From assembly GCF_002101335.1 (NCBI RefSeq), contig NZ_CP020773.1, positions 1,984,001 through 2,048,000 of the forward strand: a stretch of 64,000 nt of DNA. The letters are read 5' to 3'. The notes beneath the pieces were generated by a model. That model searched no databases. It had not been told where the DNA came from and worked only from the letters and a program-made list of their open reading frames with translations. The position numbers were made by a program, and so were the translations under genes. Position 1 is the first letter of the stretch. Each line of letters begins with the position of its first letter. Positions 1 to 64,000 of the stretch are shown in pieces. This DNA is from Staphylococcus lutrae. Lineage in GTDB: Bacteria > Bacillota > Bacilli > Staphylococcales > Staphylococcaceae.

Positions 1-1
1 G

Positions 2-1603
2 CGCGAGGCGGTCATCAGTCCTGGCTCACGTTCGACACCTTTAGCTTTAGCATTTGAGTGTCATCCCGATATTCAAACATGGATTCATCCTGACGAAAGA
101 AGTGCTGCTTTTTTCGCGCTCGGTTTGATGAAAGGGAGTCAACGTCCAGTGGCACTGGTTTGTACTTCGGGAACGGCTTCTGCCAACTATGTACCAGCCA
201 TCGCAGAAAGTCATATTAGTCGATTGCCGTTAATTATTTTAACGAGTGATCGACCACATGAATTAAGGGGAGTGGGTGCACCTCAAGCGATCGATCAAGT
301 CAACATGTTTCAAAATTATGTGCGTTTTCAATTTGATCTTCCTATTGCAGATGGAACGGTACATACGTTGGAAGCGAATGACTTTCAATTGCAAAAGGCG
401 AGTCAGTTCTTTGACGGTCCTCATCAAGGGCCCGTTCATTTTAATTTACCATTTCGTGAACCATTGACACCTGATATTTCTCGACAAGATTTGTTAACGT
501 CACATACGTATGCACGTCCACATTATCAAAAAATGATGGATTTCAGTGCGATTCTTCCTGTACTTAAGCAATCTAAAGGCTTGATTATTGTAGGGGATAT
601 GCAACATCAGGATATTTCCCAAATTTTAACGTTTGCAACGATTTATGATTTGCCAATACTCGCCGACCCGTTAAATGGGATACGTGCGACACAACACCCG
701 AATGTGATAGGCACTTATGATTTATTGTTGCGTGGCGGCCTTGAACTGAAAGCCGATTTCGTGATTCGTGTTGGTAAACCAGTCGTTTCTAAAAAGTTAA
801 ATCATTGGTTGAAAACGACGGATGCGACACAAATTTTAGTACAAAACAGTGTGGATATTGACGCATTTCCTAAAACGCCGGATTACTACTATGAAATGTC
901 TGCCAATGACTTTTTTAGATCTTTAGGAGAGATTCCTGCTGCGTACAGAAAAATGTGGTTACGCCAATGGCAAAGTATGGAAGAACAAGCGCGTATAACG
1001 ATCAAAGCACATCAAAAGTCGGCAACGGATGAAGCGGCTTATGTGAGCCGTTTGTTGGACAAATTAAGTGCGGATGATGCATTGTTCGTCAGCAACAGCA
1101 TGCCTATTCGTGATATAGACAATCTATACATTGAACATCAAGCGCGCATTTATGCTAATCGAGGAGCGAATGGGATTGACGGGGTTGTTTCTACAGCTTT
1201 AGGGATGGCAGTTCATCAAAAAGTGACGCTTTTAATTGGCGATATTGCTTTTTATCATGATATGAACGGGCTTTTAATGTCAAAATTAAATGATATTCAT
1301 ATGAATATTGTCCTGTTAAATAATGACGGTGGTGGTATCTTTTCATATTTACCACAAAAGGAAGGCGCGTCTGATTATTTTGAACGTCTATTTGGTACGC
1401 CGACAGGTTTGGATTTTGAACATACAGCAATGCTTTATCATTTTAATTTCAAACGTTTTCAAGACTTGCAATCGTTTGAATATAGTTCATTAGAAACGAT
1501 GACATCTACTTTATTTGAAGTCATTACAAGTCGTGAGGGCAATTACGAAGCGCATCAAAAGCTATACCAAAAATTGGGAGAAGTGGTCAATGTTACATTA
1601 TAA
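2..1603 (+). CDS. menD: MenD, SEPHCHC synthase (5' end outside window)
   Basis: Thiamine-diphosphate enzyme that adds a succinyl-semialdehyde unit from 2-oxoglutarate to isochorismate, the first committed step of menaquinone synthesis in the cytosol. The frame is open from base 2, and the first visible residues ([14 protein letters not shown], then [13 protein letters not shown]) are the conserved MenD N-terminal part carrying the ThDP-activating glutamate, so only a short N-terminal piece is missing. The C-terminal ThDP/Mg site is visible as [13 protein letters not shown] followed by [13 protein letters not shown]. The next gene, menH, starts inside its last codons, so the men genes are translationally coupled. 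Confidence 0.96.
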
Positions 1604-2381
1604 TTGGTACGAAGCGCAAAAAGATACAAAAGATGTGCTCGTGTTATTGCACGGGTTTATAAGTGATCAACGTGTTTTTGATGCCCATATTCAACCGTTA
1701 TCGAAAGAAGCACACGTGCTATGTATAGACTTGCCGGGGCACGGTCAAGATGATACATCGTTAGAAATCACTTGGGACTTTGACTTTATCGTAGCGCAAT
1801 TGCATCAAGTCTTCAGTTTATTTCCATCCTATACGATTTACTTACATGGCTACTCAATGGGGGCACGGGTGGCATTATATTATGCATTGAAACATCCAGA
1901 TTTTCTGGCTGGGTTGATATTAGAGAGTGGTTCGCCGGGCATTCAAGATGAACGTGCACGTATCGAGCGCCAACAAGTCGATGCCGCGCGTGCACGTGTT
2001 TTGGAATTGGCCAACATAGAAGTGTTTGTTAATGATTGGGAACAATTGCCATTGTTTCAGACACAGCGATTTTTACCTGATGCCCAACGCCAGGACATCC
2101 GTCAACTGAGACTTGCGCAACACCCACAGCGCTTAGCAAAGGCTTTACGAGATTATGGAACAGGTCATATGCCTAACCTATGGCCTGAGTTGTCTCGTTT
2201 AAAATGCCCTGTGCAATTGATTGTAGGTGAATGGGATGAAAAGTTTGTTCACATTGCTCGGGAGATGGTCAATCACTTAACACAAGTTGATCTATCTGTT
2301 GTTGCACAAGTAGGGCATACGATAAATGTGGAAGATGCGGCTAAATTTGATACAATACTATTAGCGTTTATAAAAGCTTAA
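1590..2381 (+). CDS. menH: MenH, SHCHC synthase (alpha/beta hydrolase)
   Basis: Removes pyruvate from SEPHCHC to give SHCHC in menaquinone synthesis. The 263-residue alpha/beta hydrolase has an LLHGF oxyanion motif near residue 22, the nucleophile elbow GYSMGAR (Ser about 89), an acid near residue 216 (VGEWDE) and the catalytic His near 242 (VGHTIN). I chose the ATG at 1590 because it follows GGGAG in the menD 3' end at the right distance and gives a normal N-terminus (MLHYNWYE); a longer upstream frame only reads through menD. It overlaps menD by 14 bases. Confidence 0.93.
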
Positions 2382-2397
2382 CTAGAGGAGGTCGACC

Positions 2398-3216
2398 ATG
2401 GAGAGACAATGGGAAACATTAAAAGAATATAAAGAAATAAAATATGAGTTTTTTGAAGGGATAGCGAAAGTGACTATCAATCGTCCCGAAGTACATAATG
2501 CGTTTACACCGAACACAGTCCAAGAAATGATTGATGCATTTACACGTGCAAGAGATGATGCGCGTATTGGTGTCATCATTTTGACAGGTGAGGGGGATAA
2601 AGCCTTTTGTTCAGGGGGAGATCAGAAAGTGCGCGGACATGGAGGGTATGTCGGCGATGATCAAATCCCACGTTTGAATGTATTGGATTTACAACGTTTG
2701 ATTCGCGTGATTCCTAAACCTGTCATTGCCATGGTTAAAGGCTATGCGATTGGTGGTGGCAACGTCTTACAAGTGGTATGTGACCTTACTATTGCGGCAG
2801 ACAATGCACGTTTCGGTCAAACAGGGCCAAAAGTAGGATCATTTGATGCCGGTTACGGTTCAGGTTATTTAGCACGTATTGTCGGCCATAAAAAAGCACG
2901 TGAAATTTGGTATTTGTGTCGTCAATATGATGCCCAACAAGCATTGGATATGGGGATGGCAAATACAGTTGTTCCACTCGCAGATATTGAAGATGAAACA
3001 GTGCAATGGTGTAAAGAAATCATGCGTCATTCACCGACTGCGTTGCGCTTCTTAAAAGCCGCAATGAATGCGGATACGGATGGTTTAGCTGGTTTACAAC
3101 AATTTGCGGGAGATGCGACATTGCTGTATTACACGACAGACGAAGCCAAAGAAGGTCGGGACGCGTTTAAAGAGAAGCGTGATCCGGATTTTGATCAATT
3201 TCCAAAATTCCCATAA
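2398..3216 (+). CDS. menB: MenB, 1,4-dihydroxy-2-naphthoyl-CoA synthase
   Basis: Crotonase-family enzyme that closes the second ring of the naphthoquinone from O-succinylbenzoyl-CoA. Its 272 residues are normal for MenB. Visible features are [11 protein letters not shown] near residue 38, FCSGGDQ near 70-76, the oxyanion-hole stretch [10 protein letters not shown] near 117-126, and the conserved C-terminal [15 protein letters not shown] strong AGGAGGT lies 7-14 bases before the ATG. It is the last gene of the men run here and is followed by a long perfect inverted repeat. Confidence 0.97.
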
Positions 3217-3282
3217 AAATCAATGACCGTGCAAACGAGCACAATTTAACACAATAATTAAATCGAGTGAGCGATATGATTG

Positions 3283-3334
3283 ATATGCCCCCTTCAAAGT
3301 ATTCATTTTACTGTTTACTTTGAAGGGGGCATAT
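3283..3334. terminator. 18-bp perfect inverted repeat between convergent genes
   Basis: Arms at 3283-3300 and 3317-3334 are perfectly complementary over 18 bases with a 16-base loop. It lies between menB (+) and the aminotransferase (-), which converge, so a bidirectional terminator is likely. Neither side has a clean uridine run, so termination may be weaker than the stem suggests. Confidence 0.6.
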
Positions 3335-3435
3335 ATCCATTCATTGTGACTTGTTTGTTTTTTCCGCGAGCATAAATGGAAGGGATATGCACAAACATGT
3401 ACGCTGATAATCGTATGGTATGACATCACGATATG

Positions 3436-4617
3436 TTAATTTCGCGTCACTATAGATGAGGGATAATACGTAGACAAGTATTGACGTAGCCGCTTCATGC
3501 CTTCTCTTAATAAAGCCATGTCATAAGCATATGAAATGCGAACGTAACCTTTACCCAAATCAGTGAATGAGGAGCCAGGAACCATTGCGACCCCAACGCG
3601 TTCAAGGACATCTACACAAAACGAAAAGTCGTCATCGGTAAACTGTTGGATATTAGGGAAAATATAAAACGCACCTTGAGGAACCCCATCTAATTGGAAC
3701 CCCATTGCCTCTAATTCAGAAATCAAATAGTTGCGCCGAGCAATATAAGCGTCGTTCATCTTTTTAGGTGCATCAACGGCATCACGTAATGCAGCAATCG
3801 TTGCCATTTGAGCGGGCACATTGGCACAAATACAGTTATAAGCATGCATAAATGTTAACTGGTCGATTAAATATTGTGGACCTGATAGAAAACCAATCCG
3901 TATCCCAGTAGCTGAATGTGATTTACTTAAACCGTTAATGAGTAATAATTGATCACGAATACATTCAAACTGTGCGAAAGAGGTATGCATCTGTCCGAAA
4001 GTGTTTTCAGCATATATTTCATCACTGATGAGAAATATAGGGTAAGACTGTATGACTTCGACAATCGCTGCAACTTCTTCACCTGATAAGATGGCACCCG
4101 TTGGATTGGAAGGATAGTTGAGTAGTATCGCACGAGAACGAGGTGTTATGTGTTGCCGAATTGCTTCAGGTGTCACTTTAAATTCGGTATCACGGGTATC
4201 GATTAATACAGGAATCCCGCCTAATGTTTGAATTAAAGGGATATAACCGGCATACACAGGACCTGGTAGTAAGATTTCATCACCTGGATTAATGATACAG
4301 CGCAACGCAGTGTCTAGTGCTTCAGATGCGCCATTCGTAATGATGATTTCTTCCGGATCATAGTGAACCTTAAAGCGTGATTGATAATAAGTTGCCACGG
4401 CCTCACGGGTATCCAAACGGCCTTTATTATGGGAGTAAGTGGTGTAATTGTTTTTAATAGCATCTTGGTAGGCTGCTTTAACTTCATCTGGCATATGAAA
4501 GTCTGGTTGACCAATCGTTAGATTAACAACATCATCTATTTGACTTATTTTGCTAGAAAATTGTCGAATGCTTGGTGCTTTGAGTTGTTGTGCGTGCGTA
4601 TTGAGTGCTAATTTCAT
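3436..4617 (-). CDS. PLP-dependent class I/II aminotransferase (PatA-like)
   Basis: Fold-type I aminotransferase of 393 residues. Visible are the substrate/PLP segment LTIGQPDFHMP near residue 33, NYPSNPTGAIL near 165, and the PLP-binding lysine in GLSKSHSATGIRIGF (Lys about 232). Close relatives in firmicutes are annotated as N-acetyl-LL-diaminopimelate or aromatic aminotransferases, and the same gene sits near atl in S. aureus. The substrate cannot be read from sequence. An AGGA precedes the ATG by about nine bases. It may be cotranscribed with the acyltransferase gene upstream of it in the minus direction. Confidence 0.85.
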   Translation of the reverse strand: MKLALNTHAQQLKAPSIRQFSSKISQIDDVVNLTIGQPDFHMPDEVKAAYQDAIKNNYTTYSHNKGRLDTREAVATYYQSRFKVHYDPEEIIITNGASEALDTALRCIINPGDEILLPGPVYAGYIPLIQTLGGIPVLIDTRDTEFKVTPEAIRQHITPRSRAILLNYPSNPTGAILSGEEVAAIVEVIQSYPIFLISDEIYAENTFGQMHTSFAQFECIRDQLLLINGLSKSHSATGIRIGFLSGPQYLIDQLTFMHAYNCICANVPAQMATIAALRDAVDAPKKMNDAYIARRNYLISELEAMGFQLDGVPQGAFYIFPNIQQFTDDDFSFCVDVLERVGVAMVPGSSFTDLGKGYVRISYAYDMALLREGMKRLRQYLSTYYPSSIVTRN

Positions 4618-4636
4618 GTCATCACGTCCTAAAATA

Positions 4637-4730
4637 AAGAAGTTAACATTTAGGATAACATGAGCGTGACTTTAAAATCTAACCTAAAGTGACACGAACA
4701 TTTATTTTTATCGACTAAAGTTAACTTCTT
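4637..4730. repeat. 94-base nested inverted-repeat element
   Basis: The outer arms AAGAAGTTAAC (4637-4647) and GTTAACTTCTT (4720-4730) are perfect complements, and pairing continues inward through TTTAG with one bulged base. A second inner pair (GTGACTTTA against TAAAGTGACAC) lies near 4665-4695. The element fills the gap between two minus-strand genes. In the minus direction a T-rich stretch follows, so it could be a terminator or processing hairpin; its size also fits a small MITE-like element. Confidence 0.5.
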
Positions 4731-4738
4731 CATGTTTT

Positions 4739-5746
4739 TTAATAAGGTTTGAATGCGGAAGGGCGTTGTAAATTGACAAATGGATTGGTCCATTTCGCTA
4801 TAAAATGGGTAGACCATAACCATACGATAAAACCAGTCAGTACAAAATTATAGATGAGCCCTAGCCATGGTTGATCAATGAATGGATAAATTTGATGACC
4901 ACGAATCACCCCAATAAAAATACCGTGTAATAAGTATACGTACATTGTTCGAGATCCAATATAAGTAAAATAATGATGCGTTCGAGGGACTAAATTGAGG
5001 AAGGCCCCCATTGTCATAAAAATGATGACGTATAAACATAACCGTTTCAGTGGACTATAGATTAACTCAATCCCCTCAACTTGCTTGTACGGTGAACTTG
5101 CAAGCAACCAGTCTGCATCGATAGGGTGGAAGAGATAGAGAATAAAAAAGCCGATTAAAATCAGCACAGAAATAGGCATGAAGCGTCTCAGTTGTACGTA
5201 ATGGTTCAATCTCGTATCTATGATATAACCGATGTAAAAGACTGGGAAGAAAACGAGCGTGCGAGACCAACTCATATAGCCGTTGACGTTCGTTGAGAAT
5301 CCTGCTAACACAGCTACTAAAATGGCAATCGGTAATACATAGATGGGTTTAAACTGACGAACGATGACAATAATAACATTAAAGAAAAAGAGCGTGAGTA
5401 AAAACCATAACGCGAATACAGGATCAAATGGATCTAAGTCTAATGAACTGTTTTTGCCACTTACAAAGTAATAAACTGAGAAAAAGGCAAAAAAGATAAG
5501 ATAAGGGCCTAACAGTTTTTTTCCTACCTTTTCGATATAGCCAGCACGACCCACATGGTGGGCAAAGTAGCCTGAAATGAAAAGAAATGTAGGCATATGA
5601 AAACTATAAATTAATAAATATAATGCGTTAATCGCTGGATGCGTATCAACATAAGGGCGAATTAAATGCCCAAAGACAACTAAAAAGATTAAAATTGCAC
5701 GTGCATTATCAAAAAATGCGTCTCTCTTTTTTTGATGTGCCACCAT
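4739..5746 (-). CDS. Membrane acyltransferase, family 3
   Basis: Integral membrane protein of about 335 residues resembling acyltransferase family 3, which moves acetyl or other acyl groups onto sugars or cell-wall material. The N-terminus shows the signature RDAFFDNARAILIFLVVFGH, whose final His is the presumed catalytic residue. About ten hydrophobic segments follow, and there is no extracellular SGNH domain. I start it at MVAHQKK because AAAAGGAG lies about ten bases upstream; a longer frame to 5830 lacks such a site. The substrate is unknown. Confidence 0.8.
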   Translation of the reverse strand: MVAHQKKRDAFFDNARAILIFLVVFGHLIRPYVDTHPAINALYLLIYSFHMPTFLFISGYFAHHVGRAGYIEKVGKKLLGPYLIFFAFFSVYYFVSGKNSSLDLDPFDPVFALWFLLTLFFFNVIIVIVRQFKPIYVLPIAILVAVLAGFSTNVNGYMSWSRTLVFFPVFYIGYIIDTRLNHYVQLRRFMPISVLILIGFFILYLFHPIDADWLLASSPYKQVEGIELIYSPLKRLCLYVIIFMTMGAFLNLVPRTHHYFTYIGSRTMYVYLLHGIFIGVIRGHQIYPFIDQPWLGLIYNFVLTGFIVWLWSTHFIAKWTNPFVNLQRPSAFKPY

Positions 5747-6057
5747 AATGGTCTGACTCCTTTTAACAATATCAACATTAATGGTATTATAAAACTTTTT
5801 ACTAATGCAAAGAAAACGAATAATATACATGAGTGATGAAGGAAGAGAAGTGATACACCACCGCCTCTTGTCGTATCAGAATTTAAATCCAACGACGCCT
5901 TTATGAAACATGCATTCACCTTATGATACCCCAATCGATTACATTTCATGTAGCTGATGATTGATTTGATTATTTATGAAAGAAATCTTAAAATAAAGTT
6001 TGCAGTGATAGGTAATCATATAAAAGCGGCAACATTGGAAGTAGGTGTGGACGGTGT

Positions 6058-6086
6058 TTGACAATCTACCATGTATTATCTATTTT
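6058..6086 (+). promoter_or_regulatory. Sigma-A promoter of the OatA-like gene
   Basis: TTGACA (6058-6063), a 17-base spacer and TATTTT (6081-6086) lie about 85 bases upstream of the start codon. The -35 is perfect and the -10 moderate. The 5747-6173 gap otherwise holds only divergent leader sequence. Confidence 0.5.
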
Positions 6087-6173
6087 ATTTAGACAAGATT
6101 TATGGTAAATTGAATAGCATATATCTACAAATCGCTTCTTTATAAATATCATCAAACTTAGGAGAATGTTGTT

Positions 6174-7994
6174 ATGTCACATCATAATTTTACTGGAATG
6201 AAACGATTACAACATCCACCACGTTATTTACCAGGACTGGATGGATTGCGGGCAATTTCAGTTATAGCTATTATTATTTATCATCTTAATGCACAGTGGC
6301 TATCAGGAGGCTTTTTAGGTGTAGATACATTTTTTGTTATTTCAGGCTATTTAATTACATCGTTGCTACTGTTTGAATATGAAAACTATCATAAGATTGA
6401 TTTAGCCAATTTCTGGATTAAAAGGTTTAAACGCTTAATCCCAGCGATGCTTTTTGTCACATTAGTATCCGTATTGTACGTTGTGATGTTTGAACCGAAA
6501 ATTTTAGAATCCATCAAAGGTGATGCGATTGCGGCATTATTATATATGTCGAACTGGTGGTACATTTTCCAAGATGTAGATTATTTTGATCAATTTAAAC
6601 CTATGCCACTGAAACATTTGTGGTCGTTAGCAGTTGAGGAACAATTTTATATCTTTTTTCCGATGATATTAGTGTTATTTTTTAAGATATTTAAGCGAAA
6701 AAAATGGCTCGTTATTCTATTTACATTGATTTCTATAGGGTCGGCGGTGCTCATGTATTATCTTTCTGCACCTGATACAAACCATGCACGAACTTATTTT
6801 GGAACGGACACACGTTTACAAACATTGTTACTCGGTGTTGTATTTGCATTTATTTGGCCAGCTTTCCGGTTGAAAGTCCAACCTCCAAAACTTGTTACGG
6901 CTATTATAGATATTGTCGGTGTGTTGGCATTACTTGCATTGTTGAGTTTGTTTTATTTGATAAACGAGCAACAATATTTTCTATATAGTGGTGGCTTTTA
7001 TGGCATTTCATTGTTGACGTTAATTTTGATTGCAAGTCTTGTACATCCGACGGGTCGATTAGCAAAATGGATGAGCAACCCATTATTTATTTACATTGGT
7101 AAAAGGTCATACAGTTTATACTTATGGCACTTTGTCATTGTGACATTTGTGCATCAACATTTTGTAGCAGGACAATATCCGTACTATGTGTACCTTATCG
7201 ACGTCGGTTTAATGCTGTTGATGGCAGAAATATCGTATCAATTTGTTGAAACACCATTTAGACGATATGGCTTCAAAGCATTTTATAGGAAAGAGCAGCG
7301 TTTCATATCGATTATCCGGACACCTGTTGTATTAGCGATTATCGTAATGGCGACGTTAGTTTTAAGTGGACAATTTGATTACCTTGCACAGCATGAACAA
7401 AAAGCACAACATTATCAGACGAATCATAAAAATAAAAATCAACCTCCTGAGCAACCAACCGAAAAATCTGAAGAGGCGTCACAACCTAAAGACACTGCGT
7501 TTGACCCTCAAAAACAATCGCCACTTTTCATTGGTGATTCTTTAACCGTTGGAATGGGGTATTATCTTGATGAACACTATCATCAACCGACGATCGATGC
7601 ACAAGTTGGACGTTCAATGGCAGCAGCGATACAAGTTGCGAGAAATTATGCGTCATTTAATCGTAAAGGTCAGCCGATTGTAATTCAAATAGGGACAAAT
7701 GGTGATTTTAATGAAGAACAATTGGAAACCCTCGTTAAAGATTTTGATAAAGCAGATATTTATTTAGTGAATACAACAGTGCCACGTGACTATAAAAACC
7801 ACGTTAATACATTGATTAAAGAAGCAGCGAAGAAGCATAAACATGTGACTCTCGTGGATTGGAATAAAGTAGGCGTGGGACATGTCGAATACTTTGCTTA
7901 TGATGGTATCCATTTGGAACATCCTGGTATCGTTAGACTTGTAAAAGAATTAGATGAGCAAATGAAAGCACATCATACACCGGTGAGCACCTAA
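6174..7994 (+). CDS. OatA-like O-acetyltransferase (acyltransferase 3 + SGNH)
   Basis: Two-part enzyme of 606 residues. Residues about 20-400 form a multi-pass acyltransferase-3 domain opening with GLDGLRAISVIAIIIYH and continuing GVDTFFVISGYLITSLL. After a hydrophilic linker (about 405-440) comes an extracellular SGNH esterase-type domain with block I FIGDSLTVG, block III QIGTNGD and the block V Asp/His in YDGIHLEH. This matches OatA, which passes acetyl across the membrane and O-acetylates muramic acid, giving lysozyme resistance. Staphylococci carry more than one such protein, so orthology to OatA itself is open and I give no symbol. AGGAG precedes the ATG. Confidence 0.88.
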   Translation: MSHHNFTGMKRLQHPPRYLPGLDGLRAISVIAIIIYHLNAQWLSGGFLGVDTFFVISGYLITSLLLFEYENYHKIDLANFWIKRFKRLIPAMLFVTLVSVLYVVMFEPKILESIKGDAIAALLYMSNWWYIFQDVDYFDQFKPMPLKHLWSLAVEEQFYIFFPMILVLFFKIFKRKKWLVILFTLISIGSAVLMYYLSAPDTNHARTYFGTDTRLQTLLLGVVFAFIWPAFRLKVQPPKLVTAIIDIVGVLALLALLSLFYLINEQQYFLYSGGFYGISLLTLILIASLVHPTGRLAKWMSNPLFIYIGKRSYSLYLWHFVIVTFVHQHFVAGQYPYYVYLIDVGLMLLMAEISYQFVETPFRRYGFKAFYRKEQRFISIIRTPVVLAIIVMATLVLSGQFDYLAQHEQKAQHYQTNHKNKNQPPEQPTEKSEEASQPKDTAFDPQKQSPLFIGDSLTVGMGYYLDEHYHQPTIDAQVGRSMAAAIQVARNYASFNRKGQPIVIQIGTNGDFNEEQLETLVKDFDKADIYLVNTTVPRDYKNHVNTLIKEAAKKHKHVTLVDWNKVGVGHVEYFAYDGIHLEHPGIVRLVKELDEQMKAHHTPVST

Positions 7995-8021
7995 TGGGTG
8001 GAATAGCAGATTGAATTGAAG

Positions 8022-8054
8022 AAGCAGCTGATCGAGGCATCAGCTGCTTTTTTT
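8022..8054 (+). terminator. Intrinsic terminator of the OatA-like gene
   Basis: Perfect 11-bp stem AAGCAGCTGAT / ATCAGCTGCTT with a 6-base loop, followed by a run of T's. It starts 28 bases after the stop codon. Confidence 0.92.
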
Positions 8055-8141
8055 GAAGTTCTGAATTGCATTTTTGAAGAGGAAAAGCGTGGTCGTTGTG
8101 CGATAAATTGGCATGTATTATTGGCAATTTCAGATCAATCA

Positions 8142-8181
8142 AACAGGGAACGAAGACCTTATCGTGTCCTCGCTCCCTGTT
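8142..8181 (-). terminator. Terminator of atl
   Basis: 16-base arms (8142-8157 and 8166-8181) around an 8-base loop, just beyond the atl stop. As minus-strand RNA all 16 positions pair, two of them as G-U; on the plus strand these two become A-C mismatches. The structure is therefore tuned to the atl transcript. The U-tract is short. Confidence 0.75.
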
Positions 8182-8195
8182 ATAAGAAAGTGTTG

Positions 8196-11100
8196 TTATT
8201 GGTAGGTGTCGATATCGAAATAGATGCCTGATTCACCAATTTGATTATAGAAATGTTTCATACGTGAAGCATTAACACTTGCCCACTGAATATCTGTTGC
8301 ATATTGGTGTACAGCAGGATTCTGAGGATTCCAGCGCATACGGTATAACGTATTTTGCGATACGTCGAGATATTTATCACGAATGAATTTTGCACCACCG
8401 ACAATCGCTTTACTCACGGTGTTCCAGCCGTATTGCTCAGCTGTTTTAAATCCACTACGCAATGCATCTGTGTCCACAGCGCCAATGCCAAACATATTGT
8501 AATATTTTTTACTATCTGTCGTTACAACTTTATTTTTGCTATCCACATAACCGCCATTTGCGAGTTGAGATGTCCCATTTCCAGTTTCTAATAGCGCATG
8601 AGAAATTAAATAGATTTCATTAATATTATGTGTTTGTGCGGCTTGTTGGAAAGCTTGACCTTGGCCTTCTAAAATGCCTTTACCTACCAACAATTTATTT
8701 AAATCTGAAGCTTTTAAGCCTTGATATTGATCCAGTTTTAAAAATTGATAGATTTGTGTTGAATCTTTAGCTAGTGCATTCGTGTCCATCGCTTTTAATG
8801 TTTCATCACGTGTCGCATCAACCCATTTACCAGGGACACGTTGTGTTTGTGGTGGATAGGATAATGCCATTTGTTTATCTAATGCTGCTTTTAAGGTACT
8901 AGGGGACTTATAATATTTAATCAAAGTCGAGCGCAAATCAGCCGCTTTAACCCAACCTGAAACGCCATTTTCAAACTTACCGTAATACCAGGTGATACCG
9001 TCTGATAGGGTAGACTTTTGGACTTTGAATAACTGCTCGTAAAAGGCATTAAGTGTTCCGGCTGCCTTTTTATCACCTGCTTTAGCATAATAATATCCTT
9101 TTGCGTTTGTTACAAAGTAATCATCTATATGAGATGGCACGGTTGTAGAAACCCCTTTAACGCCGACTTGCGGTGCGGCTGCACGGGTTGCTATTTTGGG
9201 TGCAACGGCAGTTAATTCTTTTTGGTTAATCCAGCCGAGTTTTTGGTTAACTGAACCAAACAGAAAAGTATCGTTTCCAACTGTTACCGATTTTTGAGCT
9301 GAGAAAGTCGCATTTACACTGGTTTTCAAATTATCAATGCGCTGTTTGACAGTTCCCCAAGGCACTGAGTATAGGCCCGTCGTATTATTGTTGACTGTAT
9401 ACTGTCCGTTCACTATTTTTTCTGCACTTAAGTCACGTGTCAATACATCTGCTGCTTTGAACCAACCGAGTGGTGTAGTCGCATTTTGATTGAGAAGTAG
9501 CACGTAGTCTTCGTTACGAGCTGTCGCATATTTAGTGACTTTGTACGTTTGACCTGCCCAAGTTGATGCATCTTTGGCTTTAGCATCATAAATAGAAGCT
9601 TTAATACCAGAATTCGTCACTTTGAGTTGTCCCATTTGTGAAACGCTTTGTGGTAAATTATTTGTCGCTTTGGAAGCGGTTAAAAGTGATGAATCAATCC
9701 AACCTGATAATTGATTCGCAGTGCCATAGACGTATGTTAATGCACCTACTTTTTGTGATTGCGTTGCTTTAAACGTTTGTTGTCCTGTCCCTGATACTTG
9801 ACCTGCAACTTGATTATTGGTGCCCCAAGGTACGAGATATAATGTTGCCCCGGATGGAACAGTATACGTTTCGTTAATCGTTGTTGGTGCTTGACTCGTT
9901 TGATAATTCACATCAGATTTTTTAACCCAACCAATCGCGCTACCGTTAAGATAGTCTGACACGAGGTAGAACGTCTCACCGTTTAAATTGGCTTTTTTTG
10001 TTACTTTAAATGTCTGATTTGTGGCTGAGGTTGCTTTGCCATTTTTATCATAAACCGTCGCGTACAACCCGCTATTTTTTGAATTAATTCGGCCTAGACC
10101 TGTATCATTGGTAAGCTGTAATCCTGTGTTTGTAGATGGTTTAGGTGTATCCGGTGCAATGCTATTTGCGTTAATCCATCCTGTTATTTGGTTGACAGTT
10201 CCGTATAGCCATTGCGTATTACCGACAGTTTGTTCTTTCGTCCCTTTAAATGTCGCGTTGTTCGAACCTGCCACAGTTCCCGTGACTTGACTATTGGTAC
10301 CCCAAGGCACTTGGTATACGACTGTACCCGGCTTGATTTGATAATTTTGCGTTTTACTTTTCTCGGCTTGTGCATTTTGGTAAGTGACATCTTCTTGCTT
10401 GACCCAACCGAGTAACTGATTAGATGTGCCATCGCTCACAAGATAGAACTTATTCCCATTTAATGCGGCTTCTTTCGTCACTTTTAAAGTTTTATTGATT
10501 TGGTTTGTACTTTTACCGGCTGTATCATAGACCGTTTGATATAACCCACTATTTTTTGTTGCGATGCGACCATAACCTGTCTTAGCATTCACAGTTAGAT
10601 TGGTATTTGTCGATGGTTTAGATGGTGCAGGAGGGGATGTTGACCCAGCCGGTAATGCATAGCCCATTTTGACTTGATATTTTTCATTAATTAAGTCATA
10701 CAATTCATCGTAAGAATACCCATGTTGTTTTAAATAGCCGTGTGGATCCACGTGGTCAGTTCCACCTAAAAATTTTGATACTGCGGCATGTGTCCAAACC
10801 GTACCGCGACCGTCATATTCAGCACTATCTGGCTTCAAGTTATAGTATTGCAAGTTCGTTGCAGCATAGTCCGCCATATTATTCATTTGACGTGCAAACG
10901 AGTCATAATCGTGAACGTGTACAAGCTCAATATGGATGTAACGCTGATTGGCAATAGCGCCTGCACCCCATGCTAAATAGTCTGTTGGATGTGTTTCAAT
11001 TATGCGGTTACCATCAATAAAACCATGTACAAAAGCATTTTGATAGTTACGCTTCATGTAAGCGATCTCACTATTAATTGTTGAATTGTCATTGGCGGTA

Positions 11101-11948
11101 TCGTGAAGGACAATGCCTTCAGGTGCCCCTACGCCATTGCGATAACCATATTTTGGAAATGTTACTGAATAATCTTCTTCGTACTTAGGCACTTGATACC
11201 CCTTTTTACGAATGTAGTCATTGATTGACGACTTCACTTGAGGTTGATAAGGGCTTGGTGTTGAAACGGTTGCAGCACGATAAGCAGTCTGATTGGATGG
11301 TGTGAGTGACAAAGTGGCTGGGCCGCCTTTACCGCCAACACGTGGGGGTGTAGGACCATCTGGATTGGCATTGATATCTTTAGGTGTTGAATTGACAACA
11401 GCTTTAATCGATTGACCTTGAGTCGTTGCCGCCACTTCGTTTTGCTTTGGTATTGTCTGATTTGCTGGGTTATTATTTGTTGTTGGAGAATTGTCAGTAC
11501 GTTGTTGCGTATTGAATTTTTCTGATGCAACGGGATGATTCATATTCGTATTTGGAGTCTCTTGATGTGGTCGCTGTGGTGTGTTTGAAGTTTGATTCAG
11601 TGCATCAGTTTGTGTTTTATCTTGAGAAGTTGCTCCCGTTATGCCTTGCTCCCCGGTCTGTTGAATATCCGTCAATGACTTGTCTGTTTGTGAGACAGTT
11701 GTGACTTTGATTGGATCGATTTGTTTAGGATCTTTGTAAGTTTGAGAACCAGCCAAAGTGGATGCTGATGTTGTTACCTTTGAAACAGTTTGTGCTTGAT
11801 TTAATGTATTTGTGTTTCCCCTATCATTAATCGGAGGTTTGTCTGAAGGTGATTGTTCTGCTGCATCGGCATGATGTGCCGTATATGCAGTTCCAGCCAA
11901 AGTAAGTGCGAGCATTGCGGGTGTCTTATAACCAAATTTTTTGACCAT
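8196..11948 (-). CDS. atl: Atl-type bifunctional autolysin (amidase + glucosaminidase)
   Basis: Secreted peptidoglycan hydrolase precursor of 1250 residues, close to S. aureus Atl. A signal peptide runs to about residue 29 (AHHADA, then AEQ). Then comes a Thr/Gln/Asn-rich propeptide to about 230, and an amidase domain near 240-425 with zinc-ligand candidates His about 282 (GIVLHDT), His about 386 (WTHAAVSK) and Asp about 401 (DHVDPHGY). Seven GW-type SH3-like wall-binding modules follow (GWVKQEDV, GWINANSI, GWVKKSDV, GWIDSSLL, GWFKAADV, GWINQKEL, GWVKAADL). The glucosaminidase is at the C-terminus with catalytic Glu about 1121 (SHALLETGNGTS). AAAGGAGT lies upstream of the ATG. Atl is processed into separate enzymes that act at the division septum. 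Confidence 0.96.
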   Translation of the reverse strand: MVKKFGYKTPAMLALTLAGTAYTAHHADAAEQSPSDKPPINDRGNTNTLNQAQTVSKVTTSASTLAGSQTYKDPKQIDPIKVTTVSQTDKSLTDIQQTGEQGITGATSQDKTQTDALNQTSNTPQRPHQETPNTNMNHPVASEKFNTQQRTDNSPTTNNNPANQTIPKQNEVAATTQGQSIKAVVNSTPKDINANPDGPTPPRVGGKGGPATLSLTPSNQTAYRAATVSTPSPYQPQVKSSINDYIRKKGYQVPKYEEDYSVTFPKYGYRNGVGAPEGIVLHDTANDNSTINSEIAYMKRNYQNAFVHGFIDGNRIIETHPTDYLAWGAGAIANQRYIHIELVHVHDYDSFARQMNNMADYAATNLQYYNLKPDSAEYDGRGTVWTHAAVSKFLGGTDHVDPHGYLKQHGYSYDELYDLINEKYQVKMGYALPAGSTSPPAPSKPSTNTNLTVNAKTGYGRIATKNSGLYQTVYDTAGKSTNQINKTLKVTKEAALNGNKFYLVSDGTSNQLLGWVKQEDVTYQNAQAEKSKTQNYQIKPGTVVYQVPWGTNSQVTGTVAGSNNATFKGTKEQTVGNTQWLYGTVNQITGWINANSIAPDTPKPSTNTGLQLTNDTGLGRINSKNSGLYATVYDKNGKATSATNQTFKVTKKANLNGETFYLVSDYLNGSAIGWVKKSDVNYQTSQAPTTINETYTVPSGATLYLVPWGTNNQVAGQVSGTGQQTFKATQSQKVGALTYVYGTANQLSGWIDSSLLTASKATNNLPQSVSQMGQLKVTNSGIKASIYDAKAKDASTWAGQTYKVTKYATARNEDYVLLLNQNATTPLGWFKAADVLTRDLSAEKIVNGQYTVNNNTTGLYSVPWGTVKQRIDNLKTSVNATFSAQKSVTVGNDTFLFGSVNQKLGWINQKELTAVAPKIATRAAAPQVGVKGVSTTVPSHIDDYFVTNAKGYYYAKAGDKKAAGTLNAFYEQLFKVQKSTLSDGITWYYGKFENGVSGWVKAADLRSTLIKYYKSPSTLKAALDKQMALSYPPQTQRVPGKWVDATRDETLKAMDTNALAKDSTQIYQFLKLDQYQGLKASDLNKLLVGKGILEGQGQAFQQAAQTHNINEIYLISHALLETGNGTSQLANGGYVDSKNKVVTTDSKKYYNMFGIGAVDTDALRSGFKTAEQYGWNTVSKAIVGGAKFIRDKYLDVSQNTLYRMRWNPQNPAVHQYATDIQWASVNASRMKHFYNQIGESGIYFDIDTYQ

Positions 11949-12171
11949 GTCATGACTCCTTTAAGATAAATTAATTTAAAAAGTTGATTAATCACATTAT
12001 AGAGATATTAGAGTACAATTTGTGTATTTTAACTGGATTGTAATTTAATTTTAATAATCGCTCGCTTCTTTTATATTCTCTAATTATTTAAAATAAACAA
12101 CAATTACTACATCTCGCATGTAAAGACACATCGCGCTTTGGACATGGAGAGCATACGAGTTTCAATATAAA

Positions 12172-12230
12172 AACAAAAAATGACTGATTGACATTGACAA
12201 ATTCGTCGATGTGAACCAGTCATTTTTGAA
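12172..12230 (-). terminator. Terminator of the GNAT gene
   Basis: Nested hairpin with outer arms AAAAATGACTG / CAGTCATTTTT and an inner helix of about 8 bp. It starts about a dozen bases beyond the GNAT stop and is followed in the minus direction by a T-rich run. The rest of 11949-12242 is the atl leader, in which I see only a possible -10 (TATAAT, minus, 11996-12001). Confidence 0.8.
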
Positions 12231-12242
12231 AAAAGAAACGTG

Positions 12243-12665
12243 TTAAATATGCTTTTCCATGTTGAAATGTGGCATACCTGCATCCATAAATTCTTCCCCA
12301 TACGTGTGGTAACCCAGTGATTCATAAAAAGGAACAGCATGGGTTTGAGCCCCTAACTTGAAATGACGAAATCCTTGTTGAGCAGCCTCTTCTTCAAGTG
12401 TTTGCATTAATTGTTTGCCGATACCTTGTCCCCGAGTACTTTTTAAAACAGCGACACGTTCAATTTTAGCACTGCCATCTACATCTCTATAGCGCGCAGT
12501 TCCAACAGGTTGCTGTGCATCATTGTAGGCGATGAAATAATGTGCTGTCTTCTCATACTTATCAATTTCTTCTTCTTCAGAGACCCCTTGTTCTTGAATA
12601 AATACCGTTTTACGAATTTTGAGTACATCTTGGTACTCTTGTTCATTTTCTACTTTCTTAAACAT
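12243..12665 (-). CDS. GNAT-family N-acetyltransferase (ElaA-like)
   Basis: A 140-residue acetyl-CoA-dependent acetyltransferase. The acetyl-CoA loop (motif A) is visible as VLKSTRGQGIGKQLM near residues 72-86, with the following QTHAVPFYESLGY typical of the family's C-terminal part. The N-terminal VLKIRKTVFIQEQGVSEEEE resembles the ElaA/YjcF-type subgroup. I start at MFKKVENE because AAAGGA sits nine bases before that ATG; upstream in-frame ATGs lack a site. A GNAT gene next to atl is conserved in staphylococci. The substrate is unknown. Confidence 0.85.
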   Translation of the reverse strand: MFKKVENEQEYQDVLKIRKTVFIQEQGVSEEEEIDKYEKTAHYFIAYNDAQQPVGTARYRDVDGSAKIERVAVLKSTRGQGIGKQLMQTLEEEAAQQGFRHFKLGAQTHAVPFYESLGYHTYGEEFMDAGMPHFNMEKHI

Positions 12666-13106
12666 ACGATTCATTCCTTTCATATTGAAGATGAAGTTAC
12701 CGTTTATCTTAATAGATTTGAGGAAAGAAAGGAAGCTTTTTAAACGATTTTTTATGATGTAAGTATAAAATATAGCATCGTATTTGATATGGCTCAATAC
12801 AATGAATACGGGGGATACGTCATAAGTGGCAAGCCATCGATAGCGCATGATGTAAGCAGTGATGATGTACGCTACATCAGAAAAATCAAAGCGGAAGTCA
12901 GTCGTAAGGATTCGAACAACGTAATTAAAAGTGGGGGGAGCAATAGAAATATCAATTACCAAAAAAAGTGCCTAAAAGCGACGAATGAAGAGCGCTTTTA
13001 GACATAAAACCTTATTTTTATGTGTCTTAGATATCGATTTGCCATTGTGTACGATTCGAGTGTATACGGCAAATGTCCATTGATCGGACGCGTTGAAAAT
13101 GAAAGC
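12666..13106. other. 440-bp non-coding gap with no gene found
   Basis: Between the GNAT start and the end of the next minus-strand gene I see no supported gene. It holds the terminator at 12966-13002 and a short perfect 7-bp inverted repeat at 12863-12879 (TGATGTA / TACATCA). Open frames here lack ribosome-binding sites. Confidence 0.5.
12966..13002 (-). terminator. Terminator of the LCP/DUF2538 operon
   Basis: Nine-bp stem CTAAAAGCG / CGCTTTTAG. In the minus direction it is followed by GGCACTTTTTTT, a clear U-tract. It lies about 105 bases beyond the stop of the last gene of the pair. Confidence 0.8.
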
Positions 13107-13577
13107 TTAACTTGCATTCTGGCGAACAAGTGCGGTATATTGCCAAAAGAGTCTCATTTGTACAATATTCCAATTGTTCATCCCCATTGTGTAGCCAGAA
13201 GGTTTAAATATGTTCACGTCTGTCACTTCAAGTGCGGCAGCGACAAGGTATTGAATCGGAACGCTTAAATTTTGCATTTCGGGTGTAAGCCCTTGTTCAT
13301 TATAGACCCATGAAAAGGGAAGCGGTGATTCAAAAACGTCGATTGCATCAAAGATTTCTGGGAGGGCTACGATATAACAAGCGCCATTGATGACAGGATT
13401 GTTTTGGCTCTCCTGATAATAAAGCAATAAGGCTTCGTAATTTTCTCGATGCGCATGATTCACATAAAATAATTCTTGACGGAAGTGTGCCATATCTTTG
13501 CTATGAATAATTTGTTGCTCAAGCATGTTGAATATGCCATTGATTTGTCTTATTTTTTCTTGTGTATGACGTGACAT
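13107..13577 (-). CDS. Conserved staphylococcal protein (DUF2538-like)
   Basis: A 156-residue cytosolic protein without signal peptide or membrane segment. I recognise it as the small conserved protein that accompanies the LCP gene next to atl in staphylococci (DUF2538), judged by size, position and general sequence; no catalytic motif is evident. It follows the LCP gene by 14 bases and shares its transcript, which ends at the terminator at 12966-13002. Its function is unknown; co-expression suggests a link to wall assembly. Confidence 0.7.
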   Translation of the reverse strand: MSRHTQEKIRQINGIFNMLEQQIIHSKDMAHFRQELFYVNHAHRENYEALLLYYQESQNNPVINGACYIVALPEIFDAIDVFESPLPFSWVYNEQGLTPEMQNLSVPIQYLVAAALEVTDVNIFKPSGYTMGMNNWNIVQMRLFWQYTALVRQNAS

Positions 13578-13591
13578 GTAGAGACCTCCTA

Positions 13592-14788
13592 TTATTGATA
13601 AGCACCATTCGAGTTTTGATTTTGTGTCGTGTCACCTTGTTGTTGGTCGACGGACGGTTGCGCTTGCTGGGCATCGGGAGAAACTGGACCATTCGATTGT
13701 GTCGTGCCATCATCTGCATTTGTTGAATCATTTGGCGTTAATTTTTTCACATCTTGTAACAGTTGATCATTAATCTGTAACAGTGGAGGAATTTCACCAT
13801 AAAACGTTTTGACGCGTTCAGTCAAAAAGTCATTTTTATTTTGGATAGGTTTTAAACCTAAGTCTTTACGTAACAAGTTAGATGTTTCGATTAAACTGTC
13901 AACGTCAGGGTTAATGTAGTAAATACCATTCAGTAATGCACTTTCACCTTTCAATTGTTGTGATTTAATTTCGACATCATTGACTAAATACTGGGTCGCA
14001 AGTGCTTGGATTTCTGCGTAACTGAGATTATGTTTTGAATTTTTTCCTACAATTTCAATGATTTCATCTAATTTGTGTAAAGATTTAGTTTCTTGGGCCT
14101 TTTTAAACAGAATTTTTAAAACTTCTAATTGGCGTTGCCCGCGTTGCAAATCAGAATCTTGTTTACGTGTTCGTGTAATCGCAAGCGCTTCATCGCCGTT
14201 AAGATGTTGTTTACCTTTTTTCAGCTTAATACGACCTTCATCTTTCGTATTGGGCTCATTCAGGTCATACGGCACATCGAAATCAATGCCACCAAGTTCA
14301 TCTACAGTTGTTGCAAAAGCTTCCATATTAATTCGAACATAGTAATCAACAGGGACATTAAGTGAAGCTTCGACAGCGCGCATAGAGGCTTCAGGGCCAC
14401 CGTATGCATGCGCATGTGTGATTTTATCATAATATCCGACTTTTGGGATATAACTTAAAGTGTCACGAGGAATACTGAGCAATCGAATTTGATGGTTGTC
14501 AGGATTCAAAGTTGATAAAATCATTGCATCTGTACGAGCGCTCTCGGTACTTTGTCCATTTTCTCTTCTTGTACTGCTATCATCTATTCCTAAAAATAAA
14601 ATAGAAATCGGTTCTTTTGCAGCATTGACTTTCGTGTCTCTTAACTGTGATTGACGTTCGTCAGATTGTGAGAACGAATCGTTAAAAGCATTTTTTGATG
14701 AGTTAAATAGGATGAATACAAAAATTGCAGGAACAATAACAAGCATTGAAGCTAACAAATAGAGTAAAAATTTGAGTCCTTTATTCAT
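13592..14788 (-). CDS. lcpB: LytR-CpsA-Psr glycopolymer ligase (LcpB-like)
   Basis: Membrane-anchored enzyme of 398 residues of the family that moves undecaprenyl-linked glycopolymers onto peptidoglycan. One N-terminal membrane helix (about residues 6-29) precedes the LCP domain. Conserved LCP features are ILFLGIDD, RTDAMIL, LLSIPRDT with the substrate-phosphate Arg, LNGDEALAITRTRKQDSDL and the following QRGQRQ. The C-terminal tail is Gln/Asn/Ser-rich and disordered. AGGAGC precedes the ATG. Position beside atl matches S. aureus LcpB. It is divergent from the glycopolymer cluster beginning at 15016, which makes that cluster's product a plausible substrate. Confidence 0.87.
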   Translation of the reverse strand: MNKGLKFLLYLLASMLVIVPAIFVFILFNSSKNAFNDSFSQSDERQSQLRDTKVNAAKEPISILFLGIDDSSTRRENGQSTESARTDAMILSTLNPDNHQIRLLSIPRDTLSYIPKVGYYDKITHAHAYGGPEASMRAVEASLNVPVDYYVRINMEAFATTVDELGGIDFDVPYDLNEPNTKDEGRIKLKKGKQHLNGDEALAITRTRKQDSDLQRGQRQLEVLKILFKKAQETKSLHKLDEIIEIVGKNSKHNLSYAEIQALATQYLVNDVEIKSQQLKGESALLNGIYYINPDVDSLIETSNLLRKDLGLKPIQNKNDFLTERVKTFYGEIPPLLQINDQLLQDVKKLTPNDSTNADDGTTQSNGPVSPDAQQAQPSVDQQQGDTTQNQNSNGAYQ

Positions 14789-15015
14789 AGTGAATTGCTC
14801 CTAACAGGTATTTTACATATGATTATCTATTTTAATGCAAGTGTTTGTTACATTTCAATCATTTCAATCATTTTGATGTATTTTGTACGGGGTATTTGTT
14901 TTCTATGAGGATGGAAGATGTTCATGTATAATAAAATTGATATGAATGGGAGGTATCGTGAATGGTTTTTACCTCTCAATATTCAATTATGTAAGATATG
15001 AGGATGGTGGATGTT

Positions 15016-16671
15016 TTGAAAGCAGAATGGATATCTCATCTTGATGAAAGTTTAGTCAGACCGTTTTATGAAGCGCAAACAAAAGAAGAGCAAGACGCAG
15101 GTTTTGAAGAAGTATTATCTTTTGGCACAGCAGGGATTCGAAGTACATTAGGTTTAGGTCCGGGGCGTTTAAATAAATTTACTGTGCGCAAAGTCGCATT
15201 AGGTTTAGCGCAATACTTAACCGAAACATCTAAGGAAGCTTCGGTTGTCATTCACTATGATACACGTTTCTTGTCGTCGGAATTTGCACAAGAGATGGCT
15301 TGTGTGTTAGCGACAGAAGGCGTTAAGGTCATATTAGCAGATCGTTATAGATCGACGCCTGAACTTTCTTTTGCAGTTCGGTATTTAAACGCTACAGCGG
15401 GTGTCATGATTACAGCGAGTCATAACCCGAGTCATTATAACGGTATTAAAGTTTATGGGGCAGATGGGGGTCAGTTACTACCGGCTGCATCAGAAGATTT
15501 AAGCCGCTGTATTCATGCGATTCAGTCTCCTTTAACGATTGAGGCGAAAGCGGTGGAAGTCCTACGCGATGAAGCGATGATTACGCCATTAGCTTCAGAA
15601 GTGACAGACGCATATAAAGCAGGCGTTAAGTCATTAGTCGGCCCCATTGTATCACAAGGAGAAAAAGTGATCTTAACGAGTCTACATGGGACGAGTTTAC
15701 CTCTAGGCGCTACACTGCTTACGGAGCTAGGGTTTGAAGATTTCGTGATTGAAAAAACACAATCTCAACCGGATGGTCGTTTTCCTACTGTTAAAAGTGC
15801 CAATCCTGAAGAAGAAGCGGCATTTGAATATGGTATACGACTGGCTGAAAAAGAAGACGCATCATTAATTATTGCAACAGATCCAGATGCAGATCGTTTT
15901 GGTTTTGTCGAAAGATACGAGGATGGAACAACACGCTATTTTAATGGGAATGAAATTGGTTTGATCTTGATGAAATTAAGATATCAAACATTGCAACCAA
16001 CAAGTGAGACTTTTTATATCATTAAATCTATTGTTACAGGTGCGTTAAGCGAAGTATTGGCAAAAAGGTTGAACATTGATGTGGTCAATGTCTTAACGGG
16101 TTTTAAATATATTTCCGAGCAACTTCAACAACGTCAAAAAGATGCGTCGCAACTCGTATTGGCATTTGAAGAGAGTCATGGTTATCTCGCCAAAGATTTA
16201 TCGCGTGATAAAGACGCCATCCAATTTATCCCGTTACTTGTGAAATATAAACAAATGTTAGCGCAAAATGGTTTAACATTTAAAGCGGTATTAGAAGACA
16301 TTTACAAACAAATTGGCCAATATCAAGATGTGACGTTATCACCCACATATTCTGGTCAAGCTGGGAGACAGAAAATCGATGCTTTGATGTCACATTTTAG
16401 AAATGATACGAGTGACACCTTGTTAGGATTAAAAGTATTAACAAAAGAAGATTATTTGTTCCAGCAAACGACACATTTTCAAGACGATTCGATGACACCG
16501 ATTGACTTACCGAAAGCGGATGTGATTCGATATACATTTGATGAAGGATTTATAGCTTTGCGACCGTCTGGTACGGAGCCGAAAATTAAAGTATACTTTT
16601 CATTAAATGTCCCTGATTTTGAAGCGCTTGTTGACGAATTTAAGTCGACATACTTAAACGACGCAGTATAG
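15016..16671 (+). CDS. pgcA: Phosphoglucomutase / phosphosugar mutase (PgcA-like)
   Basis: Alpha-phosphohexomutase of about 551 residues that interconverts glucose-6-P and glucose-1-P, the entry to UDP-glucose. Visible are the phosphoserine loop ITASHNPSHYNG (Ser about 134), the metal loop DPDADRFGF near 294, the sugar loop FEESHGY near 385 and the phosphate-binding loop RPSGTEPKIK near 516. I prefer the TTG at 15016 (MKAEWISHLDE) because GGTGG lies five bases upstream and the length then fits the family; in-frame ATGs at 14998 and 15004 have no good site. First gene of the glycopolymer cluster, divergent from the LCP gene, with its own terminator. Confidence 0.88.
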   Translation: MKAEWISHLDESLVRPFYEAQTKEEQDAGFEEVLSFGTAGIRSTLGLGPGRLNKFTVRKVALGLAQYLTETSKEASVVIHYDTRFLSSEFAQEMACVLATEGVKVILADRYRSTPELSFAVRYLNATAGVMITASHNPSHYNGIKVYGADGGQLLPAASEDLSRCIHAIQSPLTIEAKAVEVLRDEAMITPLASEVTDAYKAGVKSLVGPIVSQGEKVILTSLHGTSLPLGATLLTELGFEDFVIEKTQSQPDGRFPTVKSANPEEEAAFEYGIRLAEKEDASLIIATDPDADRFGFVERYEDGTTRYFNGNEIGLILMKLRYQTLQPTSETFYIIKSIVTGALSEVLAKRLNIDVVNVLTGFKYISEQLQQRQKDASQLVLAFEESHGYLAKDLSRDKDAIQFIPLLVKYKQMLAQNGLTFKAVLEDIYKQIGQYQDVTLSPTYSGQAGRQKIDALMSHFRNDTSDTLLGLKVLTKEDYLFQQTTHFQDDSMTPIDLPKADVIRYTFDEGFIALRPSGTEPKIKVYFSLNVPDFEALVDEFKSTYLNDAV

Positions 16672-16744
16672 ACTGTGCTGAGCAATGAAGCGCGCTTGTG
16701 TCATTGAAAACGCGCTACCCCAGTGAATCACTACATTATAAATG

Positions 16745-16789
16745 AAAAGACGTACGCCTAAGATGCTTTTAGGTGTACGTCTTTTCTTT
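16745..16789 (+). terminator. Terminator after pgcA
   Basis: A 16-bp stem (AAAAGACGTACGCCTA / TAGGTGTACGTCTTTT) with one G-U pair, a 9-base loop and a T-rich tail. It separates pgcA from the long glycosyltransferase operon. Confidence 0.88.
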
Positions 16790-17374
16790 GCCATCAAGCA
16801 GGATCAACCGGCATACAATGTGTGAAAATCAATTCGAGTATCGTGGCATTCCTCCTGTAATCGTTTATACATCTCCAAAAACAAAAATGATGGATTTAAC
16901 TTTGAGTGCACATGAAAGTCGAGGATGTCACAATTTTTGCCTGAGTAAGGCAACGCGCGTGCTAAAGTGCCATATCTATATCCATATGCACAGCGCTGCA
17001 TGTGATTTGCATCCTTTAGTCATAACTGATATGGATCCCCCCCTTTTTTTCCTATTTCTTCAATCGAGAAAAATCATAAGATTGAACTCAAAGACGTTTG
17101 ACAGAATTCATTTTTGATCACCAGTGATTTCTAATCTCAACACTTATTTTTTAATACATTCAAGTTGAAATGTAAATATAAAGTAAAGAATGTTTATTAA
17201 TTGTTTATTCAATTATAAAATTTAGTAAAAGAAATGATTATTTACTATTTTTAATTGAAATTAATCTTCATTTACTTAAAAATTAATATAGAATTAATAA
17301 TCAACAAACAAAAGCATCACGCTAATGCATGCTTTAGAAAACACTCAATTTCAAGGGAAGAAAGGTGTATGAAT
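16790..17374. other. Long AT-rich leader of the glycopolymer operon
   Basis: About 580 bases with no well-supported gene. The first half carries a minus-strand open frame (about 16804-17016, ending RIDFHTLYAG) that reads like protein but lacks a start context, so it may be a decayed gene. The second half (17150-17345) is very AT-rich and probably holds the operon promoter, with several poor -35/-10 candidates that I cannot rank. A 7-bp hairpin (AAAGCAT / ATGCTTT, 17311-17335) lies just before the ribosome-binding site. Confidence 0.5.
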
Positions 17375-18655
17375 GTGAAATTAACAACTGTCGGATTAGG
17401 TTATATTGGATTACCTACTTCAATTATGTTTGCCAAGCATGGGGTTGACGTTTTAGGTGTGGATATTAATAGTGAAACGGTAGAAAGTTTAAATAACGGA
17501 TGTATACATATCGAGGAACCAGGTCTTCAAGAAGCATTTGATGACGTGCGTGCGACGGGTCATTTCAAAGCTTCATTGACGCCAGCAGAAGCGGATGTGT
17601 TTATTATTGCGGTGCCGACACCGAACAATGATGATGAATATGAATCTTGTGATATTTCCATCGTAATGCAGGCAACAGCAAGTATTGTCCCTTATTTAAA
17701 AAAAGGCAATACGGTCATTGTGGAATCGACGATTGCACCAAGAACCATTGATGATCATGTTAAACCATTTCTTGAACATCAGGGTTATACAATAGGTGAA
17801 GATTTGTTTTTAGTTCATTGTCCAGAACGCGTCCTTCCAGGCAAGATTTTAGAAGAACTGGTATACAACAACCGCATTATCGGTGGGGTGACACCTGCAT
17901 GTGTTGATGCTGGCAAAAAGGTTTATCAAACTTTTGTAAAAGGTGACATGATTGAAACGAATGCACGTACTGCGGAAATGAGTAAATTGATGGAGAATAC
18001 ATACCGCGATTTGAATATTGCGCTCGCTAATGAAATCGCAAAGATAAGTGATGATTTACACATCAATGTCTTAGATGTGATTCAAATGGCGAATCAACAT
18101 CCGCGTGTGAATATTCATCAACCAGGTCCAGGGGTGGGCGGCCATTGCTTAGCAGTAGATCCATATTTCATCATTGCAAAATCTCCTGAACTTTCGCCTT
18201 TAATTCAAACAGGACGTCAAGTCAATCGTTCTATGCCGGCATATGTCGTAGAGAAGGTTAAACAAATACTGCAAGATTTGAACGCAGTAAAGGTGACGGT
18301 ATTCGGTTTGACGTATAAAGGCGATGTTGATGATATTCGTGAGTCGCCAGCCTTTGATATTTACGAATTATTACATGAACACCTTGATATAGAAATTGTT
18401 GCTTTCGACCCACATGTGAAACTCGATTTTGTTGAGAAAGATATGGAGAAAGCTGTGCATGATGCTTCTCTCGTCCTTGTACTGAGTGACCATTCTGAAT
18501 TTAAAAAATTAACAGATCGCCATTTTAAAGGGATGCGACACCCCATCATTTTCGATACAAAAAATGTCATGTCTCAGTCATTTGATACCGTTGATTATTA
18601 CAATTATGGCAATTTGTATACGTATCATACACCAGCGAAAAATCCACAAAGATAG
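17375..18655 (+). CDS. UDP-N-acetyl-D-mannosamine dehydrogenase (Cap5O/WecC-like)
   Basis: NAD-dependent enzyme of about 426 residues that oxidises UDP-ManNAc to UDP-ManNAcA. The N-terminal Rossmann motif is GLGYIGLPTSIMFAKHGVDV. The middle has STIAPRT, HCPERVLPGKI, NRIIGGV and LMENTYRDLNIALANE. The catalytic Cys (about 258) is in GPGVGGHCLAVDPYF, and the C-terminal domain has FGLTYKGDVDDIRESPA. It closely resembles S. aureus Cap5O as I remember that sequence. I chose GTG at 17375 because AAAGG lies nine bases upstream; an ATG six bases earlier is too close to that site. First gene of the long operon. No UDP-GlcNAc 2-epimerase is present here. Confidence 0.9.
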   Translation: MKLTTVGLGYIGLPTSIMFAKHGVDVLGVDINSETVESLNNGCIHIEEPGLQEAFDDVRATGHFKASLTPAEADVFIIAVPTPNNDDEYESCDISIVMQATASIVPYLKKGNTVIVESTIAPRTIDDHVKPFLEHQGYTIGEDLFLVHCPERVLPGKILEELVYNNRIIGGVTPACVDAGKKVYQTFVKGDMIETNARTAEMSKLMENTYRDLNIALANEIAKISDDLHINVLDVIQMANQHPRVNIHQPGPGVGGHCLAVDPYFIIAKSPELSPLIQTGRQVNRSMPAYVVEKVKQILQDLNAVKVTVFGLTYKGDVDDIRESPAFDIYELLHEHLDIEIVAFDPHVKLDFVEKDMEKAVHDASLVLVLSDHSEFKKLTDRHFKGMRHPIIFDTKNVMSQSFDTVDYYNYGNLYTYHTPAKNPQR

Positions 18656-18667
18656 TAGGTTTTATGC

Positions 18668-19480
18668 GTGAAAGTCTTATTTTTGCTATTAAAGGAACAG
18701 ATTGAGAACGGACCTAAAATTTTCCAACTTGCGTTCTACAATATGAAAAGCCAATATTCAAACCATTATCTCGGCGTCTTTTGGAATATTTTACAACCCA
18801 TGATGCAAGTGGGTGTTTATTATCTCATTTTTGGATTGGGCTTGAGAGGTGGGGGAGACCGTTTAGTGGATGGCGTCCCATTTATTATGCATTTGATATC
18901 AGGACTGTTTCCGTGGCTGTTCATCTCACAAAGCATAAATTCAGGAGCGAATGCCATTCAAGCCAATTTAGGACTTGTGACTAAAATGAAATTCCCTTCA
19001 TCGGTATTATTGTCGATTTCGTTTACAAATACATTATTCAATTTGATTTTTATGACGAGTATTTTATTTGTGACCTCTCTCCTACAAGGGACAGTCGATT
19101 TTTGGAAATATTTCCTATTTATTTATTTTATTATAGCGGCATTTCCAGCTATTTTCGGTATTTCATTATTGATGAGTTCGTTAGTGATTGTCGTAAGAGA
19201 TACAAAGAATATTTTGCAAAATATATTGAGGCTCGGCTTTTTTATGACCCCTATTTTTTGGAGTATGAATAGCGCTCAACCTATTTTGAGAATGATCACA
19301 AGACTGAATCCTTTTACTTATTTAGTAGAGGTCTATCGCAGTGCTTTTGTACATCAACATCCCATTCTCTATGGCACATGGTCAGATCATTTTTATTATT
19401 GGATGTTCACACTATTCGTACTCATTTTAGGGGCAATGGTACACCAAAGATTTAAGGACCGATTACTTGATTTTCTATAA
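18668..19480 (+). CDS. TagG-like ABC-2 permease for glycopolymer export
   Basis: Membrane subunit of 270 residues with about six hydrophobic segments, of the ABC-2 type that exports lipid-linked polysaccharides or teichoic acids. Typical are the N-terminal YNMKSQYSNHYLGVFWNILQP, ISGLFPWLFISQSIN, MKFPSSVLLS, VVRDTKNILQ and FFMTPIFWSM, then NPFTYLVEVYRS. It starts with GTG 12 bases after the dehydrogenase stop. Its likely ATPase partner is the TagH-like protein at 28075, seven genes downstream; TagG and TagH are usually adjacent. Confidence 0.9.
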   Translation: MKVLFLLLKEQIENGPKIFQLAFYNMKSQYSNHYLGVFWNILQPMMQVGVYYLIFGLGLRGGGDRLVDGVPFIMHLISGLFPWLFISQSINSGANAIQANLGLVTKMKFPSSVLLSISFTNTLFNLIFMTSILFVTSLLQGTVDFWKYFLFIYFIIAAFPAIFGISLLMSSLVIVVRDTKNILQNILRLGFFMTPIFWSMNSAQPILRMITRLNPFTYLVEVYRSAFVHQHPILYGTWSDHFYYWMFTLFVLILGAMVHQRFKDRLLDFL

Positions 19481-19499
19481 CGTCAGAAGAGGGGTTACT

Positions 19500-20693
19500 A
19501 TGAAAAGGAAAATATTGATCATCAGCCAAAATTTTTATCCTGAGTTAGGTTCAGCTGCTAACCGTATGAAAAAGATTTTTGAGCAGCTTAATCAACGGGG
19601 GTTTTCACCCATCGTGCTGACAACTGAACCTTCATATCCCAACAAAACATTATTCAAAAACCGTGCTTATTTTGATAGTGAATCGTTGAATGCGTTAGAA
19701 GGGACTCAGATTCATCGCATACGGATGAAATTCGATAAGCAGCACCCCAATTTATGTTATCGCTTGTTGTATTATTTAGAGCTGATGATTAAAGTGAAGG
19801 CCTATCTTAAACAGAAGATTGCTTTTGACAATATATACGTCACAAGTCCAAATATTTTTCTCGCTTGGGCCACATTGTTTTTCAAAACAGATCGTAAAGC
19901 GAAATATTTTTTAGAAATAAGAGACTTGTGGCCGGATAGCTTTTTAGGGGTAGGTGCACTTCAGCTTAAATGGACATTCCCACTCCTTAAATTTTTGGAA
20001 AAGAAGATGTATCAATCTGCCGATGAAATTGTCGTTAATAATCCCTATTTCGAACAACATATTAAAGCAATGATAGGTGAAACGTCATCTTTTATTTATT
20101 TACCCAATGCCTTTACGAAAGATGAGGTTCAAGTTCAACAAAAAAGACCCTATTTTTCAGTGATTTATAGTGGGAATTTAGGTTATGCGCAAAATGTTGA
20201 ACAACTGATTGATATTGCACGCCAACTTAATCAAGCACATATTCATTTTACAGTAATGATTTATGGCGTCCATGCCCACCAATTTCGCCAAGTCGTTAAA
20301 AATGAGGGATTATCGTATGTGCACCTTATTCCACCTATGAAGCGCACGCCTTGTTTAAAGATGATTTCAGAACATCATGTGTCACTTTCCATTTTAAAAC
20401 CTACAGGTGTATTTATGAACGTGATGCCTGGCAAAGTGATGGATAGTATTTGTTGCGGGACGCCTGTTGTGTGTAACTTAGGTGCGCCTGTTGATCAACT
20501 CATTCAACAGTATGGTGTGGGCTATGCTAAAGCACATGCTTCAACAGAAGACATCATCGCTTATATAAAGCAGTTGAAAAATGATCATGAGACCTTGACG
20601 CAAACGATTTCACATACAGTAAAATTGCGCGATGAAGCATTGATGTGGGAAAGGAATATTGAGAAATTAATCGCACGATTGAGGGGGAATTAG
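19500..20693 (+). CDS. Glycosyltransferase family 4
   Basis: GT-B glycosyltransferase of 397 residues. The N-terminal donor/acceptor domain opens with ILIISQNFYPELGSAANRM, similar to WbuB/WcaI-type enzymes of polysaccharide loci. The C-terminal nucleotide-sugar domain begins near FSVIYSGNLGYAQNV and contains PGKVMDSICCGTPVVCN, where a family-4 enzyme carries its second conserved acidic region. The chosen ATG follows GAGGGG by about six bases. Its sugar and linkage cannot be predicted. It directly precedes a gene of unknown function with no gap. Confidence 0.83.
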   Translation: MKRKILIISQNFYPELGSAANRMKKIFEQLNQRGFSPIVLTTEPSYPNKTLFKNRAYFDSESLNALEGTQIHRIRMKFDKQHPNLCYRLLYYLELMIKVKAYLKQKIAFDNIYVTSPNIFLAWATLFFKTDRKAKYFLEIRDLWPDSFLGVGALQLKWTFPLLKFLEKKMYQSADEIVVNNPYFEQHIKAMIGETSSFIYLPNAFTKDEVQVQQKRPYFSVIYSGNLGYAQNVEQLIDIARQLNQAHIHFTVMIYGVHAHQFRQVVKNEGLSYVHLIPPMKRTPCLKMISEHHVSLSILKPTGVFMNVMPGKVMDSICCGTPVVCNLGAPVDQLIQQYGVGYAKAHASTEDIIAYIKQLKNDHETLTQTISHTVKLRDEALMWERNIEKLIARLRGN

Positions 20694-21266
20694 ATGGATG
20701 CACAAGTGGAAGATTTTTTACGTAATACCTCATATACGGGGGCTTATGTGGCTGTTTTTGCCGATCAAAGTGCACTGTATTCAGACGAAGCATGTACCCA
20801 AAAGGTCGTCATAAATGACGTCGCAAGCACGATTTGTCTCGTACGTTATGAGTTTGAAAAGGGACAGAAACTCGCAATTCAGGACAAAACAGAGACGTAT
20901 TTTGTACATAAACAGCAGGTGGAACTCCTTCTATATGTGGATTGGCAATCTTCACAAAATCAGATTCAATTGGCGCACTTCGATAAGGAATGGAAAACAT
21001 TTCAACTGGATACACCAATGCATGAGAAGGTGTGTCCGCATCAAAATAGTTGGCTACATATCGCCCAGCATTTAAATGTGTTACAAGCAGTGCAAGAGCG
21101 ACAACATCGTTTTATCGTACAAAAAGTGTTAGGTGATGCGATTGAAAAACGTCATTTTGTAGCACAACTCATTGAACAGAGAGAGACGTTAAAGACACGC
21201 TATTTAAAGTTACGACATTCAAAATTAGGAAAAATTCAGATTAAGTTATGGGAGCGACGCTCATGA
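20694..21266 (+). CDS. Protein of unknown function in glycopolymer cluster (190 aa)
   Basis: I do not recognise this protein. It has 190 residues, no signal peptide and no membrane helix. The first 110 residues look like a compact alternating-strand domain (AYVAVFADQSALYSD, FVHKQQVELLLYVDW); the last 80 are helical and rich in Gln, Arg and Lys, ending in a basic amphipathic tail (HSKLGKIQIKLWERRS). It begins on the base after the preceding stop, with GAGGGGG as ribosome-binding site, and its stop overlaps the next ATG by four bases. A role as partner of the flanking glycosyltransferases is possible. Confidence 0.75.
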   Translation: MDAQVEDFLRNTSYTGAYVAVFADQSALYSDEACTQKVVINDVASTICLVRYEFEKGQKLAIQDKTETYFVHKQQVELLLYVDWQSSQNQIQLAHFDKEWKTFQLDTPMHEKVCPHQNSWLHIAQHLNVLQAVQERQHRFIVQKVLGDAIEKRHFVAQLIEQRETLKTRYLKLRHSKLGKIQIKLWERRS

Positions 21267-23842
21267 ATTTTAAAGCGATCAAACAATTATTTTTTGGCTC
21301 TCCTAAGCCATTTCAGATGACAAGAGAACCGATTCCTTTTGATGAAACAGAGACGCCAGCACTTGAACATTTAGCAGAATTGTTGGATATCGAGCCGAGT
21401 AAAGCATTTTTTGAAATCAGTGAAACCCCGTATTTAAAACCTTTCGTAGATTACTTAAAAACGTATCACGAAGTTGGAAGAGGCGATCAAAATGCGGATT
21501 ACGAAGCGTTATTAAAGCAGAGTGAACGCACGCAATCGCGTCGCACGTTACCGCTGAAGGTCGGTATTGTATCGGATCTATTTTTATATCGTGCATTAGA
21601 GGGGGCATGTGAACTTGAGTATATCAATCAACCCCAGTGCATGACACAATATGATTTCGTCATTATTGCTTCAACATGGGAAGGGGTAGACGGTTATTGG
21701 AGAGGTAATACGCAGATGCATAGTACGCGATTTCAAGAGTTACAACAATTAATGGCGGACTGTCAATCTCGAAACATTCCGGTCGTTTTTTTTAATAAGG
21801 AAGATCCTGTTAATTTTGAAGTGTTTCAAATGCATGCACAATGTGCGGACGTTGTCATCACGACAGAAGTGGCATTAGTAGAAAAATATAAAGCATTGCT
21901 TGGTCATCAACGTGTGAAAGCGATGCATTTCCCGGTCAATCCTGAATGGCATCATCCCATCGGTACTCACAGAGCGGCGACAAAACGGGATGTCGTCTTT
22001 GCAGGTTCATGGCTGAATAAGTATGAAGAACGTACAAACGATATGATGATGCTTTTTGACGGTGCTTTGGAGAATGGGTTAGATTTGACAATATTTGATC
22101 GTAATTTATGGCACAATCGAACGAAATATCAATATCCAGCGCGTTATTTACCTTATATTGCTGCACCACTCACACATGCACATACTTTAACGATGTATCG
22201 GACATTTCCTATTGTGCTTAATCTTAACACGGTGAAATATTCAAAGAGTATGTGTGCAAATCGTATCTTTGAACAGCAAGCGATGGGGAGTTTTTTAGTT
22301 TCAAATTACAATGCCTTTGTAAATATGACTTTTCCACAAATACAGATTATTTTTGAATTGGCGGATATGGCCAAAGTGAAAAAGCTGGATGCGATGCTGA
22401 TGAATCGTGCACGGGCAATCGGGACACAGAAGATGATGCTCTCGATGACCCATGTCCATTGGTTAAATGAAATGGCACAATTTCTTGGTCGATCTACGCC
22501 AAATCTCTCTAACCCATGGGTCAGCGTGATTATTTCGGACGATGATGCGTTGGCATCTGACATGTTCCAAGCACAAACCTATCAACATAAAAAAAGTGTC
22601 TCTCGTATCGCTGATGTGGATACGCCATTTTATACGTACTTCAGTTCGCAACATCAGTATGCACCTGAGTATCTTGCGGATTTAATGGCGGCAACGGTCT
22701 ATACTCAAAGCCCATTCATAACCAAAATGGCACAAGGTTATCGCTATGTAGATACATTTGAGGAACGAGAACTGACTTTATTTCAACGTGATTCAGTCGA
22801 CGAGACCGACAGGGAGCAGCAGGGGTTTGCATTAGATTTGACCTTTGTAGATGATATGCCACAGCAAAGTGTTGTACATCATCAGCAACCGGCATTGAGT
22901 GTGATTGTACCGGTTCATAATAATGGGACACATTTAGAACATAAGTGTTTGCGTTCGATGATTAGCCACACCTTATTTCCGCAACTTGAAATCATACTTG
23001 TCGATGATGGATCAACCGATGATTATACGAAACGACTCATTGCTTTATATTGCCAGTGGTATGCCAATATTCGTGTCATTGAATTAGCAAAAGCATCAGG
23101 TAGTGCATCAACACCGCGAAATGTGGGAATAGAACGTGCACAAGCTCCACTGATTGCTTTTTTAGATCCTGATAATGAGTGGGTAGGAGAAGGGATGACA
23201 CAGCTGTTCAATGAGATGCGCGCACATCCAGAAATCGATGTGGTCGTTGGCAACATGATTAAAGCAGACGATAATCAAACACAAGTGCATCGTTATTATG
23301 ATGCTTTCGTTGCAGTTGCACAAGCGGATAGAACAGAGGATACACGAACATTGCTCCATAATATGAAACTTAAAACTGCGAGCATTCAAGCCTTGATTAC
23401 GAAAAAATCATTGTTACAACGCCATAAGATTCGAATGGTACCTGGTGCGCTTGGACAGGATTCGCTCTTCTTTTTACAATTGATGCATTATGCACGTGTT
23501 GTAAAAGTCGTCAATCACAATATTCATGTATATTATGCAGCAAACACGAACTCTATGACCAATCAAATCACAGCCGAGTTTTTTAATAAATACGAGCGAT
23601 TAGAGGAAGAAAAAATCAACTTTTTGACAAAACAAGGTTATATAGACACGTATATGAAATATCGCTTTAATTACTATATCTATCATTGGTATATCGCACG
23701 ATTGAAACGTTCAACACTTCATAGTGAAGAAACGATTCAAGCATTTCTACGTATTGTTGAACGCTATGCATCATTTAAACGACCGCACGATGCAACGTTA
23801 TTAAAAGAAATAGAACAATTAAAAAGAAAGGTGAAATCATGA
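21263..23842 (+). CDS. Two-domain glycosyltransferase (CgeB-like GT-B + GT2)
   Basis: An 859-residue protein joining two glycosyltransferase folds. Residues about 95-420 resemble the CgeB/YkvP-type GT-B domain (RDVVFAGSWLNKYEERTNDM; KSMCANRIFEQQAMGSFLVS). Residues about 543-760 are a GT2 GT-A domain: PALSVIVPVHNNG, the nucleotide-binding LVDDGSTDDY near 577, TPRNVGIERA and the metal-binding AFLDPDNEW near 634. A helical, basic C-terminus follows. ATG at 21263 is chosen because GGGAG lies eight bases upstream and it forms an ATGA overlap with the previous stop. It may add two different sugars or a repeat unit. Confidence 0.83.
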   Translation: MNFKAIKQLFFGSPKPFQMTREPIPFDETETPALEHLAELLDIEPSKAFFEISETPYLKPFVDYLKTYHEVGRGDQNADYEALLKQSERTQSRRTLPLKVGIVSDLFLYRALEGACELEYINQPQCMTQYDFVIIASTWEGVDGYWRGNTQMHSTRFQELQQLMADCQSRNIPVVFFNKEDPVNFEVFQMHAQCADVVITTEVALVEKYKALLGHQRVKAMHFPVNPEWHHPIGTHRAATKRDVVFAGSWLNKYEERTNDMMMLFDGALENGLDLTIFDRNLWHNRTKYQYPARYLPYIAAPLTHAHTLTMYRTFPIVLNLNTVKYSKSMCANRIFEQQAMGSFLVSNYNAFVNMTFPQIQIIFELADMAKVKKLDAMLMNRARAIGTQKMMLSMTHVHWLNEMAQFLGRSTPNLSNPWVSVIISDDDALASDMFQAQTYQHKKSVSRIADVDTPFYTYFSSQHQYAPEYLADLMAATVYTQSPFITKMAQGYRYVDTFEERELTLFQRDSVDETDREQQGFALDLTFVDDMPQQSVVHHQQPALSVIVPVHNNGTHLEHKCLRSMISHTLFPQLEIILVDDGSTDDYTKRLIALYCQWYANIRVIELAKASGSASTPRNVGIERAQAPLIAFLDPDNEWVGEGMTQLFNEMRAHPEIDVVVGNMIKADDNQTQVHRYYDAFVAVAQADRTEDTRTLLHNMKLKTASIQALITKKSLLQRHKIRMVPGALGQDSLFFLQLMHYARVVKVVNHNIHVYYAANTNSMTNQITAEFFNKYERLEEEKINFLTKQGYIDTYMKYRFNYYIYHWYIARLKRSTLHSEETIQAFLRIVERYASFKRPHDATLLKEIEQLKRKVKS

Positions 23843-24987
23843 GCTATTTATTGATTACGAACACCTATCCTAATCAAGAAAAAATTTATGCGAATGCCTT
23901 TTTACATCGCCGAGTGAAAGGCTATCAACAACATCAAATAGAAATGACGGTTGTTGTATTTACAACAAAAATCAAACGAGATGCATACTATGACGGCGTA
24001 AAAGTGATGTACATGGATGAAGCACAGTTATATAGCCATTTGAAAAATCATCACTACGACAAGTTATTATTTCACTTTATTAACTACAAGATGTTTCGTG
24101 CGATTGAACGATTAGCGGAAAAACCACCCATTGTTGTATGGCTACATGGATTTGAAGCAGAAGCATGGTACACGCGCTATTATAACTACTTATCATCCGC
24201 AACAGCGTTGAAAGCACAGTTACAAAAAAAAGAGACACATTATGAGTATCAGAAAGCCTTTTTGAAAGATTTAATGACGCGTAAAGATTTAGAAATTCAA
24301 TTTGTTTACATCTCAGAACGATTTAAAGTGCTATATGTAGATCCTTTTGTTGGTGTCACTCCGGAACGGTATCACATTATTCCTAATATTGTAGATGCTC
24401 AAATTTTTCCATATACGCCTAAACAAGTGGAAGATCGCTTTCGTATCGTGTCCATTCGACCTTTCACAGCGAAAAACTATGCCAATGATTTAACGGTAGA
24501 AGTGATTCAACAATTAGCAAAACGGCGGTATTTCAAAAAATTGTCATTTTCAATCTATGGTGAAGGTCCGTTATTTGAAAAACTGACGGCGCCATTGAAA
24601 AAATATCGTAACGTTCAACTGCATCAAAAATTTGTTCCTCAACAAGACATCACTCATATTCATCAACAACATGGCATTTATTTAGGTCCTTCACGCCATG
24701 ATTCACAGGGAGTTTCATTAAATGAAGCCATGAGTTCAGGTCTTGTACCAATATCGAATGCGATTGGAGGTATCCCAGACTTTATTGAGCATGGTATTTC
24801 TGGTTATTTAGCACCGCGAAATGATGTTGAACGCATGGCGCTTTACATCGATGAACTGATCCAAAATCCTGATGTCTTTCTGCAGATGAGTCAAAATGCT
24901 GCATCAATGATTCAACGTAAGACGGGGGCGGATGTTGTTATTCAAAAAGAATTAGAGGTGATCACAGATGGCAAGTATCGATTATAA
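23839..24987 (+). CDS. Glycosyltransferase family 4
   Basis: GT-B enzyme of 382 residues. The N-terminus reads LLITNTYPNQEKIYANAF, and PIVVWLHGFEAEAWY lies near residue 95. The C-terminal domain has RIVSIRPFTAKNYANDL, FSIYGEGPLFEKL and the family-4 donor-binding region HDSQGVSLNEAMSSGLVP near 288-305, followed by SNAIGGIPDFIEHGISGYL. It is coupled to the upstream gene by an ATGA overlap and overlaps the next start by 20 bases. Confidence 0.87.
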   Translation: MSYLLITNTYPNQEKIYANAFLHRRVKGYQQHQIEMTVVVFTTKIKRDAYYDGVKVMYMDEAQLYSHLKNHHYDKLLFHFINYKMFRAIERLAEKPPIVVWLHGFEAEAWYTRYYNYLSSATALKAQLQKKETHYEYQKAFLKDLMTRKDLEIQFVYISERFKVLYVDPFVGVTPERYHIIPNIVDAQIFPYTPKQVEDRFRIVSIRPFTAKNYANDLTVEVIQQLAKRRYFKKLSFSIYGEGPLFEKLTAPLKKYRNVQLHQKFVPQQDITHIHQQHGIYLGPSRHDSQGVSLNEAMSSGLVPISNAIGGIPDFIEHGISGYLAPRNDVERMALYIDELIQNPDVFLQMSQNAASMIQRKTGADVVIQKELEVITDGKYRL

Positions 24988-25327
24988 ACGTGCATATGAA
25001 TATTTAGAGTCCCAATTAGAAGATATCATGCTAGAAACAGCGACATTGTTAGATCATAATCCAGCAACACTTAGAATCGATGAAATCTTGACACATCAGG
25101 AAGAAGAAGGGGTGATAGATGTCATCGTCTGTAGTTCTGGTGAAAAGATGACATATGCGCTCTATATTTATAAAAAAGGTGAATCGGTAGCAACGGAGAA
25201 AATCATGTATCAACATCAAAATGTATTTCACTTGACTTTAGAACCTGGGAAATATCGTATTAAAGCATTTGTGAAGCAAAATCAGCAACAGAAAGTTTCA
25301 GATACAGCACAAATTAAAGTCTATTGA
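24968..25327 (+). CDS. Small protein of unknown function, Ig-like fold candidate
   Basis: A 119-residue protein that I do not recognise. A helical N-terminus (about 1-30, YLESQLEDIMLETATLL) precedes a strand-rich domain. Its MTYALYIYKKGE and the closing LTLEPGKYRIKAFVKQN resemble the edges of a Y_Y_Y or fibronectin-like beta sandwich. There is no signal peptide, so it probably acts inside the cell. The start lies 20 bases inside the preceding glycosyltransferase gene. Confidence 0.7.
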   Translation: MASIDYKRAYEYLESQLEDIMLETATLLDHNPATLRIDEILTHQEEEGVIDVIVCSSGEKMTYALYIYKKGESVATEKIMYQHQNVFHLTLEPGKYRIKAFVKQNQQQKVSDTAQIKVY

Positions 25328-25340
25328 GGGGGACGCTGAC

Positions 25341-26057
25341 ATGGTTCAAAATGAATATTTTCTTACGCGTGACCTTAATAATGATGAAACAATGTTACGA
25401 ATTGATTTTAAAGGTAAAGATATTGACGTACGACCAGCAAATGAATTTTCATCAATAATGAAGACGATACGCAAGATTGAACTCCATTTTTATTATCCAA
25501 TTCACGCTCAGCAACTCGCTTTATATCATCAAATTGTCACTCAAATTTCTACACAAACAATCATAAAAATTCAGTTGCACGCTATCCAAATTGATGAAAG
25601 TAAATTGCTAGCCGTTTTAGAACCACTCGAAAAGCGCTTTACTATGAATATTTATCATTTTCAAAATGGACAATGTACGGTGATGTATTTTGCTTTAGAT
25701 CGTGTGTCTTATGATGAAAGTCATAATCAGCGATTGATGTCACAACTACTTATAAATTGGGCAGATGAAAAAATGAAACCTGTCCTGAATGTCATGCAGT
25801 TAAAGCAAGAAATTCTCAAATTAAATAAAGATTATGAAATGTTATATGAAACGTATCGACATACGCACGAACGGATGCAATATGCTTTTCGAACACTACA
25901 TCAATTTAAACGAAGTGCTTGGAAATATAAGAAAAAGTATCTTGCACATGAATCATGGATTCGACGATTAGAACAAATTTCATACTATCAAAAAAGACTG
26001 AATCGGACGAATATAAAAAAAGGCGTGAAGTTGATTTGGAAGAAGGTGAAATCATGA
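25341..26057 (+). CDS. Protein of unknown function with helical C-terminus
   Basis: A 238-residue protein of unknown function. Residues 1-130 appear mixed alpha/beta. From about 145 it is strongly helical and likely coiled-coil (MQLKQEILKLNKDYEMLYET), ending in a highly basic segment (NIKKGVKLIWKKVKS) that could touch membrane lipid phosphates. GAGGGGG lies upstream of the ATG at 25341. Its last four bases form an ATGA overlap with the next gene, and its 3' end shares 15 identical bases with the 3' end of the fused glycosyltransferase gene. Confidence 0.72.
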   Translation: MVQNEYFLTRDLNNDETMLRIDFKGKDIDVRPANEFSSIMKTIRKIELHFYYPIHAQQLALYHQIVTQISTQTIIKIQLHAIQIDESKLLAVLEPLEKRFTMNIYHFQNGQCTVMYFALDRVSYDESHNQRLMSQLLINWADEKMKPVLNVMQLKQEILKLNKDYEMLYETYRHTHERMQYAFRTLHQFKRSAWKYKKKYLAHESWIRRLEQISYYQKRLNRTNIKKGVKLIWKKVKS

Positions 26058-28054
26058 CAAAACGTGAGATGCAATATACGCAAGAACAAATTGAAGCAAT
26101 GCACCAACCGATACCAAAACAAAGTCATTTATTAATTAATGAGATTCGACATACGCAAAATATTCCATATACTCAAGCATTGAAAAAAGGTATTGCATGT
26201 ATTTGGTTTGTCCCTCAACAATTTGACCTTGAGACGATTGCACGATTACACCGTACTTATGATCAGCTCATTCTCGTTTTTCAGTGGGAGGACGGCCTTT
26301 CAAAACTGATGCAATCTCCATTGCGCCATGAAAACCATCTCTTTTCTGTATTGGATCAGCGTCATTTTAATGTATCATTTGCATTTGCGATACAACAAAT
26401 TGAAGTGTCGCATGTGGTGCTCACATTAGAATCAGAGACGCCACTCACAAGTCTCCCGATTGCGAACCATGAAGTGGCATCGCATGTGTTATATCGACTC
26501 GCAAATGATAAAATTTACCCAACGGCATTGATGAAAGGTTTGAATTTGTATGAGCCAATTAATGCTTTCGTGAAATGTTATATCGATGAGGTATGTTATC
26601 GTACGCCAGGTATTTCAGAAATACGATTATTTTCGGAATATGTGCAAACAAAAGGCGTGAAGATTAAGCATCGACAAGCTGTTTATGAAGCGTTAGAGAC
26701 CATCGAGGCGATTTATAATGTAACAGATGCTACGGATATGTCGTGTTATCCGGAAGTGAACGCGTTAATTCGTCAAATACGTCGATTTCTTGACACACAA
26801 GATCCAGAAACAGTAAGGCAGATCAAGCAAGACATCTATGAGAAAATGCCGATTTTTCATTACCATTTATTGAATGAAGGGCATGCAGAAACGCTCGTCA
26901 TTGCGTACTGTTTTCCACCGTACATTGACACGAGTGGAAATGTCATGGCTAAGCGTATTCGAGATAAAGGGGAAATTGTGGATATCATTTCGAATGACAT
27001 GTCACGAATTCGGCAGAAAGATGAAAAACTGAATACTTTAGCAGCGCATTTGGTCGACACACATTATTTACTCGATGCAAAACAAGCCTTTTCAAGTTGG
27101 GAAAGTATTGCTGGTTTTACCGAGCAAGGTTTAGAGGTCCTTGCACAGCATCCTAAAATGTATCGTCATTTATATTCAAGAGCGATGTTTCCACAATCTC
27201 ATTTTTTAGCTTTTGAAATTAAATTAGAGCAACCAGAGATTTATTGGAGAGCAGAGTTTTCAGACCCTTTACATACCACTGTGACGAGTGATTTAAGGTA
27301 TGCGCCAATTCAAGATGCGTCTTATATTGACAGCGTGAAGCAACGACTCCATCGAGAGTGGCGTCCTCTCGTTGATGATAATGTATTCAATGTATGTGAA
27401 TTGTTAGCGCTCAGTCATGCGGACGAACTGATTTTTACGAATGAACATCAGCTCAAATATATGATTGAACGTTTTGATGAAAAAATGAAGCAATCGATTC
27501 AGTCACGTGCTGTTATTTCAAGACACCCGATTCCACGACCTCACGACTATAAGAAAGTAAATACGCATTATCCACTAGATCCGGATTTGATTCATTTAGG
27601 TTATTTTGGCAACTTCTATGCGACGCGTGGATTTAATGAAATTGAACTTGTATGTAAATATTTGGAAGCAAAAGGGGAAACGGCGTTTAAAATTCATTGT
27701 TTTACAAATATTCGTGGCAATATTAAAAATATATATCGTAACAGTGATTTTAAAGATTATATCGTCTTACATCCTTTGGTCGGTTATTTTGAATTTTTAA
27801 ATATCACTCAAAAATTTGACGGATTGCTATTATTTGATGCCCATACAACAGGAATTAAAACCATTAATCCTTATGTGCCATCCAAATTAAGTGATTATAA
27901 AGGAAGTGGCAAAAAGGTGTGGGCGTTTGTAGAAGAAGGGAGTACGATGGCACAAGATAACGATATCATTCACACACTTATGGCAGATTTCGATCACTAT
28001 ATTGATGGTTTTCAGCAAATTAAAGCGGCTGTAGTGAGATTGAAGCGGGATTAA
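26054..28054 (+). CDS. Large putative GT-B glycosyltransferase of unclear family
   Basis: A 666-residue protein. The last 370 residues look like a GT-B enzyme: LVIAYCFPPYIDTSGNVMAK (near 280) is the kind of N-terminal motif seen in GT4/GT1 enzymes, LIHLGYFGNFYATRGFNEI (near 515) starts a second Rossmann-type domain, and PYVPSKLSDYKGSGKKVWAF takes the place of the usual donor-binding segment. Residues 1-270 are an extra domain that I cannot assign. The start was chosen by the ATGA overlap and AAGGTG upstream; a longer frame reads back into the previous gene. Confidence 0.7.
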   Translation: MTKREMQYTQEQIEAMHQPIPKQSHLLINEIRHTQNIPYTQALKKGIACIWFVPQQFDLETIARLHRTYDQLILVFQWEDGLSKLMQSPLRHENHLFSVLDQRHFNVSFAFAIQQIEVSHVVLTLESETPLTSLPIANHEVASHVLYRLANDKIYPTALMKGLNLYEPINAFVKCYIDEVCYRTPGISEIRLFSEYVQTKGVKIKHRQAVYEALETIEAIYNVTDATDMSCYPEVNALIRQIRRFLDTQDPETVRQIKQDIYEKMPIFHYHLLNEGHAETLVIAYCFPPYIDTSGNVMAKRIRDKGEIVDIISNDMSRIRQKDEKLNTLAAHLVDTHYLLDAKQAFSSWESIAGFTEQGLEVLAQHPKMYRHLYSRAMFPQSHFLAFEIKLEQPEIYWRAEFSDPLHTTVTSDLRYAPIQDASYIDSVKQRLHREWRPLVDDNVFNVCELLALSHADELIFTNEHQLKYMIERFDEKMKQSIQSRAVISRHPIPRPHDYKKVNTHYPLDPDLIHLGYFGNFYATRGFNEIELVCKYLEAKGETAFKIHCFTNIRGNIKNIYRNSDFKDYIVLHPLVGYFEFLNITQKFDGLLLFDAHTTGIKTINPYVPSKLSDYKGSGKKVWAFVEEGSTMAQDNDIIHTLMADFDHYIDGFQQIKAAVVRLKRD

Positions 28055-28074
28055 GTGAAAAATGAGGTGTTCTG

Positions 28075-28986
28075 ATGACATATAAAGTAAAAGTAGATCA
28101 CGTATCTAAAATTTATGACTTAAATAAAAGTAAAGTTAACAAAATACTGGCACTGTTATCCTTTGGCTACTTTTATCGACCGAAACCTTATTATGCATTA
28201 TACAATATTTCGTTCGAAGTTGAACCAGGAATGTCTGTGGGTTTGATAGGATTAAATGGTTCAGGTAAATCGACATTATCCAATATTTTAGCTGAGGTGT
28301 TACAACCTACAAAAGGGTCTGTCGACATTAATGGCCAATCGTCATTGATTGCGATTTCAGCCGGCTTAAATAATGATTTTACAGGTGAAGAAAATATTCG
28401 GTATAAATGTTTGATGCATGGCATGTCTTTAAAAGAAATTAATCACGTTTTTGATGACATCGTCGCTTTTTCTGAACTTGATGATTTTATTTATCAACCG
28501 ATTAAAAGTTATTCAAGTGGAATGAAAGCACGGCTTGGATTTTCAATTGCGATTCACACGAACCCGGATGTCCTTATTGTAGATGAAGCATTATCAGTTG
28601 GAGATGAAACGTTTGCAAATAAGTGTATTGCAAAAATGAAAGCTTTGCAGGAAGAAGGAAAAACAATCTTTTTTGTGTCGCATTCTGCTGCACAAATTAA
28701 AAACATGTGTGATCGCGCGATTTGGATTCATTATGGAGAAATGGTTGCGTACGGTGAAGTGAACGAAGTCGTTCAACGTTATAATACGTTAATTAGAGGG
28801 TTTAAAGCACGTGATAAAAAAGGGCAGCTGGCTTATAAAAAGAAAATGTTGACATTACAACAACAGCGAAATGATGCCATTGAACAACATGAATGGGATG
28901 TTGACGATAAAAGAAGCCTTTTTTCATTACTCGGAAGCGGCGTGTTATTTCTCTTCGCCTTGTTATGGCAAATCGGTGTGCTTTAA
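28075..28986 (+). CDS. TagH-like ABC transporter ATPase with C-terminal membrane anchor
   Basis: ATP-binding subunit of 303 residues for polysaccharide or teichoic-acid export. Walker A is GLNGSGKST (about 59-67), the ABC signature is YSSGMKARLGF near 142, Walker B is VLIVDEAL near 163 and the switch His is in FFVSHSAAQ. The insertion between beta strands (NKILALLSFGYFYRPKPYYAL) is typical of the TagH/Wzt group. After the ATPase core, a charged helical stretch leads to a single hydrophobic segment at about 284-301. It should pair with the permease at 18668. Confidence 0.9.
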   Translation: MTYKVKVDHVSKIYDLNKSKVNKILALLSFGYFYRPKPYYALYNISFEVEPGMSVGLIGLNGSGKSTLSNILAEVLQPTKGSVDINGQSSLIAISAGLNNDFTGEENIRYKCLMHGMSLKEINHVFDDIVAFSELDDFIYQPIKSYSSGMKARLGFSIAIHTNPDVLIVDEALSVGDETFANKCIAKMKALQEEGKTIFFVSHSAAQIKNMCDRAIWIHYGEMVAYGEVNEVVQRYNTLIRGFKARDKKGQLAYKKKMLTLQQQRNDAIEQHEWDVDDKRSLFSLLGSGVLFLFALLWQIGVL

Positions 28987-29038
28987 TATTGATGTAAAAA
29001 GGAATCGTTAGTGTCTATGAAAAGAAGGAGGGGCGAAA

Positions 29039-30370
29039 ATGAAAAAAGTCGCCATGTTTGTGTGGAATCATTTTACAAACGATGCACGCGTCAATCGTGA
29101 ATGTACGGCACTGGCAGACTCGGGATATGATGTTGATTTAATTGCGATTAATGACCTTAAAAATAAAGATATTGACGCTTTTGAGCAGCGAGAACCGCAT
29201 TTTAGAGTCCATCGCGTGAAACGTTATCCGGTGGTCATACAGGCTTATGCTGATCATGGTAAGTATTTTGTTGCCATCATTGCAGGCGTGTCATTTGTGA
29301 TAGCAGTAGGTTTGTTTTATATCAGTTTAAAATATTTATTGAGCTATATGATGATGTTACTGATCACGATGTTGATGATAAAAGTAAAAAAAATACGAAA
29401 GTGGGTTGTCAATGGTTCGATTATTGCACGTATGATTGTTAAAGGTTATGGATTAAATGCGGATATATACCATGCCAATGATTTGAATACGTTACCTCAA
29501 GGCATTGTTTGTTCAAAGTTGCGATTACATCCTAAGCCACTTGTTTATGATAGTCATGAAGTGCAATCAGATCGAACGGGCTACAACTCTGAACGAATTA
29601 AAAAAATCGAGCGCTTTTTATTACGTTTTGTAGATACAATGATTGTAGAGAATCATACGCGAGCGCAGTACAATAAAGAGATTTATGGGTTTTATCCGCA
29701 ACCGGTATATAATTATTCAATGCTTTACGATATTGAAAAACAACCATACAGTCATTTGCGTGAGAAACTGGGTATTAATGCAGATGAAAAAATTCTACTT
29801 TATCAAGGTGGATTGCAGCAAGGCAGAGGATTAGATAAGCTGATTGAAGCAATGCCAATGATAGACGAAGGTGTGTTGTTATTTGTAGGTGGAGGGAAAT
29901 TAACGGATGTATTAAAAGCACAAGCCGAACAATCGGAAGCACGGGATCGCATTTATTTCTTAGACAAAGTGCCTTTTGAAGTGTTACCAAGTATTACCCG
30001 AGAAGCCTATGTGGGTTTTCAAGTGCTTCAAAATATTTGTTTTAATCATTATTCAGCGAGTTCGAACAAACTGTTTGAATACATCATGGCCCACGTTCCT
30101 GTTATTGCATGTAATTTTCCTGAAATTAAACGTGTGGTAGAAGAGGAAGAAGTCGGTATTGTCACAGACACACATGAGAGTCGTAATATTGCTCAAGCTG
30201 TGAATCAACTGCTTCATGACGACAAACAATATCAACATTATCGCGCACAGACACGACACGCTAAACAAATTTATAATTGGCAAAATGAAAAGCAGCGCTT
30301 CTTGAACGTTTACGATACATTAGATGGTAAAGTTTCTTTTATAGGGAGAATAAATTCTAAAATGAAATAA
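29039..30370 (+). CDS. Glycosyltransferase family 4 with internal membrane hairpin
   Basis: GT-B enzyme of 443 residues. The N-terminus is VAMFVWNHFTNDARVNRE. A strongly hydrophobic stretch at about 77-115 probably forms two membrane segments inside the N-terminal domain. PLVYDSHEVQSDRTGY near 180 and the C-terminal LLYQGGLQQGRGLDKLIEAM, LLFVGGGKL and SSNKLFEYIMAHVPVIA are typical of family 4. AAGGAGGGG precedes the ATG. It is the last gene of the cluster; no strong terminator was seen in 30371-30470. Confidence 0.84.
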   Translation: MKKVAMFVWNHFTNDARVNRECTALADSGYDVDLIAINDLKNKDIDAFEQREPHFRVHRVKRYPVVIQAYADHGKYFVAIIAGVSFVIAVGLFYISLKYLLSYMMMLLITMLMIKVKKIRKWVVNGSIIARMIVKGYGLNADIYHANDLNTLPQGIVCSKLRLHPKPLVYDSHEVQSDRTGYNSERIKKIERFLLRFVDTMIVENHTRAQYNKEIYGFYPQPVYNYSMLYDIEKQPYSHLREKLGINADEKILLYQGGLQQGRGLDKLIEAMPMIDEGVLLFVGGGKLTDVLKAQAEQSEARDRIYFLDKVPFEVLPSITREAYVGFQVLQNICFNHYSASSNKLFEYIMAHVPVIACNFPEIKRVVEEEEVGIVTDTHESRNIAQAVNQLLHDDKQYQHYRAQTRHAKQIYNWQNEKQRFLNVYDTLDGKVSFIGRINSKMK

Positions 30371-30479
30371 TGCACTCGATCTGACGACTGATATTTTATA
30401 GAATTCAATATGAATATGAATATTTTAGTATTGTAAGGGTATAACAATTGCAAACAATGATATTGGAGGTAATACTATC

Positions 30480-31070
30480 ATGAAATTAAAATTAACAACT
30501 ATACTCTTATCTACAGGCTTCATTTTAGCAGCATGTGGTCAAGATGATCATCATGATTCTGAAAAAGAGGCTAACCATACTAAAACTGAGCATACTCATG
30601 ACCAACAACATAAAAATCAAAATACAGATGGCCAAACGATCGCTTTAAATCAGATTAAAACGCAACCAGAAAACGCAATCAAAACAGCCAAAAGTGCGTT
30701 TGACGGTGAGTTAAAACAAATCGAATATAAAAAAGAAAAAGGTGAATGGGTTTACGATGTAGAGTTGCATAAAGGTCAAGAAGAGGCTGAAATAAAAGTA
30801 TCAGACAAAGACAATAAAGTCATTCATAAGCATATTGACAAAGAGAAAGATCAAGAACAGCATCCGACAATTCAATATTCAGATGCATTGCAATTTGATA
30901 AAGCTGTGAAAAAAGCGCAAGAACAGCAACAAGGCGAATTAAAACAGTGGACGTTGAAAAATAGTGATGGTCATTTTGTATACGAAATTGAATTGAATGG
31001 CAAGCAAGGTGAAAAAGAAATTGTATTAGATGCTAAAACAAGCAAAGTGCTAGAACAAGATCATGAATAA
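30480..31070 (+). CDS. PepSY-domain lipoprotein
   Basis: A 196-residue secreted lipoprotein. The signal peptide ends in a lipobox ILAAC with Cys19 as the lipidated residue. A His/Asp/Glu-rich spacer (about 22-50) could bind metal ions. Two PepSY-like repeats follow: NAIKTAKSAFDGELKQIEY with GEWVYDVEL, and KAVKKAQEQQQGELKQWTL with GHFVYEIEL. TTGGAGGT precedes the ATG. PepSY proteins often modulate proteases or bind ligands outside the membrane; the precise role is unknown. Confidence 0.87.
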   Translation: MKLKLTTILLSTGFILAACGQDDHHDSEKEANHTKTEHTHDQQHKNQNTDGQTIALNQIKTQPENAIKTAKSAFDGELKQIEYKKEKGEWVYDVELHKGQEEAEIKVSDKDNKVIHKHIDKEKDQEQHPTIQYSDALQFDKAVKKAQEQQQGELKQWTLKNSDGHFVYEIELNGKQGEKEIVLDAKTSKVLEQDHE

Positions 31071-31107
31071 ATTGAAATGAAATAGGGTGGGGCATTTGAC
31101 TCTAGCC

Positions 31108-31156
31108 AAAAAAGAATCGACTCAGTCAAAATTAATGGACTGGGTCGATTCTTTTT
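31108..31156 (+). terminator. Terminator of the PepSY lipoprotein gene
   Basis: Stem GAATCGACTCAGTC / GACTGGGTCGATTC with one G-U pair, flanked by A's and a run of five T's. It may also serve as a boundary for the glycopolymer operon. Confidence 0.88.
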
Positions 31157-31187
31157 ACAAGTATCAAGTCAGTTTTCTATCAATGAT

Positions 31188-31220
31188 AAAAGCACTAGCA
31201 CATGAAGTGCTAGTGCTTTT
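31188..31220 (-). terminator. Terminator of the qox operon
   Basis: Perfect 14-bp stem AAAAGCACTAGCAC / GTGCTAGTGCTTTT with a 5-base loop, 14 bases beyond the qoxD stop on the minus strand. Confidence 0.85.
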
Positions 31221-31233
31221 AGGTTTGCATCGC

Positions 31234-31524
31234 TTAAATATGAGAACCATGCCCACCTTGCATAACCCAATATGTTCCGATGACTGTAATAAGTGTAATA
31301 ATAATCGCGAAGATAACTTTTGCAAGTTGAACGCGACCATCTTTACCTTCAGTTAAATGCATGAACATTAAGAGTTGTAAGAAGGCTTGGATAAACGCAA
31401 AACCAAAAATGATTGTTACTTTAGCGTTAAAAGTCAATGATGTATATAAAGTCACGAATACAGCGAGTAACGTCAAGATGATTGAGGCAATAAAGCCTAT
31501 CGTATGTTTTACAATTGTGTTCAT
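31234..31524 (-). CDS. qoxD: QoxD, quinol oxidase subunit IV
   Basis: Small subunit (96 residues, three hydrophobic segments) of the aa3/bo3-type menaquinol oxidase; it helps assembly of the core. The sequence [19 protein letters not shown], then [16 protein letters not shown], is typical of the family. It overlaps the qoxC stop by four bases and ends the qoxABCD operon. Confidence 0.95.
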
Positions 31525-32129
31525 CCGCTATACACCATCCCTATCATATAGACTGCAGTAAAGATGAAGATCCATACAACATCTAAGAAGTGCCAGTATA
31601 AACTCACAATAAACAATTTCGGTGCATTATATTTTGTTAAACCGCGTGTTACCACTTGGATTAATAAACAAATAATCCAGAAGATACCAACTGTTACGTG
31701 GGCACCGTGTGTTCCTAAAAGAATAAAGAAACTAGACCAATAAGAAGCTAATTGTGGTGTCGCACCTTCATGAACGTAATGTGAGAACTCGAAAATTTCG
31801 AAGCCCACAAAGCCCATCCCTAATAATACTGTAATAATCATCCATACTAACAATAAACTTTTATTTTCTTTACGCATGTAATAGATTGCAATCCCACATG
31901 TGTAAGAACTTGCTAAAAGTAAAAATGTCATAATTAAAACGAGGGGGAGCTCAAATAATTCTGTTGTCAGCATCCCACCGTATCCACCGCCATGTTGCAA
32001 TGTTAATAACGTTGCGAAAAGTGTACCAAAAAGTGCGAATTCAGCTGTAAGGAAGATCCAGAAACCGAGCTTATTCAGATCGCCTTCATGTGTACGAGCA
32101 TCAATAGTATCAACCACTTTATGACTCAT
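31521..32129 (-). CDS. qoxC: QoxC, quinol oxidase subunit III
   Basis: Subunit III of the heme-copper menaquinol oxidase, 202 residues with five hydrophobic segments. Conserved features are [20 protein letters not shown] near 22-41 and [16 protein letters not shown] near 137. The start lies within the 3' end of qoxB (11-base overlap), so translation is coupled. Confidence 0.96.
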
Positions 32130-34110
32130 GATTCATAGCCTCCCTTTCTTTTTGGCGAGCTTTTCTCAAGCGCGCTTCAGTCTCAGCTACTTCACTTGCA
32201 GGAATGTAGTAACCATGATCTTGTTGGAAGCTTCTCCAAATCATTAAAGCAAAAATACCAGCTAATGAAAGGATTGCAGGTAATAATGTTTCAAATACTA
32301 GGAAGAACCCACCGATAAAGAATAGGATACCCATCCAGAAACCAATGTGTGTATTGTTCGGCATGTGAATATCGCTGTAATTATGATTGTCAAGGTAATG
32401 TCTACCTTGCTTTTTCATTTCAACAAATGTATCAATGTCATCCCAATCTGGTGTGATAGCAAAGTTGTATTTAGGTGGAATTGCAGAAGCTGTTGACCAC
32501 TCTAATCCGCGTCCTAAACCGTTCCAGTTATCACCAGTCGCTTCACGTGGTGCTTTAAGGTGACTGTATACGATGTTACCTACAAAGATTAAGAACGCAA
32601 TTGACATCATTGCTGCACCGATTGAAGAAATCAAGTTTAACACGAACCAACCATCTTCTGGCATGTAAGTGTATAGACGACGTGGCATCCCATCAAGACC
32701 TAAAATGAACTGAGGTAAGAACGTCACGTTGAAACCAATCATGAAAATCCAGAAGAACCATTTGTTCGGTTTTTCGAATAGTTTGTATCCCATTGCTTTT
32801 GGATACCAGAAAATCATAGCTGCAAAACATGCAAATACGACACCAGCAACAATTGTATAGTGGAAGTGTGCCACTAGGAAATACGTGTTGTGGTATTGGA
32901 AGTCAGCTGATGCCATGGCAAGCATAACACCAGTCACCCCACCAATTGTAAAGTTAGGAATAAACGCTAACGCGAAAAGCATTGGCGATTCAAAAGTAAT
33001 ACGTCCTTTATGGAGTGTAAATAACCAGTTAAAGATTTTTACACCTGTTGGCACGGCGATCAACATTGTTGTGATTGAGAAGAATGAGTTAACTAAAGCG
33101 CCATTTCCCATTGTATAGAAATGGTGAACCCAAACTAAGAAACTCAAAAATGCGATACCCGCAGTGGCCCACACCATACTTTGGTGTCCAAATAAACGTT
33201 TACGTGCAAATGTTGGAATGATTTCTGAATAAATACCAAATGCCGGAAGGACAAGGATGTATACTTCAGGGTGCCCCCATACCCAGAAGAAGTTTGCCCA
33301 TAGCATTGGCATACCACCGTTAGCTACTGTAAAGAATGCAGTGTCAAAGATTCTATCAGCAGTCATTAAAGCAAGTGCAATCGTTAATACTGGGAATGCC
33401 AAGATGATAATTAACATTGTAATAAATGTTGTAACTACAAACATTGGCATTTGCATAAATGTCATGCTTGGTGATTTTAGACGAATAATAGTAACAAAGA
33501 AGTTAATACCAGTCGCTAAAGTCCCAATACCTGAAATCTGGATGGCAATTAAATAATAATTTACACCTGGACCAGGACTAAACTCACCTGCAAGTGGTGC
33601 GTAGTTTGTCCAACCTGCCGCTGGTGATCCACCCACGATAAATGAAAGGTTAAATAAAAGCATACCCGCTACGAACAACCAGAAACTGATGTTATTGAGT
33701 AGTGGGAAAGCAACGTCACGCGCACCGATTTGTAATGGGATAATGATGTTCATTAAACCAATAACAAGCGGCATTGCCATGAAGATAATCATGATGACAC
33801 CGTGCGTTGAGAAAATCTCATTGTAGTGATTTGATTCTAAGAATGGGTTGTCTGGTACTGTTAATTGAATACGTAATAGAATTGCATCAATACCACCACG
33901 TACGAACATTAGAACAGCACAGATCAAGTACATTAAACCAATTTTTTTGTGGTCGACTGACGTGAACCATTCCTTATATAAATATCCCCAGAGCTTAAAG
34001 TAAGTAATGGCTGCAATAACACCTATAACTAGAAAAGGTGCACTGATTTGAGCCAATGTAATCATCCAGTTTCCTTTTACGATAAGCTCATTCCATGGAA
34101 AGTCCATCAT
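32119..34110 (-). CDS. qoxB: QoxB, quinol oxidase subunit I (heme-copper core)
   Basis: Catalytic subunit of the terminal oxidase that reduces oxygen to water and pumps protons, 663 residues and about fourteen or fifteen membrane helices. Heme and CuB ligands are visible: [14 protein letters not shown] (low-spin heme His), [17 protein letters not shown] with the His-Tyr pair, [10 protein letters not shown] (two CuB His) and [13 protein letters not shown] (two heme His). It overlaps qoxA by one base. Confidence 0.98.
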
Positions 34111-35210
34111 TAATGTCCACCTCCACTGTTATGATCTTTGTGTGCCTCAGCATCTTTGGCACCTTTGTGCATTGATTCCATTTCGTCCATAGTATGATCT
34201 TGTTCTTTTTTGAACTCATTGTTATAAGGCTCATTGTTTTTAAGAATCGCAGGTTTCATACCATGACGCTCATAGTTAACATTCGTAATTTGTGATTTAC
34301 GCGCTGGTTTGTTCGGTTCACTTAAGACGCCTACTTTATCATCATAGAAGTTTGGATCTTTCGGTGCATAATTGAATCGATCATAAGCGTAGAAAATGTA
34401 TTCCGGATCTGCTGCTGGATCTACAAATGCCATGTGTGTTCCACTGAATGTTAATGCTTTGTTTTGAGTGATTGGAAGCAATTGTTTGTCGAAAGTATCT
34501 TGGTCGAGTGGTTTTTGAGATTGTGCTTCTTTCACCCAAGCATCATATTCTTTCTGACTAACAGCTTCAACGGTAAATGTGTGACGAGAGAAGCCTTCTC
34601 CGTTGAAGTTAGAGTTACGACCACGATATGTACCTTCCTCATGTGCTTCATAAGTCCACTCCATAGTCATAGCAGTCATTGCATATTTTTGACCACCGAG
34701 TTGTGGAACCCAGAAACTTGTCATTGTGTCCATCGCTTGAAGTTTGAAAGTGATTGGACGGTTAGTTGGAATTTTAAGGTGATTAACCGTTTCAATTTTT
34801 TCATCTGGATAAGCGAAGAACCACTTGTACCCACCACTTACAGCATAGATAACGATAGGATCGTCCTCAGCTTTAGGTGGCTCCTCATATTGATATAAAG
34901 CTTTAACAGTAGGAATCATCAATGCAATTAAAATAATTACAGGGATAAGGAACCATACTGTTTCAAGAAGTGCGTTGTGATGCATCTTACCAGATTCGCG
35001 TGTATTATTATATCGGTATTTATAAGTGAATATTGCGAATAAGATAAGTACAACAGCAACAATGGCAACCATGAAGATGATTGAATAAATAATCAAAAAT
35101 CTTTGGTCGCTGGCCATTGGCCCTTTTGCGTTTAAAACTTCTACATCAGAACAGCCCGCAAGCAAAAACAATGTTCCGAAAGCAAGAAGCAAAGACTTAA
35201 ATTTTGACAC
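34110..35210 (-). CDS. qoxA: QoxA, quinol oxidase subunit II (lipoprotein)
   Basis: Subunit II of the menaquinol oxidase, 366 residues. A lipobox (LLAGC, Cys20) is followed by two membrane helices (about 40-62 and 83-103) and an extracellular cupredoxin-like domain without the CuA ligand set, as expected for a quinol oxidase. The C-terminal tail is long, charged and His-rich. Translation starts at GTG with AGGAGG upstream. First gene of qoxABCD. Confidence 0.96.
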
Positions 35211-35611
35211 TTTTTTGACCTCCTAATACTACAATTGTAGGGCTTATACTAATTTTAAAATAATATATGATATTTACAAGTGGCATTTTGAAAAAACAAT
35301 TAATGGAAATTCATGAAACCGTTGAGACTCTAAGTGTGACAGGGGTTCAGCGCTTTATTAAAATTATGTGTACATTTTGTGAAATGTTCCAATAACTACT
35401 TATTTAATGAGGTAAACGGCAAACAGAAGGTCAATTCCCATATAATGACTGAATTTTCTAATGATTGCTAACAGGGGATTTTTATAAAAATATAGGGAAT
35501 TTACTAATAAAAGTTTGTGAAAAAAAGTGTAAAATAAAAGTGTAGGGCAACGATGCACCTTATATGCGCGTGCACATATGAATTTTCTTTATCCATCAAA
35601 GGAGATGACGT
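35211..35611. other. qox leader and upstream non-coding region
   Basis: The gap contains the qoxA leader with the palindrome CTACAATTGTAG (35229-35240) close to the ribosome-binding site, an AT-rich stretch near 35255-35285 where the qox promoter must lie, and a small inverted repeat ACATTT/AAATGT (35372-35387) inside a stretch resembling half of a Rex box. No gene was found. Confidence 0.45.
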
Positions 35612-35788
35612 ATGTCAATGGATGTCATTCAGCGACTGTTAGATTGTAACTGTACAGTCGCCGACATTCTGGATACTTTTTTGATGATGATTTGCAGTGG
35701 GGATGGGATGAAACAGTCGTTTCATGCATATGAATGCGTTGCTTTAGGAGATGCGCAACGAAAGAGAACAAGGTGTTCACATGTATAG
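35612..35788 (+). CDS. Possible small Cys-rich protein (58 aa)
   Basis: A short open frame beginning ATGTCAATG with a strong AAAGGAG seven bases upstream. The product has 58 residues, five cysteines (DCNC near the start), a hydrophobic centre and a basic C-terminus (AQRKRTRCSHV). I do not recognise it. The good ribosome-binding site is the main support. No terminator follows. Confidence 0.45.
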   Translation: MSMDVIQRLLDCNCTVADILDTFLMMICSGDGMKQSFHAYECVALGDAQRKRTRCSHV

Positions 35789-35874
35789 GGCACTGAAGCG
35801 CATACAATGACCTATTGCTAAAAGGAAAGTGCTGTCATAGGTATGCTTTTCGACGTGTATAGCCGTATCATTGT

Positions 35875-36225
35875 TTAGCTATCCGATTGTGATAGATTAC
35901 GTGGTGCATCAACGACTTGAACAGTACGTGATGTTTTACCCGTCATGCCATCAGAATCAGTGACTTGATATTGTAATTGATATACGCCTTGTTTTGATGT
36001 ATCGATATGACCGTTGACAGTGATTTTATCTGTTAAGTCACCGTCTTCTTTATCGAAAGCGAATACACCGTGTAAAGGGTTGTATGCATCGCCTAGTTTT
36101 ACGACTTCATCATGCGTACCTTTAATAGAAGGGCTGTCATTTGTCGTTGCTTCGACACATAAGTTGGGTGATACAAGCGAAGCAGACACCCCTAATGCTG
36201 ACAGGGATTGAAGTAATTTATTCAT
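35875..36225 (-). CDS. Secreted Ig-like (DUF5011-type) protein
   Basis: A 116-residue protein with a short N-terminal export signal (about 1-28, LQSLSALGVSASLVSPNLCVEA) and one bacterial Ig-like domain. Typical of this domain are VKLGDAYNPLHGVFAFDKED, then GDLTDKITVNGHIDT, and the closing GVYQLQYQVTDSDGMTGKTSRTV, which I quote in parts: GVYQLQYQVTDSDG. A related small protein lies between qox and folD in S. aureus. Such domains are often parts of wall or chitinase-like proteins; here it stands alone, so its role is open. Confidence 0.75.
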   Translation of the reverse strand: MNKLLQSLSALGVSASLVSPNLCVEATTNDSPSIKGTHDEVVKLGDAYNPLHGVFAFDKEDGDLTDKITVNGHIDTSKQGVYQLQYQVTDSDGMTGKTSRTVQVVDAPRNLSQSDS

Positions 36226-36449
36226 AGGAATCAGACCCTCCGTTTATTGTTATAGTTGTGATAATCATATGATTCATTTGTATTATACAATTTTGAAGCG
36301 CATATGCTATCCTACTATGGACCTAATTATAATTAAACATTTGTAATAGTTGTTAATTGTTTTTTAAGAGTTGACTGAATGAGTTTATCATTTTAAGTCA
36401 TGATGATGCGGTTAAATAAAATTGTATATAAAAATAGGAGTGATTGTTA

Positions 36450-37595
36450 ATGTTAACGCAAGAAGAAAAAGGTATTATTTTAGAAACGGTCCCCGTATTA
36501 AAAGAACAAGGCACTGACATAACGTCTAATTTTTACAATAGAATGTTTCATCAACATCCTGAATTACGTCATATGTTTAACCAAACCAATCAGAAAAAAG
36601 GCTTTCAATCAACGGCATTAGCACAATCTGTTCTAGCAGCGGCGATGCATATTGACGATTTCACGCCTATTTTGCCGGTCGTGAAAGAAATTGCATATAA
36701 GCATTGTGCATTACAAGTGTTACCGGAACATTATTCGATTGTTGGTGAAAATTTATTGGCAGCCATACAAGAAGTGGTCGGCATCGATGCAGAACATCCT
36801 ATTATTCAAACTTGGGCGAAAGCTTACAGTGTGATTGCGGATGCTTTTATCGCCGTTGAAAAAGATATTTACGATCATATGGCATGGGAAGGTTTCAAAT
36901 CGTTTGAAATCACTAAAATTGAATCGATAACGCATGAGATTAAAGCGTTTACAGTCACTTCAAAAGAACAAGATTTGAGTCAATTTACACCTGGGCAATA
37001 TATTACAGTGGATATAGAAAGTGAAAAATTGCCGTATAAAGCGAAACGTCATTATTCGATTACAGATGGTGGTAAAGATTTTCTGACATTTGCTGTGAAA
37101 AGAGACGTGAGCGAAACACATGAAGGGGAAGTATCAACCGTATTACACGATGAATTTAAAGTAGGTGATACGATTGACTTATCAGCGCCAGTAGGTGGCT
37201 TCAAAGTGCATCATGCTGACAAACCACAGTTGTTCATTGGTTCAGGCGTCGGCGTGACACCACTCATCGCCATGTATCGACAAGTTGCACCTCAGAATGT
37301 GACTGCACAATTTATAAATGTGGCTAAAACGGAAGATGATGTGGCATTTAAACACGAACTCGAACAGCTTACGGCTTCTGGCCATCATAATCATTTACAC
37401 ATCCATTTAAGAAATCGTGAAGGTTATTTAGAAGCGGAAGCGCTAAAACCATATATTACAGATGACACGCAAGTATATGTCTGTGGAGGTGCGGCATTTA
37501 TACAATCTGTTATGGAATCTTTACAAAGTTTGGGAGTAGAAGCATCGCACATTCATTACGAAACATTTGTACCAAGATTGAGTGTGGCTGTTTAA
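36450..37595 (+). CDS. hmp: Flavohemoglobin, NO dioxygenase
   Basis: Converts nitric oxide and oxygen to nitrate using NAD(P)H. Of its 381 residues, 1-140 are a globin with proximal His85 (AYKHCALQV), matching the family position exactly, and Tyr near 29. The FAD domain follows (PYKAKRHYSIT), then the NAD domain with FIGSGVGVTPLIAMY and YVCGGAAFIQ. The ATG at 36450 has AGGAG nine bases upstream; an in-frame TTG at 36444 is too close. The gene stands alone, with a terminator shared with folD. Confidence 0.96.
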   Translation: MLTQEEKGIILETVPVLKEQGTDITSNFYNRMFHQHPELRHMFNQTNQKKGFQSTALAQSVLAAAMHIDDFTPILPVVKEIAYKHCALQVLPEHYSIVGENLLAAIQEVVGIDAEHPIIQTWAKAYSVIADAFIAVEKDIYDHMAWEGFKSFEITKIESITHEIKAFTVTSKEQDLSQFTPGQYITVDIESEKLPYKAKRHYSITDGGKDFLTFAVKRDVSETHEGEVSTVLHDEFKVGDTIDLSAPVGGFKVHHADKPQLFIGSGVGVTPLIAMYRQVAPQNVTAQFINVAKTEDDVAFKHELEQLTASGHHNHLHIHLRNREGYLEAEALKPYITDDTQVYVCGGAAFIQSVMESLQSLGVEASHIHYETFVPRLSVAV

Positions 37596-37624
37596 AAGAG
37601 GGCATAAAAACGTTAGAAAAATAG

Positions 37625-37670
37625 AATCCGAGACCATCGTAATGTTTTACGATGTTGTCTCGGATTTTTA
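37625..37670. terminator. Bidirectional terminator between hmp and folD
   Basis: Long stem AATCCGAGACCATCGTAA / TTACGATGTTGTCTCGGATT with a small bulge and a 3-base loop, T's on the plus side and A/T-rich on the minus side. It lies between convergent genes. Confidence 0.88.
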
Positions 37671-37742
37671 CATTTAAAATGAGTGTGAAACTCAAGCAAC
37701 GACTGAGTCATGTGCGCTGTGACAGGACGATGAGGGCATTGA

Positions 37743-38600
37743 CTATTCAAGGCCGCGACGCATTTTCTCAGCAATCAATGTGTTATTTAATACCATCGTA
37801 ATGGTCATAGGTCCAACGCCACCTGGGACTGGGGTGATCGCACCAGCAATTTCTTTGACATCTTCATAATCTACATCGCCTTTAAGCTTACCATTTTCGT
37901 CAGGTGTATTACCAACGTCAATCACAACAGCGCCAGGTTTAACGTCATCTTTAGTGACCATACCAGGACGACCGACTGCACTAACAATCACGTCTGCTCG
38001 TTTTAAATGGTCACTGATGTTTTGACTTCGAGAATGTAATACTGTGACCGTTGCATTTTGTTGGATGAGCAATTTTGCAACAGGCTGACCGACAATGTGG
38101 CTTCGGCCAATAACAACAGCGTGTTTCCCTTCAAGATCGATGTCGGCATGTTTTAACAATTCCATGACGCCTAATGGTGTACAAGGAATGAGTTGTGCAT
38201 TATCTAAATATAAGCGCCCAATATTAATAGGGTGGAAACCGTCAACATCCTTGTCTGGATCAATCGCATCGAGCATTTTCTGTTCATCTACATGGGCAGG
38301 AAGTGGCACTTGAACTAAAATACCACTGACTGAATCATCATTGTTCAGACGGTCTAATTCCTTAAGGACATCTTCCTCTGAAGTGTTTTCATCGAGGTGA
38401 ATGACTTCTGAAATCATACCGATTTTTTCGGCTGCCTTCTTTTTTGAACGAACGTAGCTTTGGCTCGCTCCATCATTACCAACTAAAATAACTGATAGTT
38501 TTGGTGTATAACCTTGTGCTGATAATTTCTCCACCTCATTTTGTAACCCTTGACGATAATCTTTTGCTATTTGTTTACCATCTAAAATCTTTGCGCTCAT
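37743..38600 (-). CDS. folD: FolD, methylene-THF dehydrogenase/cyclohydrolase
   Basis: Bifunctional one-carbon enzyme of 285 residues that makes 10-formyl-THF, the donor used by PurN and PurH. The N-terminal catalytic part has [14 protein letters not shown], with the catalytic Lys, and [14 protein letters not shown]. The NADP domain has [16 protein letters not shown], and the end [18 protein letters not shown] is a family signature. The start at 38600 follows GGAGG by nine bases; a longer frame lacks a site. It is divergent from the purine operon that consumes its product. Confidence 0.96.
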
Positions 38601-38625
38601 AAATATTAGCCTCCTCATAATAATT

Positions 38626-38713
38626 CGAACAATTAACGAATGATTGCATTTCAATTGTAACAAAAACAGCTATAAAAAACGAATTATAGATATTAAAAAT
38701 GTGTTAAAGTTCG
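38626..38713. promoter_or_regulatory. Candidate PurR boxes between folD and purE
   Basis: CGAACAAT (38626-38633), CGAATTAT (38680-38687) and, inverted, AAAGTTCG (38706-38713) match or nearly match the CGAACWWT core of PurR boxes known from Bacillus subtilis. The last two face each other across 18 bases upstream of the purE promoter, the usual paired layout. They could serve both folD and the pur operon. Confidence 0.5.
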
Positions 38714-38722
38714 ATTTTTACA

Positions 38723-38751
38723 TTGAAAAAACAATTTAAGCTTGGTATGCT
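38723..38751 (+). promoter_or_regulatory. pur operon promoter
   Basis: TTGAAA (38723-38728), a 17-base spacer and TATGCT (38746-38751) preceded by TGG, giving an extended -10. It lies about 60 bases before purE and just downstream of the candidate PurR boxes. Confidence 0.65.
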
Positions 38752-38810
38752 ATATCTGTAATATACAACTAATTAGAATAGTATTTCAAATTTTTGAAAG
38801 GGTGTTCACA

Positions 38811-39293
38811 GTGAAAGTAGCAGTCATTATGGGGAGTTCTTCTGATTGGGAAATGATGAAAGAAGCGTGTGCCATGTTAGAAGAATTTAAAATTCCATAC
38901 GATCAAAAAGTTGTTTCTGCGCATCGTACACCACATATGATGGTTGATTTTGCATCGAATGCACGAAAAAATGGTTATTCCGTTATTATTGCAGGCGCAG
39001 GTGGTGCGGCGCATTTGCCTGGCATGGTCGCATCTATGACGACATTGCCAGTGATTGGTGTACCGATTGAATCGAAAAGTTTGAAAGGGCTTGATTCTTT
39101 ACTTTCAATTGTTCAAATGCCTGGAGGAATTCCAGTGGCGACCACGGCCATTGGTCAAGCGGGTGCAAAAAATGCAGGTATTTTAGCGGCTCGAATGATT
39201 GGAATGGCTGATCAGGCGGTGCAAAAACGTCTTGAAGCATACGAGCAATCACTCGTTGAGAAAGTAGAGGCGATGCAAGATGACCTTCAATAA
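38811..39293 (+). CDS. purE: PurE, N5-CAIR mutase
   Basis: Moves the carboxyl group of N5-CAIR to give CAIR in purine synthesis; 160 residues. The signature [14 protein letters not shown] opens the protein, with SAHRTPHMM near 42 and [15 protein letters not shown] near 67. The start is GTG, chosen because AAAGGG lies about eight bases upstream and the length then matches the family. First gene of the pur operon. Confidence 0.96.
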
Positions 39294-40413
39294 ATTAAAA
39301 ATCGGTCAAACGATTGGCATCATAGGGGGCGGACAACTCGGAAAAATGATGGCACAATCCGCACAAAAAATGGGTTTTAGGGTCGTTGTGTTGGATCCGG
39401 ATGAGACTTGTCCGAGTCGCTACATTGCACATGTGTTTATTCATGCCGCATACGATGATATGGCGGCGCTAGAGAAATTAGGTCAATTATCGGATGTCAT
39501 CACATACGAATTTGAAAATATTGCGAGTGAACAACTGAAAGAACTCGCAAAAACCTATCATGTGCCACAAGGCTATCAGGCAGTACAACTGTTGCAAGAC
39601 CGTTATACAGAAAAGCAAACGCTTGCACAAGCGGGTACAAAAGTCGTGCCGTTTGTAAAGGTGACAACTGAGGCAGATTTGGATCAGGCAATTCAAACAT
39701 TAGGTTATCCATTGATGTTGAAAACACGTTTTGGAGGGTACGATGGCAAAGGCCAAATTCGTTTGACCTCTGAAGCCCAATTAGAAGAAGCACGGCAGCT
39801 GATTGCACAACAGGAATGCGTTGCAGAACAATTTGTCAATTTGAAGATGGAAGTCTCCTTAACAGTGACAGTGGGAAAAGAAGGGCAGAAAGTTTATTTC
39901 CCATTACAGGAAAATGAACACCGAGATCAAATATTGTTTAAAACAGTCGTCCCGGCACGTTCAGATTTAGCACAAGCCGCAGTGGCGGAAGTTGAAAAAA
40001 TCACACAAGTGGTGCATTTTGTGGGCACGTTCACTGTTGAATTTTTCATCACTGAAGCGCATGAATTATTTGTTAACGAAATTGCACCACGCCCTCACAA
40101 TTCAGGTCATTATTCGATTGAAGCTTGTGATTATTCGCAATTCGACACGCACATTTTAGCTGTAACAGGGCAGCGACTCCCTGAACGGATTGAGCTGTTT
40201 AAGCCGGCAATCATGATGAATTTATTAGGAAAAGATTTAGATTTATTAGAGACAGAATTATTTGAACACCCGGATTGGCATGTCCATCTGTACGGTAAAA
40301 TCACGCGTAAACCTGAACGAAAGATGGGACACTTAACACTTTTGACTGATCATGTGAGCGAGACGGAACAAAAAATCGTTGCTAAATTTGAAGGGAGAGA
40401 CAAATCGAAATGA
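39280..40413 (+). CDS. purK: PurK, N5-CAIR synthetase
   Basis: ATP-grasp enzyme of 377 residues that carboxylates AIR to N5-CAIR, paired with PurE. Visible are the N-terminal [17 protein letters not shown], the ATP-grasp loop [11 protein letters not shown] and the metal-binding [15 protein letters not shown]. It overlaps purE by 14 bases and purC by four. Confidence 0.96.
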
Positions 40414-41111
40414 GTCTTTTATACGAAGGCAAAGCGAAACGCGTATACGAAACAGAACAACAAGGCTTACTCAGAATTGAATATAAAGATGAAGTGACTG
40501 CTGGAAATGGAGCCAAGAAAGATGCCATGGTTGGCAAAGGTCGCTTGAACAACCAAATTACATCACGCATTTTTGAATATATTCAACAAGAAGGGATAGA
40601 AAGTCATTTTATATCCCAACTTTCAGAGACAGAACAATCTGTAAAAGCGGTAGAAATTATCCCATTAGAAGTTGTTGTACGCAATATTGCGGCGGGGTCT
40701 ATTACGAAGCGTTTAGGGTTTGAAAAAGGGCTTGTTTTTGATTATCCATTTGTAGAATTTTTCTACAAAAATGATGCGCTCAATGATCCGTTGATGACAG
40801 AAGATCATATCAAATTGTTACACCTTGCTGATGATGACACCATTGCCGAGTTAAAAGCACGTGCCTTGCAAGTGAATCAAGCACTAATCAAGCTCATGGA
40901 CGCCATGGGATTGGCATTAGTAGATTTTAAAATTGAGTTCGGTAGAGATCAGGAAGGACACATACTTTTAGCAGATGAGATTTCACCTGATACATGCCGC
41001 ATTTGGGATAAAGCAACGCAAGAAAATTTTGACAAAGATGTATATAGAGAAGAGACCGGTTCTTTAATAGAGACATATCAAACTTTTTTAAATAAATTGG
41101 AGGCACTTTAA
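40410..41111 (+). CDS. purC: PurC, SAICAR synthetase
   Basis: Joins aspartate to CAIR using ATP, giving SAICAR; 233 residues. Typical are [13 protein letters not shown] at the start, [14 protein letters not shown] in the middle and the binding segment LVDFKIEFG followed by [14 protein letters not shown]. It starts at an ATGA overlap with purK. Confidence 0.97.
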
Positions 41112-41113
41112 TC

Positions 41114-41374
41114 ATGAAAACTATCGAATTACACATCACATTACAACCGCAAGTTTTGGATACGCAAGGACAGGCACTCAACCGTGCTGTGCATGATTTA
41201 GGATACGAACAGGTGAATGACATTCGTGTCGGTAAAGTTTTGTATATGACCGTAGATGAAGCGACGGATGAAGCCGTTCACAATGTCATTACCACTTTGA
41301 GTGAAAAATTATTTGCGAATACCGTGATTGAAGAATACAGTTACAAAGTTTTGGATGAAAAGGAGAATGAATAA
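41114..41374 (+). CDS. purS: PurS, FGAM synthase small subunit
   Basis: An 86-residue accessory subunit of the three-part FGAM synthase (PurS, PurQ, PurL); it bridges PurQ and PurL so that ammonia can pass. The pattern [20 protein letters not shown], then [10 protein letters not shown], is typical. It starts two bases after the purC stop, and its end carries the purQ ribosome-binding site. Confidence 0.96.
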
Positions 41375-41375
41375 T

Positions 41376-42047
41376 ATGAAATTCGCTGTCCTTAGATTCC
41401 CGGGTTCAAACTGCGACCGTGATATGTATAATGCTGCATTAAAGTCAGGCGTTGATGCGGAATATGTCGATTATCGAGAGACATCATTATCAGGGTTTGA
41501 TGGTGTATTGATTCCAGGAGGATTTTCCTTTGGTGACTATTTACGTTCGGGTGCAGTCGCAAGTGTTGCCCCTGTGATAAAAGAGGTCAAACGATTGGCT
41601 GAGGAAGGAAAACCAGTACTGGGTGTTTGTAATGGCTTTCAAATTCTGACAGAAATAGGATTATTACCAGGTGCATTATTACATAACGATTCGCACTTGT
41701 TCGTCAGCCGCAATGAACGTTTAAAAATCGTCAATAATCAAACGCCGTTTACAAAAAGCTACAACAAGGATGAAGAGGTTGTCTATCCTGTTGCCCATGG
41801 TGAAGGTCATTATTATTGTACGGATGAAATCTATGAAGCACTTGTGGCAAATAACCAAATCATTTTAAAGTATGTGGACAATCCAAACGGTTCATATGAA
41901 GATATTGCAGGTATTGTTAATGAAACAGGTAACGTTTGTGGGATGATGCCACATCCAGAGCGTGCATTAGAAGCGATTTTAGGTACAGACAGTGGTGTGA
42001 AATTATTTGAATCAATGGTCAATAGTTGGAGGGAACAAAATGCCTAA
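41376..42047 (+). CDS. purQ: PurQ, FGAM synthase glutaminase subunit
   Basis: Class I glutamine amidotransferase of 223 residues that delivers ammonia to PurL. The nucleophile Cys is in [12 protein letters not shown] near 86, and the His/Glu pair is in [12 protein letters not shown] near 195. The opening [12 protein letters not shown] is conserved. The chosen ATG is the one following AAAGGAG inside purS; a longer frame would overlap purS needlessly. Confidence 0.97.
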
Positions 42048-44229
42048 ATTTTTAGAACCGACTGCAGAAGAGGTCAAAATTGAAAAGTTGTATCGTGATA
42101 TGGGATTAAGTGATGCAGAATTCGAAAAAGTAAGTGAAATTTTAGGACGGACACCCAATTTTACCGAAACAGGTATCTTTTCGGTGATGTGGAGTGAGCA
42201 TTGTTCTTACAAACACTCAAAACCATTTTTAAAACAGTTTCCAACAACAGGTGAACATGTTTTGATGGGACCTGGTGAAGGGGCAGGTGTCGTTGATATT
42301 GGCGATAATCAAGCAGTGGTCTTTAAAGTAGAATCGCACAATCATCCCTCTGCCATAGAACCATATCAAGGGGCGGCAACGGGTGTTGGCGGTATTATTC
42401 GTGATATCGTATCGATTGGCGCACGTCCAATTAATTTATTGAACAGCTTACGTTTTGGTGAACTGACAGAAAAAACCAATCGTCGTTTATTACGTGGGGT
42501 TGTCGCAGGCATTGGAGGTTACGGCAACTGTATCGGTATTCCTACAACAGCCGGAGAAATCGAATTCGATGCGCGTTATGACGGAAACCCTCTTGTGAAT
42601 GCGATGTGTGTGGGTGTCATCGACCACGATATGATTCAGAAAGGCACAGCCAAAGGGGTTGGCAATTCAGTCATATATGTTGGTTTAAAAACGGGACGTG
42701 ACGGCATTCACGGGGCGACGTTTGCCTCGGAAGAACTGACAGAAGAAAGTGAAAGCAAACGACCTTCCGTTCAAATTGGTGACCCATTTGTCGGTAAAAA
42801 ATTAATGGAAGCGACACTTGAGGCGATTACTTATGAAGAACTCGTTGGTATTCAAGATATGGGGGCAGCGGGTTTGACGTCATCATCATCAGAAATGGCG
42901 GCGAAAGGTGGCAGCGGTATTCATCTCCAACTTGAAAAAGTACCTGTCCGTGAAGAAGGGATTTCACCTTATGAAATGATGCTATCTGAAACACAAGAGC
43001 GCATGTTACTTGTTGTTAAAAAAGGAACAGAACAAAAGTTTTTAGATTTGTTTGATTATCATGAATTAGATAGTGCAGTGATCGGCGAAGTGACAGACAC
43101 AAACCGCTTTGTATTAACGTATGAAGGTGAAGTGTTTGCTGATATTCCAGTAGAACCTCTTGCTGATGAAGCACCAGTCTATATTCTTGAAGGTGAGCCA
43201 TTACAACATGATGCGTCACCGAATCGTTATGATGATATTGATGTGAATGATGTGTTTGAACGCCTATTAACGCATCCGACCATCGCATCTAAGCATTATT
43301 TATATGATCAGTATGACCAACAAGTGGGGGCGAATACGATTGTTAAACCAGGACTTCAAGCTTCAGTCGTACGCGTTGAAGGAACGAATAAAGCGATTGC
43401 TTCAACGATTGATGGTGAAGCGCGGTATGTTTTTAACGATCCATACGAAGGCGGCAAAATGGTTGTAGCCGAAGCTTATCGAAATTTAATCGCAGTTGGT
43501 GCTAAACCACTTGCAATGACAGACTGTCTTAACTATGGTTCGCCGGAGAAAAAACATATTTATCAACAATTAGCAGACTCTACTCGAGGAATGGCAGAGG
43601 CATGTGAAGTATTAGCGACACCTGTCGTATCGGGGAATGTTTCTTTGTATAACGAAACACGTACATCTTCTATTTTCCCAACGCCAGTAGTTGGAATGGT
43701 CGGTTTGATTGAAGATATTCAGTTCTTACAAACATATCACCCTAGCGCTGGAGATACACTTTATGTCATTGGTGAAACGACAGACAGTTATGGCGGTAGT
43801 CAAATTGAAAAATTATTATATCAAGATGTGAATCATGAAATTGAACACCTAGATTTATCAAATGAAGTCAAAAAAGGTGAAGCTATCCGTTCAGCAATCC
43901 GCGAAGGTGTGATTTCACATACACAAACAGTCGGTAAAGGTGGATTACTCATTACGCTTGCAAGAATCAGTGCACACTACGGCTTAGGTATCGATGCACA
44001 AGTGGACCTGACAGACGGCCAGTTGTTTAGTGAGACACAAGGGCGCTATATTGTTGCGGTAAAAGAAGGACAAACATTAAATATTGAGCGTGCTACACCA
44101 ATCGGAACTTTAACTGACACAGATGAATTTAAAGTCGTCGCACAAAAGAGTATTATCGAACGTCGTACATCCGAACTTAAACGTGAATGGGAAGGAGCTA
44201 TTGAGTCATGTATGACATCCGTGGACTAA
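42040..44229 (+). CDS. purL: PurL, FGAM synthase large subunit
   Basis: ATP-dependent synthase subunit of 729 residues, the small-type PurL that needs PurS and PurQ. Visible are [16 protein letters not shown] near 48, [20 protein letters not shown] near 90 with the catalytic His, [17 protein letters not shown] near 275 and [13 protein letters not shown]. The start follows GGAGGG and overlaps purQ by eight bases. Confidence 0.97.
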
Positions 44230-45629
44230 ATGAAGAATGTGGGATATTCGGAATATGGAATCATCCACATGCCGCATATCTGACGTATATGGCATTACAC
44301 AGTCTACAACATCGAGGCCAAGAAGGTGCGGGCATTGTTTGCTCGAATGGAAAGCAATTGTTTGGTGCACGTGGGATGGGCTTATTAACAGAAGCCATTT
44401 CAGAAGAGCAGCTCCATTCATTACAGTCATACCCTAATGCGATCGGGCATGTTCGTTATGCCACGACGGGCGCGAGTGAGATTTCTAATGTACAGCCCTT
44501 TCTGTTTAAACACTCCAAAGGGGATTTAGGTTTAGCACATAATGGTAATTTAACGAATGCACATCAGATTCGTTTGGCTATCGAAGCAATGGGAGGGATT
44601 TTTCAAACAACAAGTGATTCAGAAGTGTTAGCGCATCTTCTGATTAAAGGGAAATCCAGCCAAATTAAAACGAATCAAAAAGCAGCATTGAATCAAGTTA
44701 AAGGGGCATTCAGTTGTGTCATTTTAAATGAAAATCAACTGACAGTCACACGTGATCAATGTGGCGTTCGTCCGCTGATGCTTGGAAAAGTGGATGGTGC
44801 TTATTGTGTTGCGAGTGAGACCTGTGCATTTACAGCCATTGGTGCGGAGTACATCCGTGATATCGAACCAGGTGAGTTGATTACATTCTCGAATGACAAT
44901 GACGTCGATTATGATATGTATTCACATGATATTGATCATCGAATGTGTGCGATGGAATACATTTATTTTGCGCGTCCGGATTCTGAATTCAACAAGCATT
45001 CGATTTATAATGTTAGAAAAGCATTAGGTCGAAAATTGGCTGAAGAAATGGGTGTAGATGCGGACATTGTCATCGGTGTTCCAGATTCTTCATTACAAGC
45101 GGCAAAAGGTTTTTCTGAACAGACAGGTATTCCGAATGAACAAGGGTTGCTTAAAAACAGGTACATCGGGCGGACTTTCATTACGCCAGATCAAAGTGTG
45201 AGAGAACGTCAAGTGCGAATGAAACATGCACCGATACGTGACGTCATTGAAGGGAAACGTGTCGTTGTCATTGATGATTCCATTGTCCGTGGCACGACGA
45301 GTAAATACATTGTCAAAGCGTTGAAAATGGCAGGTGCAAAAGAAGTGCATATGGGTATTTCCTCACCTCCACTAAAAGATCCATGTTATTACGGAATTGA
45401 TGTTTCTACACATGCGGAATTAATGGCTGCACAACATAGTGTGGATGAAATTCGACAAATGATTGGTGCGGATTCACTGACGTATTTATCTGTTGAAGGC
45501 ATGCATGAAGTTTTTAGAGCACATGGTTCTAAAGGGGAATGTAATGCGTGTTTCACTGGACAATACCCAATTGAAATTGTAGATCATGAATTACCAGAAC
45601 AAAAGGAAATGAAAAGAAGAGGAGTGTAA
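44208..45629 (+). CDS. purF: PurF, amidophosphoribosyltransferase
   Basis: First committed enzyme of purine synthesis; transfers glutamine-derived ammonia to PRPP. Of 473 residues, the first ten form a short propeptide before the nucleophile Cys11 ([10 protein letters not shown]). The PRPP loop is [13 protein letters not shown] near 344, and a C-terminal cysteine pattern ([13 protein letters not shown]) is visible. It overlaps the purL end by 22 bases; GGAAGGAG lies upstream. Confidence 0.97.
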
Positions 45630-45632
45630 CCC

Positions 45633-46664
45633 ATGGCGGAATCATATAAAAAAGCAGGCGTAGACATTGAAGCGGGTTATGAAGCAGTAAAGCGGATGTC
45701 AAGCCATGTTGAACGGACAATGCGTAAAGAGGTCATCGGTGGTTTAGGCGGCTTTGGAGCGACATTTGATTTATCGCAACTTGATATGAAAGCCCCTGTT
45801 CTTGTATCGGGGACTGACGGGGTGGGCACGAAATTGAAACTTGCGATCGATTACGATAAGCATGACACCATTGGTATTGACGCTGTTGCAATGTGTGTTA
45901 ATGACATTTTAACGACAGGTGCTGAGCCACTTTATTTCTTGGATTACATCGCAACAAATAAAGTTGTACCAGAAGTCATTGAGCAAATTGTTAAAGGGAT
46001 TAGTGATGGGTGTGTCGAAACGAATACAGCGCTGATTGGCGGTGAAACGGCAGAAATGGGCGAAATGTATCATGAAGGGGAATATGATGTCGCTGGTTTT
46101 GCTGTAGGTGCCGTTGAAAAAGAGGACTATATCGATGGTTCAAAAGTTGAAACAGGTGATGTAATCATTGGTCTCGCATCGAACGGGATTCACTCGAATG
46201 GTTATAGTCTTGTCCGCCGTATTGTTGCCGAGTCAGGTATCCAAGTTGAAAATACATTTGAAGGGGAACAATCATATTTAGATGTTTTGTTAACACCGAC
46301 TGCATTATATGTGTCTCCTGTTCTCGCATTGAAGAAAGACGTTCAAATTAAAGCGATGACACATATTACAGGGGGCGGCTTTTATGAAAATATTCCGAGA
46401 GCTTTACCAAAAGGGAAAACGGCAGTTGTAAACACTGAGTCCTTCCCGACACCTGCAATTTTTGATTGGTTACAACAACAAGGTCAAATAGAAACAGATG
46501 AAATGTATCATATTTTTAACATGGGGATTGGCTTTACACTTGTGATTTCACCTGAAGACGAAGAAAAAGCACACAAAATCTTGAAAAATGCGAATGTTGA
46601 TGCTTATACAATTGGTTATATCACCGAAGAAGCACAACCCATTCGCTTAACGGAGGCATTATAG
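45633..46664 (+). CDS. purM: PurM, AIR synthetase
   Basis: Closes the imidazole ring (FGAM to AIR) using ATP; 343 residues. Typical are [12 protein letters not shown] near 40, [16 protein letters not shown] near 57, [20 protein letters not shown] near 134 and [15 protein letters not shown] near 244. GAGGAG precedes the ATG. Confidence 0.97.
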
Positions 46665-47230
46665 TGGTAAAAATCGCGATTTTTGCATCTGGTTCTGGGA
46701 CGAACTTTGATAATATTATGGCGCATGTGGCATCTGGTGAACTTGCACATATTGAAGTGACCGCATTATATACGGATCAACCTAAAGCAGCGTGTATTGC
46801 ATTGGCAGAAGCCCGTCAAATTCCGGTACATGCCTATGAACCGCATCGTTTTGAGTCTAAAGTTGCTTACGAAACAGCAGTATTGAATCAATTGCGCGCA
46901 GAAAATGTGGAATGGATTGTCTTAGCGGGGTATATGCGTTTAATCGGAGAGACGTTATTAGCTGCATATGAAGGGCAAATTTTAAACATTCATCCGTCAT
47001 TATTACCCAAATATAAAGGGAAGAATGCAGTTGGACAGGCGTTGAACAGTGGGGATAAAGTCACAGGAACGACGGTACACTATGTGGATGCTGGGATGGA
47101 CACAGGTCAAATGATTGAACAGCGCACATGTCCGATTTATGAAGACGATACACAAGAAAAATTAGAAGCGCGTATTAAGTCATTGGAATATGCGTTGTAT
47201 CCAGCAGTGATTAAGAAGATTATTCGATAA
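46664..47230 (+). CDS. purN: PurN, GAR transformylase
   Basis: Adds a formyl group from 10-formyl-THF to GAR; 188 residues. Conserved features are [13 protein letters not shown] at the start, [13 protein letters not shown] near 86, and [20 protein letters not shown] near 106 with the catalytic Asn/His. Starts at GTG, sharing one base with the purM stop, after GGAGG. Confidence 0.96.
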
Positions 47231-47246
47231 GGAGTTATCACCAATC

Positions 47247-48725
47247 ATGAAAAAAGCAATTTTAAGTGTTTCAGATAAAACAGGTATTGTTGATTTTGCC
47301 AAAGCACTGGTGGCAGCAGGGTATGAACTTTATTCGACAGGCGGCACATTTCGTGCAATCGATGAAGCGGGAATTACTGTGAATTCTGTTTCAGAACTTA
47401 CACGGTTTGAAGAAATTATGGACGGTCGTGTTAAAACTTTACATCCAGCAGTACATGGAGGAATTTTAGCAGATCGTGACAAACCAGAACACCTTGAACA
47501 GTTGAATCAGCAAAATATTGATTTAATCGATATGGTTGTCGTGAATTTATATCCATTTCAAGAGACGGTTAAAAACCCAGAGGTCACAGAAATGGATGCC
47601 ATTGAAAATATTGATATCGGTGGTCCGACAATGTTACGTGCCGCAGCTAAAAATTTCAAGCATGTGACAACAGTTGTTGATCCAAGCGACTATGAAGAAA
47701 TCATTACACGAATTCAACAAAATGAACTGGATGAAGCATTCAGAAAAGCATTAATGCTTAAAGTGTTTCAACATACTTTTGAATATGACCAAGCCATCGC
47801 TCAATTTTTCGGTCAACAACAAGAGCAGTTACGCTATGGGGAAAATCCACAACAATCCGCATCATTTATTCGTACGTCCACAGCGAGAAATACGATTGCA
47901 GGTGCCTATCAACATCATGGTAAACAATTGAGCTATAACAATATTAAAGATGCTGATGCGGCGTTAAACCTCGTGAAACAATTTGATCAACCTGCCGCTG
48001 TTGCTGTTAAACACATGAACCCATGTGGCGTGGGGACTGGTGCAAACATACATGAAGCATACAAACATGCATATGAAGCGGATAGCCAATCGATTTTTGG
48101 TGGCATTGTTGCATTAAATAGACCGGTGACAGCCGCACTTGCTGAAGATTTACATGCGATATTTTTAGAAGTTGTGATTGCACCACAATTTGAACCGGAA
48201 GCATTAGATATTTTAAAACAAAAGAAAAACATTCGTTTACTTGAAATTGAGATGACGCTTGAAGCAGATAAAACAGAATTTGTCTCAGTATCAGGCGGCT
48301 ATCTCGTACAAGATAAGGACTTATTTGAAGTTGAACCGGATGAGATGACGGTTGTGACTGAGGTTGCACCAACTGATGCGCAATGGCGTGCGTTATTATT
48401 GGCTTGGAAAGTTGTCAAATCAGTTAAAAGTAACGCGATTGTGCTTGCTAACGAGCAGCAAACGGTGGGGATTGGCGCTGGACAAATGAATCGTGTCGGT
48501 GCAGCGAAGATTGCGATTGAACGCGCAATTGAAATGAATGACCATGTCGTTCTCGCTTCGGATGGCTTCTTCCCAATGAGTGATACCGTTGAAACAGCGG
48601 CTAAAGCAGGAGTCAAAGCGATTATTCAACCGGGCGGCTCTATTAAAGATCAAGATTCAATAGAGATGGCCAACCATTATGGCATCGCTATGGTCACTAC
48701 AGGCATGCGTCATTTTAAACATTAG
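47247..48725 (+). CDS. purH: PurH, AICAR transformylase / IMP cyclohydrolase
   Basis: Carries out the last two steps to IMP; 492 residues. The N-terminal cyclohydrolase has [16 protein letters not shown] and [20 protein letters not shown]. The C-terminal transformylase has [13 protein letters not shown] near 196, [12 protein letters not shown] near 253 and [15 protein letters not shown] near 434. Uses the same formyl donor as PurN, made by FolD next door. Confidence 0.97.
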
Positions 48726-48738
48726 AGGAGGTTAATCA

Positions 48739-49992
48739 ATGATGAACGTACTAGTCATCGGTAGTGGGGGGCGCGAACATGCGATTGCTCACAAACTAAA
48801 TCAGTCAGAGTTAGTGACACGAGTTTATGCGATTCCAGGTAATCCCGCGATGTCTCATGTTGCAGAAGTTCATAGTGAAATTGCTGAAAATGATCACCTC
48901 GCAATTGTTGATTTCGCATTATCACATGACATTAAATGGGTGATTATTGGTCCAGAACAGCCGCTTACAGAAGGATTAGCAGATGCATTAAGAAGTTCAA
49001 ATATTAAAGTCTTTGGACCTAATAAAGAAGCCGCACAAATTGAAGGCTCTAAATCATTTGCTAAGCGTTTGATGGCGCAATATCATATTCCAACTGCTGA
49101 ATATCGTGAAATAGATGATAAAAATGAAGCATTGGCATATATTGAAACGTGTGAATTGCCAATTGTTCTTAAAAAAGATGGCCTCGCAGCAGGTAAAGGG
49201 GTTATTATTGCTGAAACACGCGAACAAGCACGTGAAGCTGTGGAAACACTTTATCCAGAACAACAGAGTAAAGTGGTCTTTGAGCAATTTTTAGTTGGAG
49301 AAGAGTTTTCACTTATGACGTTTGTGAATGGTGAGTATGCCGTTCCGTTCGATACCATTGCACAAGATCATAAACGTGCATATGATGGCGATAAAGGCCC
49401 GAATACAGGGGGAATGGGGGCGTACTGCCCTGTACCGCATATGAGTGCGCGTGTCCTTGCTGAAGCAAATGAAAAAATTGCGCAACCGATTGCCCAAGCA
49501 ATGAAAGCAGAAGGATATGATTACTTCGGATTATTGTATATCGGTGCGATTTTAACAGATGAGGGTCCAAAAGTGATTGAATTCAATGCAAGATTTGGGG
49601 ATCCCGAAGCACAAGTTTTACTCACACGTTTAGAAAGTGATCTGATGGCACATATCATTGAATTGGAAGAGAAAGCGCCAATTCATATGAAGTGGAAAGA
49701 CAATGCCGTAGTTGGCGTGATGCTCGCCTCCAAAGGTTATCCGGCTGAGTATGAGAAGGGCGCAAAAGTGACAGGGTTTGAAAATGACCCAGGTTCTTAT
49801 TTTGTCAGTGGTCTAAAACATAATGGTCGTCATTTCATCAATGCGGGGGGCCGTGTGATCTTGGCTATCGGTGAAGGTGAGACGATTGAAGCGGCACAAA
49901 AAGCTGCTTATGCACGTGTAGACAAAATTGAAAGTGATGCCTTGTTTTATCGAAAAGATATTGCCCACAAAGCATTGCGAGATGGATTGTAA
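48739..49992 (+). CDS. purD: PurD, GAR synthetase
   Basis: ATP-grasp ligase of 417 residues joining phosphoribosylamine and glycine. Visible are [15 protein letters not shown] at the start, [15 protein letters not shown] near 74, [13 protein letters not shown] near 142, [14 protein letters not shown] near 218 and [15 protein letters not shown] near 281. AGAGGAGG precedes tandem ATGs at 48739 and 48742; either could start. Last gene of the pur operon. Confidence 0.97.
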
Positions 49993-50011
49993 ATCATACG
50001 TATCATATCGT

Positions 50012-50050
50012 GGCTCAGGACACATTTTATAAATGTCCTGAGCCTCGTTT
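50012..50050 (+). terminator. Terminator of the pur operon
   Basis: Stem GGCTCAGGACACATTT / AAATGTCCTGAGCC with a 2-base bulge, followed by TCGTTTTA, 20 bases after the purD stop. Confidence 0.83.
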
Positions 50051-50127
50051 TACGTTGCTGAAGTATGTGCCGTACAGTGGATAAGAAGGTAGTCAAATGA
50101 GGTTCTATGATGATGTAGATGAAAATG

Positions 50128-50159
50128 AAAATCGGGACTGAATGATGTTCCAGTCCCGA
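50128..50159 (-). terminator. Terminator of the ykoEDC operon
   Basis: Nine-bp stem TCGGGACTG / CAGTCCCGA followed in the minus direction by TTTTCATTTTC. About 80 bases beyond the ykoC stop. Confidence 0.75.
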
Positions 50160-50237
50160 AATATGTCGCGCATCCGCTCGTTACCATCGACCGACCAAAC
50201 CGACACACAAAATAATGGCAATTGTCATGCGTTAACA

Positions 50238-51029
50238 TTAACGTGCGTCTGTGATGCCGGTAATTGGTAAAGTATTTGCGAGGAAGAAGGATGCAAAAAT
50301 GATAATCACGATTACCCCAACAAAAATAAGGTCTTTATAGCTGAAAGGCACGTGATAATAATAAGTACGTGGCCCATCTTTAAATCCTTTTTTCTCCATT
50401 GCGACAGAGAGGCGATGTGCTTTTCTAATGTTTTGACTTAACAATGGAATGAGTAAATGCTTTAAATGTTTGAAGCCGACATAGTTGCGGTTATCAATCA
50501 TTTGATAACGCATTTTTAAAGCATTTCGCAATTGGAATAAAGAGGCTAGCATGAGCGGAATCATTCGAAAAGCAGCCATAAAAGCATACGCGATTTTAGG
50601 TTTGACTTTTAAGTGTTGCATAAAGCTATAAAAGATCATAATGACTTGTGAAGTAAATGCAATCGCCAGTCCTAAATAACTAATTGTCATTGTTCGAAAA
50701 GACAAGTGAAGCCCTCGAACGAGACTTTCCGTACTTATTTTGACAAAACCAAATGTAAGTAATAGATGTTGTCCTTTACCGTAAAAAATCATAAATAACG
50801 ATGAAGTCAGCGCAAAAAATGTCGCGATAAATGTAAAGGTCAGTACGACTCTCCATTTCGTTCCCGCAACGAGTAACATGAAAATCAACATTAAAGTTGC
50901 TAAGTAAATCATAAAATCAAAATGGTGAATAAAAATAATGAAGAAAAAGAGTGCGACACCCACCAATAATTTAGTAACGATATTCACTTGATCCATGAAG
51001 GTATAGCGTGTTTTCCAAGATTCAATCAT
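50238..51029 (-). CDS. ykoC: YkoC-like ECF transporter T component
   Basis: Membrane coupling subunit of 263 residues of an energy-coupling-factor transporter, with about five hydrophobic segments. The cytosolic coupling helices show AFMAAFRMIPLMLASLFQLR near 150 and SVAMEKKGFKDGPRTYY near 204; the A-x-x-x-R/G-type motif (MEKKGF) is the T-component signature. It overlaps ykoD by eight bases. The TPP riboswitch upstream of the operon points to thiamine or a precursor as substrate. Confidence 0.88.
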   Translation of the reverse strand: MIESWKTRYTFMDQVNIVTKLLVGVALFFFIIFIHHFDFMIYLATLMLIFMLLVAGTKWRVVLTFTFIATFFALTSSLFMIFYGKGQHLLLTFGFVKISTESLVRGLHLSFRTMTISYLGLAIAFTSQVIMIFYSFMQHLKVKPKIAYAFMAAFRMIPLMLASLFQLRNALKMRYQMIDNRNYVGFKHLKHLLIPLLSQNIRKAHRLSVAMEKKGFKDGPRTYYYHVPFSYKDLIFVGVIVIIIFASFFLANTLPITGITDAR

Positions 51030-52437
51030 GTGCGCTCACCTCATATTCATATAATTTGCCATCCAAAACTTCTAATCGACGTGATGGATATTTTTCGATA
51101 ATGTGAGGATCATGTGTGACCATGAATACCGTTTGCCCTTGTGCGATTCGATTTTGGAATAACTCGAGAAGTTTAAAAGTGTTTTGACTGTCAAGTCCAA
51201 AGGTAGGTTCATCCAGTAAAATAATGTCGGCATTTGTACTGAGCGCAGTAGCAACACTTAAACGGCGCTTTTGCCCCATAGACAACTCAAATGGATGTTG
51301 TTGAGCCACATGTTTTAAGTCTAACAACGATAACATGTCGCTGGTTTTTGATTTGGCTTGTTCTGCTCCCATATGATGGTAATTAATGCATATTTCATCA
51401 AAGACGGTATTCTGGATGAATTGAAGTTCTGGATTTTGATACACTAAATACATATGTTTTGCCGCGCTTTTGATTTTTGTTAATTTTTGCCCATTATAAT
51501 GCATATCGCCTTTGTAGCGAATTAATTGCATCATAGACTCTAATAGGGATGTTTTACCTGTGCCATTTTTACCTGTAAGTGTAATCCATTCACCTGGCAA
51601 AATTTCAAGTTGGTCGACTTGATATAATGTGCGTCGTCCACGTTGAACAGCGCCTTGTTGATATGAAAATTGAAAGGTGTGGGGCTTATCAATGGGCTTT
51701 GGTGCATCATGGCGAGGATGAGGCGCGCGTGCCCAAGCATGAGGATGCCATACTCCATATTCACTCAATAAATCTTCAAATTCAGACATAATGTAGTCAG
51801 GTGTCCCTTGTTGAATGATTTGTCCACGATGATTCATAAGAATGACACGATCAACATGTTGCCAAATATGTTCAACTTTATGTTCGACGATTAACACAGT
51901 TTGATCTGCCCACAGGGATTTGAGAAGATTCCAAAGATTTTCTGTAGCTTCAATGTCTAACATCGCAGTGGGTTCATCAAGAAAAAGCGTGTCTGCCCCT
52001 TGAAGTAACGTGCCGGCAATGGCAAGTTTTTGTTTCATTCCTCCACTTAATTGATGAATCTGTTGTTTAGGGTTAATGTCCAACCCGACTTGTGTTAATG
52101 CGTGTTGAATGCGGCGATCCATATCTTGTCGTGGCACTTGCTGATTTTCTAAAATAAATGCTAATTCTTCATTCACTTGTGGCAGGCAAAATTGTGAATC
52201 TGGGTCTTGAAAAATAACACCCGCATTTTTCGCTGGCATTAATGTATCGTATTTTAATGGTAAATCAATTAAGTCTGGAACAATGCCACTGAGAACATTG
52301 AGTAAAGTACTCTTACCAGAGCCAGAGGGCCCTAGTAAAAGTACTTTTTCTTTGTCTTTGATTTCGAGGTCAATCCCATCGAATGTTTTATGATGTGCAC
52401 TTGGATATTTTAAACGTAAATTTTTAACTTTTAGCAC
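51022..52437 (-). CDS. ykoD: YkoD-like ECF transporter ATPase, two fused ABC domains
   Basis: Energising subunit of 471 residues with two ABC domains in tandem. First domain: Walker A GPSGSGKSTL near 33, signature LSGGMKQKLAIA, Walker B DTLFLDEPTAML. Second domain: Walker A TGKNGTGKTSL near 287, signature LSMGQKRRLSVA, Walker B DIILLDEPTFGL. Starts at GTG with AAGGTG upstream. In the YkoEDC family both ATPases of the ECF module are fused in this way. Confidence 0.92.
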   Translation of the reverse strand: MLKVKNLRLKYPSAHHKTFDGIDLEIKDKEKVLLLGPSGSGKSTLLNVLSGIVPDLIDLPLKYDTLMPAKNAGVIFQDPDSQFCLPQVNEELAFILENQQVPRQDMDRRIQHALTQVGLDINPKQQIHQLSGGMKQKLAIAGTLLQGADTLFLDEPTAMLDIEATENLWNLLKSLWADQTVLIVEHKVEHIWQHVDRVILMNHRGQIIQQGTPDYIMSEFEDLLSEYGVWHPHAWARAPHPRHDAPKPIDKPHTFQFSYQQGAVQRGRRTLYQVDQLEILPGEWITLTGKNGTGKTSLLESMMQLIRYKGDMHYNGQKLTKIKSAAKHMYLVYQNPELQFIQNTVFDEICINYHHMGAEQAKSKTSDMLSLLDLKHVAQQHPFELSMGQKRRLSVATALSTNADIILLDEPTFGLDSQNTFKLLELFQNRIAQGQTVFMVTHDPHIIEKYPSRRLEVLDGKLYEYEVSAHD

Positions 52438-52448
52438 GTGTCGTCACC

Positions 52449-53024
52449 TTACAATGTGTCATAGTCATCTTTCGAAGCTGGACGAAAGAGGCGTGTCACA
52501 CCGGTTTGATCTAATGCTTTAACGAGTAAATAAGGGAAGATACCCGCTAAAACAGCGCCACTAATCAAACGGAATGAAATTAATAGAATTAAGTTCCATG
52601 TTGCGACTTCATTTAAATACCCGTAATACCAATCAATCGGTAAACTGATGACTGCTGCAGCGATACCAGCAAGAATCGCCACCATAAATGCACGCGATTG
52701 ATAACGGAAAATCGCAAAGACAATTTCACATGCAAGACCTTGTAGTAAAGCATAAATAATTGTAGGAATATCAAAACGACCCATAAGAATGGTTTCGCCA
52801 GCACCTGCAGCAAATTCTGCTAATAATGCAATCCCCATTTTTGGGATGATGAGGTAAGCCACAACGGCTGCGCTAAACCACATCCCATACAAGAGTTGGT
52901 CGATATGCAGACCTAATGGCTGTACAGTATTATTGACAATCCACCAAAGATTGTAAATGACTGCAAAAATGACAGAAATTAATACAGTCACGAGTACATC
53001 TGATAATGTTAAACCTTTTTTCAT
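52449..53024 (-). CDS. ykoE: YkoE-like ECF substrate-binding S component
   Basis: Membrane protein of 191 residues with about five or six helices, the substrate-specificity unit of the transporter for thiamine or its hydroxymethylpyrimidine precursor. LWWIVNNTVQPLGLHIDQLL near 26-45 and MGRFDIPTIIYALLQGLACE near 81-100 are typical. GGGAGG precedes the ATG. First gene of the operon and directly downstream of a TPP riboswitch. Confidence 0.9.
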   Translation of the reverse strand: MKKGLTLSDVLVTVLISVIFAVIYNLWWIVNNTVQPLGLHIDQLLYGMWFSAAVVAYLIIPKMGIALLAEFAAGAGETILMGRFDIPTIIYALLQGLACEIVFAIFRYQSRAFMVAILAGIAAAVISLPIDWYYGYLNEVATWNLILLISFRLISGAVLAGIFPYLLVKALDQTGVTRLFRPASKDDYDTL

Positions 53025-53164
53025 CTGTTAATGCCTCCCAAAATAAAAAAATACGCATATCTCCTAAACAGAGACAGGCGTGACTGTGCTAACTTATGTA
53101 TAAATCACCATAATTTGAATGTTAATGGACAATATTTGGTGTGTATTCATATCATAACAAAACA

Positions 53165-53247
53165 CTTTCCTACGCTAGTATCATCTAGTTCAGGTTCGAA
53201 GGGTTTGAGGGGACGCCTCATCTCAGTTTTCACACCCCTAGTGTGCG
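53165..53247 (-). promoter_or_regulatory. TPP riboswitch (thi box)
   Basis: Read on the minus strand, AGGGGTG, CTGAGATGAG, ACCCTTCGAACCTGAACTAG and the closing GCGTAGGA occur in the order and spacing of the TPP aptamer. Between it and ykoE (about 53045-53085) a short hairpin (ACGC...GCGT with TCTC/GAGA inside) is followed by seven U's, so control by termination is likely; sequestering of the ribosome-binding site is the alternative. Confidence 0.93.
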
Positions 53248-53690
53248 TATTTAGTTGATATTGCAAATGTACACCTAGTCATGTGAAAAGTCAAGGTCTT
53301 AAAACGCTGTTCTAAAGCGATTTGAGTTCGATTATCGTATAAAAAATAGACACTGTTGACGGATAGCATTTAAAAATGATGAGACAATGAGAGAATGACA
53401 ACATCGCGTACAATCTCCATTGCTTGATGCTCATGACGCTTTCCAAACTTTTGCCACACCATTGATGCACGTTGATTTATATTTAAAATAAAAAGCACAA
53501 AGGGGCTTTGATGTGAACGGCGCCATTAATATAGAGCGCGAGACAGCTTTTTTGCTCCAATTGAGCAAGTTATCTCGCGCGAGTAGGCGATTGATTAACA
53601 TTTATCAATCGTGTTTGTGTGTCTCCCTCATACAGTCTATTCTACGTTTAAATGTCATTGAAGCACATTTAAACATGTCATTGACGGGTA
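53248..53690. other. Non-coding region with three consecutive hairpins
   Basis: About 440 bases without a supported gene. The 3' half holds three stem-loops: GCGCGAGA/TCTCGCGC (53536-53580) enclosing TTGCTC/GAGCAA, GATTGAT/ATCAATC (53589-53610) and a perfect 10-bp GTTTAAATGT/ACATTTAAAC (53646-53674). They lie downstream of the small stress-type gene on the minus strand and may form its 3' structured region. None has a clear U-tract. Confidence 0.5.
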
Positions 53691-53822
53691 TTATTCAAAT
53701 GTATCTTGAATATCGTCTTTTGTTTTTTCAATGCCGTCTTTGGTTTCTTTCGCTTGATCTTTCAATGATTCCTCTTTATCTTTTGCTTTTTCGGCTGCAT
53801 TTTTAATGTCTTTTTCAGTCAT
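53691..53822 (-). CDS. Small charged helical stress-type protein (43 aa)
   Basis: A very short gene with a strong ribosome-binding site (AAAAGGAGG, about nine bases before ATG). The 43-residue product is almost entirely Lys, Glu, Asp, Ala and Thr (begins MTEKDIKNAAEKAKDKEE, ends DDIQDTFE). It lacks aromatic residues apart from one Phe and should form an amphipathic helix like LEA or CsbD-type proteins. A sigma-B-like promoter precedes it. The assignment as stress protein is an inference from composition and promoter. Confidence 0.72.
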   Translation of the reverse strand: MTEKDIKNAAEKAKDKEESLKDQAKETKDGIEKTKDDIQDTFE

Positions 53823-53860
53823 CTATAACGCCTCCTTTTCATATTGAGCTATACGACTTT

Positions 53861-53886
53861 ATAACCTAAATGGGTTTTTTCTAAAC
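53861..53886 (-). promoter_or_regulatory. Sigma-B-type promoter
   Basis: On the minus strand, GTTTAG (53886-53881), a 14-base spacer and GGTTAT (53866-53861) closely match the sigma-B consensus GTTTAA / GGGTAT with accepted spacing. The -10 element ends 38 bases before the start codon of the 43-residue protein. Confidence 0.6.
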
Positions 53887-54197
53887 ATAATCAACGGTAG
53901 CATTTTTTATTTATGAATCGAATAGGGCAACATCCGTTCATCAAGGGCAAATTGTTCAAAGCAAATGATTTTTGATCTATCATCTGAACCTTTAATATAA
54001 TCATTGAACACAATGTCATTTGAATTGTTGTAAAACACATTGGAGTGGCAAGGATATGATGACACAAGCTTTATTTGATGACTTAACTGGGGCTTAAAAC
54101 ATGTTAAACTCATGACTATCCCATTCTAAAGTCTGATATTTTTGAAATATACAGACAGGCGACACAACTTCGTATATAATAACTTTGAGGTGAGAGG
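53887..54197. other. Non-coding gap before the membrane protein gene
   Basis: About 310 bases with no supported gene. TATAAT at 54175-54180, 18 bases before the next start codon, is a possible -10, but no good -35 stands at the right distance. Confidence 0.4.
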
Positions 54198-55517
54198 ATG
54201 TCTTTATTTAATAAATACACCGAAGTGATTTACAGTTACATTATCGGTGTACTTTCAATATTGCTGAGCGTTATTATTTTTATTAATATTCCACTCATTC
54301 AACAGTTTAAAGCTGGTAAGCAACCTAGAACCAATATCGATAATTTGTGGGATTTTATTATGGCTTTTTTCAATGAAATCATTCGAGTCATGAGCAAATA
54401 TATTGGAGACATACCTTTAGCTAGCGGTATGATCATTTTGCTTTTTGGCCTTTTGATGATTTTGATAGGGAGAACGTTAACGAATACAACACGCTTTGAT
54501 TACGATATTTCTATTTTATTTTTATTAATCGGTATTATTTTCTTCGTATTAACATTAATTTTTATGTCTCAAGTGTACGGTTGGACTGCTTTTGTCTTTA
54601 CGATCCCTTTTCTTGTACATATTGGTTATATTACGTATAAAGATGAATTGAATCCACTACATCGTAAAGAGCACTACTTATGGATTATTTTTAGTTATGG
54701 GATTTGTTACATCATGACACAACTGGCGCTGTATACCCGTATTGAAGCCAATGATGTTGCACCCATTGATGTTTTAAGCATCAATACGTTTTTTGTTGTG
54801 TTATGGTTGATTGGACAAATGGCAATTTGGAATTTCCTCTTTTTGAGACGTGCACTTCCTGTGTCTGAGGAAGAAATAACTGGAGAAACGAATGAATATT
54901 CCAGAAGTAAAAAATATCAATTTACAAACACGTCTAAAACACATTTTAAAGATATTCAACATCGCACAGCGGAATTCACTCATGATATTTCACATCGTAC
55001 GCGCAGAAGCATTGATATGGAGAAGATGCGTGCTAAACGTGAAGCATTGGGTAAAAAATGGTTCGCTTGGGCACGATTAGAAGATGATGATATCCCTTCA
55101 TTTCTTAAGGTGAGACCGAAATGGATTAATCGTCATTATGTCATGATTGCATGCGGTGTCATGTTACTGTTTTTTATTTTATTAGAATTCAATAATCGTA
55201 ATGCGTTGTTTATGTCAGGGGATTGGCAATTGTCACAAACCCAATATGTTTATGAATGGGTCAGCTTGTTATTACTCTTAATTATTGCGATTATTTTTAT
55301 TGTGACGAGCGTGGTCAGAATGTTGCGAGGTAAATTTTATTATTTACAATTGTTTATGATCAGCATATTATTCTTTAAATTACTTACGGAATATATTGTT
55401 ATTCTATTTCATGGTTTGCTACTCTCAATATTTATTACGCCGATACTTGTACTGATGTTGGTGCCTGCCATTGTTGCATTCGTATTGCAACTGAGACAAC
55501 CTGTCGAACCACGTTGA
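54198..55517 (+). CDS. Multi-pass membrane protein of unknown function
   Basis: A 439-residue protein with an N-terminal block of about seven hydrophobic segments (residues 12-225), a charged cytosolic loop of about 80 residues (225-310, rich in Arg, Lys, His; HRTAEFTHDISHRTRRSIDM) and a second block of about four segments (315-432). No transporter or enzyme motif is visible. It resembles staphylococcal membrane proteins annotated as hypothetical. GAGGTGAGAGG precedes the ATG. It is a single-gene unit ending at a terminator. Confidence 0.8.
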   Translation: MSLFNKYTEVIYSYIIGVLSILLSVIIFINIPLIQQFKAGKQPRTNIDNLWDFIMAFFNEIIRVMSKYIGDIPLASGMIILLFGLLMILIGRTLTNTTRFDYDISILFLLIGIIFFVLTLIFMSQVYGWTAFVFTIPFLVHIGYITYKDELNPLHRKEHYLWIIFSYGICYIMTQLALYTRIEANDVAPIDVLSINTFFVVLWLIGQMAIWNFLFLRRALPVSEEEITGETNEYSRSKKYQFTNTSKTHFKDIQHRTAEFTHDISHRTRRSIDMEKMRAKREALGKKWFAWARLEDDDIPSFLKVRPKWINRHYVMIACGVMLLFFILLEFNNRNALFMSGDWQLSQTQYVYEWVSLLLLLIIAIIFIVTSVVRMLRGKFYYLQLFMISILFFKLLTEYIVILFHGLLLSIFITPILVLMLVPAIVAFVLQLRQPVEPR

Positions 55518-55548
55518 AAATAGGAATTGGCACGTGACATGTATGAAT

Positions 55549-55595
55549 AAAGGTAGAAATTTCGAATGGATTATGAAGTTTCTACCTTTTTATTT
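55549..55595 (+). terminator. Terminator of the membrane protein gene
   Basis: Stem AAAGGTAGAAA / TTTCTACCTTT with flanking A's and T's and a loop of about 19 bases, then TTTATTTT. Confidence 0.8.
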
Positions 55596-55683
55596 TACAT
55601 GGATTTATCGGTCAAATTTTGCATTAGAAAACTTACGTGTTAAAATCAAAAGCATGCGTTACGAAGGGAAAGGTTGATCTCAC

Positions 55684-56856
55684 ATGAAAACGGCTATATT
55701 AAATAAAGGTAAAGAAGAGAAATATTTTAATCAATACCCACTGATTGAGGAAGCAGACTTATTTCAACAAGATGATTTAGAAGAAGGGGATCTTTTTAAA
55801 TTGCTGACATCGACACATCGTTATGTAGCAACTTGTTATGTCGGGCGTCAACATAAAGGACTGGGTTGGGTTTTAACTTATAGAGAAGACGAAGAAATAA
55901 ATCGCACATACTTTGAAACGCGCTTTGCAGAAGCCCGTGAAGTACGTGAATACTTCTATCACATTGATGGCACGAACGCTTTTCGCATATTTAATGGTGA
56001 GGGAGATGGGATAGGCGGGTTAACGATTGATAATTATCATGGCCATCTGTTAATCCAATGGTATTCTGAAGGGATTTATCATTATCGACCATATATCATC
56101 GATGCGATTAAAAAGGTTTTTCACTATGATTCTGTTTATGAGAAAACACGGTTCAAGCATCAATCGATTGAAGGGGGCTTCGTTGCAGGTCAAGCACCAG
56201 AATTTCCAATTGTCATTGAAGAAAACCATACTTTTTACAACGTACACCTTGATGACGGGCCAATGACGGGGATTTTCTTAGACCAAAAGGATGTTCGAAA
56301 AAAATTAAGAGATTATTATTCAGAAGGGCGTAAAGTTCTGAATTTATTTAGCTATACAGGCGCATTTTCTGTGATTGCAGCAACTGGAGGCGCTCAGACA
56401 ACGAGTGTGGATTTAGCGAATCGTTCTCGTCAATACACCGAAGAAAACTTTGGACTCAACGGCATCGCACCGCAATCACATGCCATTTTTGTGATGGATA
56501 CATTTGATTTTTATAAATATGCACAGCGTCATCAGTTGCGTTACGATACCATTGTTATTGATCCACCAAGTTTTGCGCGTAATAAAAAGAAAGTATTTTC
56601 TGTGACTAAAGATTACCACCATTTAATTGAAGGGGCTTTAAAGATACTCACACGTGGAGGGACATTAGTGCTCAGTACGAATCATAGTACATACACGTTG
56701 AAGGCTTTTAAAAACATGGTGAAGCATACAATTGAACAACAAGGGTATACGTATCAAATGAAAGAGGTCATGGGTTTACCAAAAGATTTTAAAACACATG
56801 CCGCTTACAAACCTTCTAAATACTTAAAAGTGGTTTTTGTGACAATTGAACCATAA
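55684..56856 (+). CDS. RlmI/RlmK-like 23S rRNA methyltransferase
   Basis: SAM-dependent methyltransferase of 390 residues. An N-terminal PUA-like domain (about 1-75), then FRIFNGEGDGIGGLTIDNYH, is followed by the SAM fold: DDGPMTGIFLDQKDVR near 192, VLNLFSYTGAFSV near 218 (motif I), SVDLANRS, and IVIDPPSFARNKK near 296 (motif IV). This architecture belongs to enzymes making 5-methylcytosine in 23S rRNA. Which base this one modifies is not decided by the sequence. Confidence 0.87.
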   Translation: MKTAILNKGKEEKYFNQYPLIEEADLFQQDDLEEGDLFKLLTSTHRYVATCYVGRQHKGLGWVLTYREDEEINRTYFETRFAEAREVREYFYHIDGTNAFRIFNGEGDGIGGLTIDNYHGHLLIQWYSEGIYHYRPYIIDAIKKVFHYDSVYEKTRFKHQSIEGGFVAGQAPEFPIVIEENHTFYNVHLDDGPMTGIFLDQKDVRKKLRDYYSEGRKVLNLFSYTGAFSVIAATGGAQTTSVDLANRSRQYTEENFGLNGIAPQSHAIFVMDTFDFYKYAQRHQLRYDTIVIDPPSFARNKKKVFSVTKDYHHLIEGALKILTRGGTLVLSTNHSTYTLKAFKNMVKHTIEQQGYTYQMKEVMGLPKDFKTHAAYKPSKYLKVVFVTIEP

Positions 56857-56902
56857 GTTGATAATGCGTGCAAAAAAATTCGGAAAGAGGAGGAAGTTGA
56901 AA

Positions 56903-57430
56903 ATGGGTATATCGAAAAAAATTTCAGACGTATTAGGCCATAAAGTTTTAAATATCGAAAAGGTTGATAAAAAGGGTGGCCTTCCAACGACAGATACAGA
57001 ATTACATGAAAGACGTCAACGGGCAGAACGTATTGTTAAAAAGAAAGCATTATTGTCTTCCACTGCAACAGTTGTCCCAATTCCTGGATTTGACTTTGGT
57101 GTGGATATGAAATTGATGCGTGATGTGATTGAAGATATTAACAAAATTTATGGACTTGATCATAAACAAGTCAACCAAATGAGTGACGATTTAAAAAATA
57201 GAATTCTCATATCCGCTGGTATACAAGGAAGCCAATTAATAGGAAAGAAAGTTTCAAGTGGCTTGTTAAAAGTATTTGTACGTGATGTGGCCAAGCGTAC
57301 AGCAGCTAAACAGACACGGTGGTTTCCAATTGTCGGTCAAGCTGTGTCAGCATCGATTAGTTATTATTTTATGATTAAAGTAGGGAAAGACCATATTCAA
57401 AAATGTGAAAATGTCATTAAATCCTTATAG
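56903..57430 (+). CDS. DUF697-like membrane-associated protein
   Basis: A 175-residue protein with the pattern of DUF697: RAERIVKKKALLSSTATVVP, then PGFDFGVDMKLMRDVIEDIN, and a glycine-rich hydrophobic C-terminal part (VGQAVSASISYYFMIKVG). It probably has two short membrane-associated helices. I start it at MGISKK because AGAGGAGG lies upstream; a frame from 56846 would overlap the methyltransferase. Function unknown. Confidence 0.75.
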   Translation: MGISKKISDVLGHKVLNIEKVDKKGGLPTTDTELHERRQRAERIVKKKALLSSTATVVPIPGFDFGVDMKLMRDVIEDINKIYGLDHKQVNQMSDDLKNRILISAGIQGSQLIGKKVSSGLLKVFVRDVAKRTAAKQTRWFPIVGQAVSASISYYFMIKVGKDHIQKCENVIKSL

Positions 57431-57597
57431 GTATTTGTGTGCTTTTTCACAAAATTAAGCGTAAAGACGTTTAAAAACGTATCGTTGAGCATTTACGAAT
57501 TGAATTTAAATATAGAATTTGGTAATGTTATGCTGTATAGCGAATTAAATTATAATTTAAGCTAGTCAATCTAGAATTAGAAGGAGTAAGATAAAAG

Positions 57598-57864
57598 ATG
57601 GAACAACAATCATATGTAATTATTGACGAAACAGGTATTCACGCACGTCCAGCAACAATGCTTGTTCAAACTGCATCAAAGTTTGATTCAGATATTCAAC
57701 TTGAATATAATGCGAAAAAAGTTAATTTAAAATCAATCATGGGTGTAATGAGCTTAGGTGTGGGTAAAGATGCAGAAATCACGATTTATGCTGATGGTAG
57801 TGACGAAAAAGAAGCGATTAACGCAATTACAGAAGTCTTATCTAAAGAAGGATTAACAAAATAA
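57598..57864 (+). CDS. ptsH: HPr phosphocarrier protein
   Basis: An 88-residue phosphocarrier of the PTS sugar system. The catalytic His15 is in [13 protein letters not shown], and the regulatory Ser46 in [13 protein letters not shown], target of HPr kinase, for catabolite control through CcpA. AGAAGGAG precedes the ATG. Its stop shares one base with the ptsI start. Confidence 0.98.
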
Positions 57865-59585
57865 TGTCAAATATTATTAAGGGAATTGCAGCTTCAGATG
57901 GTGTTGCTATTGCCAAAGCATATCTGCTCGTGGAACCGGACTTAAGTTTTACGGATACGCAGACGACACAACCTGAAGCGGAAATTCAAAAATTCAATGA
58001 AGCCATTAAAAGCTCTAAAATCGAATTAACTAAAATTCGTAACCATGCAGAAGAACAACTCGGCCCAGATAAAGCGGCGATTTTTGATGCACATTTATTG
58101 GTTTTAGATGACCCTGAATTAATTCAACCGATTGAAGATAAAATTAAAAATGAAAATGCGAGTGCACCTCATGCGCTTACAGAAGTGACACAAAATTTCA
58201 TTACGATTTTCGAATCAATGGACAATGAATATATGAAGGAACGTGCGGCGGATATTCGCGATGTTTCAAAGCGTGTATTAGCGCATATTTTAGGTGTTGA
58301 ACTACCGAATCCGAGCATTATAGATGAGAGTGTCGTCATCGTGGGGCATGACTTGACACCGTCAGATACAGCACAACTTAATAAACAATATGTGCAAGGT
58401 TTTGTAACGAATATTGGAGGACGGACTTCACACTCGGCTATTATGAGTCGTTCATTAGAGATTCCTGCTGTAGTCGGGACAAAATCGATTACAGAAATCG
58501 TGCAACAAGGCGATATGATTATCATTGATGGTTTAACTGGGGATGTTATTGTTAACCCTGCAGATGATGAAATTAAGGCGTATCAACATAAACGTGAGAT
58601 GTACTTTGCAGATCGTGAAGCGTTGAAACAATTGCGCGATGAAGTTTCAAAAACAAAAGATGGGCATGAAGTTGAACTCGCTGCTAACATTGGGACACCA
58701 AACGATTTAGAAGGTGTAAAAAACAATGGTGCAGAAGGGATTGGCTTGTATCGTACTGAGTTTCTTTATATGGGACGCGACAATATGCCATCTGAGGATG
58801 AGCAATTTGAAGCGTATAAAAAAGTACTAGAATCAATGGAAGGGAAACGCGTTGTCGTACGTACGCTAGACATCGGTGGGGATAAAGAATTACCATACCT
58901 CAACCTTCCAGAAGAAATGAACCCATTCCTTGGCTATCGTGCGATACGACTTTGTTTAGATCAGCAAGATATTTTCCGTCCGCAATTGCGTGCATTGTTA
59001 AGAGCTTCTGTATACGGTAAATTGAATATTATGTTTCCAATGGTTGCAACGATTCAAGAATTCCGTGATGCAAAAGCGTTACTGCTTGAAGAAAAAGAAA
59101 ACTTGAAGCAAGAGGGTGTTGAAGTCAGCGATGATATTGAATTAGGAATCATGGTTGAAATTCCTTCGACTGCGGCTTTAGCGGATGTGTTTGCAAAAGA
59201 AGTTGATTTCTTCAGTATCGGTACTAACGATTTAATTCAATATACGATGGCGGCTGACCGTATGTCAGAACGTGTGTCATATCTTTATCAGCCATACAAT
59301 CCATCAATTTTGCGTTTAATCAAGCAAGTCATTGACGCCTCACATCAAGAAGGAAAATGGACAGGCATGTGTGGTGAAATGGCGGGAGATGAAACAGCCA
59401 TTCCACTATTAGTTGGCTTAGGACTAGATGAGTTTTCTATGAGTGCCACTTCTATTTTGAAAGCACGTCGTCAACTGAAAAATCTAAGTCGTACTGAAAT
59501 GGTACAACTGGCTGATCGTGCATTGAATTGTGCGACAGTTGATGAAGTTGTAGCACTCGTAAAAGCTTATACAAGCGAAGCATAA
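57864..59585 (+). CDS. ptsI: PTS enzyme I
   Basis: Transfers phosphate from PEP to HPr; 573 residues. The phosphorylated His is in [20 protein letters not shown] near 185-204. The PEP-binding barrel shows [20 protein letters not shown] near 293, [16 protein letters not shown] near 332 and [17 protein letters not shown] near 452, with the catalytic Cys in [11 protein letters not shown] near 502. Translation is coupled to ptsH. Confidence 0.98.
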
Positions 59586-59616
59586 CGACAACGAACAACT
59601 AAAAATGTAATCGCAT

Positions 59617-59665
59617 AAAACAGACAGGTGAAAAATCGTAATGATTTCTTCACCTGTCTGTTTTA
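59617..59665 (+). terminator. Terminator of ptsHI
   Basis: Perfect 15-bp outer stem AAAACAGACAGGTGA / TCACCTGTCTGTTTT with an inner AAATC/GATTT pair, 31 bases beyond ptsI. Confidence 0.9.
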
Positions 59666-59680
59666 ATAGGGCACAAAATG

Positions 59681-59715
59681 AAAAACGGACCAAGCCATTC
59701 CGCTCGTCCGTTTTT
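59681..59715 (-). terminator. Second hairpin terminator, probably for the glutaredoxin gene
   Basis: Ten-bp stem AAAAACGGAC / GTCCGTTTTT with a 15-base loop. T-runs are present in both directions, so it may act for both strands. Confidence 0.7.
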
Positions 59716-59802
59716 GATAGTAATAAAAAACTGACCGCACCCGCCAAAGTGACTTCAAAAAAATGAACAGGTGCGCATCATCAATTTAAGAAGTCGTGTC
59801 AG

Positions 59803-60033
59803 TTAATCAATGCCAACTTTTTGATTTAATTCATCCAAATCAACTTGGTACATCGGTACATTGTCAATTAAAATAAATGGCGTTGAAAACGCGTCGCGGG
59901 CAATCATTTCGTTTCTAAAAGTGGGATTTGCAATATTTCTCTCCTCGAAAGTGACACGGTGTGCTGCAAGATGTTGTTTAACAAATGCACAAGGTGGGCA
60001 ATCATTTTGTGTATAAAGAATAACTTCTGGCAT
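59803..60033 (-). CDS. Glutaredoxin-like thiol protein (NrdH type)
   Basis: A 76-residue thioredoxin-fold protein with the redox pair in YTQNDCPPCAFVKQHL (Cys12 and Cys15) and the cis-proline in FSTPFILI near 50. The following VPMYQVDLDEL closes the fold. Size fits the NrdH/glutaredoxin group, which reduces ribonucleotide reductase or other partners. Only a weak site (GTAGG) precedes the ATG. Confidence 0.83.
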   Translation of the reverse strand: MPEVILYTQNDCPPCAFVKQHLAAHRVTFEERNIANPTFRNEMIARDAFSTPFILIDNVPMYQVDLDELNQKVGID

Positions 60034-60237
60034 GGTTCAGCCTACTTTCTTTAGTCATGATTGTTACATCGTAATGGAAAGATTTATAAAAAGCAAATCA
60101 AGTGCCTAAATAAAAATGACAAATTTTAGTCTTGTCAATAAATTGTCATTGCATAAATGAACAAATTTATATTAAACCATCTGATTGATTGTATATAATT
60201 AATGGACATTTTGAATATGTTTAAAGGAGGAAATGAC

Positions 60238-61584
60238 ATGGATGCAGTGGATATTAGCCGCTTTTTGACTGGCATGACACTCGCAGTCCACATTATTTTT
60301 GCAACAATTGGTGTGGGTATGCCCCTTTTCTTTGCAATTGCAGAATTTATCGGCATTAAAAAGAAAAGTGCTCAATATATAGCATTGGCCCAACGCTGGG
60401 CTAAAGGATATACGATTACTGTAGCCGTCGGTGTAGTGACAGGAACGGTAATCGGACTACAATTATCATTATTATGGCCAACTTTTATGCGAATTGGTGG
60501 ACACGTGATTGCATTACCATTATTTATGGAAACTTTTGCGTTTTTCTTTGAGGCTATTTTCTTAAGTATTTATTTATATACTTGGAATCGTTTTAAAAAT
60601 CAATGGATACATTTTCTAATGAGTATTCCAGTAATCATAGGCGGGACATTTTCAGCCCTCTTCATCACATCGGTGAATTCATTTATGAATACGCCTGCAG
60701 GTATGGAATTTAAGGGCGGTAGAATGGTAAATGTTGATCCGATTGAAGCGATGTTTAATGCTTCGTTTTTTGTACGGTCTTTTCATGTCGTTACAACAGC
60801 ATTAATGACTATGGCATTTATTTTGGCAAGTATTGCCGCGTTTAAATTGCTTAAAAACAAAGTTGTAAAAGATCGGGCTTATCATCAAGCCGCTTTAAAA
60901 ATGACGATGATTGCAGGTCTGATATTTTCTCTCTTGTCTATGTTAGCAGGCGATTTATCAGCAAAATTTTTACACCAGGTACAACCAGAAAAACTAGCCG
61001 CATATGAATGGCATTTTGATACGGCATCTCGGGCTGACTTAGTATTATTTGGCGTTTTAGATGAATCCACTCAGGAAGTTAAAGGTGCCTTGCATATCCC
61101 AGGTGCGTTAAGTTTTCTGTCAGATTCGAGCTTTGACACAGAAGTTAAAGGTTTAAATGATTTTCCTAAGGATGAATTACCACCATTAATTGTTCATTAT
61201 TTCTTTGATTTAATGGTATTCTTCGGTATATTTTGTTTTGTTGTTTCATTCGCGTATGTGGTGATGTTATGGATTAAAAAGCGCAATCCACAACATCAAT
61301 TTTTATTGTATACGATTCTATTAACAGGACCCGCTGCAATGCTAGCGATTGAATTTGGTTGGTTTTTGACAGAGTTAGGACGTCAACCATGGATCATTAG
61401 AGGATTTTTAAAAGTGCAAGATGCAGTAACGGATGCAAATGGCCTAGTATTTGTGACGATTCTCTTTGCTATTTTATATTTTGTACTTTTATTTTCAGCG
61501 ACATATGTTCTTCTTAAAATGTTTAAAAATAAAACAGCTCATGAACATATTGAACATTTAAATCGTAATCGAGGTGAAGCATGA
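60238..61584 (+). CDS. cydA: CydA, cytochrome bd quinol oxidase subunit I
   Basis: Heme-bearing subunit of the high-affinity bd oxidase; 448 residues, about nine helices. The heme His is in LAVHIIFATIGVGMP near 16-30. TEFGWFLTEL-type sequence (EFGWFLTELGRQPWIIRG) near 370-387 is the conserved quinol-oxidase segment. I start it at MDAVDISRF because AAAGGAGG lies six bases upstream; an in-frame ATG at 60202 has no such site. Works with cydB as an alternative to QoxABCD at low oxygen. Confidence 0.95.
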   Translation: MDAVDISRFLTGMTLAVHIIFATIGVGMPLFFAIAEFIGIKKKSAQYIALAQRWAKGYTITVAVGVVTGTVIGLQLSLLWPTFMRIGGHVIALPLFMETFAFFFEAIFLSIYLYTWNRFKNQWIHFLMSIPVIIGGTFSALFITSVNSFMNTPAGMEFKGGRMVNVDPIEAMFNASFFVRSFHVVTTALMTMAFILASIAAFKLLKNKVVKDRAYHQAALKMTMIAGLIFSLLSMLAGDLSAKFLHQVQPEKLAAYEWHFDTASRADLVLFGVLDESTQEVKGALHIPGALSFLSDSSFDTEVKGLNDFPKDELPPLIVHYFFDLMVFFGIFCFVVSFAYVVMLWIKKRNPQHQFLLYTILLTGPAAMLAIEFGWFLTELGRQPWIIRGFLKVQDAVTDANGLVFVTILFAILYFVLLFSATYVLLKMFKNKTAHEHIEHLNRNRGEA

Positions 61585-62603
61585 TGAATTATGAACTCGT
61601 TGGCATTTCGGTGCTATGGCTTTTCTTATTTGGTTACATCATCGTTGCTTCTATTGATTTTGGCGCAGGTTTTTTCTCCCTGCACGCTAAATTATTTAAT
61701 CAATCTCATCAGATTAACCATTTAATTCAGCGCTATTTAAATCCTGTATGGGAAGTCACAAATGTATTCTTTGTCTTTTTCTTTGTCGGTATTGTTGGAT
61801 TTTTTCCTGATACGGCCTACTACTATGGTACAGTACTGTTAATCCCAGGTTCGATCGCTTTAATTCTATTATCGATTAGAGGGGCATTTTATGCATTTGA
61901 AAATTATGGCCAAGATAGTAAATTATCGTGGTTAATGCTTTATGCAGTCTCAGGTTTGTTGATTCCCGCTTCATTATCAACCGCATTAACAATTTCAGAA
62001 GGGGGTTTTATTAAAGAAACGGCGACGGGTAAAATTGATTTAAACTGGACAGCACTGTTGTTGAACCCGTATGGTTGGGCTGTTGTATTTTTAGCACTTG
62101 TTTCAGTCTTATATATTTCATCTGGGTTTTTGACATTTTATGCACATCGCGCACATGATCACAATGCTTACGAGTTAATGAGAAAATGGTTTCTAATGTG
62201 GGGACCACCGATGATGTTTATTTCATTATTTGTCTTTTTGTCCTTACGTGTGCAAAATGAAGCACACTTTAATTCAGCAGTATGGGACTATGGCTGGTTA
62301 TTTATTTTAAGCTTCATTGCTTTTATTGCGGCAGGCATTTTAACATATATGAAAAAGGCACACGGCATAGCATTTATATTCGTAATTATCCAAATTGGAA
62401 CGGCCTTTTTTGGTTATGGTTTAAGTAAATTACCGTATATTCTGTATCCGTACATTCAGATTAAGGATGCTGTGACAAGCGATGGCATGGCTGTCGTATT
62501 AATCATTGCGTTTATTGGTGGTTTGCTCTTACTTTGTCCTTCGCTTTTCTTCATATTTAAATTATTTGTATTTGATAAAGATTATGTCCGTGGTAAAAAG
62601 TAA
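61581..62603 (+). CDS. cydB: CydB, cytochrome bd quinol oxidase subunit II
   Basis: Second subunit of cytochrome bd, 340 residues, about eight to nine helices. FGYIIVASIDFGAGFFSLHA near 17-36 and LNPVWEVTNVFFVFF near 52-66 are conserved. It starts in an ATGA overlap with cydA. No terminator is evident after it. Confidence 0.95.
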   Translation: MMNYELVGISVLWLFLFGYIIVASIDFGAGFFSLHAKLFNQSHQINHLIQRYLNPVWEVTNVFFVFFFVGIVGFFPDTAYYYGTVLLIPGSIALILLSIRGAFYAFENYGQDSKLSWLMLYAVSGLLIPASLSTALTISEGGFIKETATGKIDLNWTALLLNPYGWAVVFLALVSVLYISSGFLTFYAHRAHDHNAYELMRKWFLMWGPPMMFISLFVFLSLRVQNEAHFNSAVWDYGWLFILSFIAFIAAGILTYMKKAHGIAFIFVIIQIGTAFFGYGLSKLPYILYPYIQIKDAVTSDGMAVVLIIAFIGGLLLLCPSLFFIFKLFVFDKDYVRGKK

Positions 62604-62829
62604 GGAGCTATCGTCTCGTACATGAACATTCACATGATGAAACCATGCATCTTCCTGTGTTTTGTAGTAAGATAAGAGTGTCATTTGCTGAGGTGTAGTT
62701 TTGAGAATGAACAGAAATGGACTTGGGCATGTATCCGCGTTTTGAAGTTGACCATAGTAGGTTGGGATATGACGGGAGAGGTATGATGTCAGGGCACAGG
62801 AGCTGCCTGATTGCTTGATTTACTTTCAT
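62562..62829 (-). pseudogene. Probable frameshifted small gene between cydB and ktrC
   Basis: On the minus strand, an ATG at 62829 begins MKVNQAIRQLLCPD, then the frame turns to poor sequence. The neighbouring frame is open from 62819 to 62562 without any start codon and reads like real protein (TSYLSRHIPTYYGQLQN; LLSYYKTQEDAWFHHVNVHV). A single frameshift near 62785-62800 would join them into one protein of about 88 residues. Its 3' end overlaps cydB by 42 bases. No good ribosome-binding site precedes the ATG. It could be a pseudogene or a sequencing error. Confidence 0.45.
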
Positions 62830-62949
62830 AATTTGCAACGTGTACCGACTTTTCTTTATGGGAGAAAACGATGATAAAGGATACTTGTCTCATTCATAAA
62901 CTGCTTTCCTCACAGCGTATAATTTAATTTTGACTTCAGGAGGTCAAAC

Positions 62950-63609
62950 ATGGATAAAGAATATGTAGTCATTGGTCTAGGTCGATTCGGTGGGAGTATT
63001 GTTAGAGAGCTGAACGCACTAGATATGGATGTTATGGCGATAGATAAAGATGAAAATCGTGTGGACGAATATAGTGATATTGCGACGCATGCGGTTGTTG
63101 CAGATACAACAGATGAAGCAGTAATGAAAAGTTTAGGAATTAGAAACTTTGACCATGTCATTGTCGCGATTGGTGAAAATATTCAGGCGAGTACACTGAC
63201 GACCCTTATCCTTAAAGAATTAGGTGTAAAAAAAGTAACGGCTAAAGCACAAAATGATTATCATGCGAAAATTTTAAATAAAATTGGTGCAGACACAGTC
63301 GTGCATCCTGAAAGAGATATGGGAAGACGCATTGCGCATAACGTAGCAAGTGCGTCAGTATTGGATTATCTAGAGCTTTCTGATGAACACTCAATCGTTG
63401 AGATTAAAGCCAGCGAAACGATGGCAGGTCAAACGTTGATTGGCTTAGATATAAGAGCAAAGTTTGGAATTAACATTATTGCGATTAAAAGAGGAAAAGA
63501 AATTATTGTGGCGCCTGCAGCGGACATGGCCTTAGAATTTGATGATATTTTAATTATGATTGGTCATGATAATGATTTAACACGTTTTGAAAAGAAGATG
63601 GCGCATTAA
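62950..63609 (+). CDS. ktrC: KtrC/TrkA-type potassium channel regulator
   Basis: Cytosolic gating protein of Ktr potassium uptake; 219 residues. The RCK-N domain opens with YVVIGLGRFGGSIVRELNA, and ADTTDEAVMKSLGI follows near 55. The RCK-C domain (about 135-219) has SIVEIKASETMAG and LIMIGHDNDLTRFE. In staphylococci the C-domain binds cyclic di-AMP. AGGAGGT precedes the ATG, and TATAAT at 62918-62923 is a likely -10. Confidence 0.92.
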   Translation: MDKEYVVIGLGRFGGSIVRELNALDMDVMAIDKDENRVDEYSDIATHAVVADTTDEAVMKSLGIRNFDHVIVAIGENIQASTLTTLILKELGVKKVTAKAQNDYHAKILNKIGADTVVHPERDMGRRIAHNVASASVLDYLELSDEHSIVEIKASETMAGQTLIGLDIRAKFGINIIAIKRGKEIIVAPAADMALEFDDILIMIGHDNDLTRFEKKMAH

Positions 63610-63630
63610 AATCTAAATTAATTTATTCAA

Positions 63631-63675
63631 AAAGAACCGATTAAGAAAAATTATTTTTCCTTAATCGGTTTTTTA
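63631..63675. terminator. Terminator between ktrC and rnjA
   Basis: Stem AACCGATTAAGAAAAA / TTTTTCCTTAATCGGTT with one bulged base and a T-run on the plus side; the minus side is preceded by A's, so it may be bidirectional between convergent genes. Confidence 0.88.
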
Positions 63676-63700
63676 CGACCTAGACAATGTTATGTCAGAC

Positions 63701-64000
63701 TTACTTTTCATTGACTTTCATTATGACTGGTAAAATCATAGGTTTACGTGCTGTTTTTTCAAATAAATAAGGTTGCAACGTTTCGATAATAGAAGATTTA
63801 ACTTGATGCCATTGGATATTATCATTGTTATTCAATTTATAAATGACGTCTTGTTTAATTTTCTTTTGAGCATCATAAATCAATTGACCGGATTCACGCA
63901 TATAGACGAAGCCACGTGAAATAATATCTGGACCTGATAATAATTGCTTTTTATTAAAGTCAATGCTGACGACGACAATTACTAAGCCTTCTTCAGAGAG
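63701..64000 (-). CDS. rnjA: Ribonuclease J1, C-terminal part (runs past window end)
   Basis: The last 99 residues of RNase J1, which degrades and matures RNA as part of the degradosome-like complex. The frame is open to the window edge; [20 protein letters not shown] and [19 protein letters not shown] are typical of the J1 C-terminal region, and the end [17 protein letters not shown] is conserved. The catalytic metallo-beta-lactamase part lies outside the window. Confidence 0.93.

What the first reader, a model, noticed from the sequence alone, without database searches (positions are those of the whole stretch)
15016..30370. Glycopolymer biosynthesis and export cluster in place of the usual gene between lcpB and qox
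Seen: about 15 kb with a phosphoglucomutase, a UDP-ManNAc dehydrogenase, a TagG-like permease, four recognisable glycosyltransferases plus one of unclear family, three unassigned proteins and a TagH-like ATPase. Known: in S. aureus, as I remember it, fmtA lies between the LCP gene and qox. Inference: an accessory wall glycopolymer (teichuronic-acid-like or capsule-like) exported by an ABC route. No initiating phosphoglycosyltransferase, polymerase or flippase is present, so it must borrow a lipid-linked primer, perhaps that of wall teichoic acid.
Basis: partly seen in the sequence, partly recalled or inferred. Interest (0 to 1): 0.8.

Follow-up and report, generated by a model that had tools for sequence, protein, structure and literature searches.

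The report
Swappable staphylococcal wall-polymer gene locus
This stretch of a Staphylococcus chromosome holds an 11-gene set that probably builds and exports an acidic sugar polymer for the cell wall; relatives carry different versions at the same spot, while most staphylococci lack it, so it looks like an old and interchangeable surface-coat locus.

Summary
In detail: a tight 11-gene operon (17369-30370, +) between an LCP gene and qox encodes a Cap5O-like UDP-ManNAc dehydrogenase, a second TagG/TagH-type exporter, five glycosyltransferase proteins (the 'unclear' one has a GT-B fold) and three small proteins. The phosphoglucomutase gene is a conserved neighbour, found near LCP in 41 of 69 staphylococcal genomes without the cluster. 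A FmtA-like gene is absent here but present elsewhere in this genome. No PF02397 initiator exists genome-wide, supporting a borrowed TagO primer. The cluster is not a recent accessory: its marker gt4C is in 24 of 24 genomes of four other genera of the family (six only partly) but 15 of 84 Staphylococcus genomes, implying ancestral presence and loss. Those 15 carry at least three cassette types at this site; trees show horizontal replacement of interior genes, exporter included, between species groups, including that of S. pseudintermedius. Best explanation: an ABC-exported, ManNAcA-containing, teichuronic-acid-like wall polymer whose structure is changed by cassette swapping. Polymer chemistry, primer and ligase are inferred, not measured. 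Ten searches of an open-access library found no description of this locus.

The parts
13592..14788 (-). LCP-family wall-polymer ligase (left neighbour; likely but unproven ligase)
   Evidence: PF03816 E 5e-46; found beside DUF2538 in 84 of 84 Staphylococcus genomes
14998..16671 (+). phosphoglucomutase/phosphomannomutase-family gene; conserved neighbour, not cluster-specific
   Evidence: PF02878-80; in the fetched stretch beside LCP in 41 of 69 genomes without the cluster and 15 of 15 with it
17254..17368 (+). conserved stretch upstream of the operon (begins with the ATTGAA block; likely control region)
   Evidence: ATTGAA invariant in the 14 genomes aligned, all three cassette types; position
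17369..18655 (+). udpDH: UDP-ManNAc dehydrogenase, likely makes UDP-ManNAcA
   Evidence: best solved relative S. aureus Cap5O, 715 bits over residues 4-419; GPGVGGHC motif at 253
18668..19480 (+). tagG-like ABC export permease (second pair in this genome)
   Evidence: best solved relative TarG 6JBH, E 5e-40; 32% identical to the genome's own housekeeping TagG
19500..20693 (+). gt4A: GT4 glycosyltransferase (WcaI-like)
   Evidence: PF00534; part of the core shared by all three cassette types
20694..21266 (+). unk190: small beta domain plus long C-terminal helix
   Evidence: no Pfam hit; AF2 pLDDT 79.9; no PDB match at E<=0.001
21263..23842 (+). gtAB: two-domain glycosyltransferase (GT-B-like then GT2), candidate chain polymerase
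   Evidence: PF00535 E 8.6e-20, PF13524 E 1.6e-4
23839..24987 (+). gt4B: GT4 glycosyltransferase
   Evidence: PF00534 E 7e-20
24968..25327 (+). yyy: 119-aa possible beta-sandwich protein
   Evidence: weak Y_Y_Y hit E 4.6e-4, below the curated cut-off
25341..26057 (+). unk238: unassigned protein with a conserved basic C-terminal part
   Evidence: no Pfam hit; alignment A4
26054..28054 (+). gtX: GT-B glycosyltransferase, GT4-like by structure, with an apparently decayed N-terminal GT2-like part
28075..28986 (+). tagH-like ABC export ATPase with one C-terminal TM-like segment
   Evidence: TagH/TarH best solved relatives; 43% to the genome's own TagH; hydrophobic window at 280
29039..30370 (+). 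gt4C: GT4 glycosyltransferase with two TM-like segments; right-hand gene common to all three cassette types
   Evidence: PF00534 E 3.6e-19; in 15 of 84 Staphylococcus and 24 of 24 other family genomes, six of the 24 partly

Best explanation
The operon makes a wall-anchored, ManNAcA-containing polysaccharide (teichuronic-acid-like) by the ABC-transporter-dependent route. Well supported by sequence: UDP-ManNAc is oxidised to UDP-ManNAcA; GT4/GT2-type enzymes with no recognisable membrane polymerase act in the cytoplasm; a dedicated TagGH-type transporter moves the product. Inferred: the chain starts on the TagO primer (undecaprenyl-PP-GlcNAc, possibly with TagA's ManNAc), shared with wall teichoic acid; gt4A and gt4C, common to all types, build the adaptor region; gtAB and gtX with gt4B extend the type-specific chain; the neighbouring LCP enzyme or another of the genome's three attaches it to peptidoglycan. 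The site is a swap locus: the interior genes, with their own exporter, are replaced by recombination inside conserved flanks, giving at least three types. Types II and III carry an asparagine-synthase-like protein that may amidate the uronic acid. The locus is ancestral to the family and was lost in most Staphylococcus.
For: Dehydrogenase nearest to Cap5O. TagG/TagH relatives, distinct from the canonical tagA-tagH-tagG-tagB-tagD locus elsewhere in the genome. No PF02397; two PF00953; one TagA; one epimerase over the family cut-off. gtX fold. Three types and their counts. S. cornubiensis (I) versus G022 (II): DUF2538 98.7, lcp 87, pgm 93.5, qoxC 99, gt4C 90.5 but tagG 59, gt4A 45, gtAB 38, tagH 70%. 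Trees: backbone (lcp+pgm) and gt4C put G015 with the agnetis group, and G019 with the three intermedius-group type II genomes (backbone 100) or beside G022 (gt4C 99); the cassette tree unites G015 with G022/G068/G051 at 100. Family distribution and linkage to LCP-DUF2538 in other genera.
Against: No chemistry was measured. NCBIfam equivalog cut-offs for UDP-ManNAc dehydrogenase (409.6 of 459) and TagH (278.5 of 320) are not reached. No gene shows that the primer is TagO's; an unknown initiator is possible. LCP is present in 84 of 84 Staphylococcus genomes whether or not the cluster is, so its link is positional only. In the 10 Salinicoccus/Jeotgalicoccus loci with the LCP block no udpDH or gtAB match passed the threshold in the fetched stretch, so those loci may make something else. 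The asparagine-synthase-like assignment is weak. Six of the 24 non-Staphylococcus gt4C matches are partial (45-48%) and two of the 24 carry a stop. In the udpDH tree several nodes have low support.
Confidence: 0.62

Rival explanations
1. The cluster makes a glycan that is attached to wall teichoic acid (as the teichuronic-acid-like chain of Streptomyces griseus is attached to ribitol phosphate) rather than directly to peptidoglycan.
For: The genome has a WTA locus and five TagB/TagF-type proteins. Precedent in PMC13274773 (passages seen).
Against: A dedicated second TagGH pair that is swapped together with the GTs points to an independently exported chain.
Confidence: 0.15
2. It is a capsule or loosely held exopolysaccharide rather than a wall-linked polymer.
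For: Cap5O-like dehydrogenase; type-specific middle with common ends, as in S. aureus cap5/cap8 (title of the 1997 paper seen in a reference list).
Against: No Wzx/Wzy-like genes recognised in the cluster and no PF02397 initiator in the genome; TagGH-type export; LCP gene next door.
Confidence: 0.15
3. The product glycosylates surface proteins.
For: gt4B has weak similarity to SdgA/SdgB-type enzymes (41 and 29 bits against cut-offs of 800); an LCP enzyme is linked to protein glycosylation in A. oris (GspA, passage).
Against: ABC exporter plus lipid-primer logic; no acceptor protein in the locus.
Confidence: 0.05

Closest known systems
ABC-dependent wall polysaccharides (L. lactis polyrhamnan, S. 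mutans Rgp)
   Same: TagO/RgpG-type initiation, cytoplasmic chain synthesis, ABC export, LCP attachment (PMC7831098 passages)
   Different: Uronic-acid dehydrogenase and no rhamnose genes recognised; transporter is TagGH-like; cassettes are swapped at the site
S. aureus CP5/CP8 capsule
   Same: ManNAcA as a sugar (CP5 repeat), made with a Cap5O-type dehydrogenase; [quoted passage not shown]
   Different: CP5 is TagO-independent and Wzy-dependent (PMC7831098 passages); none of that machinery is recognised in this cluster
B. subtilis teichuronic acid (Tua)
   Same: Acidic phosphate-free wall polymer as likely product; GTs weakly like TuaC/TuaG/TuaH, far below cut-offs
   Different: Tua has an initiator, polymerase and exporter of other kinds and uses GlcA (PMC11841062); here ABC export and ManNAcA
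Staphylococcal surface carbohydrate (Ssc) of S. aureus
   Same: Proposed minor phosphate-free wall polymer
   Different: Five genes sscA-E with own initiator, polymerase and MATE-like exporter (PMC11841062, outline and parts 1-3 of 7 read)
Micrococcus luteus teichuronic acid
   Same: Glc/ManNAcA polymer (composition recalled) on a GlcNAc phosphodiester link (title of Gassner 1990 in a reference list)
   Different: Genes not compared here; repeat unit here unknown

Membership tests
TagGH-type polysaccharide ABC exporter | ABC-2 permease and ATPase whose best solved relatives are TarG and TagH/TarH | tested here: met
   6JBH TarG; 7DD0 TagH and 6JBH TarH
Canonical WTA exporter TagGH | NCBIfam TagH equivalog cut-off | tested here: not met
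   278.5 of 320 bits; the canonical pair lies elsewhere, so this is not filed as the WTA exporter
UDP-ManNAc dehydrogenase | nucleotide-sugar dehydrogenase subfamily with the Cys-containing motif | tested here: met
   TIGR03026 432.7 of 189.8 bits; GPGVGGHC at 253
UDP-ManNAc dehydrogenase | NCBIfam PRK11064 equivalog cut-off | tested here: not met
   409.6 of 459 bits; nearest solved relative is Cap5O, 715 bits. I say it works like Cap5O, not that it is a PRK11064 equivalog
CP5/CP8-type capsule (Wzy-dependent) | PF02397-type initiator | tested here: not met
   0 hits genome-wide; the search rings in 9 of 14 control genomes
CP5/CP8-type capsule (Wzy-dependent) | Wzx/Wzy in the locus | tested here: not met
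   No such family among the cluster proteins; the rest of the genome was not searched for them
Teichuronic acid (broad sense) | uronic acid in a phosphate-free repeat | not testable with these tools
   Only the precursor enzyme is seen
TagO-primed wall glycopolymer | one PNPT besides the MraY-like one in the genome | tested here: met
   Two PF00953 proteins; which is MraY and which TagO is my assignment from general knowledge
TagO-primed wall glycopolymer | polymer dependent on TagO | not testable with these tools
   needs tunicamycin or tagO depletion
GT4 glycosyltransferase (gtX) | GT-B fold like that of GT4 enzymes | tested here: met
GT4 glycosyltransferase (gtX) | Pfam GT4 sequence profile match | tested here: not met
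   0 Pfam families at E<=0.01; GT4-like by structure only

The most novel reading that the evidence does not exclude
The LCP-qox interval is a serotype-like switch locus of the S. hyicus-intermedius clade: recombination replaces whole synthesis-plus-exporter cassettes between fixed end genes and so changes a ManNAcA wall polymer, acidic in type I and amidated in types II/III. It would be a main phage-receptor and antigen determinant of S. pseudintermedius and its kin, and a relic of an ancestral family polymer whose LCP ligase S. aureus still carries as LcpB.
Probability: 0.35. Interest if true: 0.78.

Novelty: new variant of a known kind. Interest (0 to 1): 0.6.

Why it matters
If right, staphylococci outside the aureus/epidermidis lines, S. 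pseudintermedius among them (its relative of the type II marker stands for 884 member sequences), have a variable wall polymer that the S. aureus-centred picture of the staphylococcal envelope misses. It would be a candidate receptor for phages and a typing target, and it makes two questions testable: what LcpB first evolved to attach, and how an exporter co-evolves with the polymer it carries.

Tried and rejected
Rejected: pgm as a cluster gene. Rejected: simple replacement of fmtA (a FmtA-like gene, 50% identical to the query, is elsewhere in the genome; whether it is the ortholog was not tested). Rejected: Ssc or Tua identity (gene content).

Led nowhere: Rfam scan of 7000-37000, 0 matches; promoter/terminator scan, no more than shuffles (53 promoter-like sites versus 62.8 expected, 7 terminator-like versus 9.9); PDB sequence search with the type II 617-aa family, 0 hits at E<=0.1; Foldseek with unk190, no match at E<=0.001 (second-ranked is an IF2-TagH model, E 0.06, not relied on); direct comparison of the gtX N-terminus with GT2, not significant (E 0.056, probability 1%; only the stepwise route gives E 2.9e-8 and 2e-6).

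Literature: ten searches of an open-access library listed no paper that I recognised as describing this locus; I opened six papers, mostly as passages, and subscription papers are not held, so this is weak evidence of novelty. The S. pseudintermedius 'capsule' statement in PMC13404703 (passages) names no locus. Macrococcus cap loci (PMC6008420, passages) are described there as homologous to cap5/cap8. S. chromogenes genomics (PMC12724294, passages) mentions capBCAD and cap genes, not this cluster.
Full report
WHAT IS THERE. Between an LCP gene (13592-14788, -) and qox (31234-35210, -) are a phosphoglucomutase-family gene, then after 697 bases eleven + strand genes from 17369 to 30370 with gaps of -20 to +52 bases, then a PepSY-domain protein gene.

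PRIMER. The genome has no PF02397 protein, two PF00953 proteins (taken as MraY and TagO), one TagA, one UDP-GlcNAc 2-epimerase-type protein over the curated cut-off and one match below it, five TagB/TagF-type proteins and three LCP proteins. With no recognisable initiator of its own the cluster most simply uses TagO's undecaprenyl-PP-GlcNAc. With no Wzy- or Wzx-like protein recognised in the cluster, chains should be finished in the cytoplasm and exported by the dedicated TagGH-type pair, as modelled for lactococcal polyrhamnan (PMC7831098, passages).

DISTRIBUTION. In 84 Staphylococcus genomes (one per species): DUF2538, the left border marker, 84 of 84; gtX 9 of 84; the type II marker (617 aa) strongly in 5 (G015, G022, G037 split over two contigs, G051, G068), weakly in G042 (26%) and marginally in G040; gt4C 15 of 84, which is 9 type I + 5 type II + 1 type III (G042). 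I fetched the border region of all 84. Of the 69 without the cluster, 44 have a FmtA-like gene between LCP and qox and 7 more within 5 kb of LCP with qox not reached; for pgm the numbers are 33 and 8. Four of the 69 (G013, G020, G060, G079) end at an edge too early to tell. Of the 15 with the cluster, 0 have FmtA and 15 have pgm in the fetched stretches; G016, G019 and G037 are split between contigs. A FmtA-like gene occurs somewhere in 66 of 84 genomes and in 11 of these 15, including this one.

ANCESTRY. gt4C at E<=1e-60 is in 39 of 108 family genomes: 15 of 84 Staphylococcus and 24 of 24 in the four other genera, six of these 24 only partly and at 45-48%, two of the 24 with a stop. In named loci the cluster genes sit beside LCP in three Macrococcus loci (L021, L025, L027; in L009, Macrococcoides, no LCP was in the fetched stretch). 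In 10 of 12 Salinicoccus/Jeotgalicoccus loci (not L016 and L024) a GNAT-DUF2538-LCP block like the window's lies between the cluster core (tagG, gt4B, gtX, tagH) and gt4C; in those ten no udpDH or gtAB match passed the threshold in the stretch. Four of five Bacillaceae loci (L022, L023, L026, L028; L029 only weakly) keep gt4A, gt4C, udpDH, tagG and tagH together. So the locus is old and was lost in most Staphylococcus; this is parsimony, not proof.

SWAPPING. Type II (G022, G068, G051, G015) keeps udpDH at the left and gt4C at the right but has other interior genes (308-318, 853, 617-623 and 271-272 aa; the 853-aa protein is a distant gtAB, about 36%) and divergent tagG, gt4A and tagH; type III (G042) has a third set and another order. 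The type II marker is named in S. delphini, S. ursi, S. pseudintermedius (884 member sequences), S. intermedius (partial) and Mammaliicoccus vitulinus; G068 has the contig length of the S. ursi record. S. cornubiensis (type I) and G022 (type II) share 87-100% in the flanking genes compared and 90.5% in gt4C but 38-70% in tagG, gt4A, gtAB and tagH (udpDH 84%). G015 shares 75-90% with G022 in those four genes but 71% in lcp, 62% in pgm and 70% in gt4C; the slowly changing DUF2538 and qox genes share 85-93%. With S. agnetis, G015 shares 81% in lcp, 69% in pgm and 84% in gt4C but 38-70% in those four genes. Maximum-likelihood trees of 14 genomes (G037 left out) agree: backbone (lcp+pgm) and gt4C put G015 with the agnetis group, and G019 with the three intermedius-group type II genomes (backbone 100) or beside G022 (gt4C 99), while the cassette tree (tagG, tagH, gt4A, gtAB) unites all four type II genomes at 100 and leaves G019 beside the window. 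Within type I the cassette groups match the backbone groups, so type I is probably inherited vertically in this clade and type II spread sideways. The udpDH tree has several weak nodes.

CHEMISTRY OF THE TYPES. The 617-aa family has weak but repeated matches to asparagine-synthase-like enzymes (Asn_synthase in 5 of 13 members, best 0.011; TIGR01536 in 1 of 13 at 2.5e-5; macrolactam cyclase in 4 of 13; the HUP domain PF03054 in 11 of 13) and no PDB sequence match, so amidation of the uronic acid is a guess. A 271-aa possible esterase (weak hits) is also found in type II. For type III the 644-aa relative has only marginal hits and 26% identity.

CONTROL REGION. A block upstream of udpDH, beginning at 17254, with ATTGAA invariant in the 14 genomes aligned (all three types), suggests shared control; no Rfam family matches in 7000-37000.

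LIMITS. No sugar, linkage or ligase was measured; one genome per species gives no count within species; the ligase and primer assignments are inferences; that lcpB (SA0908) of S. aureus lies next to fmtA is recalled (the gene number is in PMC7831098), and S. aureus LcpB is reported to affect wall teichoic acid (same passages), so it is not idle there; the literature searched is open-access only.

Noticed in passing
L102:8076-9413 (G022); also in G068 and G015: In these three type II genomes an oppositely oriented 445-aa gene lies between pgm and udpDH; the G022 copy is a CHAP/SH3 wall hydrolase.
   Followed up: partly
L150:10611-13886 (G022); ORFs of the same sizes in L092 (G019): Between the PepSY-protein gene and the nucleoside hydrolase an MFS gene and a 681-aa UvrD/DEAD-like NTPase gene are inserted, possibly a mobile or defence module.
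   Followed up: no
L087 (G057): In this type I genome udpDH, gt4A, gtAB and gt4B are split and yyy is shortened while tagG, gtX, tagH and gt4C are whole: sequencing error or early decay. Not mended.
   Followed up: no
L096-L101 and L148 (G044, G070, G074, G073, G043, G002, G054): Seven genomes have qox in the opposite orientation beside LCP and no cluster (read in full for G044).
   Followed up: partly
window 26054-26860: Apparent stepwise decay of a GT2 domain at the N-terminus of gtX, from Bacillaceae-type through Macrococcus/Salinicoccus-type to staphylococcal proteins.
   Followed up: partly
L009-L021: These Macrococcoides, Salinicoccus, Jeotgalicoccus and Macrococcus loci hold a second, more distant gtX-like gene near the first.
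   Followed up: no
L050:4262-10788 (C1:930000-948000): Two large TagF-domain proteins, by eye one joined to a GT4-like and one to a GT2-like part, beside an epimerase-like gene: perhaps WTA polymer and side-chain genes.
   Followed up: no
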